Assembly (NCBI RefSeq): GCF_030246865.1
Contig: NZ_CP126738.1
Location: 2,232,001 to 2,296,000, forward strand
Length of the DNA stretch: 64,000 nucleotides
Reading direction: 5' to 3'
Source of the DNA: Microbacterium sp. zg-B96
GTDB lineage: Bacteria > Actinomycetota > Actinomycetes > Actinomycetales > Microbacteriaceae
The number at the start of each line of letters is the position of its first letter. Position 1 is the first letter of the stretch. Positions 1 to 64,000 of the stretch are shown piece by piece. The notes under the pieces were generated by a model that saw only the letters and a list, made by a program, of their open reading frames with translations, was not told the DNA's origin and made no database searches. The position numbers and the translations under genes were made by a program.

Positions 1-1
1 A

Positions 2-475
2 CCGGCCGGATCGACGTCGTACTACTTCCGCTCTCGCCGCGAACTGATCGCCGCGGCGATCGAGGGCATCCGGGCGCGCTCGAACGCTGCCTTCACTGAG
101 GCTTCGCTGCCCGCGACGATCACTCCGCAGGACGCGGCGGACTTCATGGAAGGGCAGCTCTTGTCGCTGGCGGGTCGTCGCCGTGACGATGCGCTGGCGG
201 TGTTCGCCCTGCTGCCCGAGGTGCAAGGTGACTGGGAGCTTCGCGCGCATCTGTCGAGTTCGTTGTTCTCGCGCGAGCTCGCAACCGATCTGATCGCCGC
301 TTTGGGCGGGGGTAACGCCCACGACGCGTCTCTGGACCTGATCGACTTCCTCACCGGGCTGCTCTTCGGGTTGCTGTTCGGGCAACGACGAGAATCGGGC
401 GACGCACCCTCAATTGCAGACACGCTCTGTCGATTCCTGATGAGCACGACCGACATGCCGTCGAGATCCTCATGA
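2..475 (+). CDS. TetR-family transcriptional regulator, C-terminal part (5' end outside window)
   Basis: The reading frame is already open at the left edge and stops at 473-475. The first residues (AGSTSYYFRSRREL) match the end of a TetR helix-turn-helix, where the recognition helix is followed by a Tyr-Tyr/Phe pair and the start of helix 4. The rest is an alpha-helical, Leu/Ala-rich ligand-binding domain of about 140 residues with no recognisable effector signature. TetR proteins usually repress a neighbouring gene, but the neighbour on the left is not visible and the next gene on the right (HNH nuclease) is separated by about 180 bases. The target is therefore unknown. Only the family is supported. 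Confidence 0.8.
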   Translation, partial: PAGSTSYYFRSRRELIAAAIEGIRARSNAAFTEASLPATITPQDAADFMEGQLLSLAGRRRDDALAVFALLPEVQGDWELRAHLSSSLFSRELATDLIAALGGGNAHDASLDLIDFLTGLLFGLLFGQRRESGDAPSIADTLCRFLMSTTDMPSRSS

Positions 476-658
476 CTCACGCGAACGCGCCGCTCACGCC
501 CGAGGGCCGCATTCTTCCTGAGTTATGGTCCGACCGGCGGGCCGATGATCGGGTGCCGTTTCCTCCCCAGGCGGGGATGTGGTGAGTTATCCACAACCCC
601 AGGTCAGGCATTGTTTCGGCGCCCTTCAATGTCGGAGGGGGTCGGCAGAATCGGGGGT

Positions 659-2014
659 ATGAACACCTCCCCGACCACCACCGCCCGGACGGCAGTGCTG
701 TCGCATGAGCAGGTGATCTCCGGGCTGGAGGAGGTGCGGCGGCGTCGGGCGCAGGCGGATGCCGACGAGGTGTGGTTCCTGTCGCAGGCGGAGGCGGTCG
801 CCGAGGCGGAGACCGCCCGCATCCCGACCAGTGACGGTCGGGAGCGGGAGATGCCATTGCGGGGAATGGCGGCGGAAGTCGGCGCGGTGCTGCGCCGCTC
901 GGACCACGGCATGCGCGACCGGATGCACGACGCCACCGTGCTCGTGGACGAGTTCGCTGCCACGTTCACTGCGCTTCGGGAGGATCGCATCGACCGAGTC
1001 CACGTCCGGATCATCCAGGACGCCGGCGCCCGCATCACCGACCCCGACGCGCGGGCCCGGTTCGAGCAAGCGGCGCTGGTGGTGTGCGAGAAGGACACCC
1101 CGGGACGGGCGAAGCCACTCGTGCTGATGCTGGCGCAGCGACTGAACCCGGTGCCGCTGGAGGAGCGGCACAAGGAGGCCGCGGCGGGCCGGCGGGTGTG
1201 GGTGCGGGACCTGGACGATGGGATGGCCGAGCTGGCCGCGCTGCTGCCGGCGGAGCTGGTCTACGCGATGCGGGACCGGCTGAACCAGCACGCCCGCCAG
1301 ATCGCGGACGCCCACCGCGCCGCAGTCAAAGCCGCTGCCGCAGCGGAGACCGAAGCCAAAGCCGAAGCGATCGCCGCGGATGTGATCGCGACCGATACGC
1401 GCACGATGGATCAGATCCGCGCCGACGTCCTCACCGACCTGCTGCTCACCGGGCACGCCACCGCACCCGAGGCGACCGGGGCGATCCCGGAGGGCACGGC
1501 GATCGTCGCCCAAGTCCAGGTCGTCATTCCCGCCAACACGCTCATCGGGATCGGCGACGAGCCCGCCGAGCTGGTCGGATACGGGCCCATCAGCCCCGAC
1601 ACCGCCCGACGCCTCGCCGCGACCGCGGACGTGTGGGAACGACTGTTCACCTCCCCGACCAGCGGGGCCGTGGAGCAGGTGCTCACCTACCGGCCGACCC
1701 GGGAGATGCGCAGACACCTCGACGCCCGCGACGAGCACTGCCGGTTCCTGGGGTGTCGAAGACCCGCCCGCCAGTGCGACCTCGACCACACCCACGACGC
1801 CGCGCTGGGTGGGCCGACCTGCCTCACCAATCTCGCAAACCTGTGCCCGGGTCGACATCACCCGGTCAAGCACGGCACCGCGTGGAGCGTGGTGCAGAAA
1901 GCCCACGGCATCCTGGAATGGACCAGCCCCACCGGCCGGGTCTACACCGACATCCCCCGACGGGTGCTGGAGTTCATGGCCCTCGCCGCCATCGAAGAAC
2001 CCGCACCGTTCTAA
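659..2014 (+). CDS. DUF222 / HNH endonuclease signature protein (13E12 repeat family)
   Basis: 451 residues. The N-terminal 300 residues are a charged helical DUF222 domain. The C-terminus carries a compact HNH module: a Cys pair in CRFLGC, the DLDHTHD core around residue 380 (the His general base is in DHTH), then NLCPGRHH with further His/Cys ligands. This arrangement defines the actinobacterial 13E12 family. These proteins are present in many copies in actinobacterial genomes and their natural substrate is not established; DNA nicking or cleavage is inferred from HNH. I chose ATG 659 because the conserved region begins just after it; an in-frame ATG at 629 is possible. The gene ends tail-to-tail with the glucosidase gene, the stop codons sharing bases 2012-2013. 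Confidence 0.88.
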   Translation: MNTSPTTTARTAVLSHEQVISGLEEVRRRRAQADADEVWFLSQAEAVAEAETARIPTSDGREREMPLRGMAAEVGAVLRRSDHGMRDRMHDATVLVDEFAATFTALREDRIDRVHVRIIQDAGARITDPDARARFEQAALVVCEKDTPGRAKPLVLMLAQRLNPVPLEERHKEAAAGRRVWVRDLDDGMAELAALLPAELVYAMRDRLNQHARQIADAHRAAVKAAAAAETEAKAEAIAADVIATDTRTMDQIRADVLTDLLLTGHATAPEATGAIPEGTAIVAQVQVVIPANTLIGIGDEPAELVGYGPISPDTARRLAATADVWERLFTSPTSGAVEQVLTYRPTREMRRHLDARDEHCRFLGCRRPARQCDLDHTHDAALGGPTCLTNLANLCPGRHHPVKHGTAWSVVQKAHGILEWTSPTGRVYTDIPRRVLEFMALAAIEEPAPF

Positions 2015-3669
2015 TCGCCCGACGCCGGAGCGAGCCACACGGTGGTGTCCGGCGGCACGACGCCCAAGATGTTCAGTCCGCTCGTGACCGCCATCTCGAT
2101 GCGGTCCAGGTCGTACGGGTCGGTTCCGAAGTTGGTGACGACCTCCCACCCGCCGCCGCGGCGGTACCGCAGCACGTCGGGGTCGCCGGTGTCGACCCAC
2201 TCGAACACCGCCGTCTCGGCGAACCGTCGACGCAAGGCCAGCGCGCGGCGGAACAGCCGCAGGGTCGAGCCGACCGACTCCTCCTGCGCGGCAACGGAGT
2301 ACTCGGCGAACCACGCCGGCTGCGGCAGGTGCGCGCGGCCGGCCCCGAAGCCGAACGAGGGCCCCTCCGGCGACCACGGCAGCGGCACGCGGCATCCGTC
2401 CCGCCCCGGATCCTGCCCGCCACTGCGGGAGAACGTCGGGTCCTGCCGGTCCGCCGCGGCCAGGTCGCCGACCTCCGGCAGGCCCAGCTCCTCGCCCTGG
2501 TACAGATACGCCGAACCCGGCAGACCGAGCATGAACAGCGCCGCCGCCCGCGCCCGCTGCAGTCCCGCCACCCGGTCCACTGCGCCGGCCGATCCGCCAT
2601 CGCGCAGCCACTGCACCCCGTGCTTGATCGCGGGGTGGCCGTCGGCCTTGCGGGGTGGATGCGGCAACCCGTACCGCGTCGCCGGGCGGACGACGTCGTG
2701 ATTGGACAGCACCCACGTGCTCGAGGATCCGGATGCCGCGGCCAGCGCGAGGTTCTCGGTCACGACGCGGCGGAACTGCGCAGCGTCGAAGTCCGCCTCC
2801 AGCAGGTCGAAGTTGAACGCCTGCCCGAGACTCTCCGGCCGGGCGTACAGCGGCACGCGGGAGCTGTCGACCCACGCTTCGGCGACCGCGGTACGAGGCG
2901 GGTCGTACTCGTCGAAGACGTGACGCCACTCGGCGTAGATGTCGTGCACATCATCGCGATCGAACAGCGGATGCTGGCCGTCCACCGGGATGAGTGCGAG
3001 CTCATCGCGACTGGGCAGGGGCTCGGTCAGGTCCTTGGTCAGCATGTGCGCGACGTCGATGCGGAACCCGTCGACACCGCGGTCGGCCCAGAACCGCAGA
3101 GTGCGCACGAAGTCCGCCCGCACGTCGGCCCGATCCCAGTTGAGATCGGGCTGCTCGACGGCGAACGTGTGCAGGTACCACTGGCCGTCGCCGGCCGGTG
3201 CCCAAGCTGGCCCACCGAACATCGACACCCAGTCCGTCGGCGGCTCGGCGCCCTGCGGCCCGGCGCCGTCGCGGAAGATGTACCGCTCCCGCGCGTCCGA
3301 GCCTCGTCCGGCGGCGAGCGCCTCCTGGAACCAGGGATGACGGTCGGAGGTGTGGTTGGGCACGATGTCGACGACCACGCGGATGCCGCGCTCGTGCAGC
3401 GCCGCGATGAGCTCGTCCATGTCCTCGAGCGTCCCCAGCCGCGGGTCGACGTTGCGGTAGTCGGCCACGTCATACCCGCCGTCCGCGAGGGGCGACGGGT
3501 AGAACGGGCTCAGCCAGACCGCGTCGATCCCCAGGCCCGCGAGGTAGTCGACGCGGGAGAGGATGCCGCGCAGATCGCCGATGCCGTCCCCGTCGGAGTC
3601 GGCGAAGCTGCGCGGATAGACCTGGTAGACGACGGCGTGCCGCCACCAGTCTCGTTCGGAGGCCGTCAC
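2011..3669 (-). CDS. GH13 alpha-glucosidase / oligo-1,6-glucosidase-like hydrolase
   Basis: 552 residues, the usual length for cytoplasmic GH13 alpha-glucosidases. All four GH13 signature regions are visible: DIVPNHTSDRHPWF (region I), GFRIDVAH with the nucleophile Asp205 (II), AVAEAW with the acid/base Glu264 (III) and LSNHDVV with Asp325 (IV). The N-terminal VVYQVYPRSFADSDGDGIGD is typical of the alpha-glucosidase/oligoglucosidase branch. There is no signal peptide, so it should act in the cytoplasm on imported short alpha-glucosides. The GTG start overlaps the stop of the upstream permease (GTGA at 3669-3666), placing it as the last gene of the sugar ABC operon. The exact substrate (isomaltose, maltose, sucrose or trehalose type) cannot be told from sequence alone. 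Confidence 0.93.
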   Translation of the reverse strand: MTASERDWWRHAVVYQVYPRSFADSDGDGIGDLRGILSRVDYLAGLGIDAVWLSPFYPSPLADGGYDVADYRNVDPRLGTLEDMDELIAALHERGIRVVVDIVPNHTSDRHPWFQEALAAGRGSDARERYIFRDGAGPQGAEPPTDWVSMFGGPAWAPAGDGQWYLHTFAVEQPDLNWDRADVRADFVRTLRFWADRGVDGFRIDVAHMLTKDLTEPLPSRDELALIPVDGQHPLFDRDDVHDIYAEWRHVFDEYDPPRTAVAEAWVDSSRVPLYARPESLGQAFNFDLLEADFDAAQFRRVVTENLALAAASGSSSTWVLSNHDVVRPATRYGLPHPPRKADGHPAIKHGVQWLRDGGSAGAVDRVAGLQRARAAALFMLGLPGSAYLYQGEELGLPEVGDLAAADRQDPTFSRSGGQDPGRDGCRVPLPWSPEGPSFGFGAGRAHLPQPAWFAEYSVAAQEESVGSTLRLFRRALALRRRFAETAVFEWVDTGDPDVLRYRRGGGWEVVTNFGTDPYDLDRIEMAVTSGLNILGVVPPDTTVWLAPASGD

Positions 3670-4586
3670 CCCTTCACAGCACCCTGCGTCACACCCTCCA
3701 CGACCCACCGCTGCGTGAACAGGTACACGATGATCGCGGGGGCCATCGCCATCAGATACGACGCGAACGACACGTTGTAGTTGTTGCTGAACTGCGTCTG
3801 GAAGATGTTCTGCACCACCGGCAGGGTCTGCGCGCCCGGGTCGGAGATGATCAGCGACGGCATCATGAAGTCATTCCACGACGCGAGGAACGCGAAGATG
3901 CCGACCGTCGCGCTCATCGGCGCCAGCAGCGGGAAGATCAGCTGCCAGAACGTCTGCCACGTGGAGGCGCCGTCGATGCGGGCGCTCTCTTCGAGCTCGG
4001 CGGGGATCGACCGCAGGAACGCCGTGAACAGCAGGATGCTGAAACTCAGCTGGAACATGATGTGCAGGATCGTCACCCCCGCGGGGTTGTCCAGCCCGGT
4101 CAGTCCGGTCAGCTGGATCTGCGGCAGCGCGACGACGGGGAACGGCAGGAACATCGCCGCGAGCAGGTAGTAGAAGGAGTAGCGGAAGAACTTGCGGTCC
4201 CAGTTGCGCGAGATGGCGAACGAGGCCCATGCCGCCAGCAGCACCGTCCCCGCCACGCTGAACGCCGTCACCAGCACCGAGATCATGAACGCCCGGGGGA
4301 AGTCCGTCAGCTCCCACGCGGTGACGAAGCCGTCGATGCTGAACGGCGCCGGTAGCGAGAACGCATTGCCGTCGACGGCTTGCGACTGCGTCTTGAACGC
4401 CATCGACACCGTGACGTACAGCGGGATGAGCACCGTGACGGCGCAGAGCATGAGGATGATGGTGCCCGGCCAGTTGACCCGCTCCATCCGGAAGCGGGCC
4501 GCGGGGCGCTTGCGCGGCGCATCGCCGTCGAGCACCCGCTCGGCATTGACGTCTTCGACGGTGAGGGCGATTTGCGTGGAGGACAT
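3666..4586 (-). CDS. Carbohydrate ABC transporter permease, MalG type
   Basis: 306 residues with a cytoplasmic N-terminal tail and about six membrane helices. The conserved EAA loop (EESARIDGAS, about residue 210) contacts the ATPase subunit and is diagnostic of CUT1 inner-membrane permeases. It pairs with the upstream MalF-like permease, whose stop codon overlaps this ATG by one base (TGATG at 4588-4584). The window has no ATPase subunit for this transporter; actinobacterial CUT1 systems commonly share one MsiK-type ATPase encoded elsewhere, which is the likely explanation here. The longer in-frame extension upstream of 4586 lies inside the other permease and is not used. Confidence 0.93.
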   Translation of the reverse strand: MSSTQIALTVEDVNAERVLDGDAPRKRPAARFRMERVNWPGTIILMLCAVTVLIPLYVTVSMAFKTQSQAVDGNAFSLPAPFSIDGFVTAWELTDFPRAFMISVLVTAFSVAGTVLLAAWASFAISRNWDRKFFRYSFYYLLAAMFLPFPVVALPQIQLTGLTGLDNPAGVTILHIMFQLSFSILLFTAFLRSIPAELEESARIDGASTWQTFWQLIFPLLAPMSATVGIFAFLASWNDFMMPSLIISDPGAQTLPVVQNIFQTQFSNNYNVSFASYLMAMAPAIIVYLFTQRWVVEGVTQGAVKG

Positions 4587-5524
4587 CAGAACACGTTCCT
4601 TCCGCGAGTGAGGCGCAACTGCAGCAGCGAGAGCACGAGGGCGATGATGAAGAACAGCGTCGCGTTGGCCATCTGGTAGGCGTAGTCGCCGCCGGTGAAC
4701 CCGGTGAAGATCGTCATCGCGATGCTGCGGGTGGCCGTTCCAGGTCCGCCGTTGGTGAGACCGACGATGATGTCGTAGACGTTCAGGAAGTTCTTGAAGC
4801 CGAGGATCACGTTGATGACGACGTACCCCGCGACCAGCGGCAGCGTGATGCGCCACAGTTGCTGGCGCTTCCCGGCGCCGTCGATGTCGGCCGCTTCGTA
4901 CACCTCCGCCGGAATCGACAGCAGCCCGGCGATGTAGATGAGCAGCGTGCCGGGGATCGCCTGCCATGAGGCCACGATGACGATCGCGACCCAGGCGAGA
5001 TCCGGGTTCGCGAGGATGCTCTGACTGAGCCAGCCGATCCCCCACGCCTCCCCGAGCGCGGTGACGGAGTTGGAGAAGAGGAAGTTGAAGACGTAGGCGA
5101 TGATGATGCCGGAGATCACCATCGGGATGACGAAGATCGCCCGCAGTCCGGTCTTGAACCGGATGCGGGACGTCAACCCCACCGCGAGGAGGAACGCCAC
5201 GACGTTCACGACGATCACCGTCACGATCGCGAAGAAGAACGTGAACAGGTAGCTCTGCAGGATCGCCGGGTCGCTGAACACCGCGATGTAGTTGATCAGT
5301 CCGATGAACTCCCAGTCACCGAAGCCGATCGAGTTGGTGAAGCTGAAGAAGATGCCGATGACCGCGGGCAGCGTGATCGCCAGCGTGAACAGGATGAGCG
5401 TGGGCAGCAGGAAGAGGTAGTAGACGCCCTCGACCTTTCGCCTCGTCCGTGGCGCGGCGACCGCACCCCGTTGCGTCTGCTTCGCCGCCACGGGCACCGG
5501 GGCAGCTGCCGGAATCGTTGCCAT
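4586..5524 (-). CDS. Carbohydrate ABC transporter permease, MalF/UgpA type
   Basis: 312 residues with six predicted membrane helices. The first is in YLFLLPTLILFTLAITLPAV; the EAA motif EAADIDGAGKRQQLW is at about residue 210. It forms the heterodimeric channel with the MalG-like protein. Start ATG 5524 follows the binding-protein gene (stop at 5552) by 27 bases, in the standard order binding protein - permease - permease - hydrolase. Family-level assignment is firm; the sugar imported is unknown and is best guessed from the GH13 enzyme as an alpha-glucoside. Confidence 0.93.
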   Translation of the reverse strand: MATIPAAAPVPVAAKQTQRGAVAAPRTRRKVEGVYYLFLLPTLILFTLAITLPAVIGIFFSFTNSIGFGDWEFIGLINYIAVFSDPAILQSYLFTFFFAIVTVIVVNVVAFLLAVGLTSRIRFKTGLRAIFVIPMVISGIIIAYVFNFLFSNSVTALGEAWGIGWLSQSILANPDLAWVAIVIVASWQAIPGTLLIYIAGLLSIPAEVYEAADIDGAGKRQQLWRITLPLVAGYVVINVILGFKNFLNVYDIIVGLTNGGPGTATRSIAMTIFTGFTGGDYAYQMANATLFFIIALVLSLLQLRLTRGRNVF

Positions 5525-5551
5525 GATCGTGTCGTCCCTTCTGGGATCGGG

Positions 5552-6823
5552 CTACTGGCGCAGCGCCAGTCGTGCCCAGTCCGCGTCCATGACTCGCAGC
5601 GTCCGTTCGACGTCCGAGCCGGTCACGATGCCCTGCATGTAGTTGTCGGTGGGGATGGTCAGCGGAATCGCCTTGGAGGGACCCTGATAGAAGCGGGCGG
5701 AGTCGTAGTACTCCTTCATGCCGATGATCCGTTCGTCCTCCACCGGCGCCGCGTCCGTCGTGGTGCCGTAGCCCAGGAACGCGGCGTTGTACTCGTCCAT
5801 CACGTCCTTCTGGAAGAGGTAGCTCAGGAAGTCCCGCGCCTCCTCCTTGTGCTCGGATGCCTCCGGGATCCATGCCGCGAGGTCGATGTTGACCCGCACC
5901 CGCAGGTCGTCCGGGTCGTCCGTCATCGGCAGCGGGAACGTGCCCAGCTGCATGTCGTCGTTGGTCTTGGCGATCTCGCCGAACGCCCACGGCCCCTGCA
6001 GGTACATCGCCGCCTCACCCTGCGCGAAGGCCAGGTTGCCGTCGCCGTATGCGCGACTGGCGGCATCCGGGTTGACGTAGTTCTCGGTGAGCTCGGTCAT
6101 CCGCTCCACCGGGTCCACCAGGGTCGTCTGGAACGCCACGTCGGAGTCGGGGCCCACTTCGGTGCCGATCTCGTTCATCTGATCGAAGAAGTCGGCCACA
6201 TCGACCGATCCGCCCACCGTGTAGTCGAACCAGCCCTGCCCGACGGTCCACGGGTCCTTGAACGTGGCGTAGAACGGCGTGATGCCGGCGGCGAGCAGTT
6301 CGTCGCACACCGCCTGCAGCTCGTCCCACGTCTGCGGCACCTCGAGCCCCTGCTGCTCGAAGATCTCCTGGTTGTAGATGACGGATGCCGCCATCACCGA
6401 ATACGGCAGCACGCTGGTGCGCCCGGGGTATGTGGCGTACTGGTCGACGAGGTCCTGCACCTCGGGGAGGATGCGCTCGGCCTCCGGCATGTCGCTGAGG
6501 TCACTCAAGGCGCCCCGCTCCATGAAGCGCGCCATCTCCATGTTGTAGTTGAGCAGGCCGAGGTCGGGCGGGTTGCCGCGCAGGAATCCCGCCTGCAGGT
6601 TGGACGAGGTGTCGAAGACCACCCGCACGTCGTCCTGCGAGGCGTTGTACTCCGAGATCAACTCCCGGAAGTACGGGATCGCCTCGGGCTTGCTGAGGTG
6701 GAATCGCACCTCCGCCGGTCCGCTGCCCCCCGCGCAGGCGGCGAGAGTGGCGGCCACGGCGACGGTGGCAGTCGCGGCGACCGCACGCAGGCGGCCCCTT
6801 CGTGAACGCATCGAATCAGACAT
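5552..6823 (-). CDS. Extracellular sugar-binding lipoprotein of the ABC importer
   Basis: 423 residues. The N-terminus (MRSRRGRLRAVAATATVAVA) is a lipoprotein signal with lipobox LAAC at about residues 28-31, so the mature protein should be lipid-anchored outside the membrane. The body resembles CUT1 family 1 solute-binding proteins, with a Trp/Tyr-rich ligand region (TFKDPWTVGQGWFDYT) typical of sugar stacking. Start ATG 6823 has a GGGAGG Shine-Dalgarno element about 7 bases upstream. It heads the operon running to 2011 and diverges from a LacI-type repressor, with operator-like sequences between them. Confidence 0.92.
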   Translation of the reverse strand: MSDSMRSRRGRLRAVAATATVAVAATLAACAGGSGPAEVRFHLSKPEAIPYFRELISEYNASQDDVRVVFDTSSNLQAGFLRGNPPDLGLLNYNMEMARFMERGALSDLSDMPEAERILPEVQDLVDQYATYPGRTSVLPYSVMAASVIYNQEIFEQQGLEVPQTWDELQAVCDELLAAGITPFYATFKDPWTVGQGWFDYTVGGSVDVADFFDQMNEIGTEVGPDSDVAFQTTLVDPVERMTELTENYVNPDAASRAYGDGNLAFAQGEAAMYLQGPWAFGEIAKTNDDMQLGTFPLPMTDDPDDLRVRVNIDLAAWIPEASEHKEEARDFLSYLFQKDVMDEYNAAFLGYGTTTDAAPVEDERIIGMKEYYDSARFYQGPSKAIPLTIPTDNYMQGIVTGSDVERTLRVMDADWARLALRQ

Positions 6824-6870
6824 TCATCGTCCTCCCGCCGGCATCGTTGCTTGGCGTTTCTTCGCGCTTA

Positions 6871-6882
6871 GGAAGCGTTTTC
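6871..6882. promoter_or_regulatory. Candidate LacI-family operator
   Basis: The 12-mer GGAAGCGTTTTC is an imperfect palindrome (8 of 12 positions symmetric) with the central CG step favoured by LacI/GalR regulators. It lies between the divergent sugar-importer operon and the lacI-type gene, 48 bases upstream of the binding-protein start. A second similar half-site, AACCGCTTCC, lies at about 6928-6937. Repression relieved by the imported sugar is the usual logic; this is inference from position and symmetry. Confidence 0.45.
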
Positions 6883-6957
6883 GACATGGAAGCACAGAGG
6901 TCCGCCGAGGTCAACGGACCCGCACGCAACCGCTTCCGTCCCACTATCCTGTGGCGC

Positions 6958-7974
6958 ATGGATGTGCCGCAGCCGGTCGTGAACATGGCCGACGTCGCGC
7001 AGCGCGCGGGCGTCGGGATGGCCACGGTGTCCCGTGCGCTCAGCGGCGCCTACGGCGTATCGGATACGACCAGGCGGCGCATCCGCGACATCGCCGAGGA
7101 GATGGGGTACGTCGTGCACCCCGAGGCATCCCGCCTCGCGCGCGGCGGGACCGGGCGGGTGGCGGTGCTCCTCCCCCACGCCTCGCGGTGGTTCTTCGGT
7201 GCCGTCATCGAGGGAATCGAGCGGGAGCTGCGACGCGCCGACGTGGACGTGCTGCTCTACCAGGTGCCGGATGCCGACGGGCGACACGGTTTCTTCCGCG
7301 ACCTGCCGACCCGACGAAAAGTGGATGCCGTCATCGTCGTCGGCATGCCGGTGGACGACGACGAGCGGCGAGCGCTCGAGGCACTGCAAGTACAGGTCGT
7401 CTCGGTCAGCGGGCAGCTGACCACTTTCCCATTCGTCCGCATCGACGACATCGAGGCATCGCGTCAGGCGGCCGCCCACCTGCTGTCCCTCGGGCACCGG
7501 CGGATCGCGATGATCGAGGCGGTGCCGCCGTCGATCCCGGAGTGGTTCATCGACATCGGCCGCTCCGACGGCTTCCGCGCGACGCTGGCCGCCGCCGGCG
7601 CACCGCTGGACCCCGCACTGACCGTGCGCATCCCCTGGGACATCGAGGCTGCGGCCCTCGCGATGGGCGGCCTGCTGAGCCTGCCCGAGCCGCCCACCGC
7701 GGTGTTCGCCCACTCCGACGAGCTCGCGTTGGCCGCCATTCGCACAATCCGCCGCGCCGGGTTGCGTGTCCCCGAGGACATCTCCGTCATCGGCATCGAC
7801 GACCATCCGCTCGCCGCCCTCACCGACCTGACCACGATCGCCCAACCGGCTGCCCACCAGGGTGCCACCGCAGCCCGCATGACCCTCGCCCTCCTCGCCG
7901 GCGAGCCGGTGGATCGGGCGGTGACGGTGCCGACCATGCTTGTTCCCCGCCGCAGCACCGCTGCGCCGAAGTGA
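6958..7974 (+). CDS. LacI-family transcriptional regulator
   Basis: 338 residues. The N-terminal helix-turn-helix is textbook LacI: MADVAQRAGVGMATVSRALS with the hinge helix near HPEASRLARG. The rest is a periplasmic-binding-protein-like sensor domain (FFGAVIEGIEREL, HRRIAMIE, FAHSDELALAAIRTI, DDHPLAALTDLTTI). It is transcribed away from the sugar importer operon and probably represses it. ATG 6958 was chosen because it sits nine residues before the first HTH helix; ATG 6985 would also keep the HTH intact. The frame is open further upstream but that part overlaps the divergent promoter. Confidence 0.93.
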   Translation: MDVPQPVVNMADVAQRAGVGMATVSRALSGAYGVSDTTRRRIRDIAEEMGYVVHPEASRLARGGTGRVAVLLPHASRWFFGAVIEGIERELRRADVDVLLYQVPDADGRHGFFRDLPTRRKVDAVIVVGMPVDDDERRALEALQVQVVSVSGQLTTFPFVRIDDIEASRQAAAHLLSLGHRRIAMIEAVPPSIPEWFIDIGRSDGFRATLAAAGAPLDPALTVRIPWDIEAAALAMGGLLSLPEPPTAVFAHSDELALAAIRTIRRAGLRVPEDISVIGIDDHPLAALTDLTTIAQPAAHQGATAARMTLALLAGEPVDRAVTVPTMLVPRRSTAAPK

Positions 7975-8092
7975 CGATGTCCGGGGCCGCAAGCAGGCGG
8001 GTGCGCGAAGTGCAACCCCTGCGAACACCCAGACAGAGTGAGGTAAAACCCTTAGAAGGAGATACGTACCGAACTCTCCCGTAGGAGGACCT

Positions 8093-9115
8093 GTGCCCGG
8101 CAATGCCACCGCTCGTTTCGACAACGTCGCGCTGCTCTCCGTTGCGAGCGTCCTTCCCGGTCGCGTAACGACCTCGGATGAGATCGAGGCCCGACTCGCG
8201 CCCTCGCTCAAGCGCCTGAAGCTCCGCAGCGGTCTGCTCAAGCGCGTCGCCGGTGTGCGAGAGCGCCGCAACTGGGCCGCGGGGGAAACCGTCGACCTCG
8301 CCACGATCACCGCGGGCCGCCGGGCCCTCGCCGAGGCAGGTGTCAGCCCCTCAGACGTCGGGCTCCTGATCAACACCTCGGTCACGCGCACGAACCTCGA
8401 GCCCTCCGTCGCGGTGGCGCTTCACCATGGCCTGGACCTGCCGAGTTCCGCCATCAACTTCGACATCGCCAACGCCTGCCTGGGCTTCATCAACGGCATG
8501 TCGCTCGCGGCGACGATGATCGACTCCGGCCAGATCCGCTACGCGATCGTGGTCGCCGGTGAGGACGCCGATGAGATCCAGGTCAACACGATCGAGCGCC
8601 TCCTGCAGACCGAGAGCGGTCGTGACGACTTCATGAGCGAGTTCGCGTCCCTCACGCTCGGCTCCGGTTCCGCCGCGGCCGTGCTGGGGCGCGCCGACGA
8701 GCACCCCGGTGGCCACCGCATCCTCGGCGGCGTGACGCGTGCCGCGACCCAGTTCCACCGGCTCTGCGTCGGCAGCGTCGACGGCATGTTCACCGACGCC
8801 AAGGCCCTCCTCAAGGGCGGCCTCGCGCTCGTCGTCGATGCGTGGAAGGAAGCGGCGAACGAGTGGGACTGGAAGTCGATGAACCGCTACGTCACGCACC
8901 AGGTCTCCTCGATCCACACCAACGCCATCGTGAAAGCGGTGGACCTCGATCACTCCCGCGTGCCGACCACGTTCCCCCGCTTCGGCAACATCGGCCCGGC
9001 ATCCGTTCCCATCACCCTCGCCGAGGAGCAGTCGAGCCTGCGCAAGGGCGACCGGGTGCTGCTCATGGGCGTCGGCTCCGGGCTCAACACCGCCATGATG
9101 GAACTCGCCTGGTGA
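8093..9115 (+). CDS. oleA: OleA: thiolase-fold acyl-CoA condensing enzyme for head-to-head olefins
   Basis: 340 residues, like FabH/OleA thiolases. The nucleophile is Cys129 in NACLGFINGM; the His (THQVSSIH) and Asn (RFGNIGPASVP) of the triad are present, and Glu103 in NLEPS sits where OleA carries its catalytic Glu. OleA performs a non-decarboxylative Claisen condensation of two fatty acyl-CoAs to a beta-keto acid. The GTG start at 8093 has a strong TAGGAGG 4 bases upstream. Assignment as OleA rather than a plain KAS III rests on the immediately following oleBC and oleD genes, which are translationally coupled through GTGA overlaps. The arrangement matches the olefin cluster of Micrococcus luteus. 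Confidence 0.9.
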   Translation: MPGNATARFDNVALLSVASVLPGRVTTSDEIEARLAPSLKRLKLRSGLLKRVAGVRERRNWAAGETVDLATITAGRRALAEAGVSPSDVGLLINTSVTRTNLEPSVAVALHHGLDLPSSAINFDIANACLGFINGMSLAATMIDSGQIRYAIVVAGEDADEIQVNTIERLLQTESGRDDFMSEFASLTLGSGSAAAVLGRADEHPGGHRILGGVTRAATQFHRLCVGSVDGMFTDAKALLKGGLALVVDAWKEAANEWDWKSMNRYVTHQVSSIHTNAIVKAVDLDHSRVPTTFPRFGNIGPASVPITLAEEQSSLRKGDRVLLMGVGSGLNTAMMELAW

Positions 9116-11757
9116 GCGACGCCGTCGGGCAGGCGCTCGCGGGGCTGCCTGGCCTCGACACCCACTGCAGCCGTACCCGGCTCGTGCTCGACCGGCGAAC
9201 GGATGCCACGCACGAGTGGCACTACCTCGACAGCGGCGCCGAACTCGAGCGTCTCGGCGTCGACGTCGCCGGCACGATCCTCGCGGTGCACGGCAACCCG
9301 ACCTGGTCGTATCTCTGGCGCGGCCTCGTCTCGGCTTCGCTGCGTGCGGCCGAGGAGGGGCAACCGGCCTGGCGTGTGATCGCCGTAGACCAGCTCGACA
9401 TGGGCTTCTCGGCGCGCACCGGTGCACCCCGCCCCCTCGCGCAGCGCGTGCGCGACCTCGCCGACTTCACGGACTCGCTCGGCCTTCAGGGGCCGGTCGT
9501 CACCCTCGGCCACGACTGGGGCGGCGTGGTCTCGCTCGGCTGGGCGGTCGACCACCCCGCGCTCCTGGCCGGAGTCATCGCGCTCAACACCGCCGTGCAC
9601 CACCCGGCCGACGAGCCGATCCCCGCCCCACTGCGCGTTGCCGGCACACGCGGTGTGCTCGCGGCATCCACCGTCGCCACCCCCGCGTTCCTCGAGACGA
9701 CGCTGTCGCTGGCCCACCCCGCGCTCGACCCCGACGTGAAGGACGCCTACCGCGCGCCGTACCGCACCGCCGGCCGCCGGCAGGGCATCGGCGCCTTCGT
9801 CGCGGACATTCCGGTGGATGCCGCACACGAGAGCTTCGACGAACTGCAGCGCATCGCGTCGGGCGTCGCCGACCTCGACGTGCCGGCACTGCTGCTGTGG
9901 GGCCCGGCGGACCCGATCTTCAGCGACCGCTACCTCGACGACCTCGTCGACAGGATGCCGCACGCCGACGTGCACCGCTTCGAAGGCGCCGGCCACCTGA
10001 TCGCCGAGGACCGACCGTACGCCGATGCGATCCTCACGTGGCTGGGCGACAACGCCGCGCGCCTGACCGGCGATGACGGCGAAGCGCCGGAGCCCGCCGA
10101 CGACGACAGCCCCGCGGGCTTCAGCCCCTTGTGGGCCGCCCTCGACGGCCGCCGCGACGATGACGACGTCGCCATCATCGACATGGCCACCCGCGGCGGC
10201 GGCGAGCGCCGCGTCACCTGGCGGCAGCTCGATGACCGGGTGCGGTGCCTGGCCGCCGGCTTGGCGCGCATCGGGGTGCGCAAGGGCCAGCGCGTCTCGG
10301 TGCTCGTCCCGCCGGGGCCCACGCTCACCGCGGTGGTCTACGCGTGCCTGCGGATCGGCGCCGTCGTGGTCGTGGCCGACGCCGGGCTCGGGGTGCGCGG
10401 GCTTTCCCGCGCCGTGCGCGGCGCCTGGCCCGACGTCGTCATCGGCGAGCTGCCGGGCCTGGCCGCCGCTCGCGCGCTGGGGTGGCCCGGCATCCACATC
10501 TCCGTACCTCGGCTGCCGACGGCATCCGCCAAGCTCCTCGGCGTCTCCCACGACCTGTCCTCGGTCGCCGCTCTCGGGGCGGGGGCCCCGCTGCCGGACG
10601 CGCCGGCGCCCGACGACCCCGCCGCGATCCTCTTCACGTCCGGGTCGACCGGACCGGCGAAGGGCGTCGCCTACACACATCGCCAGCTCTCCGCGCTCCG
10701 CGACGTGCTCGCCGCCCACTTCGAGGTGACCGGCGACACCGGGCTGGTCACCGGTTTCGCGCCGTTCGCCCTGCTCGGCCCGGCGCTCGGCACCCGCTCG
10801 GCGACCCCCGACATGGACGTCTCCGCGCCCCGCACCCTCACAGCGCGAGCGGTGGCCGCCGCTGTGCGCGCCTCCGACGCCCGGATCGTGTTCCTTTCGC
10901 CCGCGGCAATCCTCAACGTCGTCGCGACGGCCGATGCGCTGTCGGACGACGATCGGCGCGCGCTCGCGCGGGTGCGCACGTTCCTCTCCACCGGTGCCCC
11001 GGTGGGCGAGTCGCTGCTGGCGGCCGCGGCCGAGCTCATGCCGAACGCCGAGCCGCATACCCCCTACGGCATGACCGAGTGCCTGCTCGTCACCGATGTG
11101 ACCCTGGACGGCATCCGCGCGGTGGCGGATGCCGCCGACCGCGGCGTCTGCGTCGGGTCGCCGATCGGCACGAATCAGGTGCTGATCAGTGCACTGGATG
11201 CCGACGGACGCGCCACCGGCCCCCTGAGCGCGGAGCCCGGTGTGCTCGGGGAGGTCGTGGTGTCCGCGCCGCACCTGAAGACGTCGTACGACCGGCTCTG
11301 GCTGACCGACCGCCAGGCCGTCCTCGACACTCCCGCCGCCGGGCGGTGGCACCGCACCGGCGATGTCGGGCACCTCGACGCAGAGGGGCGGCTGTGGATC
11401 GAAGGCCGACTCCCCCACGTGCTGGCCACAGCGGACGGCCCGGTCGCTCCGGTCGGGCCCGAGCAGGACCTCGAGGGGTCCGACCAGGTGCGGCGTGCCG
11501 CGATCGTCGGCATCGGCCCACACCGGCTGCGGCAGGCGGTCGCCGTCGTCGAAACGGTTCCGGCCGTTGCCCGCCCCGGTCTTGCGTCGCCTGAGTTGAC
11601 GGCGGACCTCCGGCAGCGCACAGACCTGCCTCTCGTTGCGGTGCTGACCGTGCCGCAACTGCCCACCGACATCCGTCACAACTCCAAGATCGACCGCACA
11701 CGGCTGTCGGAGTGGGCCGAACGCACGCTCGCCGGCGGACGGATGGGCCGGCCGTGA
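9112..11757 (+). CDS. oleBC: OleBC fusion: beta-lactone decarboxylase + beta-lactone synthetase
   Basis: 881 residues, two enzymes in one chain. Residues 1-310 are an alpha/beta hydrolase of the haloalkane-dehalogenase branch: HGNPTWSYLWR oxyanion region, nucleophile Asp135 in LGHDWGG, Asp267 and His295 (GAGHLIAE). In OleB this decarboxylates a beta-lactone to a cis-olefin. A Pro/Asp-rich linker at 320-336 leads to an AMP-ligase domain with the A3 loop FTSGSTGPAKG (508-518), PYGMTE, the HRTGDVGHLD motif and a C-terminal NSKIDR lysine. OleC closes the beta-hydroxy acid to the lactone. The fusion is the known actinobacterial form. The GTG start at 9112 overlaps the oleA stop (GTGA), so the two are coupled. 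Confidence 0.93.
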   Translation: MSDAVGQALAGLPGLDTHCSRTRLVLDRRTDATHEWHYLDSGAELERLGVDVAGTILAVHGNPTWSYLWRGLVSASLRAAEEGQPAWRVIAVDQLDMGFSARTGAPRPLAQRVRDLADFTDSLGLQGPVVTLGHDWGGVVSLGWAVDHPALLAGVIALNTAVHHPADEPIPAPLRVAGTRGVLAASTVATPAFLETTLSLAHPALDPDVKDAYRAPYRTAGRRQGIGAFVADIPVDAAHESFDELQRIASGVADLDVPALLLWGPADPIFSDRYLDDLVDRMPHADVHRFEGAGHLIAEDRPYADAILTWLGDNAARLTGDDGEAPEPADDDSPAGFSPLWAALDGRRDDDDVAIIDMATRGGGERRVTWRQLDDRVRCLAAGLARIGVRKGQRVSVLVPPGPTLTAVVYACLRIGAVVVVADAGLGVRGLSRAVRGAWPDVVIGELPGLAAARALGWPGIHISVPRLPTASAKLLGVSHDLSSVAALGAGAPLPDAPAPDDPAAILFTSGSTGPAKGVAYTHRQLSALRDVLAAHFEVTGDTGLVTGFAPFALLGPALGTRSATPDMDVSAPRTLTARAVAAAVRASDARIVFLSPAAILNVVATADALSDDDRRALARVRTFLSTGAPVGESLLAAAAELMPNAEPHTPYGMTECLLVTDVTLDGIRAVADAADRGVCVGSPIGTNQVLISALDADGRATGPLSAEPGVLGEVVVSAPHLKTSYDRLWLTDRQAVLDTPAAGRWHRTGDVGHLDAEGRLWIEGRLPHVLATADGPVAPVGPEQDLEGSDQVRRAAIVGIGPHRLRQAVAVVETVPAVARPGLASPELTADLRQRTDLPLVAVLTVPQLPTDIRHNSKIDRTRLSEWAERTLAGGRMGRP

Positions 11758-12722
11758 TCGTCGCGGTCACGGGAGCGTCCGGATACCTCGGGCGCGCGGT
11801 CGCCGCGGAGCTCGTCGCCGCGGGGCACGAGGTGCGGGCGTTGCAGCGACGTCCCAGTCGCGTCGACGGGGTCACCGACGTGCTCGGGTCCGTCACCGAT
11901 CCGCAGGCCGTCGCCCGGGTGGTGGACGGTGCCGAGGGTGTCGTCCACCTGGCCGCCAAGGTCTCGCTGGCGGGTGACCCGGCCGAGTTCCACAAGGTCA
12001 ACGTCGAGGGCACGCTCGCGTTGCTCGATGCGGCCGCGCACGCCGGGGCTTCCCGCTTCGTGCAGGTGTCCTCCCCCTCCGTGGCGCACACCGGCACTGC
12101 ACTGGCCGGGGTCGGGGCCGAACCGGCATCCCCCGTCCACGCCCGCGGGGAATACGCGCGGACGAAGGCCGAGGCCGAGCTGATCGCCCTCGATCGCGAT
12201 TCCCCCGGGATGCGGGTGGTGGCCGTTCGCCCCCACCTGGTCTGGGGGCCGGGCGACACCCAGCTGGTCGGCCGCATCGTCGACCGCGCGCGGCGGGGGC
12301 GCCTGCCGCTCCTCGACGGTGGGCGGGCGCTCATCGACTCCACCTACATCGACAACGCTGCCACCGGCATCGTGGCGGCCCTGCACCGCGCCGACGAGGC
12401 GCACGGCCGCGCGTTCGTCATCACGAACGGCGAACCGCGACCGGTCGGCGAACTGCTGGCGGGCATCTGCCTCGCGTCCGGCGTCACCCCGCCGCGGTGG
12501 AGCGTGCCGTCGGGCCTCGCCCGCGCCGCCGGGTCGCTCATCGAGCGGGCGTGGGCGCTGCGCCCCGGAGCGGACGAGCCCCCGATGACGCGGTTCCTGG
12601 CCGAGCAGCTGTCGACGGCGCACTGGTTCGACCAACGCGAGACGCGCCGTGCGCTCGCGTGGGCACCGTCGGTGAGCATCGACGAGGGCCTCCGTCGCCT
12701 TGCGGCGCACTCCGCGTCCTGA
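11754..12722 (+). CDS. oleD: OleD: NAD(P)H-dependent 2-alkyl-3-ketoacyl reductase
   Basis: 322 residues, extended short-chain dehydrogenase/3beta-HSD-like. The Rossmann loop GASGYLG lies at residues 7-13; catalytic Ser107 (VSSPS), Tyr134 and Lys138 (YARTK) are in place. OleD reduces the OleA product to a beta-hydroxy acid, which OleC then cyclises. The GTG start at 11754 overlaps the oleBC stop in GTGA, so oleA-oleBC-oleD is one coupled transcript. With all three present, the pathway to long-chain internal alkenes is complete on paper. Confidence 0.92.
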   Translation: MIVAVTGASGYLGRAVAAELVAAGHEVRALQRRPSRVDGVTDVLGSVTDPQAVARVVDGAEGVVHLAAKVSLAGDPAEFHKVNVEGTLALLDAAAHAGASRFVQVSSPSVAHTGTALAGVGAEPASPVHARGEYARTKAEAELIALDRDSPGMRVVAVRPHLVWGPGDTQLVGRIVDRARRGRLPLLDGGRALIDSTYIDNAATGIVAALHRADEAHGRAFVITNGEPRPVGELLAGICLASGVTPPRWSVPSGLARAAGSLIERAWALRPGADEPPMTRFLAEQLSTAHWFDQRETRRALAWAPSVSIDEGLRRLAAHSAS

Positions 12723-12802
12723 CCGGCCTTGTTCCCCGCGACAGCGCCGCTAGGCTGGCGCCACCGAGCAGTTCCTGATCCCACATCCAAGGTGGTGATG
12801 GT

Positions 12803-13087
12803 GTGCCGTACTTCGTCATCGAGCGAACCTTCGACGATCCGATCCTGGTGCCTGTGGAGGCCGCAGGCGAGATCAACCTCATCAATGACGAGGAAGACGT
12901 GCGGTGGGTGTTCTCGTATCTCTCCCTCGACCGCACCAAGACGTACTGCCTCTATGAGGCGTCGTCGGCAGATGCGATCCGCGCGGCTGCGGAGCGGGCA
13001 GGACTTCCGGCCGACAGCGTGATCGAAGTCGCCGGGCGGGTCATGCCGACCGGACGGCTCGTCGCAGCGGAGGAACCGCGCCGCTAG
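12803..13087 (+). CDS. DUF4242 small protein (SCO4226-type nickel-binding family)
   Basis: 94 residues starting at GTG 12803 ([13 protein letters not shown]). The DUF4242 pattern is recognisable: beta-strand [29 protein letters not shown] in the middle and a helix [16 protein letters not shown] followed by IEVAGRVMP. The family forms ferredoxin-like dimers; the Streptomyces member SCO4226 binds nickel. A metal role here is family inference. The gene lies downstream of oleD in the same direction (80-base gap) and its last 4 bases overlap the end of the convergent LAL regulator. Confidence 0.8.
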
Positions 13088-15978
13088 AGCAGGCCCACGT
13101 CCCTCGCGTAGCGGACCGCATGGGCTCGGTTGGAGCTCGCGGTCTTCGTGAGGATGCTCCTCATGTGGTTGGCGACGGTGTGCTCGCTGAGGAACAGCCG
13201 CTCTGCGATCTCGCGATTGGTCAGCCCCTCGTCGATCAGGACGAGGATCTCGATCTCGCGGGGGGTCAGCCTGTCGGCACGTCCGCGCAACCTCGCATCG
13301 TGATCGACGACGCGCAGCACGCGTGCCCAGCCGGCGGCGGTGGCTTCGGCGCGGACGCGTTCCGCGAGCAGGCGTGCCTCTTTCGAGCGAGCGTCGCGCG
13401 AGACCAGCCATCGCGCCCTGGCCGTGCGGGTGTGCGACGCATGAAGCGCTGCGCCGACCCCGCCCTCCAGGGCAAGGGCGGCGTCGAAGGATGCACCCGG
13501 GTCGCCGACATCCAACAGCGCATCGACCTGTCCCAGGTACCGGTCGGCCGATCCGAAGCAGGAGACGAAGTACCCCGACATGAGGTTCAAGCCGCTGTAC
13601 TCGGTGATCAGTGGTCGCAGCCGTGCCGCCGCGTCTCGATCCCCCAAGTGCACGACTGCTTCCGAAAGGAGCGCCAGAACGGCGGGCCACTCGGCCGATT
13701 CATGTGCCACCGGGGTGTCCCGGTCAAGAATCCAGGCCAGCATCCGCGCTGCGGGTCTCGTCATCTCGAACTCGGTGTATAGGCCGAGGAGCCCCGGACC
13801 CCAATGCTGTTGGGGTGATTCAGTCCCGGTGATGATTTCCCGCACGTGCCCGAGCTGGCCGAGTTCGCGCTTGATCATGTACAGCTGCTGCGCGGCGACG
13901 CTGGAGGAGGCATCCGAGCGGAACCCCGCCTCCGTCTTCGCCGCCCGCCGGTACGCACTCCTCGCCTCGTCTAGGCGACCGGCTACGAAGTGCCGGCCGT
14001 AGGCCACGCAGTCACGCCAGTAGTGCCAGTAGCTTCCCTCGTGAGCGGCGGCCGTCGTCAAGGCCGACTCCGCATCATCCAGCCCGGCAGGATCCCCCAG
14101 GAGATAGGCCGCAGCGGCTCCGTAGAAGGGAGCTGCGTACAGCCACTCGGCGAGGCCTCCGGACGTGCTCGCTCGCTCACCCCCGGTGGTCCAGATCTCG
14201 CCGGCGCGTTCGTAGGCCTCCTGCAGGATCTGGGGCCGGAAGCTGTGGAGATATCCTCGCCGCATCACCCGCAGCAACAACTCTTCGTCTCCCGTCGCCC
14301 GCGCCTGTTCGGTCGCCTCGGCCGCCAGCGCCAGCGCGTCGCCGGGGCGCCCCGACAGCGACATCGCCCGCGCGAGCGCGGCCCGCGCTTCGATCCGCTC
14401 CGCGCGAGAACCGGCCTCGGGGGCGAAATCCAAGGCGCGCGTCAGAAGTTCAGCCGCCCGCGCTCCGGGCAGCCCCGGCCGCCAGGCCGCCTCTTCGTAT
14501 TCGATCGCGCCTCGCAGTCGATCGTTCGGGGCGCCGGATTCGCAGACCCGCTCCGCGAGTGAGCGTGCCCTGGCGAAGTCGGCTGCAAGCCGCCAGTGCT
14601 GTGCCGCCGACAGGAGCAGCTCGTCGCGGCGGGTCGGCAGCTCGCACAGGTCCGCCGCTCGCTCGAACAGGCGCGCGGCCTCCTCGTAGGCGATTCTCGA
14701 TGCGGCGAGCTCTGCCGCCGCGGCGGTGTTCGCTATGGCCTGCTCCCGGAATCCCAGCGTGATGGCATGGGCGTAGTGATAGGCAAGGCGCTGCGTGACG
14801 CGGGCGGGCGTCGGCATGCGCTGCTCGAGCATCGCAGCCGCGCGAGCGTGCAGCGCCGGCCGTTCTCGCGCCGGGACGCCGTCGAGAATGGCCTGCCGCG
14901 CGATCGCGTGGGGGAAGCGCAGGTCCTCGCCGGGGCCATGGGGCACCTCCAGCAGCCCGGCCGCCAGGGCACGGTCAAGAGCGTCGAGCACGATGTCAGG
15001 CGGTTCACCGGAGACTGCGGACAGCTCATCCGGGACCACGTCCATACCCAGGATCGCGGCGCTCTCCAGCAGTCGCCGCTGTTCCGCATCGATGGAATGC
15101 AGCCTTGCGTACAAGAGATCGTTGATCGACTCCGGCAGCGTGATGGCCGTGACGCCGGGGTCGGTGATCTCACCGGCGTATCGCCATGCCTCGCGCAGCA
15201 GGAAGGGGTTCCCGCCCGTCAGAAAGCTCAGCCGCATCGCAACCTCGTGCATCTCGCCTTCGGGTGCCACCAGACGGGTACGCACATAGGCGAGCACGTC
15301 GTCCGCCGACATCGCGCGCAGCGAGATCTTGCGCACTCCTTCGAACGAGCTGAGGTTCGCAAGGACGCGATCCACGGTCACCGAGCGATCCGGGTGGGTC
15401 GATCGCACCCCGCCGAGCACCAGCACGGGACTGTCCTCCACTCCCACGATCAGCCTCGGCAACAGTCGCAACGCCGTCTCATCAGCCCAGTGCAGATCGT
15501 CCAGCACGAGCACAATCGAATGGCTCTGTGCAGCCTGACGGAGCAGATCCACGATCGCTGCCGCCAGCCGCAGCTGATCCGCCAGGTCTGCTTCCTGGGC
15601 AGCCGGGCTCGGTTTGTCCGGCGCGATGGCTCGCCGGATCAGCCGGCTGGAGGAATCCGCCGCGGTCGCGCCGCGAACCAGTTCGAGGAGTCTGCGCAGC
15701 GGGACATCGAGCGGTTCGAAGGGCGCACCGAACTCAGCGACGCAGGAACCGGCGAAGACGGCGGCCCCGCGCTCACTGAGCCGGGTCGCGGCTTCAGCGA
15801 TGAGCCTGGTCTTGCCGATGCCCGGCTCCCCCGTGACGAACACCGAGTGAACGGATCCTCGGACCACGTCGGGCCAGACGGCGAGGATGGCATCCAACTC
15901 CGCTTCGCGCGCCACGAAGGGCGGGTGCTCGGAGCTGTGCCACGAACTCGGAAGTAGCGGCGGTTCCCACGCGCGCAT
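13084..15978 (-). CDS. LuxR-family ATPase regulator (LAL type)
   Basis: 964 residues. The N-terminal AAA/NACHT-like ATPase has Walker A GEPGIGKT (about residue 50) and a Walker B-like [13 protein letters not shown] long TPR-like helical middle (residues 350-880, Ala/Leu/Glu-rich repeats) follows, and a C-terminal LuxR helix-turn-helix ([20 protein letters not shown] and [14 protein letters not shown]). This is the MalT/LAL architecture of large ATP-dependent activators. The ligand is unknown. It converges on the DUF4242 gene and diverges from the small membrane protein at 16136; it could regulate either side, including the ole operon, but nothing in sequence proves this. Confidence 0.92.
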
Positions 15979-16135
15979 GCGGCCAACCTATGCCCGTCAC
16001 AGCATCGCGTCGACCCCCGCGCTGACTGCCCTGACCGTGCCACGAAATGGGCATTTCATGTCATGTGGGGGTCTTTCTCTCCGACGTAGCGTCGCTGGCA
16101 CAACGTCGTGAACCCGCGCCGAGAGGAAGCTGATC

Positions 16136-16837
16136 GTGTCCGCCAGCTCTGAAGATCACACGGCATGGCAGCGGGCAAAGGCACCGGTGATCGGCACCGG
16201 AGCCGTAGCCGCGATCGTGATCGTCGCTGTCGGTGCAGCGGGGTGGTGGAGTCCTCGCGACGTGCAGGATGCCGCGAGCGTTGAGCTTGCCCTCGTGAGC
16301 CGATCGACCCTGCATGGGTTCTCGTTCCCGATCCAGCACTCGCCCAAACGTCTTACGGCTGTCCCGGCGAGCGCTGTCGTCGTCGACTCGCTGCTGGAGC
16401 CGTACCGGTTGACGAGAGAAGAGGTGCTCGCACTGTCACCCATCGACGCGACACGGGTGGATGCCGTCAGTCCCGATGCCACCCAGATCGCCCGCGCACT
16501 GAGCGAGGTCGCCAGCCGCGAGGTGAACGATGCGGTGGACTCGTTCGGTTACACGGTCGCCGTCGACTTCACCGTCGATGGGCTCACCGGGGAGCCCCTC
16601 CTGCTCACCTGGTCGCTCACCGGACCGGACGTCGGCGCGACCTGGCAAACGCCCCGCCTCGGAGTGCGGCTGGAGCCCACCACCGACGACGACAGCGGAA
16701 GTGCGGACATCTGGATACCGGACCTCACGTCACCCGGTGACTACACCGTGAAAGTGGCGATCGTCCGCGCGTCCGACGGGTCTGCGGTCACCAGCGGCGA
16801 CCTCCATCTCCCGGCCGCGGATACCCCGCAGGAGTAG
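16136..16837 (+). CDS. Membrane-anchored protein of unknown function
   Basis: 233 residues, not recognised. It has a short cytoplasmic N-terminus, one membrane helix (APVIGTGAVAAIVIVAVGAAG, residues 17-37) and an exported domain of about 190 residues. The domain is acidic at the end (TTDDDSGSADIWIP) and looks mostly beta-strand, with the alternating pattern of an Ig-like fold near the C-terminus (SPGDYTVKVAIVRASDGS). The GTG start at 16136 is preceded by GAGAGGAAG. It is divergent from the LAL regulator and convergent with the GH15 gene. A surface or envelope role is the only reasonable inference. Confidence 0.7.
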   Translation: MSASSEDHTAWQRAKAPVIGTGAVAAIVIVAVGAAGWWSPRDVQDAASVELALVSRSTLHGFSFPIQHSPKRLTAVPASAVVVDSLLEPYRLTREEVLALSPIDATRVDAVSPDATQIARALSEVASREVNDAVDSFGYTVAVDFTVDGLTGEPLLLTWSLTGPDVGATWQTPRLGVRLEPTTDDDSGSADIWIPDLTSPGDYTVKVAIVRASDGSAVTSGDLHLPAADTPQE

Positions 16838-16840
16838 GCC

Positions 16841-16858
16841 ATCGCCGGCAGCGGCGAT
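16841..16858. terminator. Bidirectional hairpin between convergent genes
   Basis: A perfect 7-bp stem, ATCGCCG and CGGCGAT, with the 4-base loop GCAG fills the 20-base gap between the + gene ending at 16837 and the - GH15 gene ending at 16858. There is no T-tract, as is common in actinobacteria. Function as a shared terminator is inferred from position. Confidence 0.5.
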
Positions 16859-18708
16859 CAGTGAGCTCGGCGTGAGGGACGGTGCGCGTTCATCCGCTCG
16901 TCGAGGGTGATGGCGGCATCGATGAGGGCCAGGTGCGTGAATGCCTGGGGGAAGTTGCCGATCTGTTCGCCGGTGGGGGCGATCTCCTCCGAGAACAGAC
17001 CGAGGTGGTTGGCGTAGGTGAGCATCTTCTCGAACGTCAGCCGGGCATCGTCGAGCCGGTCCGCTCGCGCGAGGGCGTCGACGTAGAGGAAGGTGCACAG
17101 CGAGAAGGTGCCTTCGGAGCCCCGCAACCCGTCCGGTGAGGCGCTCGGGTCGTACCGGTAGACGAGGCTGTCGGAGACGAGCTCGGTCTCCATCGCGGCC
17201 AGCGTGTCCGTCCACATCGGGTCGTGCGGGGAGATGAATCCCACCTGCGTCATCTTGAGCAGCGAGGCGTCGAGCACCGTCTCGCCGTACTGCTGCACGA
17301 ACGCTCGGCGCTCGGCGTTCCAGCCCTTGGCCATGATCTGGTTGTAGATGGCATCCCGCTGCTCGATCCACCGTGACAGCGGCGCCGGCCTGCCGTACTC
17401 CCCGGCGAGACGGATGGCGCGGTCGAAGGCGACCCAGCACATCAGACGCCCGTACGTGAAGTCCTTGCGACCACCCCGCGTCTCCCAGATCCCCTCTTCG
17501 GGCTGGTCCCAGTTGTCGGCGAGCCAGTCGAGCAGCTCGCCGACGGCGAGCCAGCCGGGTTGGCCCATCGGCACGCCGCTCTTATGGGCGTGCCACAGAG
17601 CGTCCATCGCCTCGCCGTAGATGTCCAGCTGCAGCTGCCCGGCCGCGTCGTTGCCGATGCGCACCGGGTACGACTTGCGGTACCCCTCCCAGTCTTCGAG
17701 CGTCTCCTCCGACAGGTGCGGGTCGCCGTCGATCCGGTACATGATGTTCAGCGGACCGGTGTCGCTGCCGGCATGCTCGGCCACCCGGTCGCGCAGCCAG
17801 CGGCCGAACGCGGCTGCCTCGTCGCGAAAGCCCATCCGCACCAGCGTGGTGACCGAGAACGACGCGTCCCGCACCCAGGTGAAGCGGTAGTCCCAATTGC
17901 GCTCCCCGCCGATCTGTTCCGGGAGCCCGGCCGTTGGCGCCGCCACGAGCCCGCCGGTCGGAGCGTAGGTGAGGAGTTTGAGGGTGATCGCCGAGCGCTC
18001 CAGCTCTTCGCGCCATCGACCCGTGTAGGCGGACTGGCCGATCCAGTCCTGCCAGTAGTGGGCGGTGTCATCGAACAGCCGCTCGGCCTCGGCGACCGGA
18101 ACCGCGCGGGGCGGGGCGCCGCTGTTCATCTCGAGCACGAGGCCCCGCATCTGCCCCTCCGTGAGGCTCACCGAGACGCGCAGATCACCCGCCTCGGACG
18201 ACTCAGCCTTCCCGAGTCGTTCCAGGTCGGGGTCGCGGATGAGGCTCACAGTCAGGGTCGTCTCCCCGGCGGTGTAGGTCGCGCCGTCCGCGCTGACGGC
18301 GACTTCGTGCGCCTGGCGGCCATAGTCGAAGCGTGGGGCGATTTCGATATCGAACACGATCTCCCCGCGCACGCAGCGCACTTCTCGAACGAGGCGGTGT
18401 CGTGCACTGGCCGTGTCCGAGGCCACCGGCATGAAGTCGATGACCTCACCCACGCCGTTCTCGGTGAGGAAGCGGGTGATGAGGATCGCAGTGTCCGGAA
18501 AGTAGAGCTGTTTCGTCTGGAAGGCCTCCGCGCGCGGACGCACGCTGAGGTGCCCACCGCGGGCGTGATCCAGCAACGCCCCGAAGATGCTCGGCGAGTC
18601 GAACCGCGGGCTGCAGAACCAGTCGATGGTGCCGTCCGTCGCGACGAGCGCGGAGGTCTGCAGGTCACCGATCAAGCCGTGATCGGCGATCAGCGGGTAT
18701 TCGTTCAT
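16858..18708 (-). CDS. Glycoside hydrolase family 15 (glucoamylase/trehalase-like)
   Basis: 616 residues from ATG 18708, which has GGAGG 8 bases upstream. The N-terminal beta domain begins YPLIADHGLIGDLQTSALV, typical of the bacterial GH15 group that includes mycobacterial trehalase. The (alpha/alpha)6 barrel follows with RFTWVRDASFSV, the general-acid region EEGIWETRGG and the base region LFSEEIAPTGEQIGNFPQAF near the C-terminus. No signal peptide is present, so the enzyme should act in the cytoplasm on an alpha-glucoside or trehalose. It sits 50 bases downstream of an MFS exporter in the same direction, possibly one transcript. A much longer in-frame extension upstream of 18708 overlaps that exporter and is rejected. 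Confidence 0.9.
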   Translation of the reverse strand: MNEYPLIADHGLIGDLQTSALVATDGTIDWFCSPRFDSPSIFGALLDHARGGHLSVRPRAEAFQTKQLYFPDTAILITRFLTENGVGEVIDFMPVASDTASARHRLVREVRCVRGEIVFDIEIAPRFDYGRQAHEVAVSADGATYTAGETTLTVSLIRDPDLERLGKAESSEAGDLRVSVSLTEGQMRGLVLEMNSGAPPRAVPVAEAERLFDDTAHYWQDWIGQSAYTGRWREELERSAITLKLLTYAPTGGLVAAPTAGLPEQIGGERNWDYRFTWVRDASFSVTTLVRMGFRDEAAAFGRWLRDRVAEHAGSDTGPLNIMYRIDGDPHLSEETLEDWEGYRKSYPVRIGNDAAGQLQLDIYGEAMDALWHAHKSGVPMGQPGWLAVGELLDWLADNWDQPEEGIWETRGGRKDFTYGRLMCWVAFDRAIRLAGEYGRPAPLSRWIEQRDAIYNQIMAKGWNAERRAFVQQYGETVLDASLLKMTQVGFISPHDPMWTDTLAAMETELVSDSLVYRYDPSASPDGLRGSEGTFSLCTFLYVDALARADRLDDARLTFEKMLTYANHLGLFSEEIAPTGEQIGNFPQAFTHLALIDAAITLDERMNAHRPSRRAH

Positions 18709-18758
18709 GGTCAGGCCTCCATCCGTTTCCGCACACCGGCTCTCGGCATGCGCGGCGG

Positions 18759-20174
18759 TCAACGTTGACTCGCCGAAGCCTCGGTTGCTGCCGGCACTGC
18801 GCCTCGCCCGGGCAGGAACGCGGCCACGACGACGCCCGCGACGGCCACCACCAGCAGAGGCACCATGGCCAGCCCGTACCCCTCGCCCGGACCACTCGCG
18901 TTCAGGGCCAGCACCGTGGCCACGATCGCCGTCCCGAAGCTGGATCCCAGGTTGGAGACGCTGCGTGAAAGCCCGGAGATCTCTCCCTGCTGCTCCTCGG
19001 GGAACGCGGATTGCACCACGTTGACGCTGGGCGTGAGCGTCAGACCGAGGCCGAGCCCGATCGCCAGCAGCCCGGGTGCGTATGCCCAGGCGCCGGGAAC
19101 CGCGGCGACCAGCAGCAGGAGCAACAAGCCGACACCGGTGATGACGAACCCGACGACGACCATCGAACGCTGCGTGAACCGTTGCACCAGCGCGCTCGCC
19201 GACAGCGATGACACCAGGATGCCGACCGTCGCGGCGCTGAAGATGACGCCGGTCTCGATCGCGTCGTATTGGCGGACGACCTGCAGCTGGCTGGCCACGA
19301 GCATGGACGTTCCCATCAGCAGCAGCCACTGGAAGTTCTGGGTCACCAGCCCCAGGTTGGAGACGCGATTGCGGAACAGCGCCGTCGACAGAAGCGGTTC
19401 TCGGCCGGCGCGCTCCAGGCGCCGCACCCACACGAAGAAGAGCGCGATCACACCCGCACCGGCCAGCATCAAGCCAAGCGAGAGAAGCAGATGGGTGTCG
19501 GCGGCCAGGATGCCGAGCACGAACACGATCAGGCCGAGCCCCGAGAGAATGGCGCCCACGAGGTCGTACGGCCGACCCCGGTCGGCGGCGCGCGGGTCCT
19601 TGAGCCGGATGGACAGGATCAGGATGATCACGATGATCAGCGCCTGGAAGATGAACGCTGCCCGCCAGCTGATGGCTGCCGTGATCCACCCGCCGATCAG
19701 CGGTCCCGTCGCAGCACCGACACCGCCGGCGGCGCTGACGACGCCGAATGCCCGTACCCGCGCGGCCGTCCCGGTCCAGTACATGGTCACCAGGATGTAG
19801 ACCGGCGGGATGAGCAGCGCCGTCCCCGCGCCCTCCAGGATCGAGTTGCCCAGGATCAGCACACCGAGACCGGGTGACAACGCGCTGACGATGGCGCCGA
19901 CGCCGTATACCGCGAGCCCCAGGATGAAGCAGAACTTTCGTCCGAACAGGTCGGTCAGCTTGCCGAAGGGGATCATCAGCGCCGCCATCACCAGCAGGAA
20001 CAGCGTGATCGAGACCTGGATGCCCTGCACCGTGGTGTCGAGGTCGCGGCTCATGTCGTTGAGCATCACGTTCATGTTCGACCCGGCGAACGAGCAGATG
20101 AACTGTGCAAGAGCCAGGGGCAGCAACGCCCCGCCCGCGGCTGGCGCTGCCTGCGTTCCGGCGGGCGAAGACAC
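18759..20174 (-). CDS. MFS transporter, 14-helix (EmrB/QacA, DHA2) type
   Basis: 471 residues with about 14 hydrophobic helices. The antiporter motifs are readable: motif A-like GKLTDLFGRKFCF after helix 2, and motif C-like GAGTALLIPPVYI and GPLIGGWITAAISWRAAF after helix 5. This is the drug:proton antiporter 2 pattern (tetracycline/quaternary ammonium exporters), though the substrate here is unknown. The GTG at 20174 was chosen as start because helix 1 (LLPLALAQFICSF) begins about 14 residues later; the frame is open further upstream without similarity. The gene precedes the GH15 gene. Confidence 0.88.
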   Translation of the reverse strand: MSSPAGTQAAPAAGGALLPLALAQFICSFAGSNMNVMLNDMSRDLDTTVQGIQVSITLFLLVMAALMIPFGKLTDLFGRKFCFILGLAVYGVGAIVSALSPGLGVLILGNSILEGAGTALLIPPVYILVTMYWTGTAARVRAFGVVSAAGGVGAATGPLIGGWITAAISWRAAFIFQALIIVIILILSIRLKDPRAADRGRPYDLVGAILSGLGLIVFVLGILAADTHLLLSLGLMLAGAGVIALFFVWVRRLERAGREPLLSTALFRNRVSNLGLVTQNFQWLLLMGTSMLVASQLQVVRQYDAIETGVIFSAATVGILVSSLSASALVQRFTQRSMVVVGFVITGVGLLLLLLVAAVPGAWAYAPGLLAIGLGLGLTLTPSVNVVQSAFPEEQQGEISGLSRSVSNLGSSFGTAIVATVLALNASGPGEGYGLAMVPLLVVAVAGVVVAAFLPGRGAVPAATEASASQR

Positions 20175-20339
20175 CGCCCTACCCCGCTCCGACTTCGTGC
20201 ATGGTGCTCCACCCGTCTGGCGACGCTCGATGGTACCGCCGCGTCTGCCGCGTGAACAGACGGCCGCTGGATCGTGCGGGGTCACGCCGGTCAGGGCTCT
20301 GCGTGGCCGAGATCCTTGCTCGTCGCAACCGGCGACTGA

Positions 20340-20473
20340 CTGCCGGCGATGAGTGCGACAACGTCGTCGTCGACGTCACGAGAAACGGGCGGCAGCGATA
20401 CTGCTCCGTCCGTTGCGCCAATCGCGACGGTGTGCGCCGGCACCGAGCCCGCAACGCTCTCCTCCCTGCCTAG
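20340..20473 (+). pseudogene. Relic of a CGNR zinc-finger protein (C-terminal end only)
   Basis: Reading + through about 20345-20473 gives CDNVVVDVTRNGRQRYC followed by SVRCANRDGVRRHRARN and a stop. This closely follows the CGNR zinc finger that ends actinobacterial ABATE/CGNR regulators (Cys..Cys..CxxxC plus NR). No start codon with a ribosome site and no ABATE domain are found upstream; that space is the 5' region of the MFS gene. I read it as the tail of a lost gene. Confidence 0.55.
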
Positions 20474-20482
20474 CCGGAAGGC

Positions 20483-20800
20483 TCAGCTGCTGGGCTTCTT
20501 CTTGTTCTGCACCTGCAGGCCGCCGCTCGGTCGAGGCTCGATGATGAAGAGGCCGGTCGCCCGCATCAAGTCGGAAAGTCTCGCGTAGCCCAGTTCCGGG
20601 AGTCGAAGTCCGGCTGCTGCTTCCGCATGAGCGAACCAACGGTCGAGAGGTGCGCCAGCCTTCCTCTCCGGATGCCGTGGTGACGCTTGCACGCAGGCCG
20701 GCCACGAGCTTGGTGTTGCTGCGCAGCACCGCGCCGCCGGTCCGTGCGAGTGGCGCCGCTGCAGGCTCGGCCGCCGCAGTACTGGTTGCGACGACGCCCG
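20483..20800 (-). pseudogene. Frameshifted LOTUS/OST-HTH domain (end of an NYN-type protein)
   Basis: On the minus strand one domain is spread over three frames. The pieces are [20 protein letters not shown] then [24 protein letters not shown] then [22 protein letters not shown] then PSGGLQVQNKKK. Joined, they match the OST-HTH/LOTUS domain (VGSxLRKxxPDFDPRNxGYxKLSDLxxxxGLF) that ends many bacterial NYN-domain RNases. Each frame change is repaired by adding one G inside a G run (near 20650 and near 20592). No NYN domain is seen upstream. It is either a decayed gene or two homopolymer sequencing errors. Confidence 0.65.
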
Positions 20801-20890
20801 GCGAGTAGCATCCAGCCAGATCCGATCTCGTCGACGTAGCGAGTGGGGCGATGAAGACGGCAGAAGCTGAGTCCGGCTGAGAGGTCGTCG

Positions 20891-23728
20891 ATGCCCAGAA
20901 GCTCCGCCCCTGCGATCATCCGGTGGTCACCCGTCGGCAGAATGCTCAGCGACCTCATCGCCGGCCCCGACGCTGAGGTCGACGACGTCGACCCGAATGA
21001 GCTGGCCCGATTCGCGCGATTCACCGGGGGCGTTGCGAGCCCGCTCATCCTGCTGGAGGAGTTGGCAACGGCGACGGCGGATGCCGAAGCGGGCGATGCC
21101 CACGCCGCCCGCCGGGTCTCAGAGATCCTGCTGCACGTCACCCGCACGGGGATGCCGCCCGAGCAGCCGGAGCCCATCGACGGCGGATGCTGCGCGCCAT
21201 GTCGCGAGCAGCGGTCGTCCGACTCGCGGTCGGGCGGAGCGTCAGCGGAGGACCGACAGCCCCACCTCGTCGATCCGGATGCCACCGACGTGGACCGCGA
21301 ACCGGATCCGGGTGATGCGATCGACGCGGTCGCGATGTCGGAATTGCTCGTCGGAGTGGCGACCCTCGCGGCGGACGGCGCGCTGGGCCCGCGACTGGAT
21401 GCCGGGCGGGCAATGGATGCCGTGATGTCGCTCGCCACGAACGCCGCGCTCGCGGCGGCTCTCGTCGATGCCCACCGCACGGAGGGCGGCGCGGGAGCGG
21501 CGCGCCTCTTGCAGCGACTCACCGATGCGGGCACGTTGCCCTGGATCGGTGACATGCCGGCCCCGCAGATGCTCATGGGCGGCCAGATGCCCGGCATGCC
21601 GGGTCTGCCAGGGATGCCCGGCATGCCTGGCGTGCCGGGGATACCCGGCGTACCAGGGACCCCCGGACTGCCCGGCCTGCCCAAGGGCCCGGGGACGATC
21701 GTCGACGCCTGGCTCGCGGCGCTCCTCGGCCGATTCAAGAACCCGAAGAAGTGGGATCCCAACGACTGGGGACCATGGTGGCCGTGGTGGTGGGAGCGCC
21801 CCAACTACATCGATCCGAAGGTGACGGCGTTCATCGCCTGCCTCGTCGCGGCGCGGCGGCTGCTGCGCGCTCTCGAGGAGCCGCCGCCCGCGGCGCCCGC
21901 CACCGGTGCGGTGTGGAACACCGGCATCTCGGGCGTCACCCTCACAGGTCCCTGCGCGGGTGAGACGCTCACTATCCGCGGGTCGGGGTTCGGAACCTCG
22001 CAACCGCCGAACACGGTGCTGCTCCTCCCGACCCTCGACGGATGCCGGGCCGTCGCCGCCGCCTCCTGGAGCGACACCCGCATCACCGCGGTGCTGCCCG
22101 CACGAGTGGCATCCGGACCGGTCGGCTTCGGCGACAAGGCGTACATCGACGCCTACAACGCGTGGGTCGACCGCATGAATCAGATCATCGGCCAGCTGAA
22201 CGCCCTGAAGTGCCGCCCGGTCAAGCGCCAGCGGCTCGCCCCGTTTGGCGTCTGCCCGCCCGCCTCCGTGATCACCGCCATCGCGGCGGGCGAGGCCGAG
22301 ATCGTGACGTTCACCGCGAACGGCGTCGGGGCGGAGCTGCTTGAGGACGGCGAGACCCTCACGCTGCGCTGGAGCGTTCGCAACGCATCGTCGGTCACCA
22401 TCACGCGCGACACGTCGGGTGCCCCGGCGTTCGCCGCGGGCGCCGCGAGCATGACGAGCACGAACCTGACCGGCATCCATGCCTTCGGCCCCATCGACCA
22501 CAGCGGCCCGTCCGAGTGGCGCTACACGATCCGTGTGGCCGGGGCCTGCGGCGGGACGATGACGCGCACCGTTCGGGTGTTCACCGTGAAGGCCCCGCTG
22601 CTGCGTATCGAAGCGCTGCAGATCACCCAATCGCTGCAGAATGCCGGGCACACCATCGAGATGGTGGAGAGCAAACCCACGGTCGTGCGCGCGCTCATCC
22701 GGCACGGCTTGGCGGGGTGGGGCGGCGATGTCGTGCCGCGAGTGACGGGGCGGGTGCGCATGTACCGCGACGGGCGGTGGTCGGGGTGGATCGACCCCGC
22801 ACCGGCGGGCATACGCCCCATGCAGGCCACCCCCGGCACGTTCATCACGGTCCCCGCCGCGCCCTCGTTCAACACGACGACCGACACGCTCAACTTCATG
22901 CTCCCGACCGGCTGGGCCGCCGGCACGGCGCGCTACCAGGTCGAAGTCCGTGTCGCCGGTTTCGGCGCCGTGGGGGCTTACGGCGGCGAGGCGGAAACCG
23001 TGACCAGGAACTCCGCGACCGTGACGTACCAGCGGCGGCGCACCCTGCAGTTCCGCTACGTGCGGGTCAACTGGAATGGCGCCGGTGCCCCCACCCCCGC
23101 CGTATGCGAGGACACGATCCGGGGCGCGATCGGCCTGCTGCCGACGCCCACCGCGGGCATCGCACCCGTTCCGGGGCTGGGCACCGAGGTGCGCTCGTCG
23201 GGGCCCGATGAGAAGACGCAGGTCGCGCCCGAGCGTCGCGACATGCTCGACGACTACGACGATCTCCACAACTGCTCCTTCTGGGAGGAGATCACGGAGT
23301 GGGCGGGATCCGACTGTCCCGACGACGACGGTGCGATCTGGGTGCTCATCCCCGGCGATGACCGCCGCGGTGCGGCCTACGGCACCCCGAGCAACGTCTG
23401 TTACACGCCACCGAGGAACGGCCCCTATGCCGCCCACGAGATCGCACACTGCCTGGACCAGCAGCACGTCCGGCTTCCGGCGTCTGGCACCGGCGCGCCG
23501 GAAGGCGGTGATGCGGCATCCGCGTGGCCCAACAATGCGATGCAGCTCGATGTGCCGTTCGACACCGCCGGCACGGCGGGCAGCGCGGCGGGAGGAGACA
23601 CCCCGCGTGCGCTCGCCATCACACCGGGCATCGGGGTGGCCGATCTCATGAGCTACTGGGGCACCCCCAATAACACCTGGCCGGTCCCCGCGCGCTGGAC
23701 GCGGCTGTGGAATGAGATCGGAGGCTGA
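20891..23728 (+). CDS. Giant protein with collagen-like Gly-X-Pro tract and metzincin-type zinc site
   Basis: 945 residues, no known family as a whole. Residues 1-230 are helical and charged with a Cys-containing segment ([11 protein letters not shown]). Residues 233-268 are an uninterrupted collagen-like tract of about 11 Gly-X-Pro triplets, followed by a Trp-rich stretch ([12 protein letters not shown]). Residues 340-400 look like an IPT/TIG Ig-like domain ([18 protein letters not shown]), and two more beta domains follow to about 730. The C-terminal 200 residues contain [11 protein letters not shown] (His849, Glu850, His853, His859), the metzincin HExxHxxxxxH spacing, and 61 residues later a Met-turn candidate, Met920 in DLMSY. 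No signal peptide is visible, so export, if any, is non-Sec or by an unseen route. The next gene starts 5 bases after the stop. Confidence 0.8.
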
Positions 23729-23732
23729 CGTC

Positions 23733-24779
23733 ATGAGGGTGCCCGAAGACACACGCCGCCGTGAGCACCTGCTCATCCGGGGGCGGCTCACGCGCAGCGA
23801 CGAGTTCTTCCCCCGGCGGTGCGGATCGACCACGTTCATCCATCGGTGGCCCGAGGCCCTGCAGCCCGCCCACCGCAACGGCGAGGTCGTCGCCGAGACC
23901 GTGGATGCCGACGGCCGAGTGCTACGGACCGAGATGCCCAACATCGTGAGCGAACAGGTCTGCGCACCGATCGACTCGTGGCGCGTGCGTGTGTACGTCG
24001 ACCTGGATGCCGAAGCGGTAGAGGTGCGGCTGCGCCGCGGTGATCGGGTGCTGTGGTCCACGGCGATCGGAGAGGCACCCGACGTCTCGGTCGAGCTCGC
24101 CTCACCGCCGGTCCGCGGGGAGGCGAAGGAGGGGCAGGGCTTTCCCGGCGGCGAGCCGGCCGTACTGACGATCGACCCCACCCGCGCCGCACTCGAGGAG
24201 GCGTCGTACGTCAAAGTGCTCTACCGCTGGGGCGAGCGCGGATTCCACGTGGCCTGGGCCGGCCCGGCACGCGAGAAGATCTCCATTCCCGCCGACCGGC
24301 TCCCCGGCGGCGAGCGCTGCGAGTTCTTCGTCATCTACTCCGACGGGGTGCGCTCCGCCGTGGCCCACACCGAGCCGATCGAGGTACGCCCGATCGGACC
24401 CGTCATCACGATGGTGTCCCCCGCCGAGCGGGAGAAGCTGACGGTGGGGACACCGGTCGAGCTGGACTGCCTCGTGCAGCATCCCGAGCAGCCGGCGGAG
24501 CCGGGGCGCGAGCCGGAGCGGACGCAGTGGTTCGTCGACGGCGAGCGAGTCGGCTTCGGAACCGCGGCCTCGGCCGGGCTTCTGACGGAAGGCGAGCATC
24601 GCGTGGAGGTGCGGTACACGCCGGTGAATGGCGAGGAGGTCAGGGCGGCGCGCGACGTCGTCGTCGCACCGACGGCAGAACCGCCCGCTGGCGAGTGGCC
24701 CGATCACGACCCCTTCGCCGACGACCGCGGTGGGCGGTTTATCGAGGACGACCCGCAGGGCGGCTCATCTGGAACGTAG
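23733..24779 (+). CDS. Beta-rich partner of the collagen-like/metzincin protein, unknown function
   Basis: 348 residues, not recognised. It starts at ATG 23733 with GGAGG about 8 bases upstream, 5 bases after the previous stop, so the two genes are one transcription unit. The sequence is beta-strand rich with repeated Ig/CARDB-like strands (VYVDLDAEAVEVRLRRGDRV, YVKVLYRWGERGFHVAW, EFFVIYSDGVRSAVAH, VELDCLVQHPEQP) and a disordered acidic C-terminus (DHDPFADDRGG). No signal peptide or membrane helix. A structural, adhesion or substrate-presenting role for the metzincin partner is possible but unproven. Confidence 0.65.
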   Translation: MRVPEDTRRREHLLIRGRLTRSDEFFPRRCGSTTFIHRWPEALQPAHRNGEVVAETVDADGRVLRTEMPNIVSEQVCAPIDSWRVRVYVDLDAEAVEVRLRRGDRVLWSTAIGEAPDVSVELASPPVRGEAKEGQGFPGGEPAVLTIDPTRAALEEASYVKVLYRWGERGFHVAWAGPAREKISIPADRLPGGERCEFFVIYSDGVRSAVAHTEPIEVRPIGPVITMVSPAEREKLTVGTPVELDCLVQHPEQPAEPGREPERTQWFVDGERVGFGTAASAGLLTEGEHRVEVRYTPVNGEEVRAARDVVVAPTAEPPAGEWPDHDPFADDRGGRFIEDDPQGGSSGT

Positions 24780-25054
24780 TCAGCCGCTCGGCACTGGTTG
24801 CCGGCATCCCCCTGACCGCACCGCCTCCGCGACCAGCGCAGCGTTGACCGGGCGACCCGGATCAGCCCGCGTGCCCGTCAGCCGCCGCGGCGCCGAGCGC
24901 AGCGGTGACGAGATGGGTCAGATCGACCGAGAAGGTCGGCCGCGCGGTGATGTCGCTCGGCTGGGGCGGGGGCATGTCATCCCGCCGGTGGCCCGTCGCA
25001 CGGCGACCGGGGGCCACCGCGCGAGATGCCGGAGCCAGCGAGCCGGCGGTCGAC
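24780..25054. other. Intergenic stretch without a supported gene
   Basis: 275 bases between convergent transcription units. A minus-strand frame (24862-25116) ends in TFSVDLTHLVTAALGAAAA, which is gene-like in composition, but it has no recognisable domain and its 5' half lies inside the neighbouring gene. I do not call it. Confidence 0.4.
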
Positions 25055-25750
25055 CTACTCATCGCCATCGAACAGCCCGCCGTCGAGGATGCGGTTGTAG
25101 CGCAGGCGCAGGGCACGTTCCGTGCTGGCTGCCAGGCCCGCCACGACCAGCGCGATGTTCAGCCACGCCGGCAGGCGGACGGGGCTGACGAACGTGCCCA
25201 TGCGCTCCGCGATCAGCGGGAACTGCGTGATGGTCTCGACGAGTTGGGGCACGGCGAGCAAAAGGGCTACGACGAGCACGATCATCGAGGTGGCGCTGAT
25301 CGCGTGACTGAGCGCCGGAGCCGTCCGTTCCAGACGCGCCCGCCTGCCCTCGGCGGAGGCCGGGTCGGGCGTCAGCTGCCGTTCGGAGCCGTCGGCCGCG
25401 ACGTAGTGCGCGCGCCGCAGCCCGAAGCCGCTGGTCTCCACCTCGATGCGTCCACCCGGCACCGGGAACGCCCCGGGGAGCCGTGACCGACCGGCGTGAC
25501 GACCGTCGCGGTAGAGGTCGGCCCACACGATGCCGTCGTCGTCTCCCCCGTGCCGCACGTCGACCGACCACGTCCCGAGCCGACCGCTGGGGTCGACGAG
25601 GCGGAGATGAAAGAGCGAGCGGCTGAACGACTGCCACCAGCGAAAGCGCGGCAGCGGGTGCCCGTCGCCGGCGGCGGAAGGGCCCGAGGGGCGCTGCGTG
25701 CCGCCCAAGGCCATTCCGCCCGCCGGCGGCTCGTCGAATTGCGAAGCCAT
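25055..25750 (-). CDS. Two-helix membrane protein of unknown function
   Basis: 231 residues. The first 140 are soluble and beta-rich, with aromatic strands (FRWWQSFSRSLFHLRLVD, GTWSVDVRHGGDDDG) and look like a phosphatase/esterase-inhibitor or jelly-roll type sensory domain; the family is not recognised. Two membrane helices follow (ATSMIVLVVALLLAVPQLV and LPAWLNIALVVAGLAAST), and the protein ends in ALRLRYNRILDGGLFDGDE. Start ATG 25750 lies 7 bases after the stop of the small-multidrug-type gene, so it is the last gene of the four-gene MerR operon. Confidence 0.65.
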   Translation of the reverse strand: MASQFDEPPAGGMALGGTQRPSGPSAAGDGHPLPRFRWWQSFSRSLFHLRLVDPSGRLGTWSVDVRHGGDDDGIVWADLYRDGRHAGRSRLPGAFPVPGGRIEVETSGFGLRRAHYVAADGSERQLTPDPASAEGRRARLERTAPALSHAISATSMIVLVVALLLAVPQLVETITQFPLIAERMGTFVSPVRLPAWLNIALVVAGLAASTERALRLRYNRILDGGLFDGDE

Positions 25751-25757
25751 CGCCGGG

Positions 25758-26342
25758 TCACACCCCGACGACGTAGGTGAGCGCGAGCCAGAAACCGACC
25801 GTGGTCACCGTCGTCCAGAGGACGATCGCGACGGCCTGCCAGAGCAGCACCCACGCCTTTGAGCTCCCCGCGGCGACGAGTATCGCCGAGGTGAACTGGG
25901 TGGGGATCGCGAAGGGACCGAGGATGCTCGCACCCGGCACGCCGAAGCGGACGAGCCACGTCTTGACGCGCTGGCGCCCCTTCGATTCCGGCTTGGCGGA
26001 TGCCGGCGGCTCGATGACCGCGGCGTCCCCCACGTCCTCGAGACCGGCGAGCGACGAAGCGCCCACGCTCGCGCCGACCCGCGCTCTGCTGCGGTTGACG
26101 ACGGCGGTGCGTGCCTGCGACGTGAGCAGCACGATGATCAGCACGGTCAGGAAGTTTCCCGCAATCGCGGCCGCTGCCGCGGCGACCGGGTGCATCCCGC
26201 CGATCATGCCGATCACCGCCCCCACCTCCCCCTCGACCAGCGGGATCGCGGCGGCGAGCGTGACGACGAGAGGTTTGACGAGCTCGGGCACCTGGGCGGC
26301 GAGCTCTTGCAGGTTCAGGATGAGTTCTTGCACGAAGTTCAT
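25758..26342 (-). CDS. Small multidrug-export-type membrane protein (PF06695-like)
   Basis: 194 residues with about five hydrophobic segments. The opening VPELVKPLVVTLAAAIPLVE, then GEVGAVIGMIGGMHPVAAAA and the late RFGVPGASILGPFAIPTQF match the conserved signature of the Sm_multidrug_ex family: an acidic residue in the first helix pair and Gly/Pro-rich FGxPGxxxLGP. The family name reflects old annotations; transport of drugs is not demonstrated. A nearby MerR regulator fits a stress- or drug-responsive operon. Confidence 0.65.
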   Translation of the reverse strand: MNFVQELILNLQELAAQVPELVKPLVVTLAAAIPLVEGEVGAVIGMIGGMHPVAAAAAAIAGNFLTVLIIVLLTSQARTAVVNRSRARVGASVGASSLAGLEDVGDAAVIEPPASAKPESKGRQRVKTWLVRFGVPGASILGPFAIPTQFTSAILVAAGSSKAWVLLWQAVAIVLWTTVTTVGFWLALTYVVGV

Positions 26343-26393
26343 GACATTTCCATTTCTGTTGTGGTGGGCGGAGAGTAAGGAGATCCCCTGTTC

Positions 26394-27155
26394 TCAGAAC
26401 AGGGTCAAATCGTCGGATCGTGCGGCTGTCAGCACTCGCTCCTGCGCGAGCATGCCGGCGCGGGAGAGCACGTCGATCTGCGCGGGGTTGTACAGCTCCC
26501 CCACCGCCTCGACGAAGGTCTGCCGTGTCACGCGCGCGCTGTGGGACGCATGCCCTGCGGGGTCGTAGAGCCACGGATAGTCGATGAGGTTCTGCGCCAG
26601 GGTCGGCGCGAGCCGCTCGGCGAGCCGCTGGCGGGTCGCCTCGTCGGCGTCGGCCGGCAGGGCGGTGATCTCATCGCCGACCGCGCCGGTCGCGGCATCC
26701 ACTTCGACCATGCGGCGCAGATCCGCCATCGCCTCCTGGTCGTAGAGCCGGCTATAGATGTGGAGGATCGAGCTGTCGGCCTCGGAGAGGTGCGCCGCAA
26801 CCGACGCGAACCCGGCGGGGGCATCGGCGGGGGCGTCATCACGCAGGATCTCGGCGATGTCCGCGCGTGCCTGCTGCAGGCGCTCGATGTGGGCCGCGAG
26901 CTCCGCATCCAGCGCCCGCAACGCGACGGGCATCCTCTCGTCGCCCGAACCCACGGGACCCACTTGAGAGAGGGGGATGCCGAGCTGCACCAACCGACGG
27001 ATGCGCAGCAGCCGCACGAGGTGCCGCACCCCGTACTGCTTGTAGCCGTTGTAGCGGCGTTCGGGCTCGTCGAGCAGGCCGAGCCGGTGGTAGTGCCGGA
27101 TCGTGTTGACGGTCGTGCCCGCCAGGTCGGCGAGCTCGCGGGTGCTCCACGCCAT
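26394..27155 (-). CDS. MerR-family transcriptional regulator
   Basis: 253 residues. The N-terminus is a canonical winged MerR domain: WSTRELADLAGTTVNTIRHY, HRLGLLDEPERRYNGYKQYG and HLVRLLRIRRLVQLGIPLSQ. The C-terminal 150 residues are helical and lack the Cys ligands of metal-sensing MerRs; they probably bind an organic ligand, or the protein responds to another signal. It lies 9 bases after the small protein at 27165-27362 and upstream of two membrane-protein genes. Four MerR-style promoters with 19-bp spacers occur between 30.3 and 34.6 kb and are plausible targets. Confidence 0.9.
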   Translation of the reverse strand: MAWSTRELADLAGTTVNTIRHYHRLGLLDEPERRYNGYKQYGVRHLVRLLRIRRLVQLGIPLSQVGPVGSGDERMPVALRALDAELAAHIERLQQARADIAEILRDDAPADAPAGFASVAAHLSEADSSILHIYSRLYDQEAMADLRRMVEVDAATGAVGDEITALPADADEATRQRLAERLAPTLAQNLIDYPWLYDPAGHASHSARVTRQTFVEAVGELYNPAQIDVLSRAGMLAQERVLTAARSDDLTLF

Positions 27156-27164
27156 GGCTCGCTC

Positions 27165-27362
27165 CTACTGTGCGATGCCGGCGCCGCGTGCGCCCGACGC
27201 GCCCAGCAGGATGCCTGCGAGGGCCGCGGCCAGGCTGACCGCACCCGCGTACCGGGTGTCCGGTTGGTCGGAGACGGCCGGCTGCCGGGTCAATCCGCGC
27301 GGCGGCGCGACGGGGGGTGCGGCGGTCGCGGCGGTCCGTGGTGCGGACAATTGCGTGGTCAT
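27165..27362 (-). CDS. Small one-helix membrane protein
   Basis: 65 residues from ATG 27362, preceded by AAAGGA 7 bases upstream. A disordered Pro/Ala/Thr-rich N-terminus is followed by one hydrophobic helix near the C-terminus (YAGAVSLAAALAGILLGASG). Function unknown. It is the first gene of the MerR operon and is divergent from the LAL regulator at 27522. Confidence 0.6.
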   Translation of the reverse strand: MTTQLSAPRTAATAAPPVAPPRGLTRQPAVSDQPDTRYAGAVSLAAALAGILLGASGARGAGIAQ

Positions 27363-27521
27363 CAGGGGTCCTTTCTCGGATGGTCCCGTCAGGCTCGCAG
27401 TTGCGACCTCCCCATCGCGTCGGTAGCCGTCCCTACGTACGCCCGTCGGCATGCGCTGACGGGGTTATTCGCGTCGGTGACAATCACCTAGTACGGTGGC
27501 GAACACCCGAAGGGAGCCCCA

Positions 27522-30275
27522 GTGACGCATCTTCTCGGCCGGCACGCCGAGCGCGAAGCGGTCGAAAAGCTCCTCACGCGGGCACGAAGCGGGCACAGCG
27601 GAGCGCTCGTGCTGCACGGTGAGGCCGGCATCGGAAAGACCGCGCTGCTTGACCACGCCCGTGCGGCTGCGGCGGCGTCCGGGTTCCGCGTGGAGATCTC
27701 GGTCGGTGTGGAGTCGGAGTCGCAGTTCGCGTTCGCCGGCCTGCACCAGTTGTGCGCGTCGCTGCTGCATCACGCGAGTGCCCTGCCCGAACCGCAGCAG
27801 ACGGCGCTGGGGGTGGCGTTGGGGCAGCAGGCGGGCGACCCTCCCGACCGCTTTCTCGTCGGGCTCGCGACCCTCAACCTGCTGGCCGAGGTGGCCGAGC
27901 GGGCACCGCTGCTGTGTCTCGTCGACGACGCGCAGTGGCTCGACGACGCATCCGCGCAGGTGCTCGCGTTCGTGGCGCGACGGGTGTCAGCCGAGCGGAT
28001 CGCGCTCCTGTTCGCGGTGCGCGACGCCGCGCGGGAGGATGCCGCAGCCGAGCCGGCGGCGCTGGCCGACTTGCCGCAGCTGCGCCTCGACGCTCTCTCC
28101 GAGGCGCATGCGCGGGAACTGCTGACGTCGGGGCTGCCCGCTCCGCTCGACGAGAGGGTATTCGAGCGGATCATCGCCGAGTCATACGGCAATCCGCTTG
28201 CGCTGGTCGAATTGCCACTCAGTGCGGCGGCCGCACAGCTGGCCGGCGGATACGAGGTGCCGAGCGCTCTGGATGTGCCGCGCCGCGTCGAAGAGAGCTT
28301 CCGCCGCCGATCCCGCAGCCTGCCCGCCGACACCCAGCTGCTGCTGCTCGCCGCGGCAGCGGACCCCACCGGAGACGCGGCGCTGCTGTGCCGCGTGTCG
28401 GCGCAGCTCGGCGTCGCTGAAGACGCCCTCGCACCTGCCGAGGCCGCCGGGCTGCTGGTTGTCGACAATCGGGTCACCTTCCGGCATCCGCTCGTACGCT
28501 CGGCCGTCTATCGTGATGCGCCGCCGTCCGACGTGCGTCGCGCGCACGACGCCCTGGCGGCCGCCACCGACCCCGACACCGACCCCGACCGCCGCGCCTG
28601 GCACCGCGCCCAGGCGGTGCAGGGCACCGATGAGGATGCCGCCGCCGAGCTGGAGCGGTCGGCGGGTCGCGCACGTGCCCGCGGCGGGCTGGCCGCATCG
28701 GCGGCGTTCATGCAGCAGGCGGCGACGCTTACTCCGGAGCCGGGCGCGCGGGCGCGCCGCGCGCTGGAAGCTGCGCACACCAAGCACGAGGCCGGCGCGT
28801 CCGAAGCGGCATCCGAACTGCTGGCGATGGCCGCCGCAGGGCCGCTCGACGCGCTGCAGCAGGCCCGCCTGGAGTTGCTGCGCGCTCGGATCGCGTACCA
28901 TGTCGCACGCGACGGTGAGGGGCCGGTGATGCTGTTGAAGGCGGCCGAAAGCCTCGCCCGGCTGCACCCGGCACTGGCCCGCGAAACCTACCTGGACGCC
29001 ATCGACGCCGCGATCAGCACCGGCGTGCCCGGGACTGGCTCCGCGGTGCGGGCAGTGGCTGAGGCCGCCCGCAGCGCACCCGCCCCGCCCGGGTCACCAC
29101 GACCGGCGGATCTGCTGCTCGACGGGCTGGTGACCACGTTCACCCGGGGGCACGCGGCGGGCGTGCCGGAGTTGCGGCAGGCGCTGGCCGCATTCTGCGA
29201 CGGCGTAAGCGGTGACCCGGCGACCGACGCAGACATCCGCCGCTGGGGATGGCTCGCGGCACGGACGGCGATGACGGTCTTCGACGAGGACCTCTTCTTC
29301 ACGCTCGGCGCGCACCATATGCGGTCGGCCCGTGAAGCCGGCGCGCTGGCCACACTCCCCGCGGCTCTCCTCGTCCAGTCCGTCATGCTCGTGCTCTCCG
29401 GTGAGTTCACCCGGGCGGCCGAGCAGACCGAGGCCGCAGCGGCCACCAAGGCCGGACTCCACCTCCACACGCGCCTCATCCTGGCTGCGTGGCGCGGCCA
29501 AGCCGAAGAGGCCGCGGAGATCACCTCAATGATCGGCCAGGCGGGCCCCGCCCGCGGGCGCAGCGCCGAGATGACCATTGCCGGGTACGCCTTGGCGGTG
29601 TTGCACAACGGTTCGGGCGACTACGCGGCGGCACAGAGCGCCGCGGCACGCGGCATCGAATCCGAAGGCCTGAAGTTCAACAACCTCATCTACTCCGAGC
29701 TCATCGAGGCGGCCAGCCGTTCCGGCCAGCCCGAGAGCGCGACCGAAGCACTCGCAGAGCTCACCGCACGAGCGAACGCCGCCGGCACCCCCTGGGCCCT
29801 CGGACTGGCCGCCCGCTCGCAAGCGTTGACCACCCCTGGGCCGGTTGCCGAGGACCACTACCGCGAGGCGATCGACCACCTCGCGCGCAGCCGCATGGCG
29901 GCCCACCTGGCCCGCACGCACCTCGTCTACGGCGAGTGGCTGCGTCGCGAGGGCCGGCGCCAGGACGCCCGCGAACAGCTGCGCACCGCCCACGACATGC
30001 TGACGACCATGGGGGCCGAGGCGTTCGCCCAACGCGCGGCCCGCGAGATGCGCGCCACCGGCGAGCATCCCCAGAAGCGCACCGCTCAGCCGACCGACGC
30101 CCTCACCGCCCAGGAGCTGCACATCGCCCGGCTGGTGGCGGCGGGCGCGACGTCGCGCGAGGTCGGCACGCAGCTGTTCCTCAGCCCGCGCACGATCGAG
30201 GCGCACCTGCGCAACATCTTCCGCAAGCTCGGCGTCACGTCCCGCCGGCAACTGCGCGACATGCCGCTTTCTTAA
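27522..30275 (+). CDS. LuxR-family ATPase regulator (LAL type)
   Basis: 917 residues from GTG 27522 (THLLGRHAEREAVEKLL). Walker A GEAGIGKT is at about residue 35, Walker B CLVDDAQWLDD at about 130. A long TPR-like helical region follows, then a C-terminal LuxR HTH with ALTAQELHIARLVAAGATSR and TIEAHLRNIFRKLGVTSRRQ. It is about the same size as the LAL protein at 13084 but differs in sequence. Its last 70 bases plus 40 bases of downstream DNA are duplicated at 31410-31525. It diverges from the MerR operon. Confidence 0.92.
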   Translation: MTHLLGRHAEREAVEKLLTRARSGHSGALVLHGEAGIGKTALLDHARAAAAASGFRVEISVGVESESQFAFAGLHQLCASLLHHASALPEPQQTALGVALGQQAGDPPDRFLVGLATLNLLAEVAERAPLLCLVDDAQWLDDASAQVLAFVARRVSAERIALLFAVRDAAREDAAAEPAALADLPQLRLDALSEAHARELLTSGLPAPLDERVFERIIAESYGNPLALVELPLSAAAAQLAGGYEVPSALDVPRRVEESFRRRSRSLPADTQLLLLAAAADPTGDAALLCRVSAQLGVAEDALAPAEAAGLLVVDNRVTFRHPLVRSAVYRDAPPSDVRRAHDALAAATDPDTDPDRRAWHRAQAVQGTDEDAAAELERSAGRARARGGLAASAAFMQQAATLTPEPGARARRALEAAHTKHEAGASEAASELLAMAAAGPLDALQQARLELLRARIAYHVARDGEGPVMLLKAAESLARLHPALARETYLDAIDAAISTGVPGTGSAVRAVAEAARSAPAPPGSPRPADLLLDGLVTTFTRGHAAGVPELRQALAAFCDGVSGDPATDADIRRWGWLAARTAMTVFDEDLFFTLGAHHMRSAREAGALATLPAALLVQSVMLVLSGEFTRAAEQTEAAAATKAGLHLHTRLILAAWRGQAEEAAEITSMIGQAGPARGRSAEMTIAGYALAVLHNGSGDYAAAQSAAARGIESEGLKFNNLIYSELIEAASRSGQPESATEALAELTARANAAGTPWALGLAARSQALTTPGPVAEDHYREAIDHLARSRMAAHLARTHLVYGEWLRREGRRQDAREQLRTAHDMLTTMGAEAFAQRAAREMRATGEHPQKRTAQPTDALTAQELHIARLVAAGATSREVGTQLFLSPRTIEAHLRNIFRKLGVTSRRQLRDMPLS

Positions 30276-30318
30276 CCCCGGATCCACACCCTCTTGACCC
30301 GGTGCCGAACAGGATGGG
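30206..30318 (+). repeat. Direct repeat copy 1: LAL gene 3' end plus downstream promoter
   Basis: About 110 bases that recur at 31410-31525 in the same orientation with roughly 85 percent identity by eye. It covers the codons for LRNIFRKLGVTSRRQLRDMP, the stop and the CTTGACCCGGTGCCG element. The repeat flanks a segment of about 1.1 kb holding the membrane-protein gene at 30635. Confidence 0.75.
30294..30318 (+). promoter_or_regulatory. MerR-type promoter element A (degenerate)
   Basis: TTGACC at 30294-30299 followed by CGGTGCCGAACAGG. It shares its first 14 bases with element B but appears to have lost one or two bases in the spacer, and no -10 is apparent. It lies 18 bases after the LAL stop. 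Probably a decayed copy. Confidence 0.35.
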
Positions 30319-30634
30319 GTTCCCCGAAACACTTTGCTCTGACGGTGCATTGTGCGACCGATTCTGGACCATTCCTCGGTCCAGAACTCATCGCGGAAGC
30401 ACGAGTCCGCAGCGTCGCGCTGCCCAATCGCTTCGTCATCCCGCCCGGGTGGGGACGTCGCTACGGGAAGGACGCCAAGCCTGTCCTGCCTGCACAAGCT
30501 TTCAATCCGTAGTCATCGCCGCGGCATTGATCCGTCCTTTATCGAACCGGTGCTTCGTGGCGACATCGCGGGCAGGACCGCATGGCGATGTCGCATTCGC
30601 GTGGCTTCGGCGTCCCCTGCCGCATTTGGACAAT
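30319..30634. other. Intergenic stretch, no supported gene
   Basis: About 315 bases, visibly less GC-rich than the flanks. A short + frame ending at 30512 contains EARVRSVALPNRFVIPPGWG, faintly like an old-yellow-enzyme N-terminus, but the rest does not follow and I do not call a gene. It may be debris brought in with the repeat-flanked segment. Confidence 0.4.
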
Positions 30635-31216
30635 ATGCTGACGATCGTGACAGACGACCAAATCGCCGTGGCCGTGATCGCAGGCCTGTCGGCCCTGGCC
30701 GTGGCCGTCGTCGGCCTAGTGGGAGCGCTCGCGTCACGCAACGAGCCCCGCGCTGCCAAGGAGCTCGCCGCTCTGAACACCATCCTCGAAAGGCTCCCCC
30801 CAGGCGAGGCCCGCGACGCGCTCGAAGACAGGCGGACACGCATAGCGGTTGCATACGGCGCGCGTCGCGAGCCCCTCGGCGTGTTCACGGTGGCGTACCT
30901 GTTCTTCTTCGGCGGCTATCTGCTCTCGTTGGTTTCTCTCCTCGTGGTAGGCGGAGATGCAGGAGCTTGGCAGTCTCTGGTCACCAGTTTGTTCGTCGGG
31001 CTCGTATTCACCGGCCTCGTCTTCGTGCTCATCGGCTTCGCGCTCTTCGTCGCCGGAATCGTGTTCAAGGTTCGCGACTGGCGACACGGACACAACCTGC
31101 AAATCTCGGCCGATGGCGCCTTGGCGCCGACCGCTGTAGACCTGCCAGACGCGGCCCATGGGCTTCCCCGTCAAGGGATCCCCGAGCGCCCGACGCGAGC
31201 AGCACAGGCGAGTTAG
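30635..31216 (+). CDS. Membrane protein of unknown function
   Basis: 193 residues. Helix 1 is AVAVIAGLSALAVAVVGLVG; then a charged cytoplasmic helix (LAALNTILERLPPGEARDAL), then at least two more membrane helices (FTVAYLFFFGGYLLSLVSLL and FVGLVFTGLVFVLIGFALFV) and a soluble tail. No family recognised. The Shine-Dalgarno for ATG 30635 is weak (TTTGGA); GTG 30650 is an alternative. It is enclosed by the two direct repeats and so may be an inserted gene. Confidence 0.6.
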   Translation: MLTIVTDDQIAVAVIAGLSALAVAVVGLVGALASRNEPRAAKELAALNTILERLPPGEARDALEDRRTRIAVAYGARREPLGVFTVAYLFFFGGYLLSLVSLLVVGGDAGAWQSLVTSLFVGLVFTGLVFVLIGFALFVAGIVFKVRDWRHGHNLQISADGALAPTAVDLPDAAHGLPRQGIPERPTRAAQAS

Positions 31217-31409
31217 CGATCCATCTCCGCGCGATGCCCCGCGGCGAGCCATCGGGGACGACCTGCTGCGTCGTTTCAGTGCCTTAGTGGCTGTCGGCTG
31301 AGCAAGCCCTCGCGGCCCCTCCAACCCCAACGGCAGTACGCGGAAGCTGCGGGACCCGCAGTCGTGCCGAGGTCCCGTGGCGCATAACCATGACCCGATT
31401 TCCTGCGCC

Positions 31410-31525
31410 CCTGCGCAACATCTTCCGCAAGCTGGGCATCACGTCCCGCCGGCAGTTGCGCGACGTGCCGCTGTCCTGACCCGCTTTCGCGCCCCTCTTG
31501 ACCCGGTGCCGGGAACAGGGGGTGG
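31410..31525 (+). repeat. Direct repeat copy 2: orphan LAL 3' end plus promoter B
   Basis: Encodes LRNIFRKLGITSRRQLRDVP, the last HTH helix and tail of a LAL regulator, ending in a stop at about 31480 with no upstream gene body. Differences from copy 1 are mostly third-position changes (for example GTG for ATG before CCGCT), so the two copies diverged while under coding constraint or come from different strains. It is followed by a better-preserved promoter than copy 1. Confidence 0.75.
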
Positions 31526-31528
31526 AGT
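31498..31528 (+). promoter_or_regulatory. MerR-type promoter element B, upstream of NAD(P)-binding gene
   Basis: TTGACC at 31498-31503, 19-base spacer, then TGGAGT at 31523-31528. The spacer carries the dyad arms ACCCGGT and ACAGGGG. A 19-bp spacer is too long for unaided RNA polymerase and is the hallmark of MerR-activated promoters. It lies 39 bases before the start at 31567. Confidence 0.5.
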
Positions 31529-31566
31529 GTCCTCTGCGTCGTCTTCGGCGGAAAGGGAGCATGCGG

Positions 31567-32238
31567 ATGAGGGTCTTCATCATCGGAGCCACCGGGGCGG
31601 TCGGCGGTCTGCTGGCGCAAGAGCTTCGGGAGCGCGGCGACCACGTCTCGGGCCTCGTGCGCCGCGAGCAGCAGCGCGCCGAGCTCGCGGTCCGTGGCGT
31701 CGACGCGAGCGTCGGGGAGCTGGGCTCTCTGAGCGCTGACGACCTGGCATCCCTGCTGACGGGAATGGATGCCGTCGTCTACACCGCCGGCTCGAACGGC
31801 GGCGCCCGCGACGTCACGGTCGCGATCGACGGCGAAGGCGTGGTCACGGCACTGGACGCCGCGTCACTGGCCGGGGTGCCGCGCTTCGCGCTGGTATCGG
31901 TGCTGCCCGAGGCAGGCCGCGGGCAGAAGCTCAGCGCCGACGAGGAGTTCTACTTCGCGGTGAAGAAGCTCGTCGACGTCACCGTCAGCATGAGCGACCT
32001 CGACTGGCTGATCCTGCGGCCGTCGCTGCTCACCGACGACGCGGGCATCGGAACGGTCTCGCTCGGCCCGGCCCAGCCGCACGACGAGATCCCCCGCGCG
32101 GACGTCGCCGCCACCCTCGCGGAGCTCCTCCACGAGCCCCGGATCTCCCGGCAGATCCTCGAAGTCACCCAGGGTGCGACGCCGATCGCGCAGGCGGTTC
32201 GAGCTGCCCGCCCACGAGCCTTCTGCGGCGGCTTCTGA
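31567..32238 (+). CDS. NAD(P)H-binding atypical SDR-family protein
   Basis: 223 residues. The Rossmann loop GATGAVGG follows the first strand RVFIIGATGAVGG, and the second strand ends in VRREQQR, fitting NADP(H). The fold and length match the atypical SDR_a5/NmrA-like group (LVSVLPEAG, LDWLILRPSLLTDD), which often lacks the catalytic Tyr-Lys pair. ATG 31567 has GGGAG 7 bases upstream, whereas the ATG at 31561 is only one base from it. It is probably expressed from promoter B. A sensory or reductase role in stress response is plausible only. Confidence 0.8.
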   Translation: MRVFIIGATGAVGGLLAQELRERGDHVSGLVRREQQRAELAVRGVDASVGELGSLSADDLASLLTGMDAVVYTAGSNGGARDVTVAIDGEGVVTALDAASLAGVPRFALVSVLPEAGRGQKLSADEEFYFAVKKLVDVTVSMSDLDWLILRPSLLTDDAGIGTVSLGPAQPHDEIPRADVAATLAELLHEPRISRQILEVTQGATPIAQAVRAARPRAFCGGF

Positions 32239-32256
32239 TGGGCGACCCCCGCGCGC

Positions 32257-32287
32257 TTGACCCTGTGCCGACAACACGGTGTCCACT
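32257..32287 (+). promoter_or_regulatory. MerR-type promoter element C, upstream of ABC transporter
   Basis: The best-preserved member: TTGACC (32257-32262), 19-base spacer, TCCACT (32282-32287). The arms ACCCTGT and ACACGGT pair at 6 of 7 positions around the centre of the spacer. It begins 18 bases after the stop of the NAD(P)-binding gene and 106 bases before the ATPase start. Confidence 0.55.
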
Positions 32288-32362
32288 GGATGGGCCCCGC
32301 GGGCGCCGCCTCGGCCCCGCCCTCACGGCGTCATCGGACGCAGAAACACCTGGAGCATCTCA

Positions 32363-33277
32363 ATGATCGAAGCTCACTCCCTGACCAAGCGCTACGGCGC
32401 GAAGACCGCCGTCGACAGCATCGACTTCACCGTCCGCCCGGGGGTGGTGACCGGGTTCCTCGGCCCGAATGGCGCGGGCAAGTCCACCACGATGCGCATG
32501 ATCATGGGACTCGACCGCCCGTCGTCCGGTTCGGTCACGGTCAACGGCATGCCGTACGCCCGGCACCAGGCCCCGCTTCGGCAGGTGGGGGCGCTGCTGG
32601 ATGCCAAGGCGGTGCATCCCGGGCGCAGCGCCCGCAGCCACCTGCTCGCGTTGGCCGCTACACATCGCATCGGCGCCCGACGTGTGGACGAGGTGATCGC
32701 CCTCACCGGGCTCGGCTCCGTCGCGCGTCAGCGGGTGGGCGGCTTCTCGCTGGGCATGGGCCAACGGCTCGGGCTCGCCGTGGCGCTGCTGGGAGATCCG
32801 GCGACCCTCATCCTCGACGAGCCGGTGAACGGGCTCGACCCCGAGGGCGTGGTGTGGGTGCGGCGGTTCGCGCGCAGTCTCGCTGCGGAGGGGCGCACCG
32901 TCTTCCTCTCTTCGCACTTGATGAGCGAGATGGCGCAGACGGCCGACCACCTCATCATCCTCGGCCGTGGACGCATCGTCGCCGACGCTCCGGTGAGCCA
33001 CGTCCTCGCGCGCGCCGGGGGTGATGCGGTGCAGGTGCGCACACCCCAGGTCTCCGCCCTCCTGCCCCTACTGGACGCCGAGGGTGCGACCGTGGCACCG
33101 ATCGAGCCCGACCTGCTGTCGGTCACCGGACTCACCGCGCCGCGCATCGCCGAGATCGCCGCCGCCGCAGGCATCGTGGTGCACGGACTCACCCCGGTGA
33201 CGCGGACACTCGAAGAGGCCTACATGGAACTGACCCGAGACGACGTCGAATACCGCAGCACGGAGGCAGCCCGATGA
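32363..33277 (+). CDS. ABC transporter ATP-binding protein (ABC-2/drug-export type)
   Basis: 304 residues. Walker A GPNGAGKST, signature GGFSLGMGQR, Walker B LILDEPVNGLDP and the switch-region His (VFLSSHLMSE) are all present. The C-terminal extension after residue 215 is typical of CcmA/DrrA-like exporters that work with an ABC-2 permease. ATG 32363 has TGGAG 8 bases upstream. The following permease starts at the stop codon (ATGA), so both subunits are coupled. Export of a drug, lipid or peptide is likely; the substrate is unknown. Confidence 0.92.
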   Translation: MIEAHSLTKRYGAKTAVDSIDFTVRPGVVTGFLGPNGAGKSTTMRMIMGLDRPSSGSVTVNGMPYARHQAPLRQVGALLDAKAVHPGRSARSHLLALAATHRIGARRVDEVIALTGLGSVARQRVGGFSLGMGQRLGLAVALLGDPATLILDEPVNGLDPEGVVWVRRFARSLAAEGRTVFLSSHLMSEMAQTADHLIILGRGRIVADAPVSHVLARAGGDAVQVRTPQVSALLPLLDAEGATVAPIEPDLLSVTGLTAPRIAEIAAAAGIVVHGLTPVTRTLEEAYMELTRDDVEYRSTEAAR

Positions 33278-34146
33278 GCACCACCACCGCACACCCCGCC
33301 CTCTCCCCCGTCGGCCACGATCTCCGATTCACCGGAGTGGTGCGTGCGGAGTGGATCAAACTCCGCAGCATCCGCTCCACCTGGTGGGCCTACGCGATCC
33401 TGGTCGTGCTCACGGTCGGGCTCGGAGCGCAGATGTCCGCGTCGCTCAGCTTCCAGGGCGTCGACGCCGTTCCCACCCAGGACGCGGTGCAAGACATGGC
33501 GGTGTACGCCGTGATGGTCAGCACCGATGTCAGCACACTCATCGTGAGCGTGCTGGGCGTGCTCGTGATCGCCGGTGAGTACGGCACCGGCATGATCCGG
33601 TCGACCCTCATCTCCGCGCCCAAGCGCGTGCCGGCGCTGCTCGCCAAGGCGCTCGTCTTCGCCGTCGTGACCTTCGTCGTGAGCGCCGTCGCGTTTGCGA
33701 TCACGGTTCCCACCTCGGTGGGGCTGTTCGCGGGCAACGGTTTCGATGTGGCCCTCGACGACCCGCAGTACTGGCTCGCGCTGCTCGGGGGTGTGGGGTA
33801 CCTCGTTCTGGTGGGACTCATCGCGTTCGGCATCGGGGCCCTCCTGCGCAACACCGCCGGGGGCATCGCGGTTGCGGTCGGCCTGGTGCTGGCGGCGCCG
33901 CTCGCGCTGAGCCTCGTACTCGGCTTCGCGTCGTCGGGCTGGGTGGAAAACGTCGCGACGCTGCTGCCGTCGATCGCCGGCAGCCTCCTCTTCAGCTACC
34001 CCACCGAGCAGAGCTGGGTGGACCTTCTCCCACCGGAATCCGCCGGCTGGCTCACCGAACCGTGGCAGGGCGCGCTCGTCCTCGTCGCCTGGGCGGTCGT
34101 GCTGTTCACCGCCGCGGCCGTGCTCCTCAAGCGCCGGGATGCCTGA
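33274..34146 (+). CDS. ABC-2 type permease
   Basis: 290 residues with six membrane helices: first helix WWAYAILVVLTVGLGAQ, then VSTLIVSVLGVLVIAGEYGT, whose GEYGTGMIRSTL is the ABC-2 loop signature seen in NatB/YhaP-like permeases. It overlaps the ATPase stop by ATGA at 33274-33277. It forms the membrane half of the exporter and belongs to the unit controlled by promoter C. Confidence 0.88.
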   Translation: MSTTTAHPALSPVGHDLRFTGVVRAEWIKLRSIRSTWWAYAILVVLTVGLGAQMSASLSFQGVDAVPTQDAVQDMAVYAVMVSTDVSTLIVSVLGVLVIAGEYGTGMIRSTLISAPKRVPALLAKALVFAVVTFVVSAVAFAITVPTSVGLFAGNGFDVALDDPQYWLALLGGVGYLVLVGLIAFGIGALLRNTAGGIAVAVGLVLAAPLALSLVLGFASSGWVENVATLLPSIAGSLLFSYPTEQSWVDLLPPESAGWLTEPWQGALVLVAWAVVLFTAAAVLLKRRDA

Positions 34147-34195
34147 GCCTCGCGGCCCCGGGGTTCGAACCATGGCTACAGATCAGGAGAAGGAC

Positions 34196-34612
34196 ATGAC
34201 TCAGGAGACAACGACAGGCACGGGCGACACCGCGACGGTGCAGCTCGACAGCGGGGATCGGATCAGCAGCTACGTCGCGAGGTTCGCCGACGGGCGCGTC
34301 GCGGGGCGGGCGGACTTCATTGAGGCGCCGGAGGGGCGCCCGGAGCGGATCTTCTTCCACACCGAGGTCGATCCGGCATACGGCGGACGCGGCATTGGGG
34401 CGCTGCTCCTTCGCGAGGCGCTTGCCGACAGCATCCGCCAAGGCGTGACTGTCGTCCCGATGTGCCAACTGTTCGCTCGCCACCTCAGGAAGCGCGGCGG
34501 TGAGTACATCGCCGCGGGCGGGGCGTACCGTACGCCGCGACTGGCGGACGTCGATTTGGTGGGGCGCACGCTCGGAGGTCCCGCACGCGGGGCGGGAGCC
34601 GGTCGTCCTTGA
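34196..34612 (+). CDS. GNAT-type N-acetyltransferase (YjdJ/CG-like)
   Basis: 138 residues from ATG 34196, which has AGGAGAAGG immediately upstream. The acetyl-CoA loop (HTEVDPAYGGRGIGALLLRE) is the Q/R-x-x-G-x-G/A motif of GNAT enzymes, and the following VTVVPMCQLFARHLRKR matches the short Acetyltransf_CG family with its conserved C-x-x-x-x-x-Y/H region. The target is unknown. It follows the ABC permease by 49 bases in the same direction and its stop overlaps promoter element D. Confidence 0.8.
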   Translation: MTQETTTGTGDTATVQLDSGDRISSYVARFADGRVAGRADFIEAPEGRPERIFFHTEVDPAYGGRGIGALLLREALADSIRQGVTVVPMCQLFARHLRKRGGEYIAAGGAYRTPRLADVDLVGRTLGGPARGAGAGRP

Positions 34613-34639
34613 CTCTGTGGGGGGAACACGGTGTCTGGT
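34609..34639 (+). promoter_or_regulatory. MerR-type promoter element D, upstream of broken CPBP gene
   Basis: TTGACT (34609-34614), 19-base spacer, TCTGGT (34634-34639), with the same AACACGGTGTC end as element C. The predicted start of transcription falls a few bases before ATG 34655, giving an almost leaderless message. Confidence 0.5.
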
Positions 34640-34654
34640 GTATCCCACACGCCC

Positions 34655-35000
34655 ATGCCGACGAAAGAAGCAACGGCTTCCGGTTCGACGTCTTCGGGCG
34701 GGCGCTGCTCGTCATCGTTCCGGTGTGGACCGTCGTCCCGGTCGTGCTGTACTGGTGCTGCACGCGGGGTTCAATACGTTGGGCTTCATCTTCGATGCGG
34801 CGCTGCGGGTCGACGTCAACGCCGCGTATGACCGCTCGGCGGGCGTGGGCGACCTGACGACGCTCCTCCCCGGACTGATCGCCGTCCTCGCCGCCGTGGT
34901 GGTGTGGCAGCGCACCCGGCGCACCGGGCCGGCGCGCACGACGGCGGATGCCGAGGCTCGCGTCGAGGCGGAGCCGGTCAGTCACCCCTCAGCAGGGTGA
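34655..35000 (+). pseudogene. Truncated, frameshifted CPBP intramembrane protease
   Basis: The clear part is the C-terminus, LVLHAGFNTLGFIFDAALRV then a final helix GLIAVLAAVVVWQRTR and stop at 34998-35000. HxxFN is the third motif of CPBP/Rce1-like glutamic intramembrane proteases. A preceding helix (GRALLVIVPVWTVVPVVLYW) is in a different frame, with the switch at about 34755. The central EExxxR motif and the first helices are absent. The region starts with promoter D and ATG 34655, so a once-active gene lost its middle. Confidence 0.6.
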
Positions 35001-35131
35001 ACAACTCGTTGTCGAAGTTCCGCACCACGGTGGCTGACGACCCTACCGCCGCGGCATTGCTGGACAAGGTGGCGGGCGCCGGGTACTGGACGCCTAGACG
35101 CCGCGAGCACGCCTGGGCAGAAGAGTTGCCG

Positions 35132-35803
35132 TCAGCCGTCGGTATCGGTCCACGACGCGATGTCCACGCCGTGGTTGTCGGGAGATGCGAGCGACCACCA
35201 AGCTGGCGCGGATGACGCGTCGACGAGCCTGCCGCCGGCGGCGAGCGCGGCATCCACTCGCGCTTGGGCCTGGTCGGCCGGCACGAAGACGTCGAAGTGC
35301 GTGCGGCCCCTCCCCGGGGCGTCGCCGGTGATCGGGTTGAAGGCCAACTGCGGTCCGCAGCGCAGCGGGTCGACGGCATCCGTGTCACCGAACGGCTCGT
35401 AGCCCAGCGCGGCCAGGAAGAACGGGCGCACATCGGCGTCGGAGTGCTCGGCGACGTAGATGCCGATCGCCTGCGCCCGCGAGGGATCGGCGGTCAGCCC
35501 GAGCTCTGCGGCGGCGTCGGACACGGCCGCCGCGAACTGCGGGGCCGCTGCCGGAATGCCGCCGTCGCTGGGGCGCGGGATGCGCACCACGACGCCCTCG
35601 GGACGCACGTCGATGTCGGGCAGGATGCCGAATCGCTCGGCCGCACCGACGACCGGCGCGACGAGACCCGCGGCGTGCGCGAGCGAGGTCGCGGTGAAGA
35701 CGGTGTGCGGACCGCTCTCCGTGACCCGCCAATCGGTGACGCCCGGCGCCCGGTGGAACTCGGCCGCCGAGATCCCGGGCGATGCGGTCGTTGGCTCGCT
35801 CAT
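35132..35803 (-). CDS. VOC/glyoxalase-like protein with pterin-dehydratase-like N-terminal half
   Basis: 223 residues from ATG 35803. The first 110 residues (GVTDWRVTESGPHTVFTATS, LVAPVVGAAERFGILPDIDV, GVVVRIPRP) resemble 4a-hydroxytetrahydrobiopterin dehydratase. The second half is a VOC/Glyoxalase_6 domain (VRPFFLAALGYEPFGD, RGRTHFDVFVPADQA, WSLASPDNHGVDIASW). The dehydratase His pair is not obvious, so this half may be structural. Small-molecule binding or isomerisation is the family expectation. It stands alone between the CPBP relic and the HhH gene. Confidence 0.75.
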   Translation of the reverse strand: MSEPTTASPGISAAEFHRAPGVTDWRVTESGPHTVFTATSLAHAAGLVAPVVGAAERFGILPDIDVRPEGVVVRIPRPSDGGIPAAAPQFAAAVSDAAAELGLTADPSRAQAIGIYVAEHSDADVRPFFLAALGYEPFGDTDAVDPLRCGPQLAFNPITGDAPGRGRTHFDVFVPADQAQARVDAALAAGGRLVDASSAPAWWSLASPDNHGVDIASWTDTDG

Positions 35804-35996
35804 GGCAACTCCTCATAGCTGTCTGACTCCCGGCCGCCGACGAGCGAGGAGCACACGCGCACCTCACAGTACTCGGCGGTCACGACACGCCGAATGCCGG
35901 GCGTGGGTGCCGGCCGGACGCCCGAACACCGCGCAGCCATCAGCACCAGCTCGAGACACGCGGTGCCCGGACCTGACGCCGAGTAGGGTGCACCGC

Positions 35997-36158
35997 ATGG
36001 ACCTACCGAAGATCGGTGCGCCCGCCACCCGCGCCCTGGAGAACGCACAGATCCGAACCATGGACGATGTGCGCCGCATAGGCCTGGAACACATCGCGAC
36101 GCTTCACGGGGTGGGCCCGAAGGCCATCCAGCTTCTGCGGGATGCATTGGCGGACTGA
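35997..36158 (+). CDS. Small helix-hairpin-helix DNA-binding protein
   Basis: 53 residues: MDLPKIGAPATRALENAQIR then an HhH pair TMDDVRRIGLEHIATLHGVG with the hairpin HGVGPKA and closing helix IQLLRDALAD. Two tandem HhH elements (LPKIGAPATRAL and LHGVGPKAIQLL) form one compact (HhH)2 non-specific DNA-binding unit. Stand-alone proteins of this size are common in actinobacteria; the role is unknown. The start is fixed by the domain beginning at residue 2. Confidence 0.75.
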   Translation: MDLPKIGAPATRALENAQIRTMDDVRRIGLEHIATLHGVGPKAIQLLRDALAD

Positions 36159-36240
36159 CCAGCACCGCAGGCACCGGCCGCCGACCCAACCACCTGGTGT
36201 CGGTGCGCTGCTTCTTCGCTGCCAGCCACAAGCGCGGCAC

Positions 36241-37422
36241 CTACCGCAGCTCGGCATCCACCTCGCGAATCGCGACCACGCTGTGATCGTCGGGCGCGAG
36301 CTCGCCACGCAGCGTGACCGCCGCGAGCAGGCAGCATCCTGCGAACACCGCCGCGCCCGCGGCAACCGGGATCGTCAAGTCGATCGCGCCGAGCATGCCG
36401 CCCAGCGCGGAGCCGACGGCCAGCCTCAGCAGGCTGAGCACGCGCGCTGCGCCGCCGACCCGTCCGAGCAGGGCGTCGGGCACGAGCCGCTGCCGCAGCG
36501 AGAGTGCACAGATGCTCCAGACGACCGCGTGCAGGATGTACAGCGCCAGCAGCACGCCGGCGAGGACCGGATCGGTCGTGGCGGCAAGACCGCCGAGAGT
36601 CAACGCTCCCAGCAGCAGGCTCGTCACGATCGTCCAGCGGTATCCCAGCCACGTGCGCAGCCGGGGCGCGAGGAATGAACCGAGCAGCCCACCAAGGGCA
36701 GAGAAGGCGAGCAGCAGTCCGTACCCGGTGCCGTTCAGCCCCAGCCGCTCCTCGGCGAAGAGGACCAGGATCGAGAAGGGCAGCATGTATCCGACGCTCG
36801 CGAGTGCTCCGATGAGCGCGAGGATGCCGACGACGCGGTGGCGCGCGAGCCAGGCGATCCCTTCTCGCGCCTCGGCGGATACCGGGCGCCGGGCGGGCGG
36901 GGCGTCAGCGCGCGGCTGCGGCGAGCGCCGGATGGGCAACGCCAGGGCGACGAGCCCCGCGGAGGCCCAGAGCCCGCCCATCGCGAAGACGGGGGCGGCG
37001 GCCGCCAACGCGAACAGGATGCCACCGAGCGGAGGACCGGCGAACTCGTCGCAGACCAGTTGCGCGGCCGCGACCCGTCCGTTCGCGGAGTCGAGATGTT
37101 TCCGGTCGACCAGGGAAGGCAGCATGGCCACGGCAGCGCTGTCGGCCATGCTCTCCAGCGCCCCGACCACGGCCATCGCCGCGTACAGGACCACCAGCGA
37201 TGAGACGCCGAACTGAACGGTCACCGCTAGCACGAGCAGCGCGGCGCCTCGCAGCAGGTTCGCCGCGACGATGAGGGTGCGGCGGTCCCACCGGTCGACC
37301 CAGACCCCGATCGGCAGCGCGACCGCCAGCCTATGGGCGGCGGGAGCCCACGCACGCCCAGGGCCGGGTTCGACCGGGTGCGCGATCGCCAGCGCGTCGG
37401 CGAGGTCACGAGATGCCGTCAT
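36241..37422 (-). pseudogene. MFS transporter lacking its N-terminal helices
   Basis: The 393 codons encode about ten membrane helices of an MFS_3/enterobactin-exporter-like protein (LPIGVWVDRWDRRTLIVAAN is motif A after helix 2). Everything that should precede motif A, about 45 residues with helices 1 and 2, is replaced by an unrelated soluble stretch (ASRDLADALAIAHPVEPG). The frame remains open and ATG 37422 has GAGGAG before it, so a truncated protein might be made, but it should not transport. The break lies opposite the broken end of an alcohol dehydrogenase on the other strand. Confidence 0.7.
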
Positions 37423-37840
37423 CGACTCCTCTAAGGAGGACGTCGGCACACGCCTGGTCGAACTGCACGGCGACGGCGCGACCCCGTGGGTGCGCGGCGT
37501 CCGGCCCGCCACCGACATCTACCTGGATGCCGCGGGTGTCGCCGTCGTACCGCAGACCGTCACGAGCCTCGCCAAGCACGGCGCCACGCTCGGCATCGTC
37601 GCGGCGCACAAGAAGCCGGTCGAGCTGGACTTCGGCGGCATCCTGCAGACCGAGCTGAACATCGTGTGGGCGATGGGCTACCCCACCGAGATCTTCGAGG
37701 TGACCGACGACATCGTCGAGAACTGGGAGAAGTACGCCAAGATCATCAGCCACCGGTTCCCGTTCGCGCAGACCCTCGAGGCGCTCGAGCTCGCGGCGAC
37801 GCCGGGCGCGGCGGACAAGGTGACCGTCGTGTTCGACTGA
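37408..37840 (+). pseudogene. C-terminal third of a zinc-dependent alcohol dehydrogenase
   Basis: Similarity begins abruptly at RDAVIDSSKEDVGTRLVE (about 37408) and continues through GVRPATDIYLDAAG, ATLGIVAAHKKPVELDFGG, WAMGYPTEIFEVTDDIVENW to the stop at 37838-37840. This is the end of the Rossmann domain and the C-terminal part of a butanediol/sorbitol-type MDR dehydrogenase. The catalytic zinc domain and the GxGxxG loop are missing. The fragment is well conserved, so the loss looks recent. Confidence 0.75.
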
Positions 37841-37853
37841 CGCGGGTTGTGCT

Positions 37854-37890
37854 CGGCGGCCCGTCTTCCAGTTCGGAGGGCGGCCCGCCG
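37854..37890 (+). terminator. Hairpin after the dehydrogenase remnant
   Basis: Arms 37854-37869 (CGGCGGCCCGTCTTCC) and 37875-37890 (GGAGGGCGGCCCGCCG) pair at 13 of 16 positions with the 5-base loop AGTTC. It follows the dehydrogenase stop by 13 bases, the expected place for its terminator. Confidence 0.5.
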
Positions 37891-38238
37891 TTCGGGTAGT
37901 TTGAGCCCCGGCCAGGCGGACCCTCCCGGTTGTTGGCTTCTGCGCATTCTTTTCACCGCGAATGCGCGATGGCCGAGGCGTTTATCGGCCTGGGCGCTAT
38001 CTCGGTGAATGACCTTTTCGAGCGGGTCGAGCTTCATCGCCCGTATGTGGCCGTTTTCGGTCAATTTGACGCGGCCCGCGTTCGCGGCCATCATGAGCAC
38101 CACAGCCACCCCGTGGCGTGGCCAAACTGCCATTCCCGAGCAGCGGAGCTGAGACGCGGCTGGCCTACTCCTCCTCAATGGTGCGGGTTTCTGGGACCAC
38201 CGGACCATGGCGGGCGAGGCCTTTATCTGGGGAATCGA
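37891..38238. other. Stretch without a supported gene
   Basis: About 350 bases of lower GC. A minus frame reads NGHIRAMKLDPLEKVIHRDS and a plus frame MAEAFIGLGAISVNDLFERV, both gene-like but short, with no recognisable family or complete start and stop arrangement. Probably remnant DNA beside the deletion scar. Confidence 0.4.
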
Positions 38239-38625
38239 ATGACTGGGGAGATCGTGACGGGGACATCGGTTTGGCGCACTTGGAAGCCCTACGCTTTGCT
38301 AGGTGTAATTGTGATCGGTGGGGCGTGGTGGTGGACCAGTCAGTCGCCCTTCGCGACGCTGAAGGACGGTCCGTATAGCTGCACCGCGGTATACGTCAAT
38401 GAAGATGGCAAATTCGAGCTTCTCACCGACGGCGCCGGAAGTCGCATGTACGCCGACGCAGTAGTCGACGGCGGAGAGATCGTCTCTCTATCCGCTGATA
38501 ATGCCCTCTCGTCGGCGAATTTGGCGTCACTCACCGTCCGCACAAAAGGGGACGCGCAGTTCCACGTGACGGATGAGGTAGGCGCTCACTCGTACCACGC
38601 AATAGCCTGCGAGTTCGCTAGGTAG
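38239..38625 (+). CDS. Small exported single-helix protein, unknown
   Basis: 128 residues from ATG 38239 (TGGGGA 6 bases upstream). An uncleaved signal-anchor helix (YALLGVIVIGGAWWWTS) is followed by a beta-rich exported domain with two Cys (YSCTAVYVNEDGKFELL and HAIACEFAR), likely one disulfide. No family recognised. The lipoprotein gene starts 7 bases after its stop, so the two form a pair. GC content is lower than in the surroundings. Confidence 0.6.
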   Translation: MTGEIVTGTSVWRTWKPYALLGVIVIGGAWWWTSQSPFATLKDGPYSCTAVYVNEDGKFELLTDGAGSRMYADAVVDGGEIVSLSADNALSSANLASLTVRTKGDAQFHVTDEVGAHSYHAIACEFAR

Positions 38626-38632
38626 GCATTCA

Positions 38633-39307
38633 GTGCTTCGAGTACATCGTCTAGCCGTTATTTCCGCCACCGCACTGATCGCTATTGCCCTCACCGCATG
38701 CGGGGAGGTCGACCGTCACAACGGCGTGTCCGAACGCCCCGAGGCCACCTGCGATGACCTCGCCGCGTCAGTCCTCGACCGCGCCCGGACTGACGACACA
38801 TCGGGGGCCATCAACAGCGAGATCGATCGTCTGGGTGGAAGCTGCCCAGACGAGTACGACATCGTCATCGACTACCTCTCGTCCCGCAGCATGCCGTCCG
38901 AATTCCGATTCGACGCCTGCGAAGAATGGGCGCAACGCATTCACCCTGAGGCTGTCGATCTGCTCCGCGCAGACGGGATCTGCACCGATGATGCGACAGC
39001 TGGCCAAGCGTCCTCTAGCGGGCCTGAGGGCGGTCTCTCATGGGATCAGGCACTCGAGCACGTGGGTTCCTACCAGCGTGTTTGCGGACCGCTGGCGAGT
39101 AGCGGTCGCGATTACGATGACGTATTCCTCAATCTCGGCCGGGCCTATCCTGACCCCGCGCGGTTCACGATCGTGCTTTGGGACGTCGGGGGCATAGAAG
39201 CCCTGGCCACCGGCACGACACTGTGCGCGTCCGGCTCGATCACATTGTATGACGGAGTCGCCCAGCTCGAACTGGATGATGTCGGGGCGGTTGAGGTCTG
39301 GGGCTGA
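38633..39307 (+). CDS. Lipoprotein of unknown function
   Basis: 224 residues. A lipoprotein signal (RLAVISATALIAIALTAC, lipobox LTAC) is followed by a first domain with four Cys (ATCDDLAASVL, GSCPDEYDIVID, FDACEEW, DGICTDD). A second beta-rich domain begins SYQRVCGPLASSGRDYDDVF, which resembles nucleic-acid-binding OB-like segments only loosely. GTG 38633 is the only sensible start. It is paired with the single-helix protein just upstream; both face the outside of the membrane. Confidence 0.6.
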   Translation: MLRVHRLAVISATALIAIALTACGEVDRHNGVSERPEATCDDLAASVLDRARTDDTSGAINSEIDRLGGSCPDEYDIVIDYLSSRSMPSEFRFDACEEWAQRIHPEAVDLLRADGICTDDATAGQASSSGPEGGLSWDQALEHVGSYQRVCGPLASSGRDYDDVFLNLGRAYPDPARFTIVLWDVGGIEALATGTTLCASGSITLYDGVAQLELDDVGAVEVWG

Positions 39308-39464
39308 GACGACGCAGCCGGTGAGTAGCGCGCGTTTATGCACCCCGCCGGAGGTGCGCACGCCACACTCAGGGCCGAGGTCCACTCGCGGGTGTCGTAA
39401 CCCTGCGGCATGCTGAACCCCGCAACGTGATCGACCTATCCGCACCCCACAAACGAGGTCTTCC

Positions 39465-40904
39465 ATTCACCTTTCCACGCAGCAACTCGACCGCGCCGTA
39501 GGCGTCGTCCTCGCGTCCGCCGCTGGGGACGCACTCGGTTCGCAGTACGAGTTCGGCCCTCCCCTGGACGACGCCGTCACTCCGGAATTCGGCGTCGGCG
39601 TATTCGGTCACGAGATGGGCGAATGGACGGACGACACCAGCATGGCGATGCCGATCCTCCAGGCACTCGCGGACGGGCGTGAACTCGACGACGACGCCAC
39701 GCTCGACGTAATCGTGACTCGATGGCAGGAGTGGGCCCTCAACGCGAAGGACGTCGGAAGCCAGACGCGCGGCGTGCTGTCAGATCTGTCGGAGACGACG
39801 GCACAGGCCGCCACCTCACGCGCCGAGTCCTTCCACCGCACCACCGGGCGAAGCGCCGGCAACGGCTCGCTCATGCGCACCGGTCCGGTCGCTCTGGGTT
39901 ACCTCGACCGCGCCGAGGAGGACCTGGCGAACGCCGCGGGGCGCATCGCTCAGCTCACCCACTGGGAGGACGACAACGTCGACGCGTGCGTGATCTGGTG
40001 CCTCACCATCCGGCACGCGGTACTCACCGGCACGCTGGACGTTCGCGCGCAGATCGGGTGGGTCCCGATCGACCGGCGCGCACGGTGGCAGGACGTGATC
40101 ACCGAGGCACTCGCGCCCGGCATGCACCCCCGTGACTTCCGCCAGGGCAACGGATGGGTCGTGCGCGCACTGCAGGCTGCGCTCAGCGCGGTCGCAGGAG
40201 CGACCTCGCTGCGCGACGCGCTCGAGCGAGCGGTGCGCGGCGGCCAAGACACCGACACCGTCGCCTCGATCGCCGGATCCCTGGCCGGCGCAATGTACGG
40301 CGGGTCCGCCGTCCCCTTGGACTGGAAGCGGAAGCTGCACGGCTGGCCCGGCGTCGACGCCAACGACCTCACCCGCCTCGCGTGCCTTGCGGCGCGCCAT
40401 GGCCAGCCCGACAGCGAGGGGTGGCCGAGCGCCGGTCTCATGCCGGTCTACACCCGAAGCGATTACCTCTTCCGTCATCCCCACGACGCCGGTGTGTGGG
40501 TGGGCTCTCTCGCCGCGCTCGCTCGTCTTCCTCGCGAAGTGGATGCCGTCGTGTCGCTGTGTCGCGTCGGGACCGAGCAGGTGCCCCACGGTGTGGAGAG
40601 CGTGCAAGTCTGGCTGGTCGACCAGCCGCACCGCAACGACAACCTCGACGCCGTGCTGACCGACGCAGCAGACGTCATCGCCGACCTGCGCGCCGCCGGC
40701 CACACGGTCTTCGTCCACTGCGCGGAAGGACGCAGCCGCACGTCCGCGGTGGCCGCCCTCTACGGCGCGCGGCACCACGACGTTCCCCTGACGCAGGCTT
40801 GGCAGGACGTGCAAGCGACACTCCCCCGTTTCGCGCCGCAAACGTTCTTGCGCGAGGCAGTAGAAAGAATGGTGACGGCAGACAATGACGACCGAGCCGA
40901 ATGA
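39465..40904 (+). CDS. ADP-ribosylglycohydrolase fused to a dual-specificity/tyrosine phosphatase
   Basis: 479 residues if initiated at ATT 39465. Residues 5-280 are an ADP-ribosylglycohydrolase (DraG/ARH): LDRAVGVVLASAAGDALGSQ, metal ligands in GEWTDDTSM (Asp55, Asp56), GSLMRTGPVA and GGQDTDTVASIAGSLAGAMY. Residues 300-479 are a cysteine phosphatase with HCAEGRSRTSA (Cys419, Arg425, the HCx5R loop). The enzyme should remove ADP-ribose from a target and may also dephosphorylate. The conserved N-terminus extends before the first ATG (39615), which would cut off the AAGDALG motif; no ATG, GTG or TTG exists between the stop at 39414 and that motif. ATT 39465 has GAGG 6 bases upstream. The downstream gene, 13 bases away, looks like an ADP-ribosyltransferase. 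Confidence 0.85.
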   Translation: MHLSTQQLDRAVGVVLASAAGDALGSQYEFGPPLDDAVTPEFGVGVFGHEMGEWTDDTSMAMPILQALADGRELDDDATLDVIVTRWQEWALNAKDVGSQTRGVLSDLSETTAQAATSRAESFHRTTGRSAGNGSLMRTGPVALGYLDRAEEDLANAAGRIAQLTHWEDDNVDACVIWCLTIRHAVLTGTLDVRAQIGWVPIDRRARWQDVITEALAPGMHPRDFRQGNGWVVRALQAALSAVAGATSLRDALERAVRGGQDTDTVASIAGSLAGAMYGGSAVPLDWKRKLHGWPGVDANDLTRLACLAARHGQPDSEGWPSAGLMPVYTRSDYLFRHPHDAGVWVGSLAALARLPREVDAVVSLCRVGTEQVPHGVESVQVWLVDQPHRNDNLDAVLTDAADVIADLRAAGHTVFVHCAEGRSRTSAVAALYGARHHDVPLTQAWQDVQATLPRFAPQTFLREAVERMVTADNDDRAE

Positions 40905-40917
40905 AGGACGCGCTGAC

Positions 40918-41502
40918 ATGACATCGACGGCAACAAACGACGAGCTCCGCGATGCGTGCGCCGCGTGGCAGGACGGGCGCGACGGGGGATCGTCCCCTAT
41001 CCGCGCCGCCGCTCGCGTTCTCACGGGCACGAAGCACTATTTCGAGGCAGACTTCATCGACCGGTATGAACGAGACGCGTCGGCGAACGCGCTGACGATG
41101 GCGCGCGCCCAGACCCTTCTCGCTGCACTGGCGACGAGCCCCACCCGCGACGGCGAGGGCTGGGCAGAGCGGACGGGCTTCGGGTCCGGGTGGGTGGGTC
41201 GTGGCATCAAGAGCGGTGCCCAGGACTCCCAGATCAACGCCGCACTCAACACCGGCTTCATCACCATGCCGCTGTGGGGGTTGAGCCTGGACCGCGACGT
41301 GGCGCGGTCCTACGGGTCAGCGTTCCTGTTCCAAATCGAAGGACCGTTCCCTGCGCTCCCCGCGTGGGAGGCTACGGGCCTGAAGAGCGACGAGCGCGAG
41401 CTCATCACCGGCGGACGCTATGCGGTCACAAACGTCGCACGAGGCCCCGAGGGCGTCGTCGTCATGCTGCATTTCCTCGATCTCGTTATGCCCGTTGCAT
41501 AA
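40918..41502 (+). CDS. Putative ADP-ribosyltransferase (ART-fold), partner of the glycohydrolase
   Basis: 194 residues from ATG 40918 (GAAGGA 9 bases upstream; ATG 40885 is an alternative overlapping the previous gene). The C-terminal half follows the Arg/STS/ExE plan of mono-ADP-ribosyltransferases: TGFITMPLWGLSLDRDVARS (STS strand, here WGLS), YGSAFLFQIEG, then SDERELITGGRYAVTN with Glu159-x-Glu161 as the ExE catalytic pair. An Arg-Gly near GWVGRGIKS would be the R motif. No signal peptide. The call rests on motif order and on the adjacent ADP-ribosylglycohydrolase, the enzyme that reverses this modification; it is not certain. Unrelated NAD-binding folds remain possible. Confidence 0.55.
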   Translation: MTSTATNDELRDACAAWQDGRDGGSSPIRAAARVLTGTKHYFEADFIDRYERDASANALTMARAQTLLAALATSPTRDGEGWAERTGFGSGWVGRGIKSGAQDSQINAALNTGFITMPLWGLSLDRDVARSYGSAFLFQIEGPFPALPAWEATGLKSDERELITGGRYAVTNVARGPEGVVVMLHFLDLVMPVA

Positions 41503-41566
41503 AGGCTTCGCCAGCGCGATATCTGTGAGTCTCCGGTCATGACGGAAAGCGAGCCGCGGTGCGCGC

Positions 41567-42196
41567 TCAATGGAAGTCGAAGGTGAGCTCGGCGCTCGGG
41601 TCCACCCCGTGGACGATGCCGGAGTAGAAGGTCCTCGCTTGCTCCTGCAGAAGCGCCCGATTCTGATGGATGTAGTCCAACCGCACAGGATCACTCAGAA
41701 CCCTGTTGATCATCTCGGTGTCATCGATCTCGGGCGTCACCCAGCTGAGCGCGCCGTTGCTCTGCACGACCACCTTGAAGGGCGAGCCGTCGTCGCTGAT
41801 GAACTCGTGCCCGATGAAAATGAACTCGGGTATCGAGATGAGAAAGTCGTTCTCTGCGGTCTGCTCAATGTCGACGTCAGCACCCTCGAGGCCTAGCTTC
41901 GCTGTGAACTCATACCGCAAGAACGATGCCCGATCGCTGCCGGGTATTTCCATGCCGAAGAAACTGCTGTTCGCGCTCTCCTCTTCAATGCCTTGGATGC
42001 CGAGGCTCACGAGCACAACCTGCTCCTCCGTCGTGATGGCCTGGCGCATCTGCGTGCTGCGAGACTCCGAATCCGCGGCCAGCGCCGAGTTCATGAACGG
42101 CCCCAACACGCCGGTTCCCATCAGCGCCACCAGCGCAATGAGACCCGCGACCGAGAGCGCGGCGAGAGCCACAAAAGTGCGGCGCACCCCCCTCAT
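41567..42196 (-). CDS. DUF4230-type membrane-anchored protein
   Basis: 209 residues. N-terminal membrane helix TFVALAALSVAGLIALVALM; the exported part begins ESRSTQMRQAITTEEQVVLV and continues with beta-strand pattern and KVVVQSNGALSW, matching the DUF4230 family in order and length. Function unknown in the family. It is convergent with the ADP-ribosyltransferase gene and next to an McrC relic. Confidence 0.65.
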   Translation of the reverse strand: MRGVRRTFVALAALSVAGLIALVALMGTGVLGPFMNSALAADSESRSTQMRQAITTEEQVVLVSLGIQGIEEESANSSFFGMEIPGSDRASFLRYEFTAKLGLEGADVDIEQTAENDFLISIPEFIFIGHEFISDDGSPFKVVVQSNGALSWVTPEIDDTEMINRVLSDPVRLDYIHQNRALLQEQARTFYSGIVHGVDPSAELTFDFH

Positions 42197-42306
42197 CGGC
42201 CCGATTCCGTTCGCTCAGCCCGCGATTGGGCACATCGTCGAATTACGGTGCGCATAATCAGATTCCCCCATCGCCACGTCGCCCCAGTGCGCGTGACGTC
42301 GCAACA

Positions 42307-42683
42307 CTATCGGAGGGGAGCGACACTCGCATTCGCAGGCCCCGAGAACCGAATCGGCGCGAGCGGGCGTGATGCCGAATCCACAGCTCGCCGGACGGAG
42401 TCGAGCATCGCGGCGGGTGAGAGCGCGAGGTCGGGCGGCCACTCTCGAATCGTCACGCACGAGTTCACCACCTGGCGGTCGACGGGCTCGCCGCCCTGCG
42501 CGTACACCAGCAGCGATCGAGGCTGGCCGTCGTGCAGTAGGCGAGCACCTGATCGAAATCTGCGTGCGGTTGCCGGCCGGCACACGAGGCAGCCGTGTAC
42601 TTCGCGTCGTACACCATCACCGGGTGGCGGCCACCGTACTCCAGCAGGTCGATTGCCGTGGGCACCCGCGTGACCCAGTCCAT
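42307..42683 (-). pseudogene. McrC relic (5-methylcytosine restriction subunit, C-terminal part)
   Basis: The minus strand reads HPVMVYDAKYTAAS and PHADFDQVLAYCT in one frame, then after a shift near 42530 LLVYAQGGEPVDRQ, REWPPDLALS and MLDSVRRAVD in another. Together they match the end of McrC-type proteins, including the D-A-K of the PD-(D/E)xK site (YDAKY). The first 300 or so residues and any mcrB gene are absent. The break looks like loss of a few bases at CTGG repeats. A dead remnant of a modification-dependent restriction system. Confidence 0.65.
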
Positions 42684-42837
42684 TCCTCGGTTTTCCCGGC
42701 TTCCTATTTCGGAATGCTGAGCTAGAAGCCCGGCGCCGGATCCGAGCGATGTAAACGGACTCGGTGGTGTTCCGCCGGCCCGCTCTCGTGCAGGCAGAGC
42801 GAACCGGCAGCCGCTACCCGTGGATCCTCATGCTTTC

Positions 42838-42996
42838 TTAAGTCTTGTCCAGGTAGTCCAGGATCATCGCGAGGTCCTCAGCATCCTCCGCACCGTACAT
42901 CTGCATCGCCTGAAGCTCTTCGTCTCGGTCCACGCTGCTGAGGCTACCCGTCCGTCCGTCGGTTCTCCGCACGACCTCGACTCCACGCTTGGTCAC
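42838..42996 (-). CDS. 52-aa acidic protein closing the DrmA/DrmB operon
   Basis: GTG 42996 overlaps the stop of the alpha/beta hydrolase gene (GTGA), a sign of translational coupling. The sequence starts basic (VTKRGVEVVRRTDGRTG) and ends acidic and helical (RDEELQAMQMYGAEDAEDLA, then MILDYLDKT). No family recognised. Position and coupling suggest it belongs to the defence operon, perhaps as a regulator or inhibitor of the hydrolase. The TAA stop at 42838 is followed by non-coding DNA. Confidence 0.6.
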   Translation of the reverse strand: MTKRGVEVVRRTDGRTGSLSSVDRDEELQAMQMYGAEDAEDLAMILDYLDKT

Positions 42997-44789
42997 GTTT
43001 CCAGCGCAGCCTCCACTTCCGGTTCGAGCGCGTTCTCGCGAAGGTAATCCAGCGCACGCTCTACGGCGACGATCTTCGCCTTGAGCTGCTTGATTCCAGG
43101 CGCCGAGGGGTCCGAGAACTCGTCGAGACGCTCGTGCTCGCGACGCACGTTGATTTCGGTCTCCACCAGCGTCTGCCACACGGAGGGATCGGATTCCAGA
43201 TGCTGGCGCCGACGCAGGATCTCCGTCGCGAGCAACCGTTGCACCACCTCCTCGAGCGCCTCGGCCGTCGTGTTCGGACTCGCGAGTCCGAGGGCGATTC
43301 CTCCGCCGCCCGCTGTCACGAGCGTGCCGGCCGTCAGCAGCCCACCGATCATGCCCCCGGGCCCGAAGGTCGCGAGCGCACTGGTCACCACCGCAGCGCC
43401 CGCGAGACCCGCACCCGCTGCGAGCGCCAGTCCGCCGGTCGCCACGATGATCGCCGCCGCACCGGCCCCCAGCGCGCCCCACTTCAGCCAATTCACGGTC
43501 CTACCGGCGAGGATCTCGCGCGCCGTCTTGGAGGCATCGAACACATCCGTGCCGTACTTGCTTCCCAGACCCATCTCCGCGGTCAGATCTTGCATCGCGC
43601 CTCGGAGCTTCTCGGTCGGGATCGATATCTCGAAGGGCCGGATGAGGTTTTCGGAGGCGAGGAGCGTCAGCACGACGACCGCTTCGTCCTTGACGATATG
43701 CACTGCGGGCGCGGGCTCCGGCGCGTCGACCGCGGGGTCGGATAGGTCGAATGCCAGCGAGGCCAGTGCAGCCGGAGTCTGCCTGCCGGTGACGGCGTTG
43801 CGCGCAACCAACTCATCGACGACGGTCGCCTGCACAGAGCGGAGCGCGCCGGCGAACCGTTCCCGCACATCTCCCTCCAGCCCCAGCTTGATGAGATGTG
43901 CGTAGCGCAACGCCAGGAGAGCAAGCAGTTCGGTGGCATCCGGCGGAATGTCCGCGACTCGCCCGATCCTCGCGACTTCCTTCGAACGGGAGCCGAACAA
44001 CGCGAAGCCGATCGCCTCGGCGACGACATCAGCCCCGAGGTACTCGATCGCAGAATGAGCCCGTTTGGAGGGCGGTGCCTTCGTGTCGATGCGGAAGTCG
44101 ATCATCCAGGGGAACACTGATGAAAGGCCGCGGTGTGCTGCCACCAAGTCAGAGGTGTTCCAGAAGTTCACCCACCAGGCGAGGTTCGCCGGCGGCTCCT
44201 TGAGCGATTCCCTCAGCTTGTCGACGTCGAAGCCGGCGTGCGCCAAAGGGCTCCCGATGGTGATCATCCCCACGACTTCGAGAGCGACCGGCAGTCGACG
44301 CACGAGGTCCGCCGCGATGACCGATCCGAGGCTGTGCCCAACGATGACGATCCGCCCCGAGGAGGGGAGCTTTGCAAGGATGCGGTCCAAGACCTGCGCG
44401 CGAATCCTGCCATCAGTGAGGTAGCTGCGCGCCTGCTTGAACGGCGGAAGGGCCACGGCTGCACCCACGGCGACGTCACCACCCGGCAGACCGGATCCAG
44501 GACTGTGGCGGCCGAGCCTGAACTCGATCGCCCCCATGCGACGCTCGAACACCCGGCGGTTCTGCCTTGCAGCGTCGCGTCCCGGCTGCTTCACGGTGAT
44601 CGGAGGGAGATCCACCTTTTCGTCCCACCCTCTGAGCGCGTGCGCGTACTTGGGTGCGATGACTTCCGCAGTGTCGAGACGCGGATAGCCGAGCGCGGTG
44701 AGGGTTTCCGTGAGCCTCGCTTTCCACAGATCTTCGCGGTCTCCGGTGCCCACCCCATGCAGGAAGAGCAGGATCGGTCGGTCCGACAT
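42993..44789 (-). CDS. Alpha/beta hydrolase with C-terminal membrane hairpin, defence-operon member
   Basis: 598 residues. The first 230 are a lipase/esterase-like alpha/beta hydrolase: oxyanion HGVG (11-14), nucleophile Ser153 in GHSLGSV, and ITIGSPLAHAG as strand 6. His candidates follow around RAHSAIEY. Residues 435-520 form Gly/Ala-rich hydrophobic segments (WGALGAGAAAIIVATGGLAL, AGLAGAAVVTSALATFG, MIGGLLTAGTLVTAGGGGIA) that could insert in membranes. The C-terminus is charged and coiled (RRRQHLESD, REHERLDEF). ATG 44789 lies 2 bases after the DrmB stop. A lipase-like effector acting on the membrane is a reasonable inference; standard DISARM has a phospholipase-D-type DrmC at this place instead. 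Confidence 0.8.
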   Translation of the reverse strand: MSDRPILLFLHGVGTGDREDLWKARLTETLTALGYPRLDTAEVIAPKYAHALRGWDEKVDLPPITVKQPGRDAARQNRRVFERRMGAIEFRLGRHSPGSGLPGGDVAVGAAVALPPFKQARSYLTDGRIRAQVLDRILAKLPSSGRIVIVGHSLGSVIAADLVRRLPVALEVVGMITIGSPLAHAGFDVDKLRESLKEPPANLAWWVNFWNTSDLVAAHRGLSSVFPWMIDFRIDTKAPPSKRAHSAIEYLGADVVAEAIGFALFGSRSKEVARIGRVADIPPDATELLALLALRYAHLIKLGLEGDVRERFAGALRSVQATVVDELVARNAVTGRQTPAALASLAFDLSDPAVDAPEPAPAVHIVKDEAVVVLTLLASENLIRPFEISIPTEKLRGAMQDLTAEMGLGSKYGTDVFDASKTAREILAGRTVNWLKWGALGAGAAAIIVATGGLALAAGAGLAGAAVVTSALATFGPGGMIGGLLTAGTLVTAGGGGIALGLASPNTTAEALEEVVQRLLATEILRRRQHLESDPSVWQTLVETEINVRREHERLDEFSDPSAPGIKQLKAKIVAVERALDYLRENALEPEVEAALET

Positions 44790-44791
44790 GC

Positions 44792-46594
44792 TCAGCCGAT
44801 TTCCGAGGCGCGGCCGGTGCGCTGCCCGAGGATCGCATCCAGCACGCCGTCGAAGTAGCCGCGCACATCGTCGCTGCCGACGACGAGCGCCCGATCGAGA
44901 AGGAGGTTCTGCGACTCACACGACGTCTCGGATGCAAGACAGCAGGCGTGGCAGGCGGCGAGGTTGAGGCCGTCGATGCTCTGCGGTTCCGATTCGATGC
45001 ACACCGGGTCATTGGGGCACCAGGCTGCCTGCTCGAGGGCGCGGACGATCGCGGGAGCGAGGAGGTCTGGTTCACCCTGTCGGACGAGCCCCCCGAGGGT
45101 TCCCTCGACGTCGGACGACGTCGTGTAGATGAAGACCCCGTAGTCGCCGTCCGACTCGCAGTAGATCCGCTCGCGGATGGATGCCGCGGTGTAGCCGCTG
45201 CCGAATGCGAGCTCGCGCATCATGAGATGGGCGAACGTGTGCAAAAGCACATACTCCGGCGATACGACGTGCAGCCGCCCGCCCAGACCCGACGGATTCT
45301 GATTGGCGAGCAATTGGTCGCCGCGACTCTGGACCTCCTCCTGCCCCGCCCAGGCACGCACGGCTTTCTCCGGGAAGCGGATGAAGATTCCCTCCCCATG
45401 TCCCTCGATCGCCGGCAGCCACTTGCGCTCATGCGGCAGAACGGGTGCCGCCGCGACGAGCGCGGCCTCGGGCGTGTAGCGGCGGAAACCGAGTACTGCG
45501 CGCACATCGCGCAGCCGGTCAACCAGCACGACATCGGAGAGGAGGCCGCCCAGCCGTCCGCCCGCCGCGTCAGTCGACAGAGACGTCACCCGAGTGGAGA
45601 ACCCCTCGGTCGGCGCCGAGTCTGTCAACGCCGCGATGAACGCCTCGTACTCGGCAGCCAGCAGGCCGCTTCTGGTGGCGCGGACGTCGAGGGTTCCCCC
45701 GGCCGGGGCAGGCACCGCCAGTTCGAGGATGACGGCCTCAGGAATCCCTGTTTCTGCCGCGATCTGCGCTACCAGGATCTGACGGGCCGTCTCGTCGCCC
45801 ACGACCGCAAGGGCTGCGAAGGCTTTGTGAGCGCGAAGCTTCTCAAGGTGCTGTTCAGTGCGACTTTCCACGGTGGGGATGTCGATCGCACTCATCGTGT
45901 CGGAGAAGTGCAGACTCGTCGCTCCGCGTTGTTGCGGATCGATCGGCTTGCCGCACTGTCCCCAGCTGCTTTCCCACGGCTGCTTCCCGCGGCAAGTGAA
46001 CCCCTCGACAGCGAGGACGTCGCGGCGCAGGTCGCCGAGGCTGCGGCGGTGTCCGCAACGATCGCATCGCACCTGGAGGCTGCTCAGGCCCTCTGCTCGC
46101 CCCTCCGCAGATTCGAACTTCAGTTTGTCGGATGCCGCGCAGTCGCCGTCATGGTCGCGATGCATCCACTCGACCCAGGGGATGTCGGCGAGGTGACTGT
46201 TCGACATGCACACCGCGACGAAGCGCATCGGTACGAGTCGCCCGTCGCACGCGGCCTCCGGACACTGCGGGATTCGACCGGTCTCCATGGACCGCGTCCA
46301 CTTCACCATCCGACGACAGACCTGGCAGAAGAGCCAACCCGGGAACCGTTCGAACTCGAGTCCGGGCGTCTTCTGGTTCTCGGGGCTGTGCGTCGTCGGC
46401 GCCGCCCAGAGGTCGTCGACGCCGAGGGCGTCGACGAGTCGGTCTGAGCTGACTCTGCTCCGCACCTTGGTCGACGGCCAGCGGTCGCCCGTCGGGACCA
46501 TGAACGATTGACCGAGGATGTCGACGATCGCCCCCGGGCCGTAAGGCGACACCGTTTCCGACGCGCGGATCGTCTTCACGTTCAGCTCAGCCAC
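44792..46594 (-). CDS. drmB: DrmB-like DUF1998 zinc-ribbon protein (DISARM)
   Basis: 600 residues. The N-terminal SETVSPYGPGAIVDILGQSF is the conserved DrmB opening (FGPGAxVDL). Several Cys clusters that can bind zinc follow: CQVC, CPEAACDG, CDRCG, and near the C-terminus the DUF1998 block LLHTFAHLMMRELAFGSGY, CESDGDYGVFIYTT and NLAACHACCL. In DISARM, DrmA and DrmB form a complex that loads on DNA. The GTG start at 46594 lies 8 bases inside the DrmA gene, so the two are coupled. Confidence 0.9.
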   Translation of the reverse strand: MAELNVKTIRASETVSPYGPGAIVDILGQSFMVPTGDRWPSTKVRSRVSSDRLVDALGVDDLWAAPTTHSPENQKTPGLEFERFPGWLFCQVCRRMVKWTRSMETGRIPQCPEAACDGRLVPMRFVAVCMSNSHLADIPWVEWMHRDHDGDCAASDKLKFESAEGRAEGLSSLQVRCDRCGHRRSLGDLRRDVLAVEGFTCRGKQPWESSWGQCGKPIDPQQRGATSLHFSDTMSAIDIPTVESRTEQHLEKLRAHKAFAALAVVGDETARQILVAQIAAETGIPEAVILELAVPAPAGGTLDVRATRSGLLAAEYEAFIAALTDSAPTEGFSTRVTSLSTDAAGGRLGGLLSDVVLVDRLRDVRAVLGFRRYTPEAALVAAAPVLPHERKWLPAIEGHGEGIFIRFPEKAVRAWAGQEEVQSRGDQLLANQNPSGLGGRLHVVSPEYVLLHTFAHLMMRELAFGSGYTAASIRERIYCESDGDYGVFIYTTSSDVEGTLGGLVRQGEPDLLAPAIVRALEQAAWCPNDPVCIESEPQSIDGLNLAACHACCLASETSCESQNLLLDRALVVGSDDVRGYFDGVLDAILGQRTGRASEIG

Positions 46595-49500
46595 GACGCT
46601 CTCCGTTCGCCCGCACCCGCACGACCTCGTCGACGTTGCGCATGGAGTTCATCACCGGCCACCCCCGGCCCGGCTCGGTGAACTGTCTCATCAGCCGCTC
46701 ATCCTGGTCGCGTGATTGATACACCAGCTTCTTACCCTCCTGCTGGGCCCGGTTGCGGGCGTCCACCCACTCCAGTACCGCTTCGTCGATCTGCTCGGCC
46801 ACTTTCTCGGCTTCCCTCGGATCGGCTCGCGCGACGTGTTCGTTGAGAAGCTGTACCGCCTTACGGACGCCCGCGGACTCCGGGTCGAAGAGCGCGGCAT
46901 CCGGGTTGTCCGAGAGCCCCACACCGTGACGGACCAGAATCACGAGCGCCGCCCGAAGAGCCCGGCTCCGAGCCTGCGGCGACCACGGCGTCACGCTGGA
47001 GGGTTCGACGAAGCGGTAGAACGCCTGATGGTACGGACCGAACGACTCGAAGATCGACCGGTCACGTGCCTTGCCTGATCGGAACATGGTGACGACCAGA
47101 CCCGGGGTCTTCCCTCGGCCGACCCGCGACGTCGCTTGGATGTACTCCGATGTCGTCTTGGTATGGCCGTTGACGAGCATGACGCCGAGCCGGCTCACAT
47201 CGATGCCCACCGACATGATGTTCGTCGTGGCGAGCGCATCGATCACCTGCGCGTCGTCAGGCCCTTTCTCCAGCCGCGCGAGCAGGGCGATCAGTTCGGC
47301 GGAGTCGACGTTGCCGTTCAGTTCGTGGACACCGTCTCGTCCGATCGCGCGCGACAGTCCCTCGGACTTCTGCCGCCGGATGAGGTTCGACGGCACATCA
47401 TCTCGGAGGATGGTGACCGTGCGGCCGAGCTCACGGAGGCTGTTGTGGTAAACCACGAGAGTCCAATAAGCGTCCGCCGCTCCGCCCGCGAGGCCGACCG
47501 CCACGGGGGCGTTCAACAGCTCCGCCGAGAGCTGGCCGACGGCCCACGACGGGGTGTGCGCCTGCGGCATGATGCCCAGATAGAGGCGGCCGGCCGCGTC
47601 CGGGTCGGGCTCAGAGAAGTAGTTGTCATCGGCGTCGAGCCCCGTAGGAGGGAAGGACTCGACATCCTTCGCCATCAGGCCCTCCACCTGACGTCGAGAT
47701 GCCCGGGTGGTCGCTGTCGAGGCGACAACCTTCGGCGCTGTGCCGCGCCACCCCAGCAACGCTCCGATCGCCGCTTCGTATATGCCGACGATCGTCCCGA
47801 GCGGTCCGGACAGCAGGTGAAGCTCGTCCTGGATGATGAGCGAGGGCGGGAGCGAAACGCTGTGCGCACCGAAGAGCCGCCCGCCTTGCGGGATCCAGGC
47901 GAGACGCGCGAGCTTGTCGACCGTCGCCACCAGCATGGTCGGCGGGTTCTCGTAGAGACCCTCATCGACGACCTGGACGGGTAGCCCGTGGTGGAACGGG
48001 CACGCCTCGTCGGGGCAGAACAGTTCGAATCCATAGTCAGACGAGCGCACGCCGTATGCCTCATCCCGCGAGGTGTGCCGCGGCGGCATGATGGGGTGCG
48101 AGCACCAAGGGCACACGAGGACCTGAAACGGATTCTCGGGAGTGGCTTGAGCGCGCACCTGCCTCATCTGCTTCGCGGCCGCCTTGTAGGTCCCCGGGGT
48201 CGTCGAGTTGCCGAGCCACATGCCGATCGAGAATGCGGGCGCCCCGTCGAGACGTTCGTCGTCATCGCGCAGCAGTTCGAGCGCGCAGATCAGAGTCGCC
48301 GCCCGTTGGAACTGCTGGGCGGTCAGCAGCCGCATCGTGTAGCGGGTGAGGACCGCCAGTCCGCCGCCCTTCTGTCCGCCGACGATACGGCGGCGGATCA
48401 TCTCCACCGCCGCGAGCCCGAGATAGGCCTCCGTCTTGCCTCCGCCGGTCGGGAACCAGATGAGGTCGACGAGCTCGCGGTCCTCGTGGTCTTCGTCCAC
48501 GGTCGAGGCGAGGGCGCTCAGGATGAAGGCGAGCTGGAAAGGCCTCCACTGCGGTTCATCCGCGCCCTTGTCCGCATCGAGCGCCGCCCCGTAGCGCGTG
48601 TCCTTGGCGACCTTCTTCCCCTGCCTCAGCATCTGCCAGCGCATCGCGCGGTTGGCCATGCGGAACGAGGTGAGGACGTCCGGATCGGACGCGAGGAGCG
48701 CGACGCCTTCTTCGATACGGGATGCCGCCCGATCCTGCCGGTCGACGATGCGGTCGGCCACGATGCGCGCCTCGCCCACGACGTCTTCGGCGTCCCGGCG
48801 CTGACCCTCGATCCACGTCCGATAGTCGGACGCGACAACGCGGAGCGCTTCCGCGTAGTCCGCGGAGCTCAGGCCGTCGTCCGACAACCACCGCATCGAG
48901 TACACGTCTCCCGAGCCGACCTTCGCGCGGATCGCCGGCACCTCAACCGAGGGCAGCACGGTCGTCGACACCGAGATCGGAGCCACGGCCGGTGTCCACT
49001 CCACCGCGACACCGTGGCCGATCGCATAGGTCGGCTTGTGACGATAGCGGAAGGCCAGTTCGCGATCTTCCTCGTCGGATGTACCGAGCTGAGGGTACGG
49101 GGACAGTCCGCCGTCGTCGGTGCACTCCATCGAAACTTGGAACAGACAGAGATCAGGTCGACGCTTGGCCTCGCCCTGGCCGACTTCCTCCGCGTTCGAC
49201 AGGGACACCGTCGTCAGTCGCTTGCCCTGGTGGATCCGGGACCGCCACGACAGGCGCGCACGCCCGTCGAAGACCATCACGCTTCCGGAGCCCGTCACGG
49301 TGACCATCTCGCGGGTCGTCATCTGACGGCGGCGCCAGCGCTCCCGCTTGCCGGCGGCCGCCTGCTCGTCGCCTTCGGATGGTGCCGCATCGACCTTGGT
49401 GTAGACGCCCGCGTCCATGTCGACGGCGATGACGTCGCCCGAGTGCACGAACGACACGCCCATGGACTGGGGTGCCCACCCGAAGGCGCCGGTGATGTTG

Positions 49501-49817
49501 ATTCCCGGGTCTTCATCGTCGATGTCACCGGTCGCGGCGTCGAAGTCGTCGGCGACATCGATCTCCGGCGAATCCAGTGGAGTCTCGTCCACGTTCTCCG
49601 CCTCGACGTCGTCACTGACGGGAGCGGCCACACCTCGTTCGACGGGATAGAGGGTGCCGACGAGGTACGCGTATACGGGGCTGCGGTCGAGGATCTCCTC
49701 ATCGCCCCCGAGCGGGCCGAGCCAGCGTCGACGCAACTCCTCCGTCACGGCGTCTCGTCCGGCGCGCGGATCCGTGACCGGGTCGGCAGCGGCTTCGTGG
49801 TCGATGATGTCGGTCAC
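46587..49817 (-). CDS. drmA: DrmA-like helicase (DISARM)
   Basis: 1076 residues from GTG 49817, which overlaps the stop of the preceding giant gene (GTGA). The N-terminal 450 residues include the DrmA hallmark INITGAFGWAPQSMGVSF. The helicase core has Walker A WFPTGGGKTEAYLG (about residue 455), a DEAH variant LIIQDELHLLSGPLGT (about 660) and motif VI YIQATSRVGRGKTPG (about 900). The N-terminus also contains a long acidic disordered stretch (DFDAATGDIDDEDPG). DrmA is an SF2-type translocase in DISARM. Length and motif set match the family well. Confidence 0.92.
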   Translation of the reverse strand: MTDIIDHEAAADPVTDPRAGRDAVTEELRRRWLGPLGGDEEILDRSPVYAYLVGTLYPVERGVAAPVSDDVEAENVDETPLDSPEIDVADDFDAATGDIDDEDPGINITGAFGWAPQSMGVSFVHSGDVIAVDMDAGVYTKVDAAPSEGDEQAAAGKRERWRRRQMTTREMVTVTGSGSVMVFDGRARLSWRSRIHQGKRLTTVSLSNAEEVGQGEAKRRPDLCLFQVSMECTDDGGLSPYPQLGTSDEEDRELAFRYRHKPTYAIGHGVAVEWTPAVAPISVSTTVLPSVEVPAIRAKVGSGDVYSMRWLSDDGLSSADYAEALRVVASDYRTWIEGQRRDAEDVVGEARIVADRIVDRQDRAASRIEEGVALLASDPDVLTSFRMANRAMRWQMLRQGKKVAKDTRYGAALDADKGADEPQWRPFQLAFILSALASTVDEDHEDRELVDLIWFPTGGGKTEAYLGLAAVEMIRRRIVGGQKGGGLAVLTRYTMRLLTAQQFQRAATLICALELLRDDDERLDGAPAFSIGMWLGNSTTPGTYKAAAKQMRQVRAQATPENPFQVLVCPWCSHPIMPPRHTSRDEAYGVRSSDYGFELFCPDEACPFHHGLPVQVVDEGLYENPPTMLVATVDKLARLAWIPQGGRLFGAHSVSLPPSLIIQDELHLLSGPLGTIVGIYEAAIGALLGWRGTAPKVVASTATTRASRRQVEGLMAKDVESFPPTGLDADDNYFSEPDPDAAGRLYLGIMPQAHTPSWAVGQLSAELLNAPVAVGLAGGAADAYWTLVVYHNSLRELGRTVTILRDDVPSNLIRRQKSEGLSRAIGRDGVHELNGNVDSAELIALLARLEKGPDDAQVIDALATTNIMSVGIDVSRLGVMLVNGHTKTTSEYIQATSRVGRGKTPGLVVTMFRSGKARDRSIFESFGPYHQAFYRFVEPSSVTPWSPQARSRALRAALVILVRHGVGLSDNPDAALFDPESAGVRKAVQLLNEHVARADPREAEKVAEQIDEAVLEWVDARNRAQQEGKKLVYQSRDQDERLMRQFTEPGRGWPVMNSMRNVDEVVRVRANGERRG

Positions 49818-52800
49818 TTCTTGCTCCAGAGGTAGTCGAACTCGTTGTAGGCCAGCTCCTTGCCGAACTGCTCAAATGTGTCGGCGACGTTCACGACGAG
49901 GCAGCGATCCGTTCCGCCATTGGCCGGACCGCGCAGCCCGCGGCCGACCATCTGCAGGTATCGGTTCGGACTGAAGGTGGGCCGTGCGATGTAGAGCGCC
50001 CGTACCTTCGGCGCATCGAAGCCCTGCGTGAGGAGGTCGCAGTTCACCAGCACCTGGGACTCACCCGACTTGAAGCGCTCGATCACGCGCCGGCGCTGGT
50101 TTTTGCGTACACCGCCGTCTACAGAGTCCGCCCGCACATTCTGCAGGCGCAGCAGGGCTGCGATGGTGTGGGCGGACGCAACGGATGCCGCGAAGACGAG
50201 GACGGGCCAGTCTGGTTCGTCAGTGAGCTGACCGCGGATGTGGTCGACGACTCCCTGTGTACGCCCCATGTCCTGACCGATCAGGGCGAGCATATTCGGC
50301 GTGACCTCATTCCACTTTCGGAATTCAGCATCTTGATCGTCGACGGCAATCGAGACGCCGTCAAGGATGTCGTAATCCACTTCAGACAGAACTCCGCGTC
50401 CGCGCAGCTCTCCTATCGCGTTATCGGGGTCAAGTGATTCGAGGCGGTTGCTGCCGAATCTCTCCACCAAGCTCTCGGTGAGTTGTTTACTCCGCCCTCG
50501 GTAGGGGGTGGCGGTAAGACCGAGGAGCGGACGCTCGGTACGTCTCGCTGTAAGGCCCAACGAACGGAGGATCGCCGTGTAGGTCTTTGTGCCCGCCGTA
50601 TGGGCCTCGTCGATCACGACGATTCCAGGACCAGTGAGCCAGCCGTACTGCGGCTCGTCAAGTCGGCTCACCAGCGTGTCGTCGATCGCGACCACGACCT
50701 GCAGCTCTTCGTTGGACTCATCCAGCTCGTGACCCGACCAGAAACGGCTCACGTCGAGCGGGCGTTCATCGCCCATCCAGCGCCACACCTCCGCGAAAGC
50801 GGTGATCGCCTGCTCGCACAACTCCTCATTCTGCGCGATCCACAGCACCGGCGCCTCGATGTCACCGCTCTTGAGGAGGTGAAGCAGGGCTTCGACGGTG
50901 ACTCGGGTCTTACCCGCACCGGTGGGGAGATAGAGCAGCCCGCGTTTCCTGACGGGATCACTCGTGGTGGCCAGATCGGTGATCTGGGCCGCGAGCGCCT
51001 GTTGGAAGTCGTGCAGCTCGTTGAGGAAGACCTGTCCCTGCACCTGGGTCACAGAGGCTCGCCGCGCTTCACGGCTGCCGGCGTAGGAGGTGTCGAACCC
51101 CAGACGCTTGACGGCGCTCTGCGCACTCGGCGAGCCGTCCCACTGCTTGGGAACAGGAATCCCCGCGCGAGCCAGATCGTCACGGATCGCGCGAACCGCG
51201 TCTTGCCCTTGAACCTGCAGGAACAGTTCCGCCGTCTCGCGATCACCCAGCTCGCCGGTGCGCGACTCGACCGCCGGCAGGAGGCCCTTCGGGAGTCGCT
51301 GCCGGAGGGTGTCTGCCCCGACGAGGATCAGCAGTCTCTCCTCGTTCGTCCGGGCGAGCTGAGCCTTCTGGATCAGTCCGCTGCGACGCATCCGCTCATC
51401 GTCCTCGATCACGCCCCGCACGTCGTCCGCGGAGAGCCCGAGGTCGAGCGCGGCAGAGAGCTGCTCGAGCACTCCTTGATCATCCATCGAGGCGTCGACG
51501 ATCACTACGCCGTCCTGCTTGGCAGCCATGAGACGGCGCTTGGTCACGCCGTGGATGCTTTGCAGAACCCGGGCGATCGACTCCGCGCGCGCGAGCTTCT
51601 GCTTGGCGAGTCGGGTGACGACTCGGGCTTGGAGACTCGGGTAAAGGTCGAGAACAGGAGTGGTATCGCTCATGCCGCTGACCTCCAGCGACTGCTGAAG
51701 CGCTTCGCCGGGCGTCAAGAGGCTCCATCGGTTCACGAGCGCACCGTGTTCGCCGTGCGTGGGGATGTGCGCAACCCCGGCTTCGTCGAGCGCCGCGACG
51801 TCCGAGCCCTTGTCGGTGACCGCGACCTCGTTGGCCGGCGCGAGTATCACCGTCCCACGGAGTACCGCAGGAATCATGCCGGGCGCAGAGAGCGAATCAC
51901 GGGCAGCGCAGACCCGCAGCAGTTCCACGAATGCGTCCGGGCCGGTGGATGCGATCTGGTATCCCTCCTTGCCCAGGAAGTCGCGGAGGAGGGAGTCCGG
52001 GACGGAGCTCACCTCGGCGGCGAGACCGGTGACCGCACTCAGCTCAGCGTCCGCGGCGACGGGGAGGTAAGCACCGAACTGCATGAGACGCGACGACACA
52101 GCGGATGTGAGCTCACACGGGCCGAGCGTGGTGGCGATCTTCCCGAAACCCCGAACCGCCCACCACTCGAAGGACGAGGCGGGGATCTCCGCGGTCTTGC
52201 CTCGCCCGAGAGGGACCTTGAGGATGACATCGCGGCTCGGCATCGCCCGGAGCACCGCTCGGGTCCAGAAGACGTTCTCGGCGTCCGTCAGCTTTTCCTG
52301 GAGGATGGCGAGCGGGCCGACTCCGTCCGTGTCGGGCACGACGACGCGAACCGCTTCGTAACCTTCGCGGGCCAAGTAGGCGCGCGCCATCGACTCGATC
52401 GCGGCGACATACTGCGACCTGAGCGCCTCGCGGTGGAGCGGATACCCTCGCTTCGGCGCGTCGACTGCGCCCGCTTCGCGGACGAGCGTCATGTTCGGCA
52501 CCTGCTCCGTGTCGACATGCCGATCGAGGATCTCCGTCGCGAAGGTGGGGTCTGCCAGCACCTCGCAGGCGGGGCGCCACGTCCCCGCCTTCGTCGGCAG
52601 AAGCACGTCCACGCCCCTGCCGCGGATGCCGCGGATCACCGTGGCCGCGACATGCGGACTCGCGGCGCCGATGACGGTCCAGAACCGTCGCCACTCCTGC
52701 GTGGACCATCGATCGCGTGCGCCGTGTCCGAGAGCCGACGCTGTCTCATCGGCGGAAACCACCCGGAAGCCCAGCGCCCGCAAGTGATCCGAAACGTCAC

Positions 52801-54475
52801 CGAACGCCGCCGATTGCGGGTCGACGAGCTTGACGCCCGCCGGTACGACGGCTCCGTCGAGGGGCAACAGCACCGACGCACTCGCGCCGGCACGAGCCCA
52901 GCCGCCATCCTCGAGCGGGACGATCTGCGCCGAACCCACCGCTTCCTTCATCTCCGAAGAGACGGGCGCGAGCGACGCGGCGATGAAAAGCGCCGCTTCG
53001 ACGTCGGCCATCTCACCACGGCGCGCGAGCTCTTCGAGCCACGACGCGACCGATGCTTCCCGCGACGAGCGCTGCTCATCGGATCCGCCGAGCAGCGTGC
53101 GCAGTCGAAGCCGTCGCGTCGGCGTCGTGAAGCATTGCCAGTGGGGCATCGTCGACCGCGGGGCGCGTTCCTGCCAGGCACGCGCCGCACTGGGCGGGAT
53201 CGGCGTCTTCTGAAGATCGGGGACGCGGACGAAGTAGCCGGGCACCTTCAACTCACCCGTGACGTCCGGGATCATCGGCCTGACGATCGCCCTGCGGGGG
53301 ATCTCGTCCGACAGGAACGTGTCGGCGTTGCTACGCGCTTCACGTCCGCGCGCAGGGAACAGATCGAGGTGGGCACCGGTATCCGCCGGGGTCGAGGCGC
53401 GGGTCGCCACGTCGAGGAAGAGGTCCGCGGCGACCCCGAGCATCGCGCGGTTGAGAAGTGAGCCCGGTACAAGAGACGTGCGGTCGTCGTTGATCTGCCA
53501 AGGGGCGTTGAACACGCCGCTGGCCGTGGTCTCGTCGTTCAGCGGGAACCAGGCCCAGAGGCGCCCCACTCCCGCGCGCACCTCCGGCCGCACGGCGTAG
53601 GACACCTTCATCGCCTCACGCTGCGCGGTCGGCGGCAGGGTCGACGCCACGTCGATGGTCGGTCGGTACTCCCGCTCCGCATACAGCCACCGCTCCCTCT
53701 CACCACCGGGAGCGATGAGGTGGACCTCACCGTCATCGGGGTGACCCACGCGGACATAATCCCGGGCATCGGGCGCCGCTCCGGGAGACGCCTGGACGCT
53801 GATGCGCAGACGCTCGAGCGGCTTGAAGAAGAGGAGTGACTCGACGCTGAAGTCCAAGAGTTCTTTGCGCAGCCGGTCGCCCTCGCGGATGAGTGGCAGC
53901 TTCACGATCGTGGTCGCCCACCCTCTCATCTCAGCGATATTCGGGTCGTCCGCGGCGGCGCGTGACGGTTCGGCCAGCGTCGGGATGCGCAGCAGCGGCA
54001 GCCGCCCGCCCTCCATGGGGAGTCCGGAAAACAGCTCCGCAGTGTCGGGCGCGTTGAATTCGAAGCTGACGCTGCGGCTGTAGATCTGGGGATGATCCGT
54101 GATCCCCAGGATGCTCTTGAAACCCAGCCCGAAGCGGCCGATCTCCTCGCCGCGCTTGGTGCTGAGGAAGGCGTACGTCACCGCACGCAGACCATCCCGG
54201 GTGAATCCCTGTCCCTCGTTCGCGCAATACAACGCGCCGTCGGCAAGGCGGAGTTCGACCATCCCCGTCCCACCCGACGCCCCCACGGCGTCGACCGCGT
54301 TCTGCAGCAACTCGCTGATCTGGCGTGTGCCGTAGCCGCCGGTGCGGAAGCTGTCTTCCTGGCGGACATGCTCGATGAGCAGGTCCGGATCGTTCTCATA
54401 CGTCCGCAGTGCGGTCGCCTGTCGCGCTTCGATGTACGCCTGCAGTTCAGGCTCCATAAGCTCCGGCCAGCTCAT
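49814..54475 (-). CDS. GHKL/sacsin-type ATPase fused to an SF2 helicase, operon leader
   Basis: 1553 residues from ATG 54475 (GGGAGGGG 8 bases upstream); an earlier in-frame start at 54562 lacks a ribosome site. The N-terminal 250 residues are an HSP90/sacsin-like GHKL ATPase: N box ISELLQNAVDAVG (53-65), NEGQGF (86-91) and GRFGLGFKS (113-121). A middle of about 850 residues, mostly helical, is not recognised. The last 400 residues are an SF2 helicase with Walker A LPTGAGKTR (about 1180), VIDEAHTAG (about 1275), GLTATPYRG and QMVGRGLRG; they resemble type III/I restriction helicases but no nuclease motif is apparent. It stands where DISARM operons have DrmD or DrmE. Confidence 0.85.
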   Translation of the reverse strand: MSWPELMEPELQAYIEARQATALRTYENDPDLLIEHVRQEDSFRTGGYGTRQISELLQNAVDAVGASGGTGMVELRLADGALYCANEGQGFTRDGLRAVTYAFLSTKRGEEIGRFGLGFKSILGITDHPQIYSRSVSFEFNAPDTAELFSGLPMEGGRLPLLRIPTLAEPSRAAADDPNIAEMRGWATTIVKLPLIREGDRLRKELLDFSVESLLFFKPLERLRISVQASPGAAPDARDYVRVGHPDDGEVHLIAPGGERERWLYAEREYRPTIDVASTLPPTAQREAMKVSYAVRPEVRAGVGRLWAWFPLNDETTASGVFNAPWQINDDRTSLVPGSLLNRAMLGVAADLFLDVATRASTPADTGAHLDLFPARGREARSNADTFLSDEIPRRAIVRPMIPDVTGELKVPGYFVRVPDLQKTPIPPSAARAWQERAPRSTMPHWQCFTTPTRRLRLRTLLGGSDEQRSSREASVASWLEELARRGEMADVEAALFIAASLAPVSSEMKEAVGSAQIVPLEDGGWARAGASASVLLPLDGAVVPAGVKLVDPQSAAFGDVSDHLRALGFRVVSADETASALGHGARDRWSTQEWRRFWTVIGAASPHVAATVIRGIRGRGVDVLLPTKAGTWRPACEVLADPTFATEILDRHVDTEQVPNMTLVREAGAVDAPKRGYPLHREALRSQYVAAIESMARAYLAREGYEAVRVVVPDTDGVGPLAILQEKLTDAENVFWTRAVLRAMPSRDVILKVPLGRGKTAEIPASSFEWWAVRGFGKIATTLGPCELTSAVSSRLMQFGAYLPVAADAELSAVTGLAAEVSSVPDSLLRDFLGKEGYQIASTGPDAFVELLRVCAARDSLSAPGMIPAVLRGTVILAPANEVAVTDKGSDVAALDEAGVAHIPTHGEHGALVNRWSLLTPGEALQQSLEVSGMSDTTPVLDLYPSLQARVVTRLAKQKLARAESIARVLQSIHGVTKRRLMAAKQDGVVIVDASMDDQGVLEQLSAALDLGLSADDVRGVIEDDERMRRSGLIQKAQLARTNEERLLILVGADTLRQRLPKGLLPAVESRTGELGDRETAELFLQVQGQDAVRAIRDDLARAGIPVPKQWDGSPSAQSAVKRLGFDTSYAGSREARRASVTQVQGQVFLNELHDFQQALAAQITDLATTSDPVRKRGLLYLPTGAGKTRVTVEALLHLLKSGDIEAPVLWIAQNEELCEQAITAFAEVWRWMGDERPLDVSRFWSGHELDESNEELQVVVAIDDTLVSRLDEPQYGWLTGPGIVVIDEAHTAGTKTYTAILRSLGLTARRTERPLLGLTATPYRGRSKQLTESLVERFGSNRLESLDPDNAIGELRGRGVLSEVDYDILDGVSIAVDDQDAEFRKWNEVTPNMLALIGQDMGRTQGVVDHIRGQLTDEPDWPVLVFAASVASAHTIAALLRLQNVRADSVDGGVRKNQRRRVIERFKSGESQVLVNCDLLTQGFDAPKVRALYIARPTFSPNRYLQMVGRGLRGPANGGTDRCLVVNVADTFEQFGKELAYNEFDYLWSKK

Positions 54476-54639
54476 CTCTGATTCCCCTCCCAGCGAGTGG
54501 ACCCCCATGGTCCACACCAGGCTTCCGCCCAGCCGAGCGACGCTACGCACAACCTCCGACATCAGAGGAAACGCTCACATCACTCGCGAGCATACGAGAG
54601 AATGAGAAAGCTCTTATACCCGAGATCGGCGGACCCGTG

Positions 54640-55114
54640 CCTGCATCGCATCTACGTGCCCGACGGTGCTCAAGCACAACGGACCCAGATTCAAGGGCGG
54701 TCACGCCGTCTCGCTATGAGCGCGTCGGACATCCCGCGCTGGATCGACGAAGACGGTGTCCGTCCCGAGACGATTACGGTACTGGGTCCGTCGAACATGG
54801 GTGCCAAGGGGGCGCAGCAATAGCTCGCTGAACGCGACTTCCCCGACGCCCTCGTCAACGCGCCACGGGTGGCCGCGGGCAGCCGGTCACCTGAAGAGGC
54901 ACACCCCCGAGGGCCTGGATTTCTCCCGTCGTCGTCCTCTTCGATGTGTCGGACGGCGCCTTTCGCCCCGGCCCCGGGCGCACAGAGGCTAGTCGGAGGC
55001 AGACAAGCCGACAAGGAAACCAGTTCCGCTCGATCCTCCATGTCGCCGCGAGCCGCGCGCGACCAGCTGGTCATCACGCGGAAGAGCGCGCCCGGCGGGT
55101 TCCTGCTCGATTGA
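54640..55114 (+). pseudogene. UvrD/AddA-type helicase relic (C-terminal part)
   Basis: Several frames, taken in order on the + strand, give IDEDGVRPETITVLGPSN (motif IV-like), HLKRHTPEGLDF (motif V, normally HxxKGLEF), VVVLFDVSDGAF, NQFRSILHVAASRARDQLVI (motif VI) and SAPGGFLLD followed by a stop. Joining them needs at least three frame changes. The ATPase half is absent. This is the dead 3' end of a superfamily 1 helicase of the kind found in two-component defence systems, oriented away from the DrmA/DrmB operon and towards the Vsr gene. Confidence 0.6.
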
Positions 55115-55127
55115 CCGTCAGCGTGCG

Positions 55128-55583
55128 CTATCTAGCACGCACCTCGTGAGCGATCTTCAGGGCGACCGCTGCCGCGTCCTTCCGGACCTCGTGTTCCCAG
55201 ATCCGCAAGACATGCCAGCCGTTACCGCGCAGCACCTGATTCGTCTCGTCGTCCCGCTCGCGATTGCGCAGCCGCTTCGTGAGCCAAAACTCGCCGTTTC
55301 GAGCGGGAGCCTGATAGTGCTCGGGGCATCCGTGCCAAAAGCAGCCGTCGATGAAAACTGCGACGCGCGCCCGGGTGAAGACGATGTCGGCGGTGCGTCG
55401 TAGATTCGCAACAGGACGGACTGACACGCGGTAGCGGAGCCCGAGCGCATGCAGATGCCGCCGAACCAGGATCTCTGGCGACGTGTCGCGGCCGCGGTTC
55501 GACTGCATCGAAGCGCGACTACTGGGCGTGCTCGCCCATGACACGCCGCTCGACGCTTGGGCGTTCGACCCGCTGTCCCACAT
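55128..55583 (-). CDS. vsr: Vsr very-short-patch repair endonuclease
   Basis: 151 residues from ATG 55583, which has AAGGAGG 8 bases upstream. Vsr signatures in order: DTSPEILVRRHLHALGLRYR, the catalytic Asp in TADIVFTRARVAVFIDGCFW, HGCPEHY, the intercalating region FWLTKRLRNRERD and the end GWHVLRIWEHEV. Vsr nicks next to T:G mismatches produced by deamination of 5-methylcytosine, so it normally accompanies a C5 methyltransferase, as here (gene at 56920). It is divergent from the NaeI-like nuclease. Confidence 0.93.
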   Translation of the reverse strand: MWDSGSNAQASSGVSWASTPSSRASMQSNRGRDTSPEILVRRHLHALGLRYRVSVRPVANLRRTADIVFTRARVAVFIDGCFWHGCPEHYQAPARNGEFWLTKRLRNRERDDETNQVLRGNGWHVLRIWEHEVRKDAAAVALKIAHEVRAR

Positions 55584-56043
55584 CCGAGGTGCCTCCTTCT
55601 CCCACAGTAGATTTGATTCGACGAATATGCAGGCGATGGTGAGCGTCGACACGTCGACGAGAGCCTCGAGCGGGCGTCGACCGCGCCAACGGGCTGATCT
55701 CCGCCGCTGCGTCGGTCGTGATGCCCGGCGTCGCCCCTTCGTCGTCCTCGTAGCAGCGCCACAGCATGCAATGTCTTGGGGCCGTTCCGCGGATCCCGGC
55801 GACGTGACGGACCGCTATCGCCGTCGAATGCTCGCGCTTGGCTTCCGCGGGCATCCTCACGCGTCTCCGTCGAGTACTCACTATTTAATTGGGTGGGAAT
55901 CGAATCATCTTCGGGGCGTACTTGTTGCTCGCCGTCTCCACCGCAACCGATGCGATAGCGTCTCGAGAGTGAGGAAAACTGCGGTGCTGGCGGGCGGAAT
56001 CTGCGCGCCAGACGAGCGACCCGGTCACGCCGCCAGGGCTCAT
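55584..56043. other. Intergenic region between vsr and the NaeI-like gene
   Basis: About 460 bases of visibly lower GC, with AT-rich patches (ACTATTTAATTGGG at about 55880-55893) suitable for promoters of the divergent genes. The NaeI-like frame is open through this region without a conserved domain or a good start. No controller (C) protein gene was found. Confidence 0.45.
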
Positions 56044-56901
56044 GTGACCGAGGACGCGTGTGACGACCTCGAACTGCAGAAAGTAAGCGCATGGCTTATG
56101 TCACGCCCGCTATCAATGCACTTCACCCGCGCCGTTGATGACGCTGTCCGGTATGTTCTCGACGGTGCTAGAACCGGACGGTTCGACCTGCTTAGCCCTG
56201 AAGTCGACTCGGATGAACGCGCATCCGTGGGAACGAAGCTCCAGTACCGGGTACTCAACGAACTTGGTCTATACAAGGAGCCCCCGCTGGACACGCGGAT
56301 ACTCCATGTCCCGGTGGAACTCAAAGCGACGATTCGATCAAATTGGATGATCCCTACCGAAGGGCAGTGCCAAATCAGCATCCTCATCCAGGTCGACACA
56401 GCGATGCGACGCCACCGCGCCTTCCTAATGCGTACCCATCGAGCTTGGCTGAACGAAGGGGCGAACAAGGACGGAAAACGCGGCATCGCTGCTGAGGCGC
56501 TTAGACGTTTCTCAATCCCGCTGGTTGCTTGGACTCCACTGCCCGCCGAGCCGTTAGCCCGGCTTACGCCAGAGCAGCTTGCTGTCGTCTTCGCGCCGAG
56601 GGTTGGGCAGACTGCACGGCTCACCGCGTTGTTCGGTTTCCTCCCCGACACGGTGATCCCGAGATCCTCGATCGAGACGGTTTGCTTCGGGAATAAGGAC
56701 CCGTTGCGTCGAGCAAGACAGGCAAAAGATGCGGTCCGCTCGACCTCGGGCCTGGAGGTTCTGGTCGGGACGTGGGTGCAAGACCAGATACGAGCAGAGA
56801 AGCTCGGCTTCGACCTCAAGGACGGGGCGTGGATGGCGACGAGCGCGACTGGAATCGTCGCATCGATCGGATCGACGCCTCTTCATCCCGGCATCTGGTG
56901 A
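56044..56901 (+). CDS. NaeI-like type II restriction endonuclease (expected site GCCGGC)
   Basis: 285 residues from GTG 56044 (AGGG 6 bases upstream; starts at 55969 or 55984 are possible). Family markers: GARTGRFDLL, ASVGTKLQYRVLNELGL and the catalytic run PLDTRILHVPVELKATI. Asp83, Glu92 and Lys94 reproduce exactly the spacing of NaeI Asp86, Asp95 and Lys97, with Glu in place of Asp95. The C-terminal winged-helix (Topo) domain region follows (RRARQAKDAVRSTSGLEVL, LGFDLKDGAWMATSATG). NaeI cuts GCC/GGC and needs two sites. The gene is tail-to-tail with the C5 methyltransferase, 18 bases apart. GC is lower than elsewhere, suggesting transfer. Confidence 0.8.
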   Translation: MTEDACDDLELQKVSAWLMSRPLSMHFTRAVDDAVRYVLDGARTGRFDLLSPEVDSDERASVGTKLQYRVLNELGLYKEPPLDTRILHVPVELKATIRSNWMIPTEGQCQISILIQVDTAMRRHRAFLMRTHRAWLNEGANKDGKRGIAAEALRRFSIPLVAWTPLPAEPLARLTPEQLAVVFAPRVGQTARLTALFGFLPDTVIPRSSIETVCFGNKDPLRRARQAKDAVRSTSGLEVLVGTWVQDQIRAEKLGFDLKDGAWMATSATGIVASIGSTPLHPGIW

Positions 56902-56919
56902 TGCTGCGCGCGTGAGACG

Positions 56920-58098
56920 CTAGGCGAAAGCCAGCTCCCTCTCAGCCCTCTCGACCGTCTGAGGTGCAAGGCGCGGCTTGATTTGCCTCGCGATGGCGCG
57001 CGCAAGGCCTGAAGGAACAGCATTCCCGATCTGGCGGGCAATCTGTATCTTCGTGCCGACCCATCGATAGTCGGCGGGAAAGTCCTGGATGAGCGACGCC
57101 TCGTAGTGGCTGATCACGCGATCAACCGACCGCACCGGGTCGCTGCGGTGCTTCCCATACGCCTCCACCCACTCACCGGCCTCCCATTGCGGGTGCAGGT
57201 ACTGCCCCTTCTCAGGTTTGAAGAACTCCGTCCGGATCGTGACGGACGGCATATCCCATCGAAGGCGCCCCATCACGTCCGTCGTTCCGGTCGGCTTCCT
57301 CGCCCAGCAGTTCGGCAGCAGCTCATCGGGCAAATCGAAACGACCTCCGCCGGGCGGGACAAAGCTATAACGATCCAGGCTCTTGCTCGTCGGTGTTCGG
57401 CGGATGTGCAAATCGAGTCCGCGGAATACGCCGGGCATCTCCTCCCCGAAGAAGGCAGATCGGCTGTTCGGGAGATCCGTGCTCTCCGGGTGCGGAGGGA
57501 GGGTGCCGATCACGTCCTTCACCGTTCTCCATGGAAGAAGGTCCGAGTTTTCGCCAGCATCCTTCGCGTGCGTAGGTGCAGGCAAGTCGATTCGTCCGAT
57601 CCGTGAACCTATGACGATCGTCCTCTTGCGGCGCTGTGCGACTCCGTAGTCGGCGGCGTTCAGCACGGCGTGTTGGAGCTCATACTCGGCCAGAGCTCCG
57701 TGGTCCGCTTCCGCAAGGAGCATGGCAAACTCCGGCGATTTAGCGAACCGGTCGACGTTTTCAATGACGAAGACCTTCGGGCGAGAGTGCTCGACGAAGC
57801 GCATGAACTCGCGCCACAGCTGGTTGCGCGGATCCTTGATGTCCTTCAGCCCGAGGTTAGAGAACCCTTGGCAGGGCGGCCCTCCGATGATGATGTCTGT
57901 CTCCGGGATCGCTTCGTCCGGAACGCTTGCGATGTCCCCCGCGATTACATGCTTCTCGCCGAAGTTTGCCGCATACGTCGCTGCGGCCGCCTTGTCCCAC
58001 TCCACAGCCAGCACGGAGCGGAACCCCTCGCTCGCGAAGCCGACCGTCATGCCCCCGCAGCCAGCGAACAGGTCAATCATGCGGAGGTTCTTCGTCAT
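56920..58098 (-). CDS. DNA (cytosine-5) methyltransferase
   Basis: 392 residues. Motif I MIDLFAGCGGMTVGF, motif IV GGPPCQGFSNLG with the catalytic Cys, motif VI FVIENVDRF, motif VIII QRRKRTIVIGS and motif X ARQIGNAVPSGLA are all in order; the target-recognition region lies between about residues 200 and 310. It lies between the NaeI-like and NgoMIV-like nuclease genes and should protect their common site, taken to be GCCGGC. ATG 58098 has a weak ribosome site; ATG 58080 is also possible. DISARM class 2 also uses a C5 methyltransferase, so a role with the operon at 42.8-54.5 kb cannot be excluded. Confidence 0.92.
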   Translation of the reverse strand: MTKNLRMIDLFAGCGGMTVGFASEGFRSVLAVEWDKAAAATYAANFGEKHVIAGDIASVPDEAIPETDIIIGGPPCQGFSNLGLKDIKDPRNQLWREFMRFVEHSRPKVFVIENVDRFAKSPEFAMLLAEADHGALAEYELQHAVLNAADYGVAQRRKRTIVIGSRIGRIDLPAPTHAKDAGENSDLLPWRTVKDVIGTLPPHPESTDLPNSRSAFFGEEMPGVFRGLDLHIRRTPTSKSLDRYSFVPPGGGRFDLPDELLPNCWARKPTGTTDVMGRLRWDMPSVTIRTEFFKPEKGQYLHPQWEAGEWVEAYGKHRSDPVRSVDRVISHYEASLIQDFPADYRWVGTKIQIARQIGNAVPSGLARAIARQIKPRLAPQTVERAERELAFA

Positions 58099-58119
58099 AC
58101 CTAGATCGTATGCGCGCCC

Positions 58120-59127
58120 TCAGACATCGGGGTCCGCCCCCGCCGGACTGGGGGCAGAATCGGACTCGGCCAGCAGTTCAGTCTTCGGAACGCGCTGAAC
58201 CGTCCTGACGAGCTCGTCGTAGTCACGAATCCGGCCCTGCTGAATGAGCCGGTCGAACGTGCGTTTCGGAGACCACCTGCTGGGCTTCGTCGAGGCAACC
58301 TCCTCGATGGCGCGGGTCAACGCTGGAAGATCAAGGTGGTAGACACAGTCGATCGCTCCCGACCCATCCGCCAAGATCCGCAGCATGGCGGGCCGGGGCT
58401 CCATCGTCAGAACCGCGAAGTGGGGCATAGCGCCACGCCGTTGAGTTGCCAACCTAGATCCTTGCGAGATGCAATCCTGCGCACGATCGGTTCGCAGGGA
58501 CCATTTTGCGGACACCCCCGCGTACATGTGAATGTCGTCGTTCGCCCCGGCTCCACCGACTGTGAGGTCGACCTTGAGGATTGCTTCCTCAGGCATCTCC
58601 AAGAGCATCTGCCGCGTAAGCACATCCTGCTTCGCATATTGCGCGACCTTGCGCCGAAGCGCGGACTTAAGCTTCGTGGCCTCCGCCGACTTGGGCAGGC
58701 GATTAGCGAGTTCCTGAAGCTCATCCATCGCTCTCGAGACCGGCTTGTACGTCTTGCTGAAGCTGGGAAGCACGGCGAGGTGACGGTATTGCGAGAATTC
58801 GGCGACTGACCGGGATCGTCGAATAGATAAGTCGGGCCGTCGTGTCGCGAGGTCGAGCCGCGTAGCTTCCTCCAGCGCGGTGCCTGGGTCGGTGGGACCA
58901 ACCTGGCCGGCGATCACACCCAGCTGCTCGAAAAGCGCGTGACCAAGCTCCTTGGACTGCGAATCGTTGTTATCCGATGTATTCGGCGTCCCGTGCCTTC
59001 GGTAACCACACAGTTGGGCTGCGAAGCGGGCTGGCACAGTGACCCACTGTGCCAGATGGACGGAGGCGACGCAAAGAATCAGAAAGTTCGCGTGGCTAAA
59101 GTTTGTTCGAACGCGCAGCGCGAGCAT
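58120..59127 (-). CDS. NgoMIV-like type II restriction endonuclease (expected site GCCGGC)
   Basis: 335 residues; the N-terminal 30 are poorly supported because ATG 59127 lacks a ribosome site. Family markers in order: TSDNNDSQSKELGHALFEQL, RRPDLSIRRSRSVAEFSQYR, a possible metal-binding Asp187 (ILKVDLTV), the SxK motif Ser206/Lys208 in GVSAKWSLRTDRAQD, and RRGAMPHFAVLTMEPRP with DCVYHLDLPAL. NgoMIV cuts G/CCGGC as a tetramer. The residue 14 after the Lys, usually the Glu of KX13E, reads Gln222 here. It lies just upstream of the methyltransferase gene on the same strand (21-base gap). Confidence 0.75.
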   Translation of the reverse strand: MLALRVRTNFSHANFLILCVASVHLAQWVTVPARFAAQLCGYRRHGTPNTSDNNDSQSKELGHALFEQLGVIAGQVGPTDPGTALEEATRLDLATRRPDLSIRRSRSVAEFSQYRHLAVLPSFSKTYKPVSRAMDELQELANRLPKSAEATKLKSALRRKVAQYAKQDVLTRQMLLEMPEEAILKVDLTVGGAGANDDIHMYAGVSAKWSLRTDRAQDCISQGSRLATQRRGAMPHFAVLTMEPRPAMLRILADGSGAIDCVYHLDLPALTRAIEEVASTKPSRWSPKRTFDRLIQQGRIRDYDELVRTVQRVPKTELLAESDSAPSPAGADPDV

Positions 59128-59314
59128 CGAACGACGATAACGAACGCGACTGCACAGCGACTCTCAATGGGCGGCCACCGCGAATAGGACTTCAGAAATC
59201 CTTATCCAAAAGATGGCGCCCCGGAGGCGTCTGGTTCATGACATATGAGACAGGTGATCGCGACACGTCAGTCAGGTCATAGGCGACACTCGTGCGTGTT
59301 GGTCGAAGCATCGG

Positions 59315-59709
59315 GTGGTGTTGAAGATCAGGGTGAGACAGCTCACTGTCACCGCGTCGGCGACCGAGTCCGGGGTGAGCAGGCACTACCTGCACGAGCT
59401 CCTCGCCCGCTACCGGGTGGAAGGTATCACCGGGCTCGAGCCTCGGTCCCGCGCCCCGGCAAATTCACCGCAACAGGTCTCCGAACGGGTACGGCAACGC
59501 ATCGTCACGCTGTGGGCCGCGTTGCTGGCCGAAGGACTGGATGCGGGACCGGTAACGATCCCCTGGCACCTGCTTGGCGAGGGCGTGTAACCCCCGTCGA
59601 CATCCCCGACCGGATCCTGCAGACGGCCGGTCGGCTCGTCCCGGAACCCCGCAAGCACCCCGCTCCTCCCTACGTCCGGTTCCAAGCTGTGCAGCCGAAC
59701 GAGACCTGC
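59315..59709 (+). pseudogene. IS481-family transposase relic
   Basis: Starts at the codons for VLKIRVRQLTVTASA (about 59318) and runs through the HTH YLHELLARYRVEGITGLEPR, SRAPANSPQQV and AGPVTIPWHLLGEGV to a stop at 59588. In another frame from about 59630 comes LVPEPRKHPAPPYVRFQAVQ then PNET, the start of the rve catalytic domain. The DDE domain is missing. No clear terminal inverted repeats were found. It marks past transposition between the restriction cassette and the hsdR-like gene. Confidence 0.75.
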
Positions 59710-59881
59710 TTTTCAGCTTCGCGAACTTGCGCGAGACGTCCCCTTCAGGGCGGTCGCTGAAGTCTTGTGGTTACTCAAGTCTCTCCCATCCGTCATGCCT
59801 CAATCCTCCCCGTTGTCACAAACGCAAGCCAGATATGCGGTACGCGCCATAAAAGGGCCCTGTCTGGTTCAGGCCGCCCCG

Positions 59882-62800
59882 TCACGCACGCGCCGACTCC
59901 CGCGGCTGCGCCGACTCGTCGCTGCGCCGTAACCGCTGAATCAGATCGGTGATCTGCGCGTCGCTGAAGATCTCGTCGGGTCCTTCCGGTGCGACGCCGT
60001 CGAACGGGTCGTCGTAGAGCCGGCGAGGGTCGAGCTGGCCCGCGATCGTGAGCTGCTGCACCACGAGATCGACGAAGGCGTGCTGGCGGTGGGTGAATCC
60101 GGGGGTTGAGACGAAGTCGGCGAGCGCTTCTTCGATGGCGGACCGGTCCATGCCGACGATCGAGCGGATGAGACGTCCGAGTCCCCCCGCGCCGGCGGCT
60201 TCGTCGTCGAGCTGGCCGGCATCCATGCCGGCCGCAGAGGTGAGAACGTCTTCGAGTTGCTCGAGGTCTACCTCGGTGAGGGCCCGCCCGGTGCGCAGCT
60301 TGTGCAGCGCGACGTCGGAGCGGTTCGCGAGGAATCCGTACAGCTTCTCGCGGAAAGCCCGCCGGTTCAGACCCGGCACCACCCGGCTGAGCGCGACCTC
60401 GCGCGAGGGGTCGAGCGTGTCCTTGAAATTGGTATAGACGATAGCCTGCGACTCGCGCCCGATGAGCCGCGCGAGAGTGCGTAGGTTCACGCGAACCCGC
60501 TCGAGCATCACGACGTCGACCCGCTCCCACCAGGCGGGATCGACGATAGCGTCCAGCAGCGCCGACTGTGCGGAGATTGCCGGGATGCTGCGCTGATCGC
60601 CCAGCGCCTGCGCGATTGCGATGATGCGGGTGGCCGGCGCGGAGGGGACCGGTTCGCCCGCAGCAACGGCGACCTGAGCGTCGAGTACGAGCGCGTCGAA
60701 TCGCTTGGCTGCCTCATCGGGGTCCTGCTCGTTCGCCGCCGGCAGCCCGGCAAGCTCCGCCGCGGCGTCGAGGTCATCGGAGGAGGAGTCCCACGCGTCG
60801 GCGCTGCCGAACCGCTCCACGGCGCGAAGATGCTTGCGCACGAGGAAGTTGTCGCGGTTCATTCCGGCCACAGCCGCTTGCAGCCGTCCGGCGATCCCTG
60901 CGCGCAGCGACGCGGATTCCGGTGACGCGGCCCCGTGCAGTGCGGCGAGCGGGCGCGCACGCAGCAGGAACGTGCGTTCCGAGAGCGACACGGAGCGCGA
61001 AGAGGATGCCGGCGGTAGCTCCTCGTTGAAGAAGTCGATGTTGCCGCACACGTCGAAGATGACGAATTCGCGCTTGTCGTCGCCGGGCCCGTACAGATCG
61101 CGGCGCAGGCGCGTGCCGCGTCCGACCATCTGCCAGAACTTCGTGTGCGAGTGCACCGGCTTGAAGAAGACGAGATTGACGACGTCAGGGACGTCGATGC
61201 GCGTGTCGAGCATGTCGACCGAAATCGCGACGTGCGGGCTCTTCCCGGGCGTGGAGAAATCGTCGATGAGCGTCTGCGCGTACGGCCCCGCCACGTACGT
61301 GATCACCCGCGCGAGCTTCCCGCGCTGCTCGGGGAAGTTCGCGTCGAACCGTTCCTCGATGAACTCTGCGTGCCGCTGATTCTTGGCGAAGACGACCGTC
61401 TTGCCGAGCACGTCGCCGCCCGCAACCCGGCGACCCTCCGAGACGAGCACCTCAAGCACCTTGTCGACGGTGTCTTCGTTGAACAGCCATCGGTTCATCG
61501 CGGCCGCATCGATGGCGTCGGGGATCTCGCCGTCCTGCCACTCCAGCTCGTCCCAACGCTCGCGTTCCGCGTCGGACAGATCGGCGTAGCGGATGCCGCG
61601 TGTCATGAACCCGAGATCGACCGGGCGTGCCACGGGCGGCACGAGGTAGCCGCCGGCGATCGCGTCGTCGAGCTCGAAGGCGTCCGTCGGGACACCGTCA
61701 TCGAGTTCGAAGAGCCGGTAGGTGTTGTGGTCGACGTCGGCGCGGGGCGTCGCGGTGAGGCCGACGACCAGTGCGTCGAAGTAGTCGAAGATCTCGCCGT
61801 AGCGGTTGTAGATCGACCGGTGCGCTTCGTCGACGACGATCATGTCGAAGTAGCCCGGGCCGAAGCGGCGCAGCGCGTCTTGGCCGGCGTCGATGAGTCC
61901 CATCACCGTCTGGTAGGTGGAGACGAAGACGCGGCCCTCGCTGTCGCGATCGGTGACGAGGTTGACCGGGGCGCTGTCGGGAAGGTGGGACTTGAACGCA
62001 CGCACGGCCTGATTGACCAGGGCTGTTCGGTCGGCGAGGAACAGCACCCGCTTCACCCAGTTGGCCTTCTGGAGCACGTCGATGAGCGCAATCACCGTGC
62101 GCGTCTTCCCAGTTCCCGTCGCCATGACGAGCAGCGCACGCCGACGCTCCTTCTCGAAGGCTTCGGTGACGGCGCGGATGGCCCGCAGTTGGTACGGGCG
62201 CTCCACGATCGTGCGGTCGATTGTCGCCGTGGCGAGCGGCTTGAGGGACTGCCGCCGCTGGATCGCGAGTGCGAGCTGATCCTTGGTCATGTACCCGGCA
62301 ACCCGGCGCGGCGGGTAACGGCGATCGTCCCAGAGCCAGGTCTCGTAGCCATTCGTGAAGTAGATCAGCGGGCGCTGACCGAAGTCTCGCTCCAGCGCGT
62401 CAGCGTAAATTTCGGCCTGCAACCGGCCTTCCTTCGCGCTCTTCGTCGTGCGTTTGGCCTCGACGACCGCGAGCGGCTTGCCGTTGTCGCCCCACAGCAC
62501 ATAGTCGACCTTGCCGCCGCCGGAAGGGCTGGGGATGCCCTGCACCGGCCATTCGCGCGCTCTCGGGTCGGTGAGCGCCCAGCCCGCCTCGTTGGGGTGA
62601 AGATCGATGAGATCGCGGCGCGTCTCGGCCTCGGTCGCCAGCGTCGGATCCGGAATGCCGAGCTCGGCGTTCGCTCGGGCGTTCTCGGCCTTCGCCGCCT
62701 CGGCGGCCTCGCGCAGCTCCTGGAGCTCATGCTTCAGCGCCCCGTTGCGCTCCCTCTCTTCGGCGAGGGCGCGGCGTGCGTCCTCGAACTCGACCTGGGC

Positions 62801-63265
62801 CCGCTCGAGGTCGGCGCGAGTCTGCCGGATCACGGTGGCGGGCGCAGGCGGCACCAGCGCGAAATCGAAAGGAGCGGGGGTGCCCGCGCCCGCGTCGCCG
62901 TAGCAGTGGTCGAGCCAGCGGCAGATCGGGTGCAGCTGCTCGAGGGAGCCGCGCGCGCGTCCGAGCGGCATCTCCTGCTCCTTGTGCACCGCATCGTTGC
63001 CGATCTGTCGTACGAGCCGCAGGCTGCCGTCGACATTCGCGCCGACCGCATCGCGGAAAGGCTGCTGCGCCGTCAGGTTCGCGAAAGAGCCGTCGTACGG
63101 CCGCGGGAGAGCTTTTGCGGCGTAGATCCACTCGGTGAACATCTCGCCGGCACGTCGCGCATAGGTCGCCGACGCGCGGGGGTCGCTGCGCAGGTACGAC
63201 TCAGCGCGGGATGCGGCGTCCCAGACTTTCGGCCAGCGATCCCGGACGAAGTCGAAGTTCCCCAC
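59882..63265 (-). CDS. Stand-alone HsdR-like helicase-nuclease
   Basis: 1127 residues. N-terminal DUF4145-like domain (RRAGEMFTEWIYAAKALPRP, IGNDAVHKEQ), a coiled coil at about 150-205 (RADLERAQVEFEDARRALAE), and an HSDR_N nuclease with VDYVLW and VVEAKRTT (D...ExK, about residues 250-275). An SF2 motor follows: VMATGTGKTRT, VVDEAHRSIY, GLTATPRAD, and QMVGRGTRLRRD. The C-terminus resembles the EcoEI-type R subunit. There is no HsdM or HsdS gene on either side, so this is either an orphan R subunit or a single-gene defence protein. ATG 63265 fits the conserved N-terminus. Confidence 0.88.
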   Translation of the reverse strand: MGNFDFVRDRWPKVWDAASRAESYLRSDPRASATYARRAGEMFTEWIYAAKALPRPYDGSFANLTAQQPFRDAVGANVDGSLRLVRQIGNDAVHKEQEMPLGRARGSLEQLHPICRWLDHCYGDAGAGTPAPFDFALVPPAPATVIRQTRADLERAQVEFEDARRALAEERERNGALKHELQELREAAEAAKAENARANAELGIPDPTLATEAETRRDLIDLHPNEAGWALTDPRAREWPVQGIPSPSGGGKVDYVLWGDNGKPLAVVEAKRTTKSAKEGRLQAEIYADALERDFGQRPLIYFTNGYETWLWDDRRYPPRRVAGYMTKDQLALAIQRRQSLKPLATATIDRTIVERPYQLRAIRAVTEAFEKERRRALLVMATGTGKTRTVIALIDVLQKANWVKRVLFLADRTALVNQAVRAFKSHLPDSAPVNLVTDRDSEGRVFVSTYQTVMGLIDAGQDALRRFGPGYFDMIVVDEAHRSIYNRYGEIFDYFDALVVGLTATPRADVDHNTYRLFELDDGVPTDAFELDDAIAGGYLVPPVARPVDLGFMTRGIRYADLSDAERERWDELEWQDGEIPDAIDAAAMNRWLFNEDTVDKVLEVLVSEGRRVAGGDVLGKTVVFAKNQRHAEFIEERFDANFPEQRGKLARVITYVAGPYAQTLIDDFSTPGKSPHVAISVDMLDTRIDVPDVVNLVFFKPVHSHTKFWQMVGRGTRLRRDLYGPGDDKREFVIFDVCGNIDFFNEELPPASSSRSVSLSERTFLLRARPLAALHGAASPESASLRAGIAGRLQAAVAGMNRDNFLVRKHLRAVERFGSADAWDSSSDDLDAAAELAGLPAANEQDPDEAAKRFDALVLDAQVAVAAGEPVPSAPATRIIAIAQALGDQRSIPAISAQSALLDAIVDPAWWERVDVVMLERVRVNLRTLARLIGRESQAIVYTNFKDTLDPSREVALSRVVPGLNRRAFREKLYGFLANRSDVALHKLRTGRALTEVDLEQLEDVLTSAAGMDAGQLDDEAAGAGGLGRLIRSIVGMDRSAIEEALADFVSTPGFTHRQHAFVDLVVQQLTIAGQLDPRRLYDDPFDGVAPEGPDEIFSDAQITDLIQRLRRSDESAQPRESARA

Positions 63266-63455
63266 GAACTGCTCCCGGCGGCAGGTTCGGCCCTGCCTGC
63301 CGCCATGTTAGCGAAGTGCCTCGGCTTCATCGCATTCCATACTCACGCACCGTGGATGCGCCAATGTCGGAGGTCTGGTGTGTCCTGTTCTATTGGCCAT
63401 CGGCCGGTGGCGCACCCCTGGGGATATGCGCCTCGCACGACCAGAGAGTCCTGTC

Positions 63456-64000
63456 ATGTCCGAGAACAGCAACAACACCGAGACGCACGTCGAGACCCCG
63501 AACGGGCAGCCGCCGGCGGGCTGGTACCCCGATCCGCAGAATCCTGAGAGCGGCAAGCGCTACTGGGACGGAGCAGCGTGGACCGAGCACGCGTCGGTGC
63601 GCGACGCTTCCGGCGCGCTCGTGCATCCGCCGGTTCCGCCTGCGGCCGAAGCCTCCGAGGCCGGCGCAGTGGCCGTCTCCACGAAGCGGGGGCTGTCGAG
63701 CCTCAGATGGTGGCAGTGGGGCCTCATCGCGCTGGGCGCGCTCGTGCTGAGCAGCATCATCTCCACCGCTATCAGCGGCAGCGGTTCCGCCGACGATGCG
63801 TCTGCCGAAAGGCCGGTGGCCGTCGCAGAGGAGGACGAGGCAGAGGAGCTCGTCGATGAAGAGCCGGAGGACACCACCGTCGTCGTGCCTGATGTCGTCG
63901 GGACGCCGGTGGCCGAGGCGCGGGTCGCCGTCGAGGCCGCCGGGTTCGTCTTCGTAGTGGATGCCGGTGTGGGCGAGGACTGGGTGATCCTCTCCCAGGG
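63456..64000 (+). CDS. DUF2510 / PASTA-domain membrane protein (3' end outside window)
   Basis: 181 codons are visible. The N-terminal DUF2510 motif GWYPDPQNPESGKRYWDGAA then WTEH; a membrane helix WWQWGLIALGALVLSSIIS at about 88-106; an acidic linker (EEDEAEELVDEEPED); then the start of a PASTA domain (VVVPDVVGTPVAEARVAVEA, AGFVFVV). DUF2510 sits on the cytoplasmic side; PASTA domains bind peptidoglycan precursors outside. A cell-wall-related role is likely. The frame is still open at base 64000. Confidence 0.85.
   Translation, partial: MSENSNNTETHVETPNGQPPAGWYPDPQNPESGKRYWDGAAWTEHASVRDASGALVHPPVPPAAEASEAGAVAVSTKRGLSSLRWWQWGLIALGALVLSSIISTAISGSGSADDASAERPVAVAEEDEAEELVDEEPEDTTVVVPDVVGTPVAEARVAVEAAGFVFVVDAGVGEDWVILSQ

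Follow-up and report, generated by a model that had tools for sequence, protein, structure and literature searches.

A DISARM-like operon of Microbacterium that joins DrmA and DrmB to a GHKL-helicase giant and an alpha/beta hydrolase

The described partners of DrmA and DrmB are few, and the locus considered here, from Microbacterium sp. zg-B96, raises the question of what kind of system the pair belongs to when it lies between a giant GHKL-ATPase/SF2-helicase protein and an alpha/beta hydrolase. The window, the whole stretch of DNA that was analysed, is 64,000 nucleotides long and comes from a genome assembled as one contig of 3.41 Mb. It holds four coupled open reading frames on the minus strand, free of internal stops, with adjacent genes overlapping or standing 2 bases apart: the GHKL/SF2-helicase giant (49814..54475), DrmA (46587..49817, overlapping the GHKL gene), DrmB (44792..46594, overlapping DrmA) and the hydrolase (42993..44789, beginning 2 bases after DrmB). 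The four-gene operon is real and intact, and the same gene order recurs in three relatives, L126/L215, L127/L218 and L216. The original prediction had counted five genes, the last a 52-aa open reading frame on the same strand (42838..42996). That reading frame belongs to no family and has no match in L126 or L127, where 10 kb past the hydrolase were available, and it was therefore placed outside the system; the predicted layout and its conservation in other genomes thus hold for four genes and fail for the fifth.

Comparison with one of these relatives, Microbacterium enclense (L126), delimits the unit further. DNA homology with the window starts at 54563, immediately ahead of the leader of the GHKL gene, and reaches 43021, ceasing 28 bases short of the last base of the hydrolase gene, and the 10 kb of L126 beyond the hydrolase contain a single 36-base match to the window. 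At the other end L126 extends only 212 bases upstream of the homology limit; a longer stretch of the same genome (L235) carries an ARMADA operon upstream, a point taken up below.

The names given to DrmA and DrmB at the outset are well founded. DrmA, a short form of this YprA-family helicase, matches the PADLOC DrmA model (5.4e-193) and one chain of the solved Serratia DrmAB pair (PDB 7s9v_A, 3e-151), and its 855.9 bits with NF038325 fall below the equivalog cut-off of 950. DrmB, an MZB/DUF1998 protein, scores 424 bits with NCBIfam NF038324 (cut-off 240) and also matches PADLOC DrmB and the second chain (PDB 7s9v_B, 1.1e-61). Both proteins align over most of their length with the Serratia pair, which bears out the description of the locus as DISARM-related. 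The DrmA alignment begins at Serratia residue 147, leaving the first 146 residues without a counterpart; it is in this N-terminal region that class 1 DrmA is said to bear an EVE-like domain (PMC12458937). An acidic stretch at about residues 60-113 aligns with the Serratia trigger loop, placed at residues 176-232 (PMC9142583). The Serratia complex loads on single-stranded 5' ends and shows lower ATPase activity with 5mC DNA (PMC9142583); by homology, the window pair would behave in the same way.

The giant is a composite of an N-terminal GHKL ATPase and a RadD-like SF2 helicase. NCBIfam recognises a sacsin-like ATP-binding domain and Pfam finds ResIII and Helicase_C, with the C-terminal end matching RadD-like helicases. 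Residues E84, N88, D91, N115, G117, G142, G145 and G147 of the GHKL motif are invariant in 28 aligned rows (residue numbers follow a 1582-aa form, the longest open reading frame, starting at 54562). The N-terminal part matches PADLOC TmtA (E 1.3e-46), the protein of the Tiamat system. Tiamat is a one-gene system, and the likeness is confined to the GHKL ATPase region: the best stretches of the TmtA models lie within residues 38-558, the best model covers residues 38-437 of the protein and positions 7-405 of its own 1538, and, unlike Tiamat, the rest of the giant is without a TmtA match.

Where the giant begins can be judged from its relatives. Script gene calls, which use GC3 and first start codons, give some starts that are too long, and in L217 and L218 the codons upstream run into a stop some 50 bases ahead of the same MSWPEL start. 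The long form starting at 54562 is thereby rejected in favour of the predicted start at 54475, which gives 1553 aa. Ahead of this start lies a 12-codon leader of the pattern MSEVVRxVxRLG (54527..54562, minus strand), read in aligned sequences and present in six of the seven loci compared, with the leader of L219 also read separately. A TATGCT box was read further upstream on the minus strand (54594-54589); it is missing in L220.

How far does this gene set depart from DISARM? In PADLOC, type I consists of DrmA, DrmB, DrmC, DrmD and DrmMI and type II of DrmA, DrmB, DrmC, DrmE and DrmMII, the PLD nuclease DrmC being required in both (PMC9252829). The window shares with DISARM the separate, overlapping DrmA and DrmB that can be aligned with the Serratia pair, a nearby methyltransferase and a position in a defence island. 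It differs in that the operon is without DrmC, DrmD, DrmE or DrmMI, and adds the GHKL-SF2 giant and a hydrolase after DrmB. No DrmC was matched by PADLOC among ten island proteins, no PLD match fell in the window (the PLDc_2 matches of the genome all lie outside it), and scans with PADLOC, Pfam and NCBIfam returned neither DrmD with DrmMI nor DrmE with DrmMII within the operon, in agreement with what had been predicted. On these scans we read the locus as a DISARM-like variant, not as DISARM in its defined form.

The GHKL-helicase, DrmA and DrmB form a recurring core. A survey of 394 genomes of the class gave, outside the window, 17 best GHKL matches with E below 1e-28 and frames of 1565-1658 aa, and 16 of these stand about 10 kb before a DrmB gene on the same strand, the exception being G118, where DrmB is some 27 kb away. 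DrmB was found in 59 other genomes of the class, of which 37 loci were fetched. Among 295 genomes of the genus, 29 have DrmB, the window included, and 12 of the 20 loci fetched from the other 28 carry the giant. Two of these 28 core loci (16 from the class and 12 from the genus) have a core gene broken into two frames, DrmB in L105 and DrmA in L224. Most of them also have an additional helicase between GHKL and DrmA (20 of 28): an SF1 UvrD-like protein in 12 class loci by BLAST, counting the query L091 itself, and in two more by their printed sequence (L112 and L114), and a NERD-helicase in L073 and five genus loci. No intact gene was found at this junction in L107, and the window and its clade have no helicase there.

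This recurrence bears on one alternative, that the locus is an ordinary DISARM system that has shed DrmC and the class proteins and relies in trans on enzymes borrowed from the host. Mixing and matching of nucleases has been proposed for DISARM (PMC9142583), and three PLD-type genes are present elsewhere in the genome. That said, the giant recurs with DrmAB far outside the genus and so is not random debris, and together with the lack of a PLD match in the window this makes the borrowing explanation highly improbable.

The quick tree of DrmA, which like that of the hydrolase carried long-branch warnings, places the window with seven genus loci in one group (8 rows, SH-aLRT 100) whose members have GHKL directly overlapping DrmA. 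GHKL-linked DrmA proteins as a whole fall into two separate groups, one with a NERD-helicase or no helicase and the other with UvrD, and DrmA proteins not linked to GHKL stand next to each. The association would thus have arisen, or been lost, more than once, which counts against a single class of GHKL-DrmAB systems.

Within the clade of eight, the giant does not change evenly. Its middle (about residues 441-1075) is the least conserved third in all 12 of the clade pairs compared (28 are possible), with the C-terminal part equal to it in L220/L221; between the window and L215 it stands at 64% against 81 and 82% for the other thirds. Such low conservation suggests recognition under selection, and the fast-changing middle is likely the recognition region. 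It is not the sole part to have changed, since L218 shows divergence over the entire protein (60/33/67% for the three parts), beyond that of DrmA (76%). Plasmid- or phage-borne copies of the giant were sought as well and discarded: none of 170 matching plasmid records and none of 1078 matching phage records cover 80% of it.

The gene that follows DrmB is far less constant than the core. It is the hydrolase in four of the eight clade members (the window, L215, L216 and L218) and a 5mC methyltransferase in two (L220 and L221); in L217, read by eye, an AddB-like nuclease gene and then an AddA-like gene follow, and in L219 the next gene is on the opposite strand, so that none is counted. Within the stretches fetched, the hydrolase occurs in none of 16 wider operons and none of five NERD-type operons. 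G281 and G290 each have a relative ahead of one of their GHKL genes, at distances of about 11 and 8 kb. The original prediction had the giant and a lipase-like protein taking the places of DrmC and the class-defining proteins; this fits the giant, a member of the recurring core, and only in part the hydrolase, which is one of several options after DrmB.

Even where it is present, the hydrolase has a history of its own. Between L215 and L216, DrmA and DrmB are each 91% identical and the hydrolase 63%; measured in 400-base steps, DNA identity stays at 82-91% through DrmA and the greater part of DrmB, falls to 77% where DrmB ends and stands at 63-67% across the hydrolase. L216 groups with M. oxydans (L148) in the hydrolase tree, and the window, L126 and L127 stand elsewhere. 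From this incongruence and the contrast of 63% with 91%, the hydrolase has been recruited or replaced at this place at least twice; on the sequence comparison, it is exchanged in place.

The description of the protein itself as an alpha/beta hydrolase with a hydrophobic segment is confirmed. Its sole Pfam match, Lipase_3 (E 4.7e-4), is under the cut-off, and neither PADLOC nor NCBIfam returned a match. S153, D214 and H245 are invariant in all 58 aligned rows, window included, and a GHSLGS nucleophile elbow contains Ser153, giving the Ser-Asp-His set of an alpha/beta hydrolase with D214 as the presumed acting Asp. The hydropathy profile shows a single hydrophobic stretch at residues 438-474, with a Gly-rich stretch behind it. 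A membrane effector is plausible on these features. The invariant triad, the hydrophobic segment, the tight coupling to DrmB and the exchange in place are suggestive of an effector role, and the assignment goes no higher because the family also occurs away from defence genes.

That wider distribution was followed with the hydrolase alignment through a collection of species genomes, which gave 158 relatives, 80 of them kept. Only two of the 80 (M. enclense L126 and L127) have the GHKL-DrmA-DrmB-hydrolase order. An early impression that the hydrolase is unlinked to DrmAB (adjacent in none of the first 20 loci, and in L037 on the opposite strand at a distance of about 8 kb) was overturned by these two and by the genus loci. 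A co-directional gene of at least 100 aa lies within 200 bp upstream in 46 of the 80 loci; 34 have none, three of them at a contig end. The matches listed for the 46 neighbours include Hhe (at least six), an HsdR N-terminal domain (at least three), GmrSD (at least two), DrmB (at least two) and McrBC (at least one), raw counts per model whose members may overlap. Also among the matches listed are metabolic and regulatory genes, such as a Na/Ala symporter (at least two) and a response regulator (at least three). Five viral stretches matched a pattern for the hydrolase, and none was confirmed.

Another neighbour of the family is a DUF4230-like protein, which adjoins the hydrolase in L141, L142, L143, L145 and L153 and in G106 stands beside a 46-residue hydrolase fragment. 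In the window it is a 209-aa protein with an N-terminal hydrophobic segment (41567..42196, minus strand), two genes from the hydrolase; a relative of it scores 26.9 bits for DUF4230, against a cut-off of 27. The gene was not found in L126 or L127. This protein, the ARMADA remnant with its Vsr gene and the SF1/NERD helicase of most relatives had not been mentioned in the original prediction.

These observations give substance to a second alternative, in which GHKL-DrmA-DrmB is the whole system, acting directly on foreign DNA, and the hydrolase would be cargo independent of it, either a stand-alone defence or a housekeeping lipase, that came to lie behind DrmB in one Microbacterium sub-branch. 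Hydrolase relatives do occur alone or beside unrelated genes, half of the clade is without the hydrolase, and the family has in some genomes its own DUF4230-like neighbour. Mere cargo sits less easily with gaps between DrmB and the hydrolase of 2 bases in the window and 16 in L126, with different alleles found repeatedly at the same place and with downstream homology to M. enclense that ends with the hydrolase. The cargo explanation is possible, if doubtful.

Upstream of the operon the window preserves traces of a different association. In G448, G660, G517 and G404 an operon divergent from GHKL encodes a BrxHII/DrmD-like helicase, a large methyltransferase, a YprA helicase with MZB and a UvrD/GajB helicase, and is followed by Vsr and a 5mC methyltransferase. 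ARMADA type II is given with the same composition and order (PMC12458937), and the label ARMADA-type-II-like is based on these two features. No ARMADA model came up in PADLOC 2023 for this operon, Pfam found neither of the end domains (RelE-like and Vsr) that ArmD and ArmC are described as having, and its methyltransferase has a type IIG enzyme as its best model, with DrmMI and PglX below. All four genes are also complete beside G594, G614, G290, G104 and G281, so that nine of the 28 core relatives adjoin a complete ArmA-D-like operon, in three relative orientations, a count for which only 10 of the 28 loci were searched beyond their first 20 kb. G485 has a truncated ArmA and no ArmB or ArmC.

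Of the order ArmA-ArmB-ArmC-ArmD, the window retains a decayed ArmD 3' end (54644..55123, plus strand), divergent from the operon and interrupted by an in-frame stop. L235-L238 share 70-71% DNA identity at their ArmD ends with positions 54710-55123 (E 1e-38 to 1e-44); positions 54644-54712 match another ArmD stretch. Next to it lies a Vsr-type endonuclease gene (55128..55652, minus strand) whose product is 72% identical to the ARMADA-linked Vsr of L235, the homologue on which Pfam recognises Vsr; a 311-aa reading frame at 55157-56092, at first taken for this gene, is in the wrong frame and belongs to no family. The order and orientation of remnant and Vsr are those of the relatives and mark the window as an ARMADA-deleted derivative. 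To judge by these matches, the locus descends from a composite arrangement of GHKL-DrmAB, ARMADA II and Vsr.

It could be that a composite ARMADA II locus has GHKL-DrmAB as an accessory wing, fully functional only with ARMADA, and that the window copy is a relic. The nine adjoining operons and the remnant with Vsr would fit, as would the genome's want of another ARMADA-like YprA gene, an ArmC query having found elsewhere one weak helicase-domain match (90 residues, E 3e-6). All four window genes are nevertheless still open with their motifs conserved, L219 lost ArmB and ArmC and still has the core, and ARMADA is reported to protect by itself in E. coli (PMC12458937, a preprint). Dependence on ARMADA is unlikely. 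ARMADA forms an operon apart from GHKL-DrmAB and has a fused YprA helicase of its own. ARMADA is described as direct and non-abortive (PMC12458937), so a membrane effector would not be expected a priori.

Further along the island, on the minus strand, are a 5-methylcytosine DNA methyltransferase (56920..58098; Pfam PF00145, the only one found in the genome) and an NgoMIV-like type II restriction enzyme (58120..59127; PF09015, 2.7e-23), the latter a neighbour outside the core. All eight clade genomes have a PF00145 gene no more than 18 kb from the core, and relatives of the window methyltransferase (26-88% identity, on either strand) occur in the fetched stretches of 15 of the 28 loci. The enzyme matches DrmMII models (best 2.8e-48) less well than DruM (1.2e-117) or type II (8.7e-82) models. 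Given its 46.5% identity to the ARMADA-linked methyltransferase and its adjacency to the NgoMIV-like gene, it may serve that restriction-modification system.

Among described systems, the nearest conceptual relative is the MORC/paraMORC group, in which, in the available text of PMC2292703, GHKL ATPases have SF2 helicases, cytosine methylases and Vsr as neighbours. All four are present at the window, where the GHKL protein is not assigned to a subfamily; unlike in the window giant, the GHKL and helicase parts are separate genes in that text, and DUF1998 does not occur in the paper. DISARM-like operons are described with ShdA or McrBC, not GHKL, in the accessible portions of PMC10270631 and PMC11090510, and the terms GHKL, MORC, sacsin and hydrolase do not occur in the main text of PMC12458937. 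In the open literature, which takes in neither subscription papers nor most preprints, no paper was found that has GHKL together with DrmA and DrmB.

The mechanism we propose begins with DrmA and DrmB, which from their homology to the Serratia proteins would form an autoinhibited helicase pair and load on foreign DNA whose 5' ends are single-stranded. The GHKL-SF2 giant, in the position of DrmD/DrmE, would be a second ATP-driven part that senses and remodels DNA, likely recognising it through the variable middle, and self DNA is probably marked by the linked 5mC methyltransferase. The membrane-associated serine hydrolase that follows DrmB in the sub-branch of the window would be an exchangeable effector, which attacks a lipid or an ester when the complex on the DNA has become active. 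Every biochemical step here, and defence itself, is predicted from sequence. A DISARM-like anti-phage operon of distinct make-up, working in this way, is our preferred reading, held tentatively as somewhat short of an even chance. A broader proposal would make the locus part of a third organisational DISARM class: a DNA-sensing platform of GHKL-helicase and DrmAB that was coupled to ARMADA II several times and that offers, behind DrmB, a plug-in place where a membrane serine hydrolase was recruited more than once, linking DNA recognition to a lipid-directed effector, and with the same hydrolase family plugging into Hhe, GmrSD, McrBC and HsdR-type systems. In that full form it is rather unlikely.

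If the preferred reading is true, the actinobacterial GHKL-DrmAB core, several times adjoining ARMADA II and ending in an exchangeable gene, would show sensor and effector swapping in helicase-based immunity. The window would offer a natural, ARMADA-deleted version of the DISARM half, and the hydrolase family is flagged as one that trails several unrelated nucleic-acid-sensing systems.

The GHKL-DrmAB operon of the window, which comprises genes for a giant GHKL-ATPase/SF2-helicase, DrmA and DrmB, is bordered at 54644-55652 by the decayed end of an ArmD gene and by a Vsr gene that is still open. These remnants show that an ARMADA type II operon (ArmA-D) once lay beside GHKL-DrmAB and has since been deleted.

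Upstream of the GHKL start, within 54527-54600, lies a short leader reading MSEVVRxVxRLG, which occupies this position across the inspected loci of the clade, the closest relatives of the operon. A TATGCT box accompanies the leader in six of seven clade loci, and in L217 and L218 the leader ends in a stop codon of its own. It is possible that this element acts as a regulatory leader or operator.

The surroundings also include a 429-aa gene (39615-40904) in which an ADP-ribosylglycohydrolase domain is fused to a dual-specificity phosphatase-like domain, and an HsdR-like gene (EcoEI_R_C; 59882-63265, 1127 aa). At the related locus L225, a methyltransferase (15743-17212) with 88% identity to the window's NgoMIV-linked methyltransferase adjoins a GHKL-DrmAB operon of the NERD-helicase type.

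Relatives of the window's alpha/beta hydrolase are repeatedly adjoined by a DUF4230-like protein (41567-42196 in the window), as at L032, L033, L141-L143, L145, L153 and L049; by impression from the sequence, its neighbours at L049 are a fragment of the hydrolase on one side and a GTPase-like protein on the other. Hydrolases from contigs titled Planococcus sp. APC 4015 (L127; the title looks wrong) and Sporosarcina beigongshangi (L130/L158) cluster with actinobacterial ones.

Five loci (L079, L074, L075, L080 and L083) share a gene cluster of DrmA-DrmB without GHKL, followed by a further gene. That of L079 (14604-17501), whose 965-aa product was the one scanned among the five, encodes sigma-70 regions 2 and 4; the protein also has a match to MzaA in PADLOC. 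Such a sigma-70/MzaA-like protein is unusual company for DISARM-like genes.
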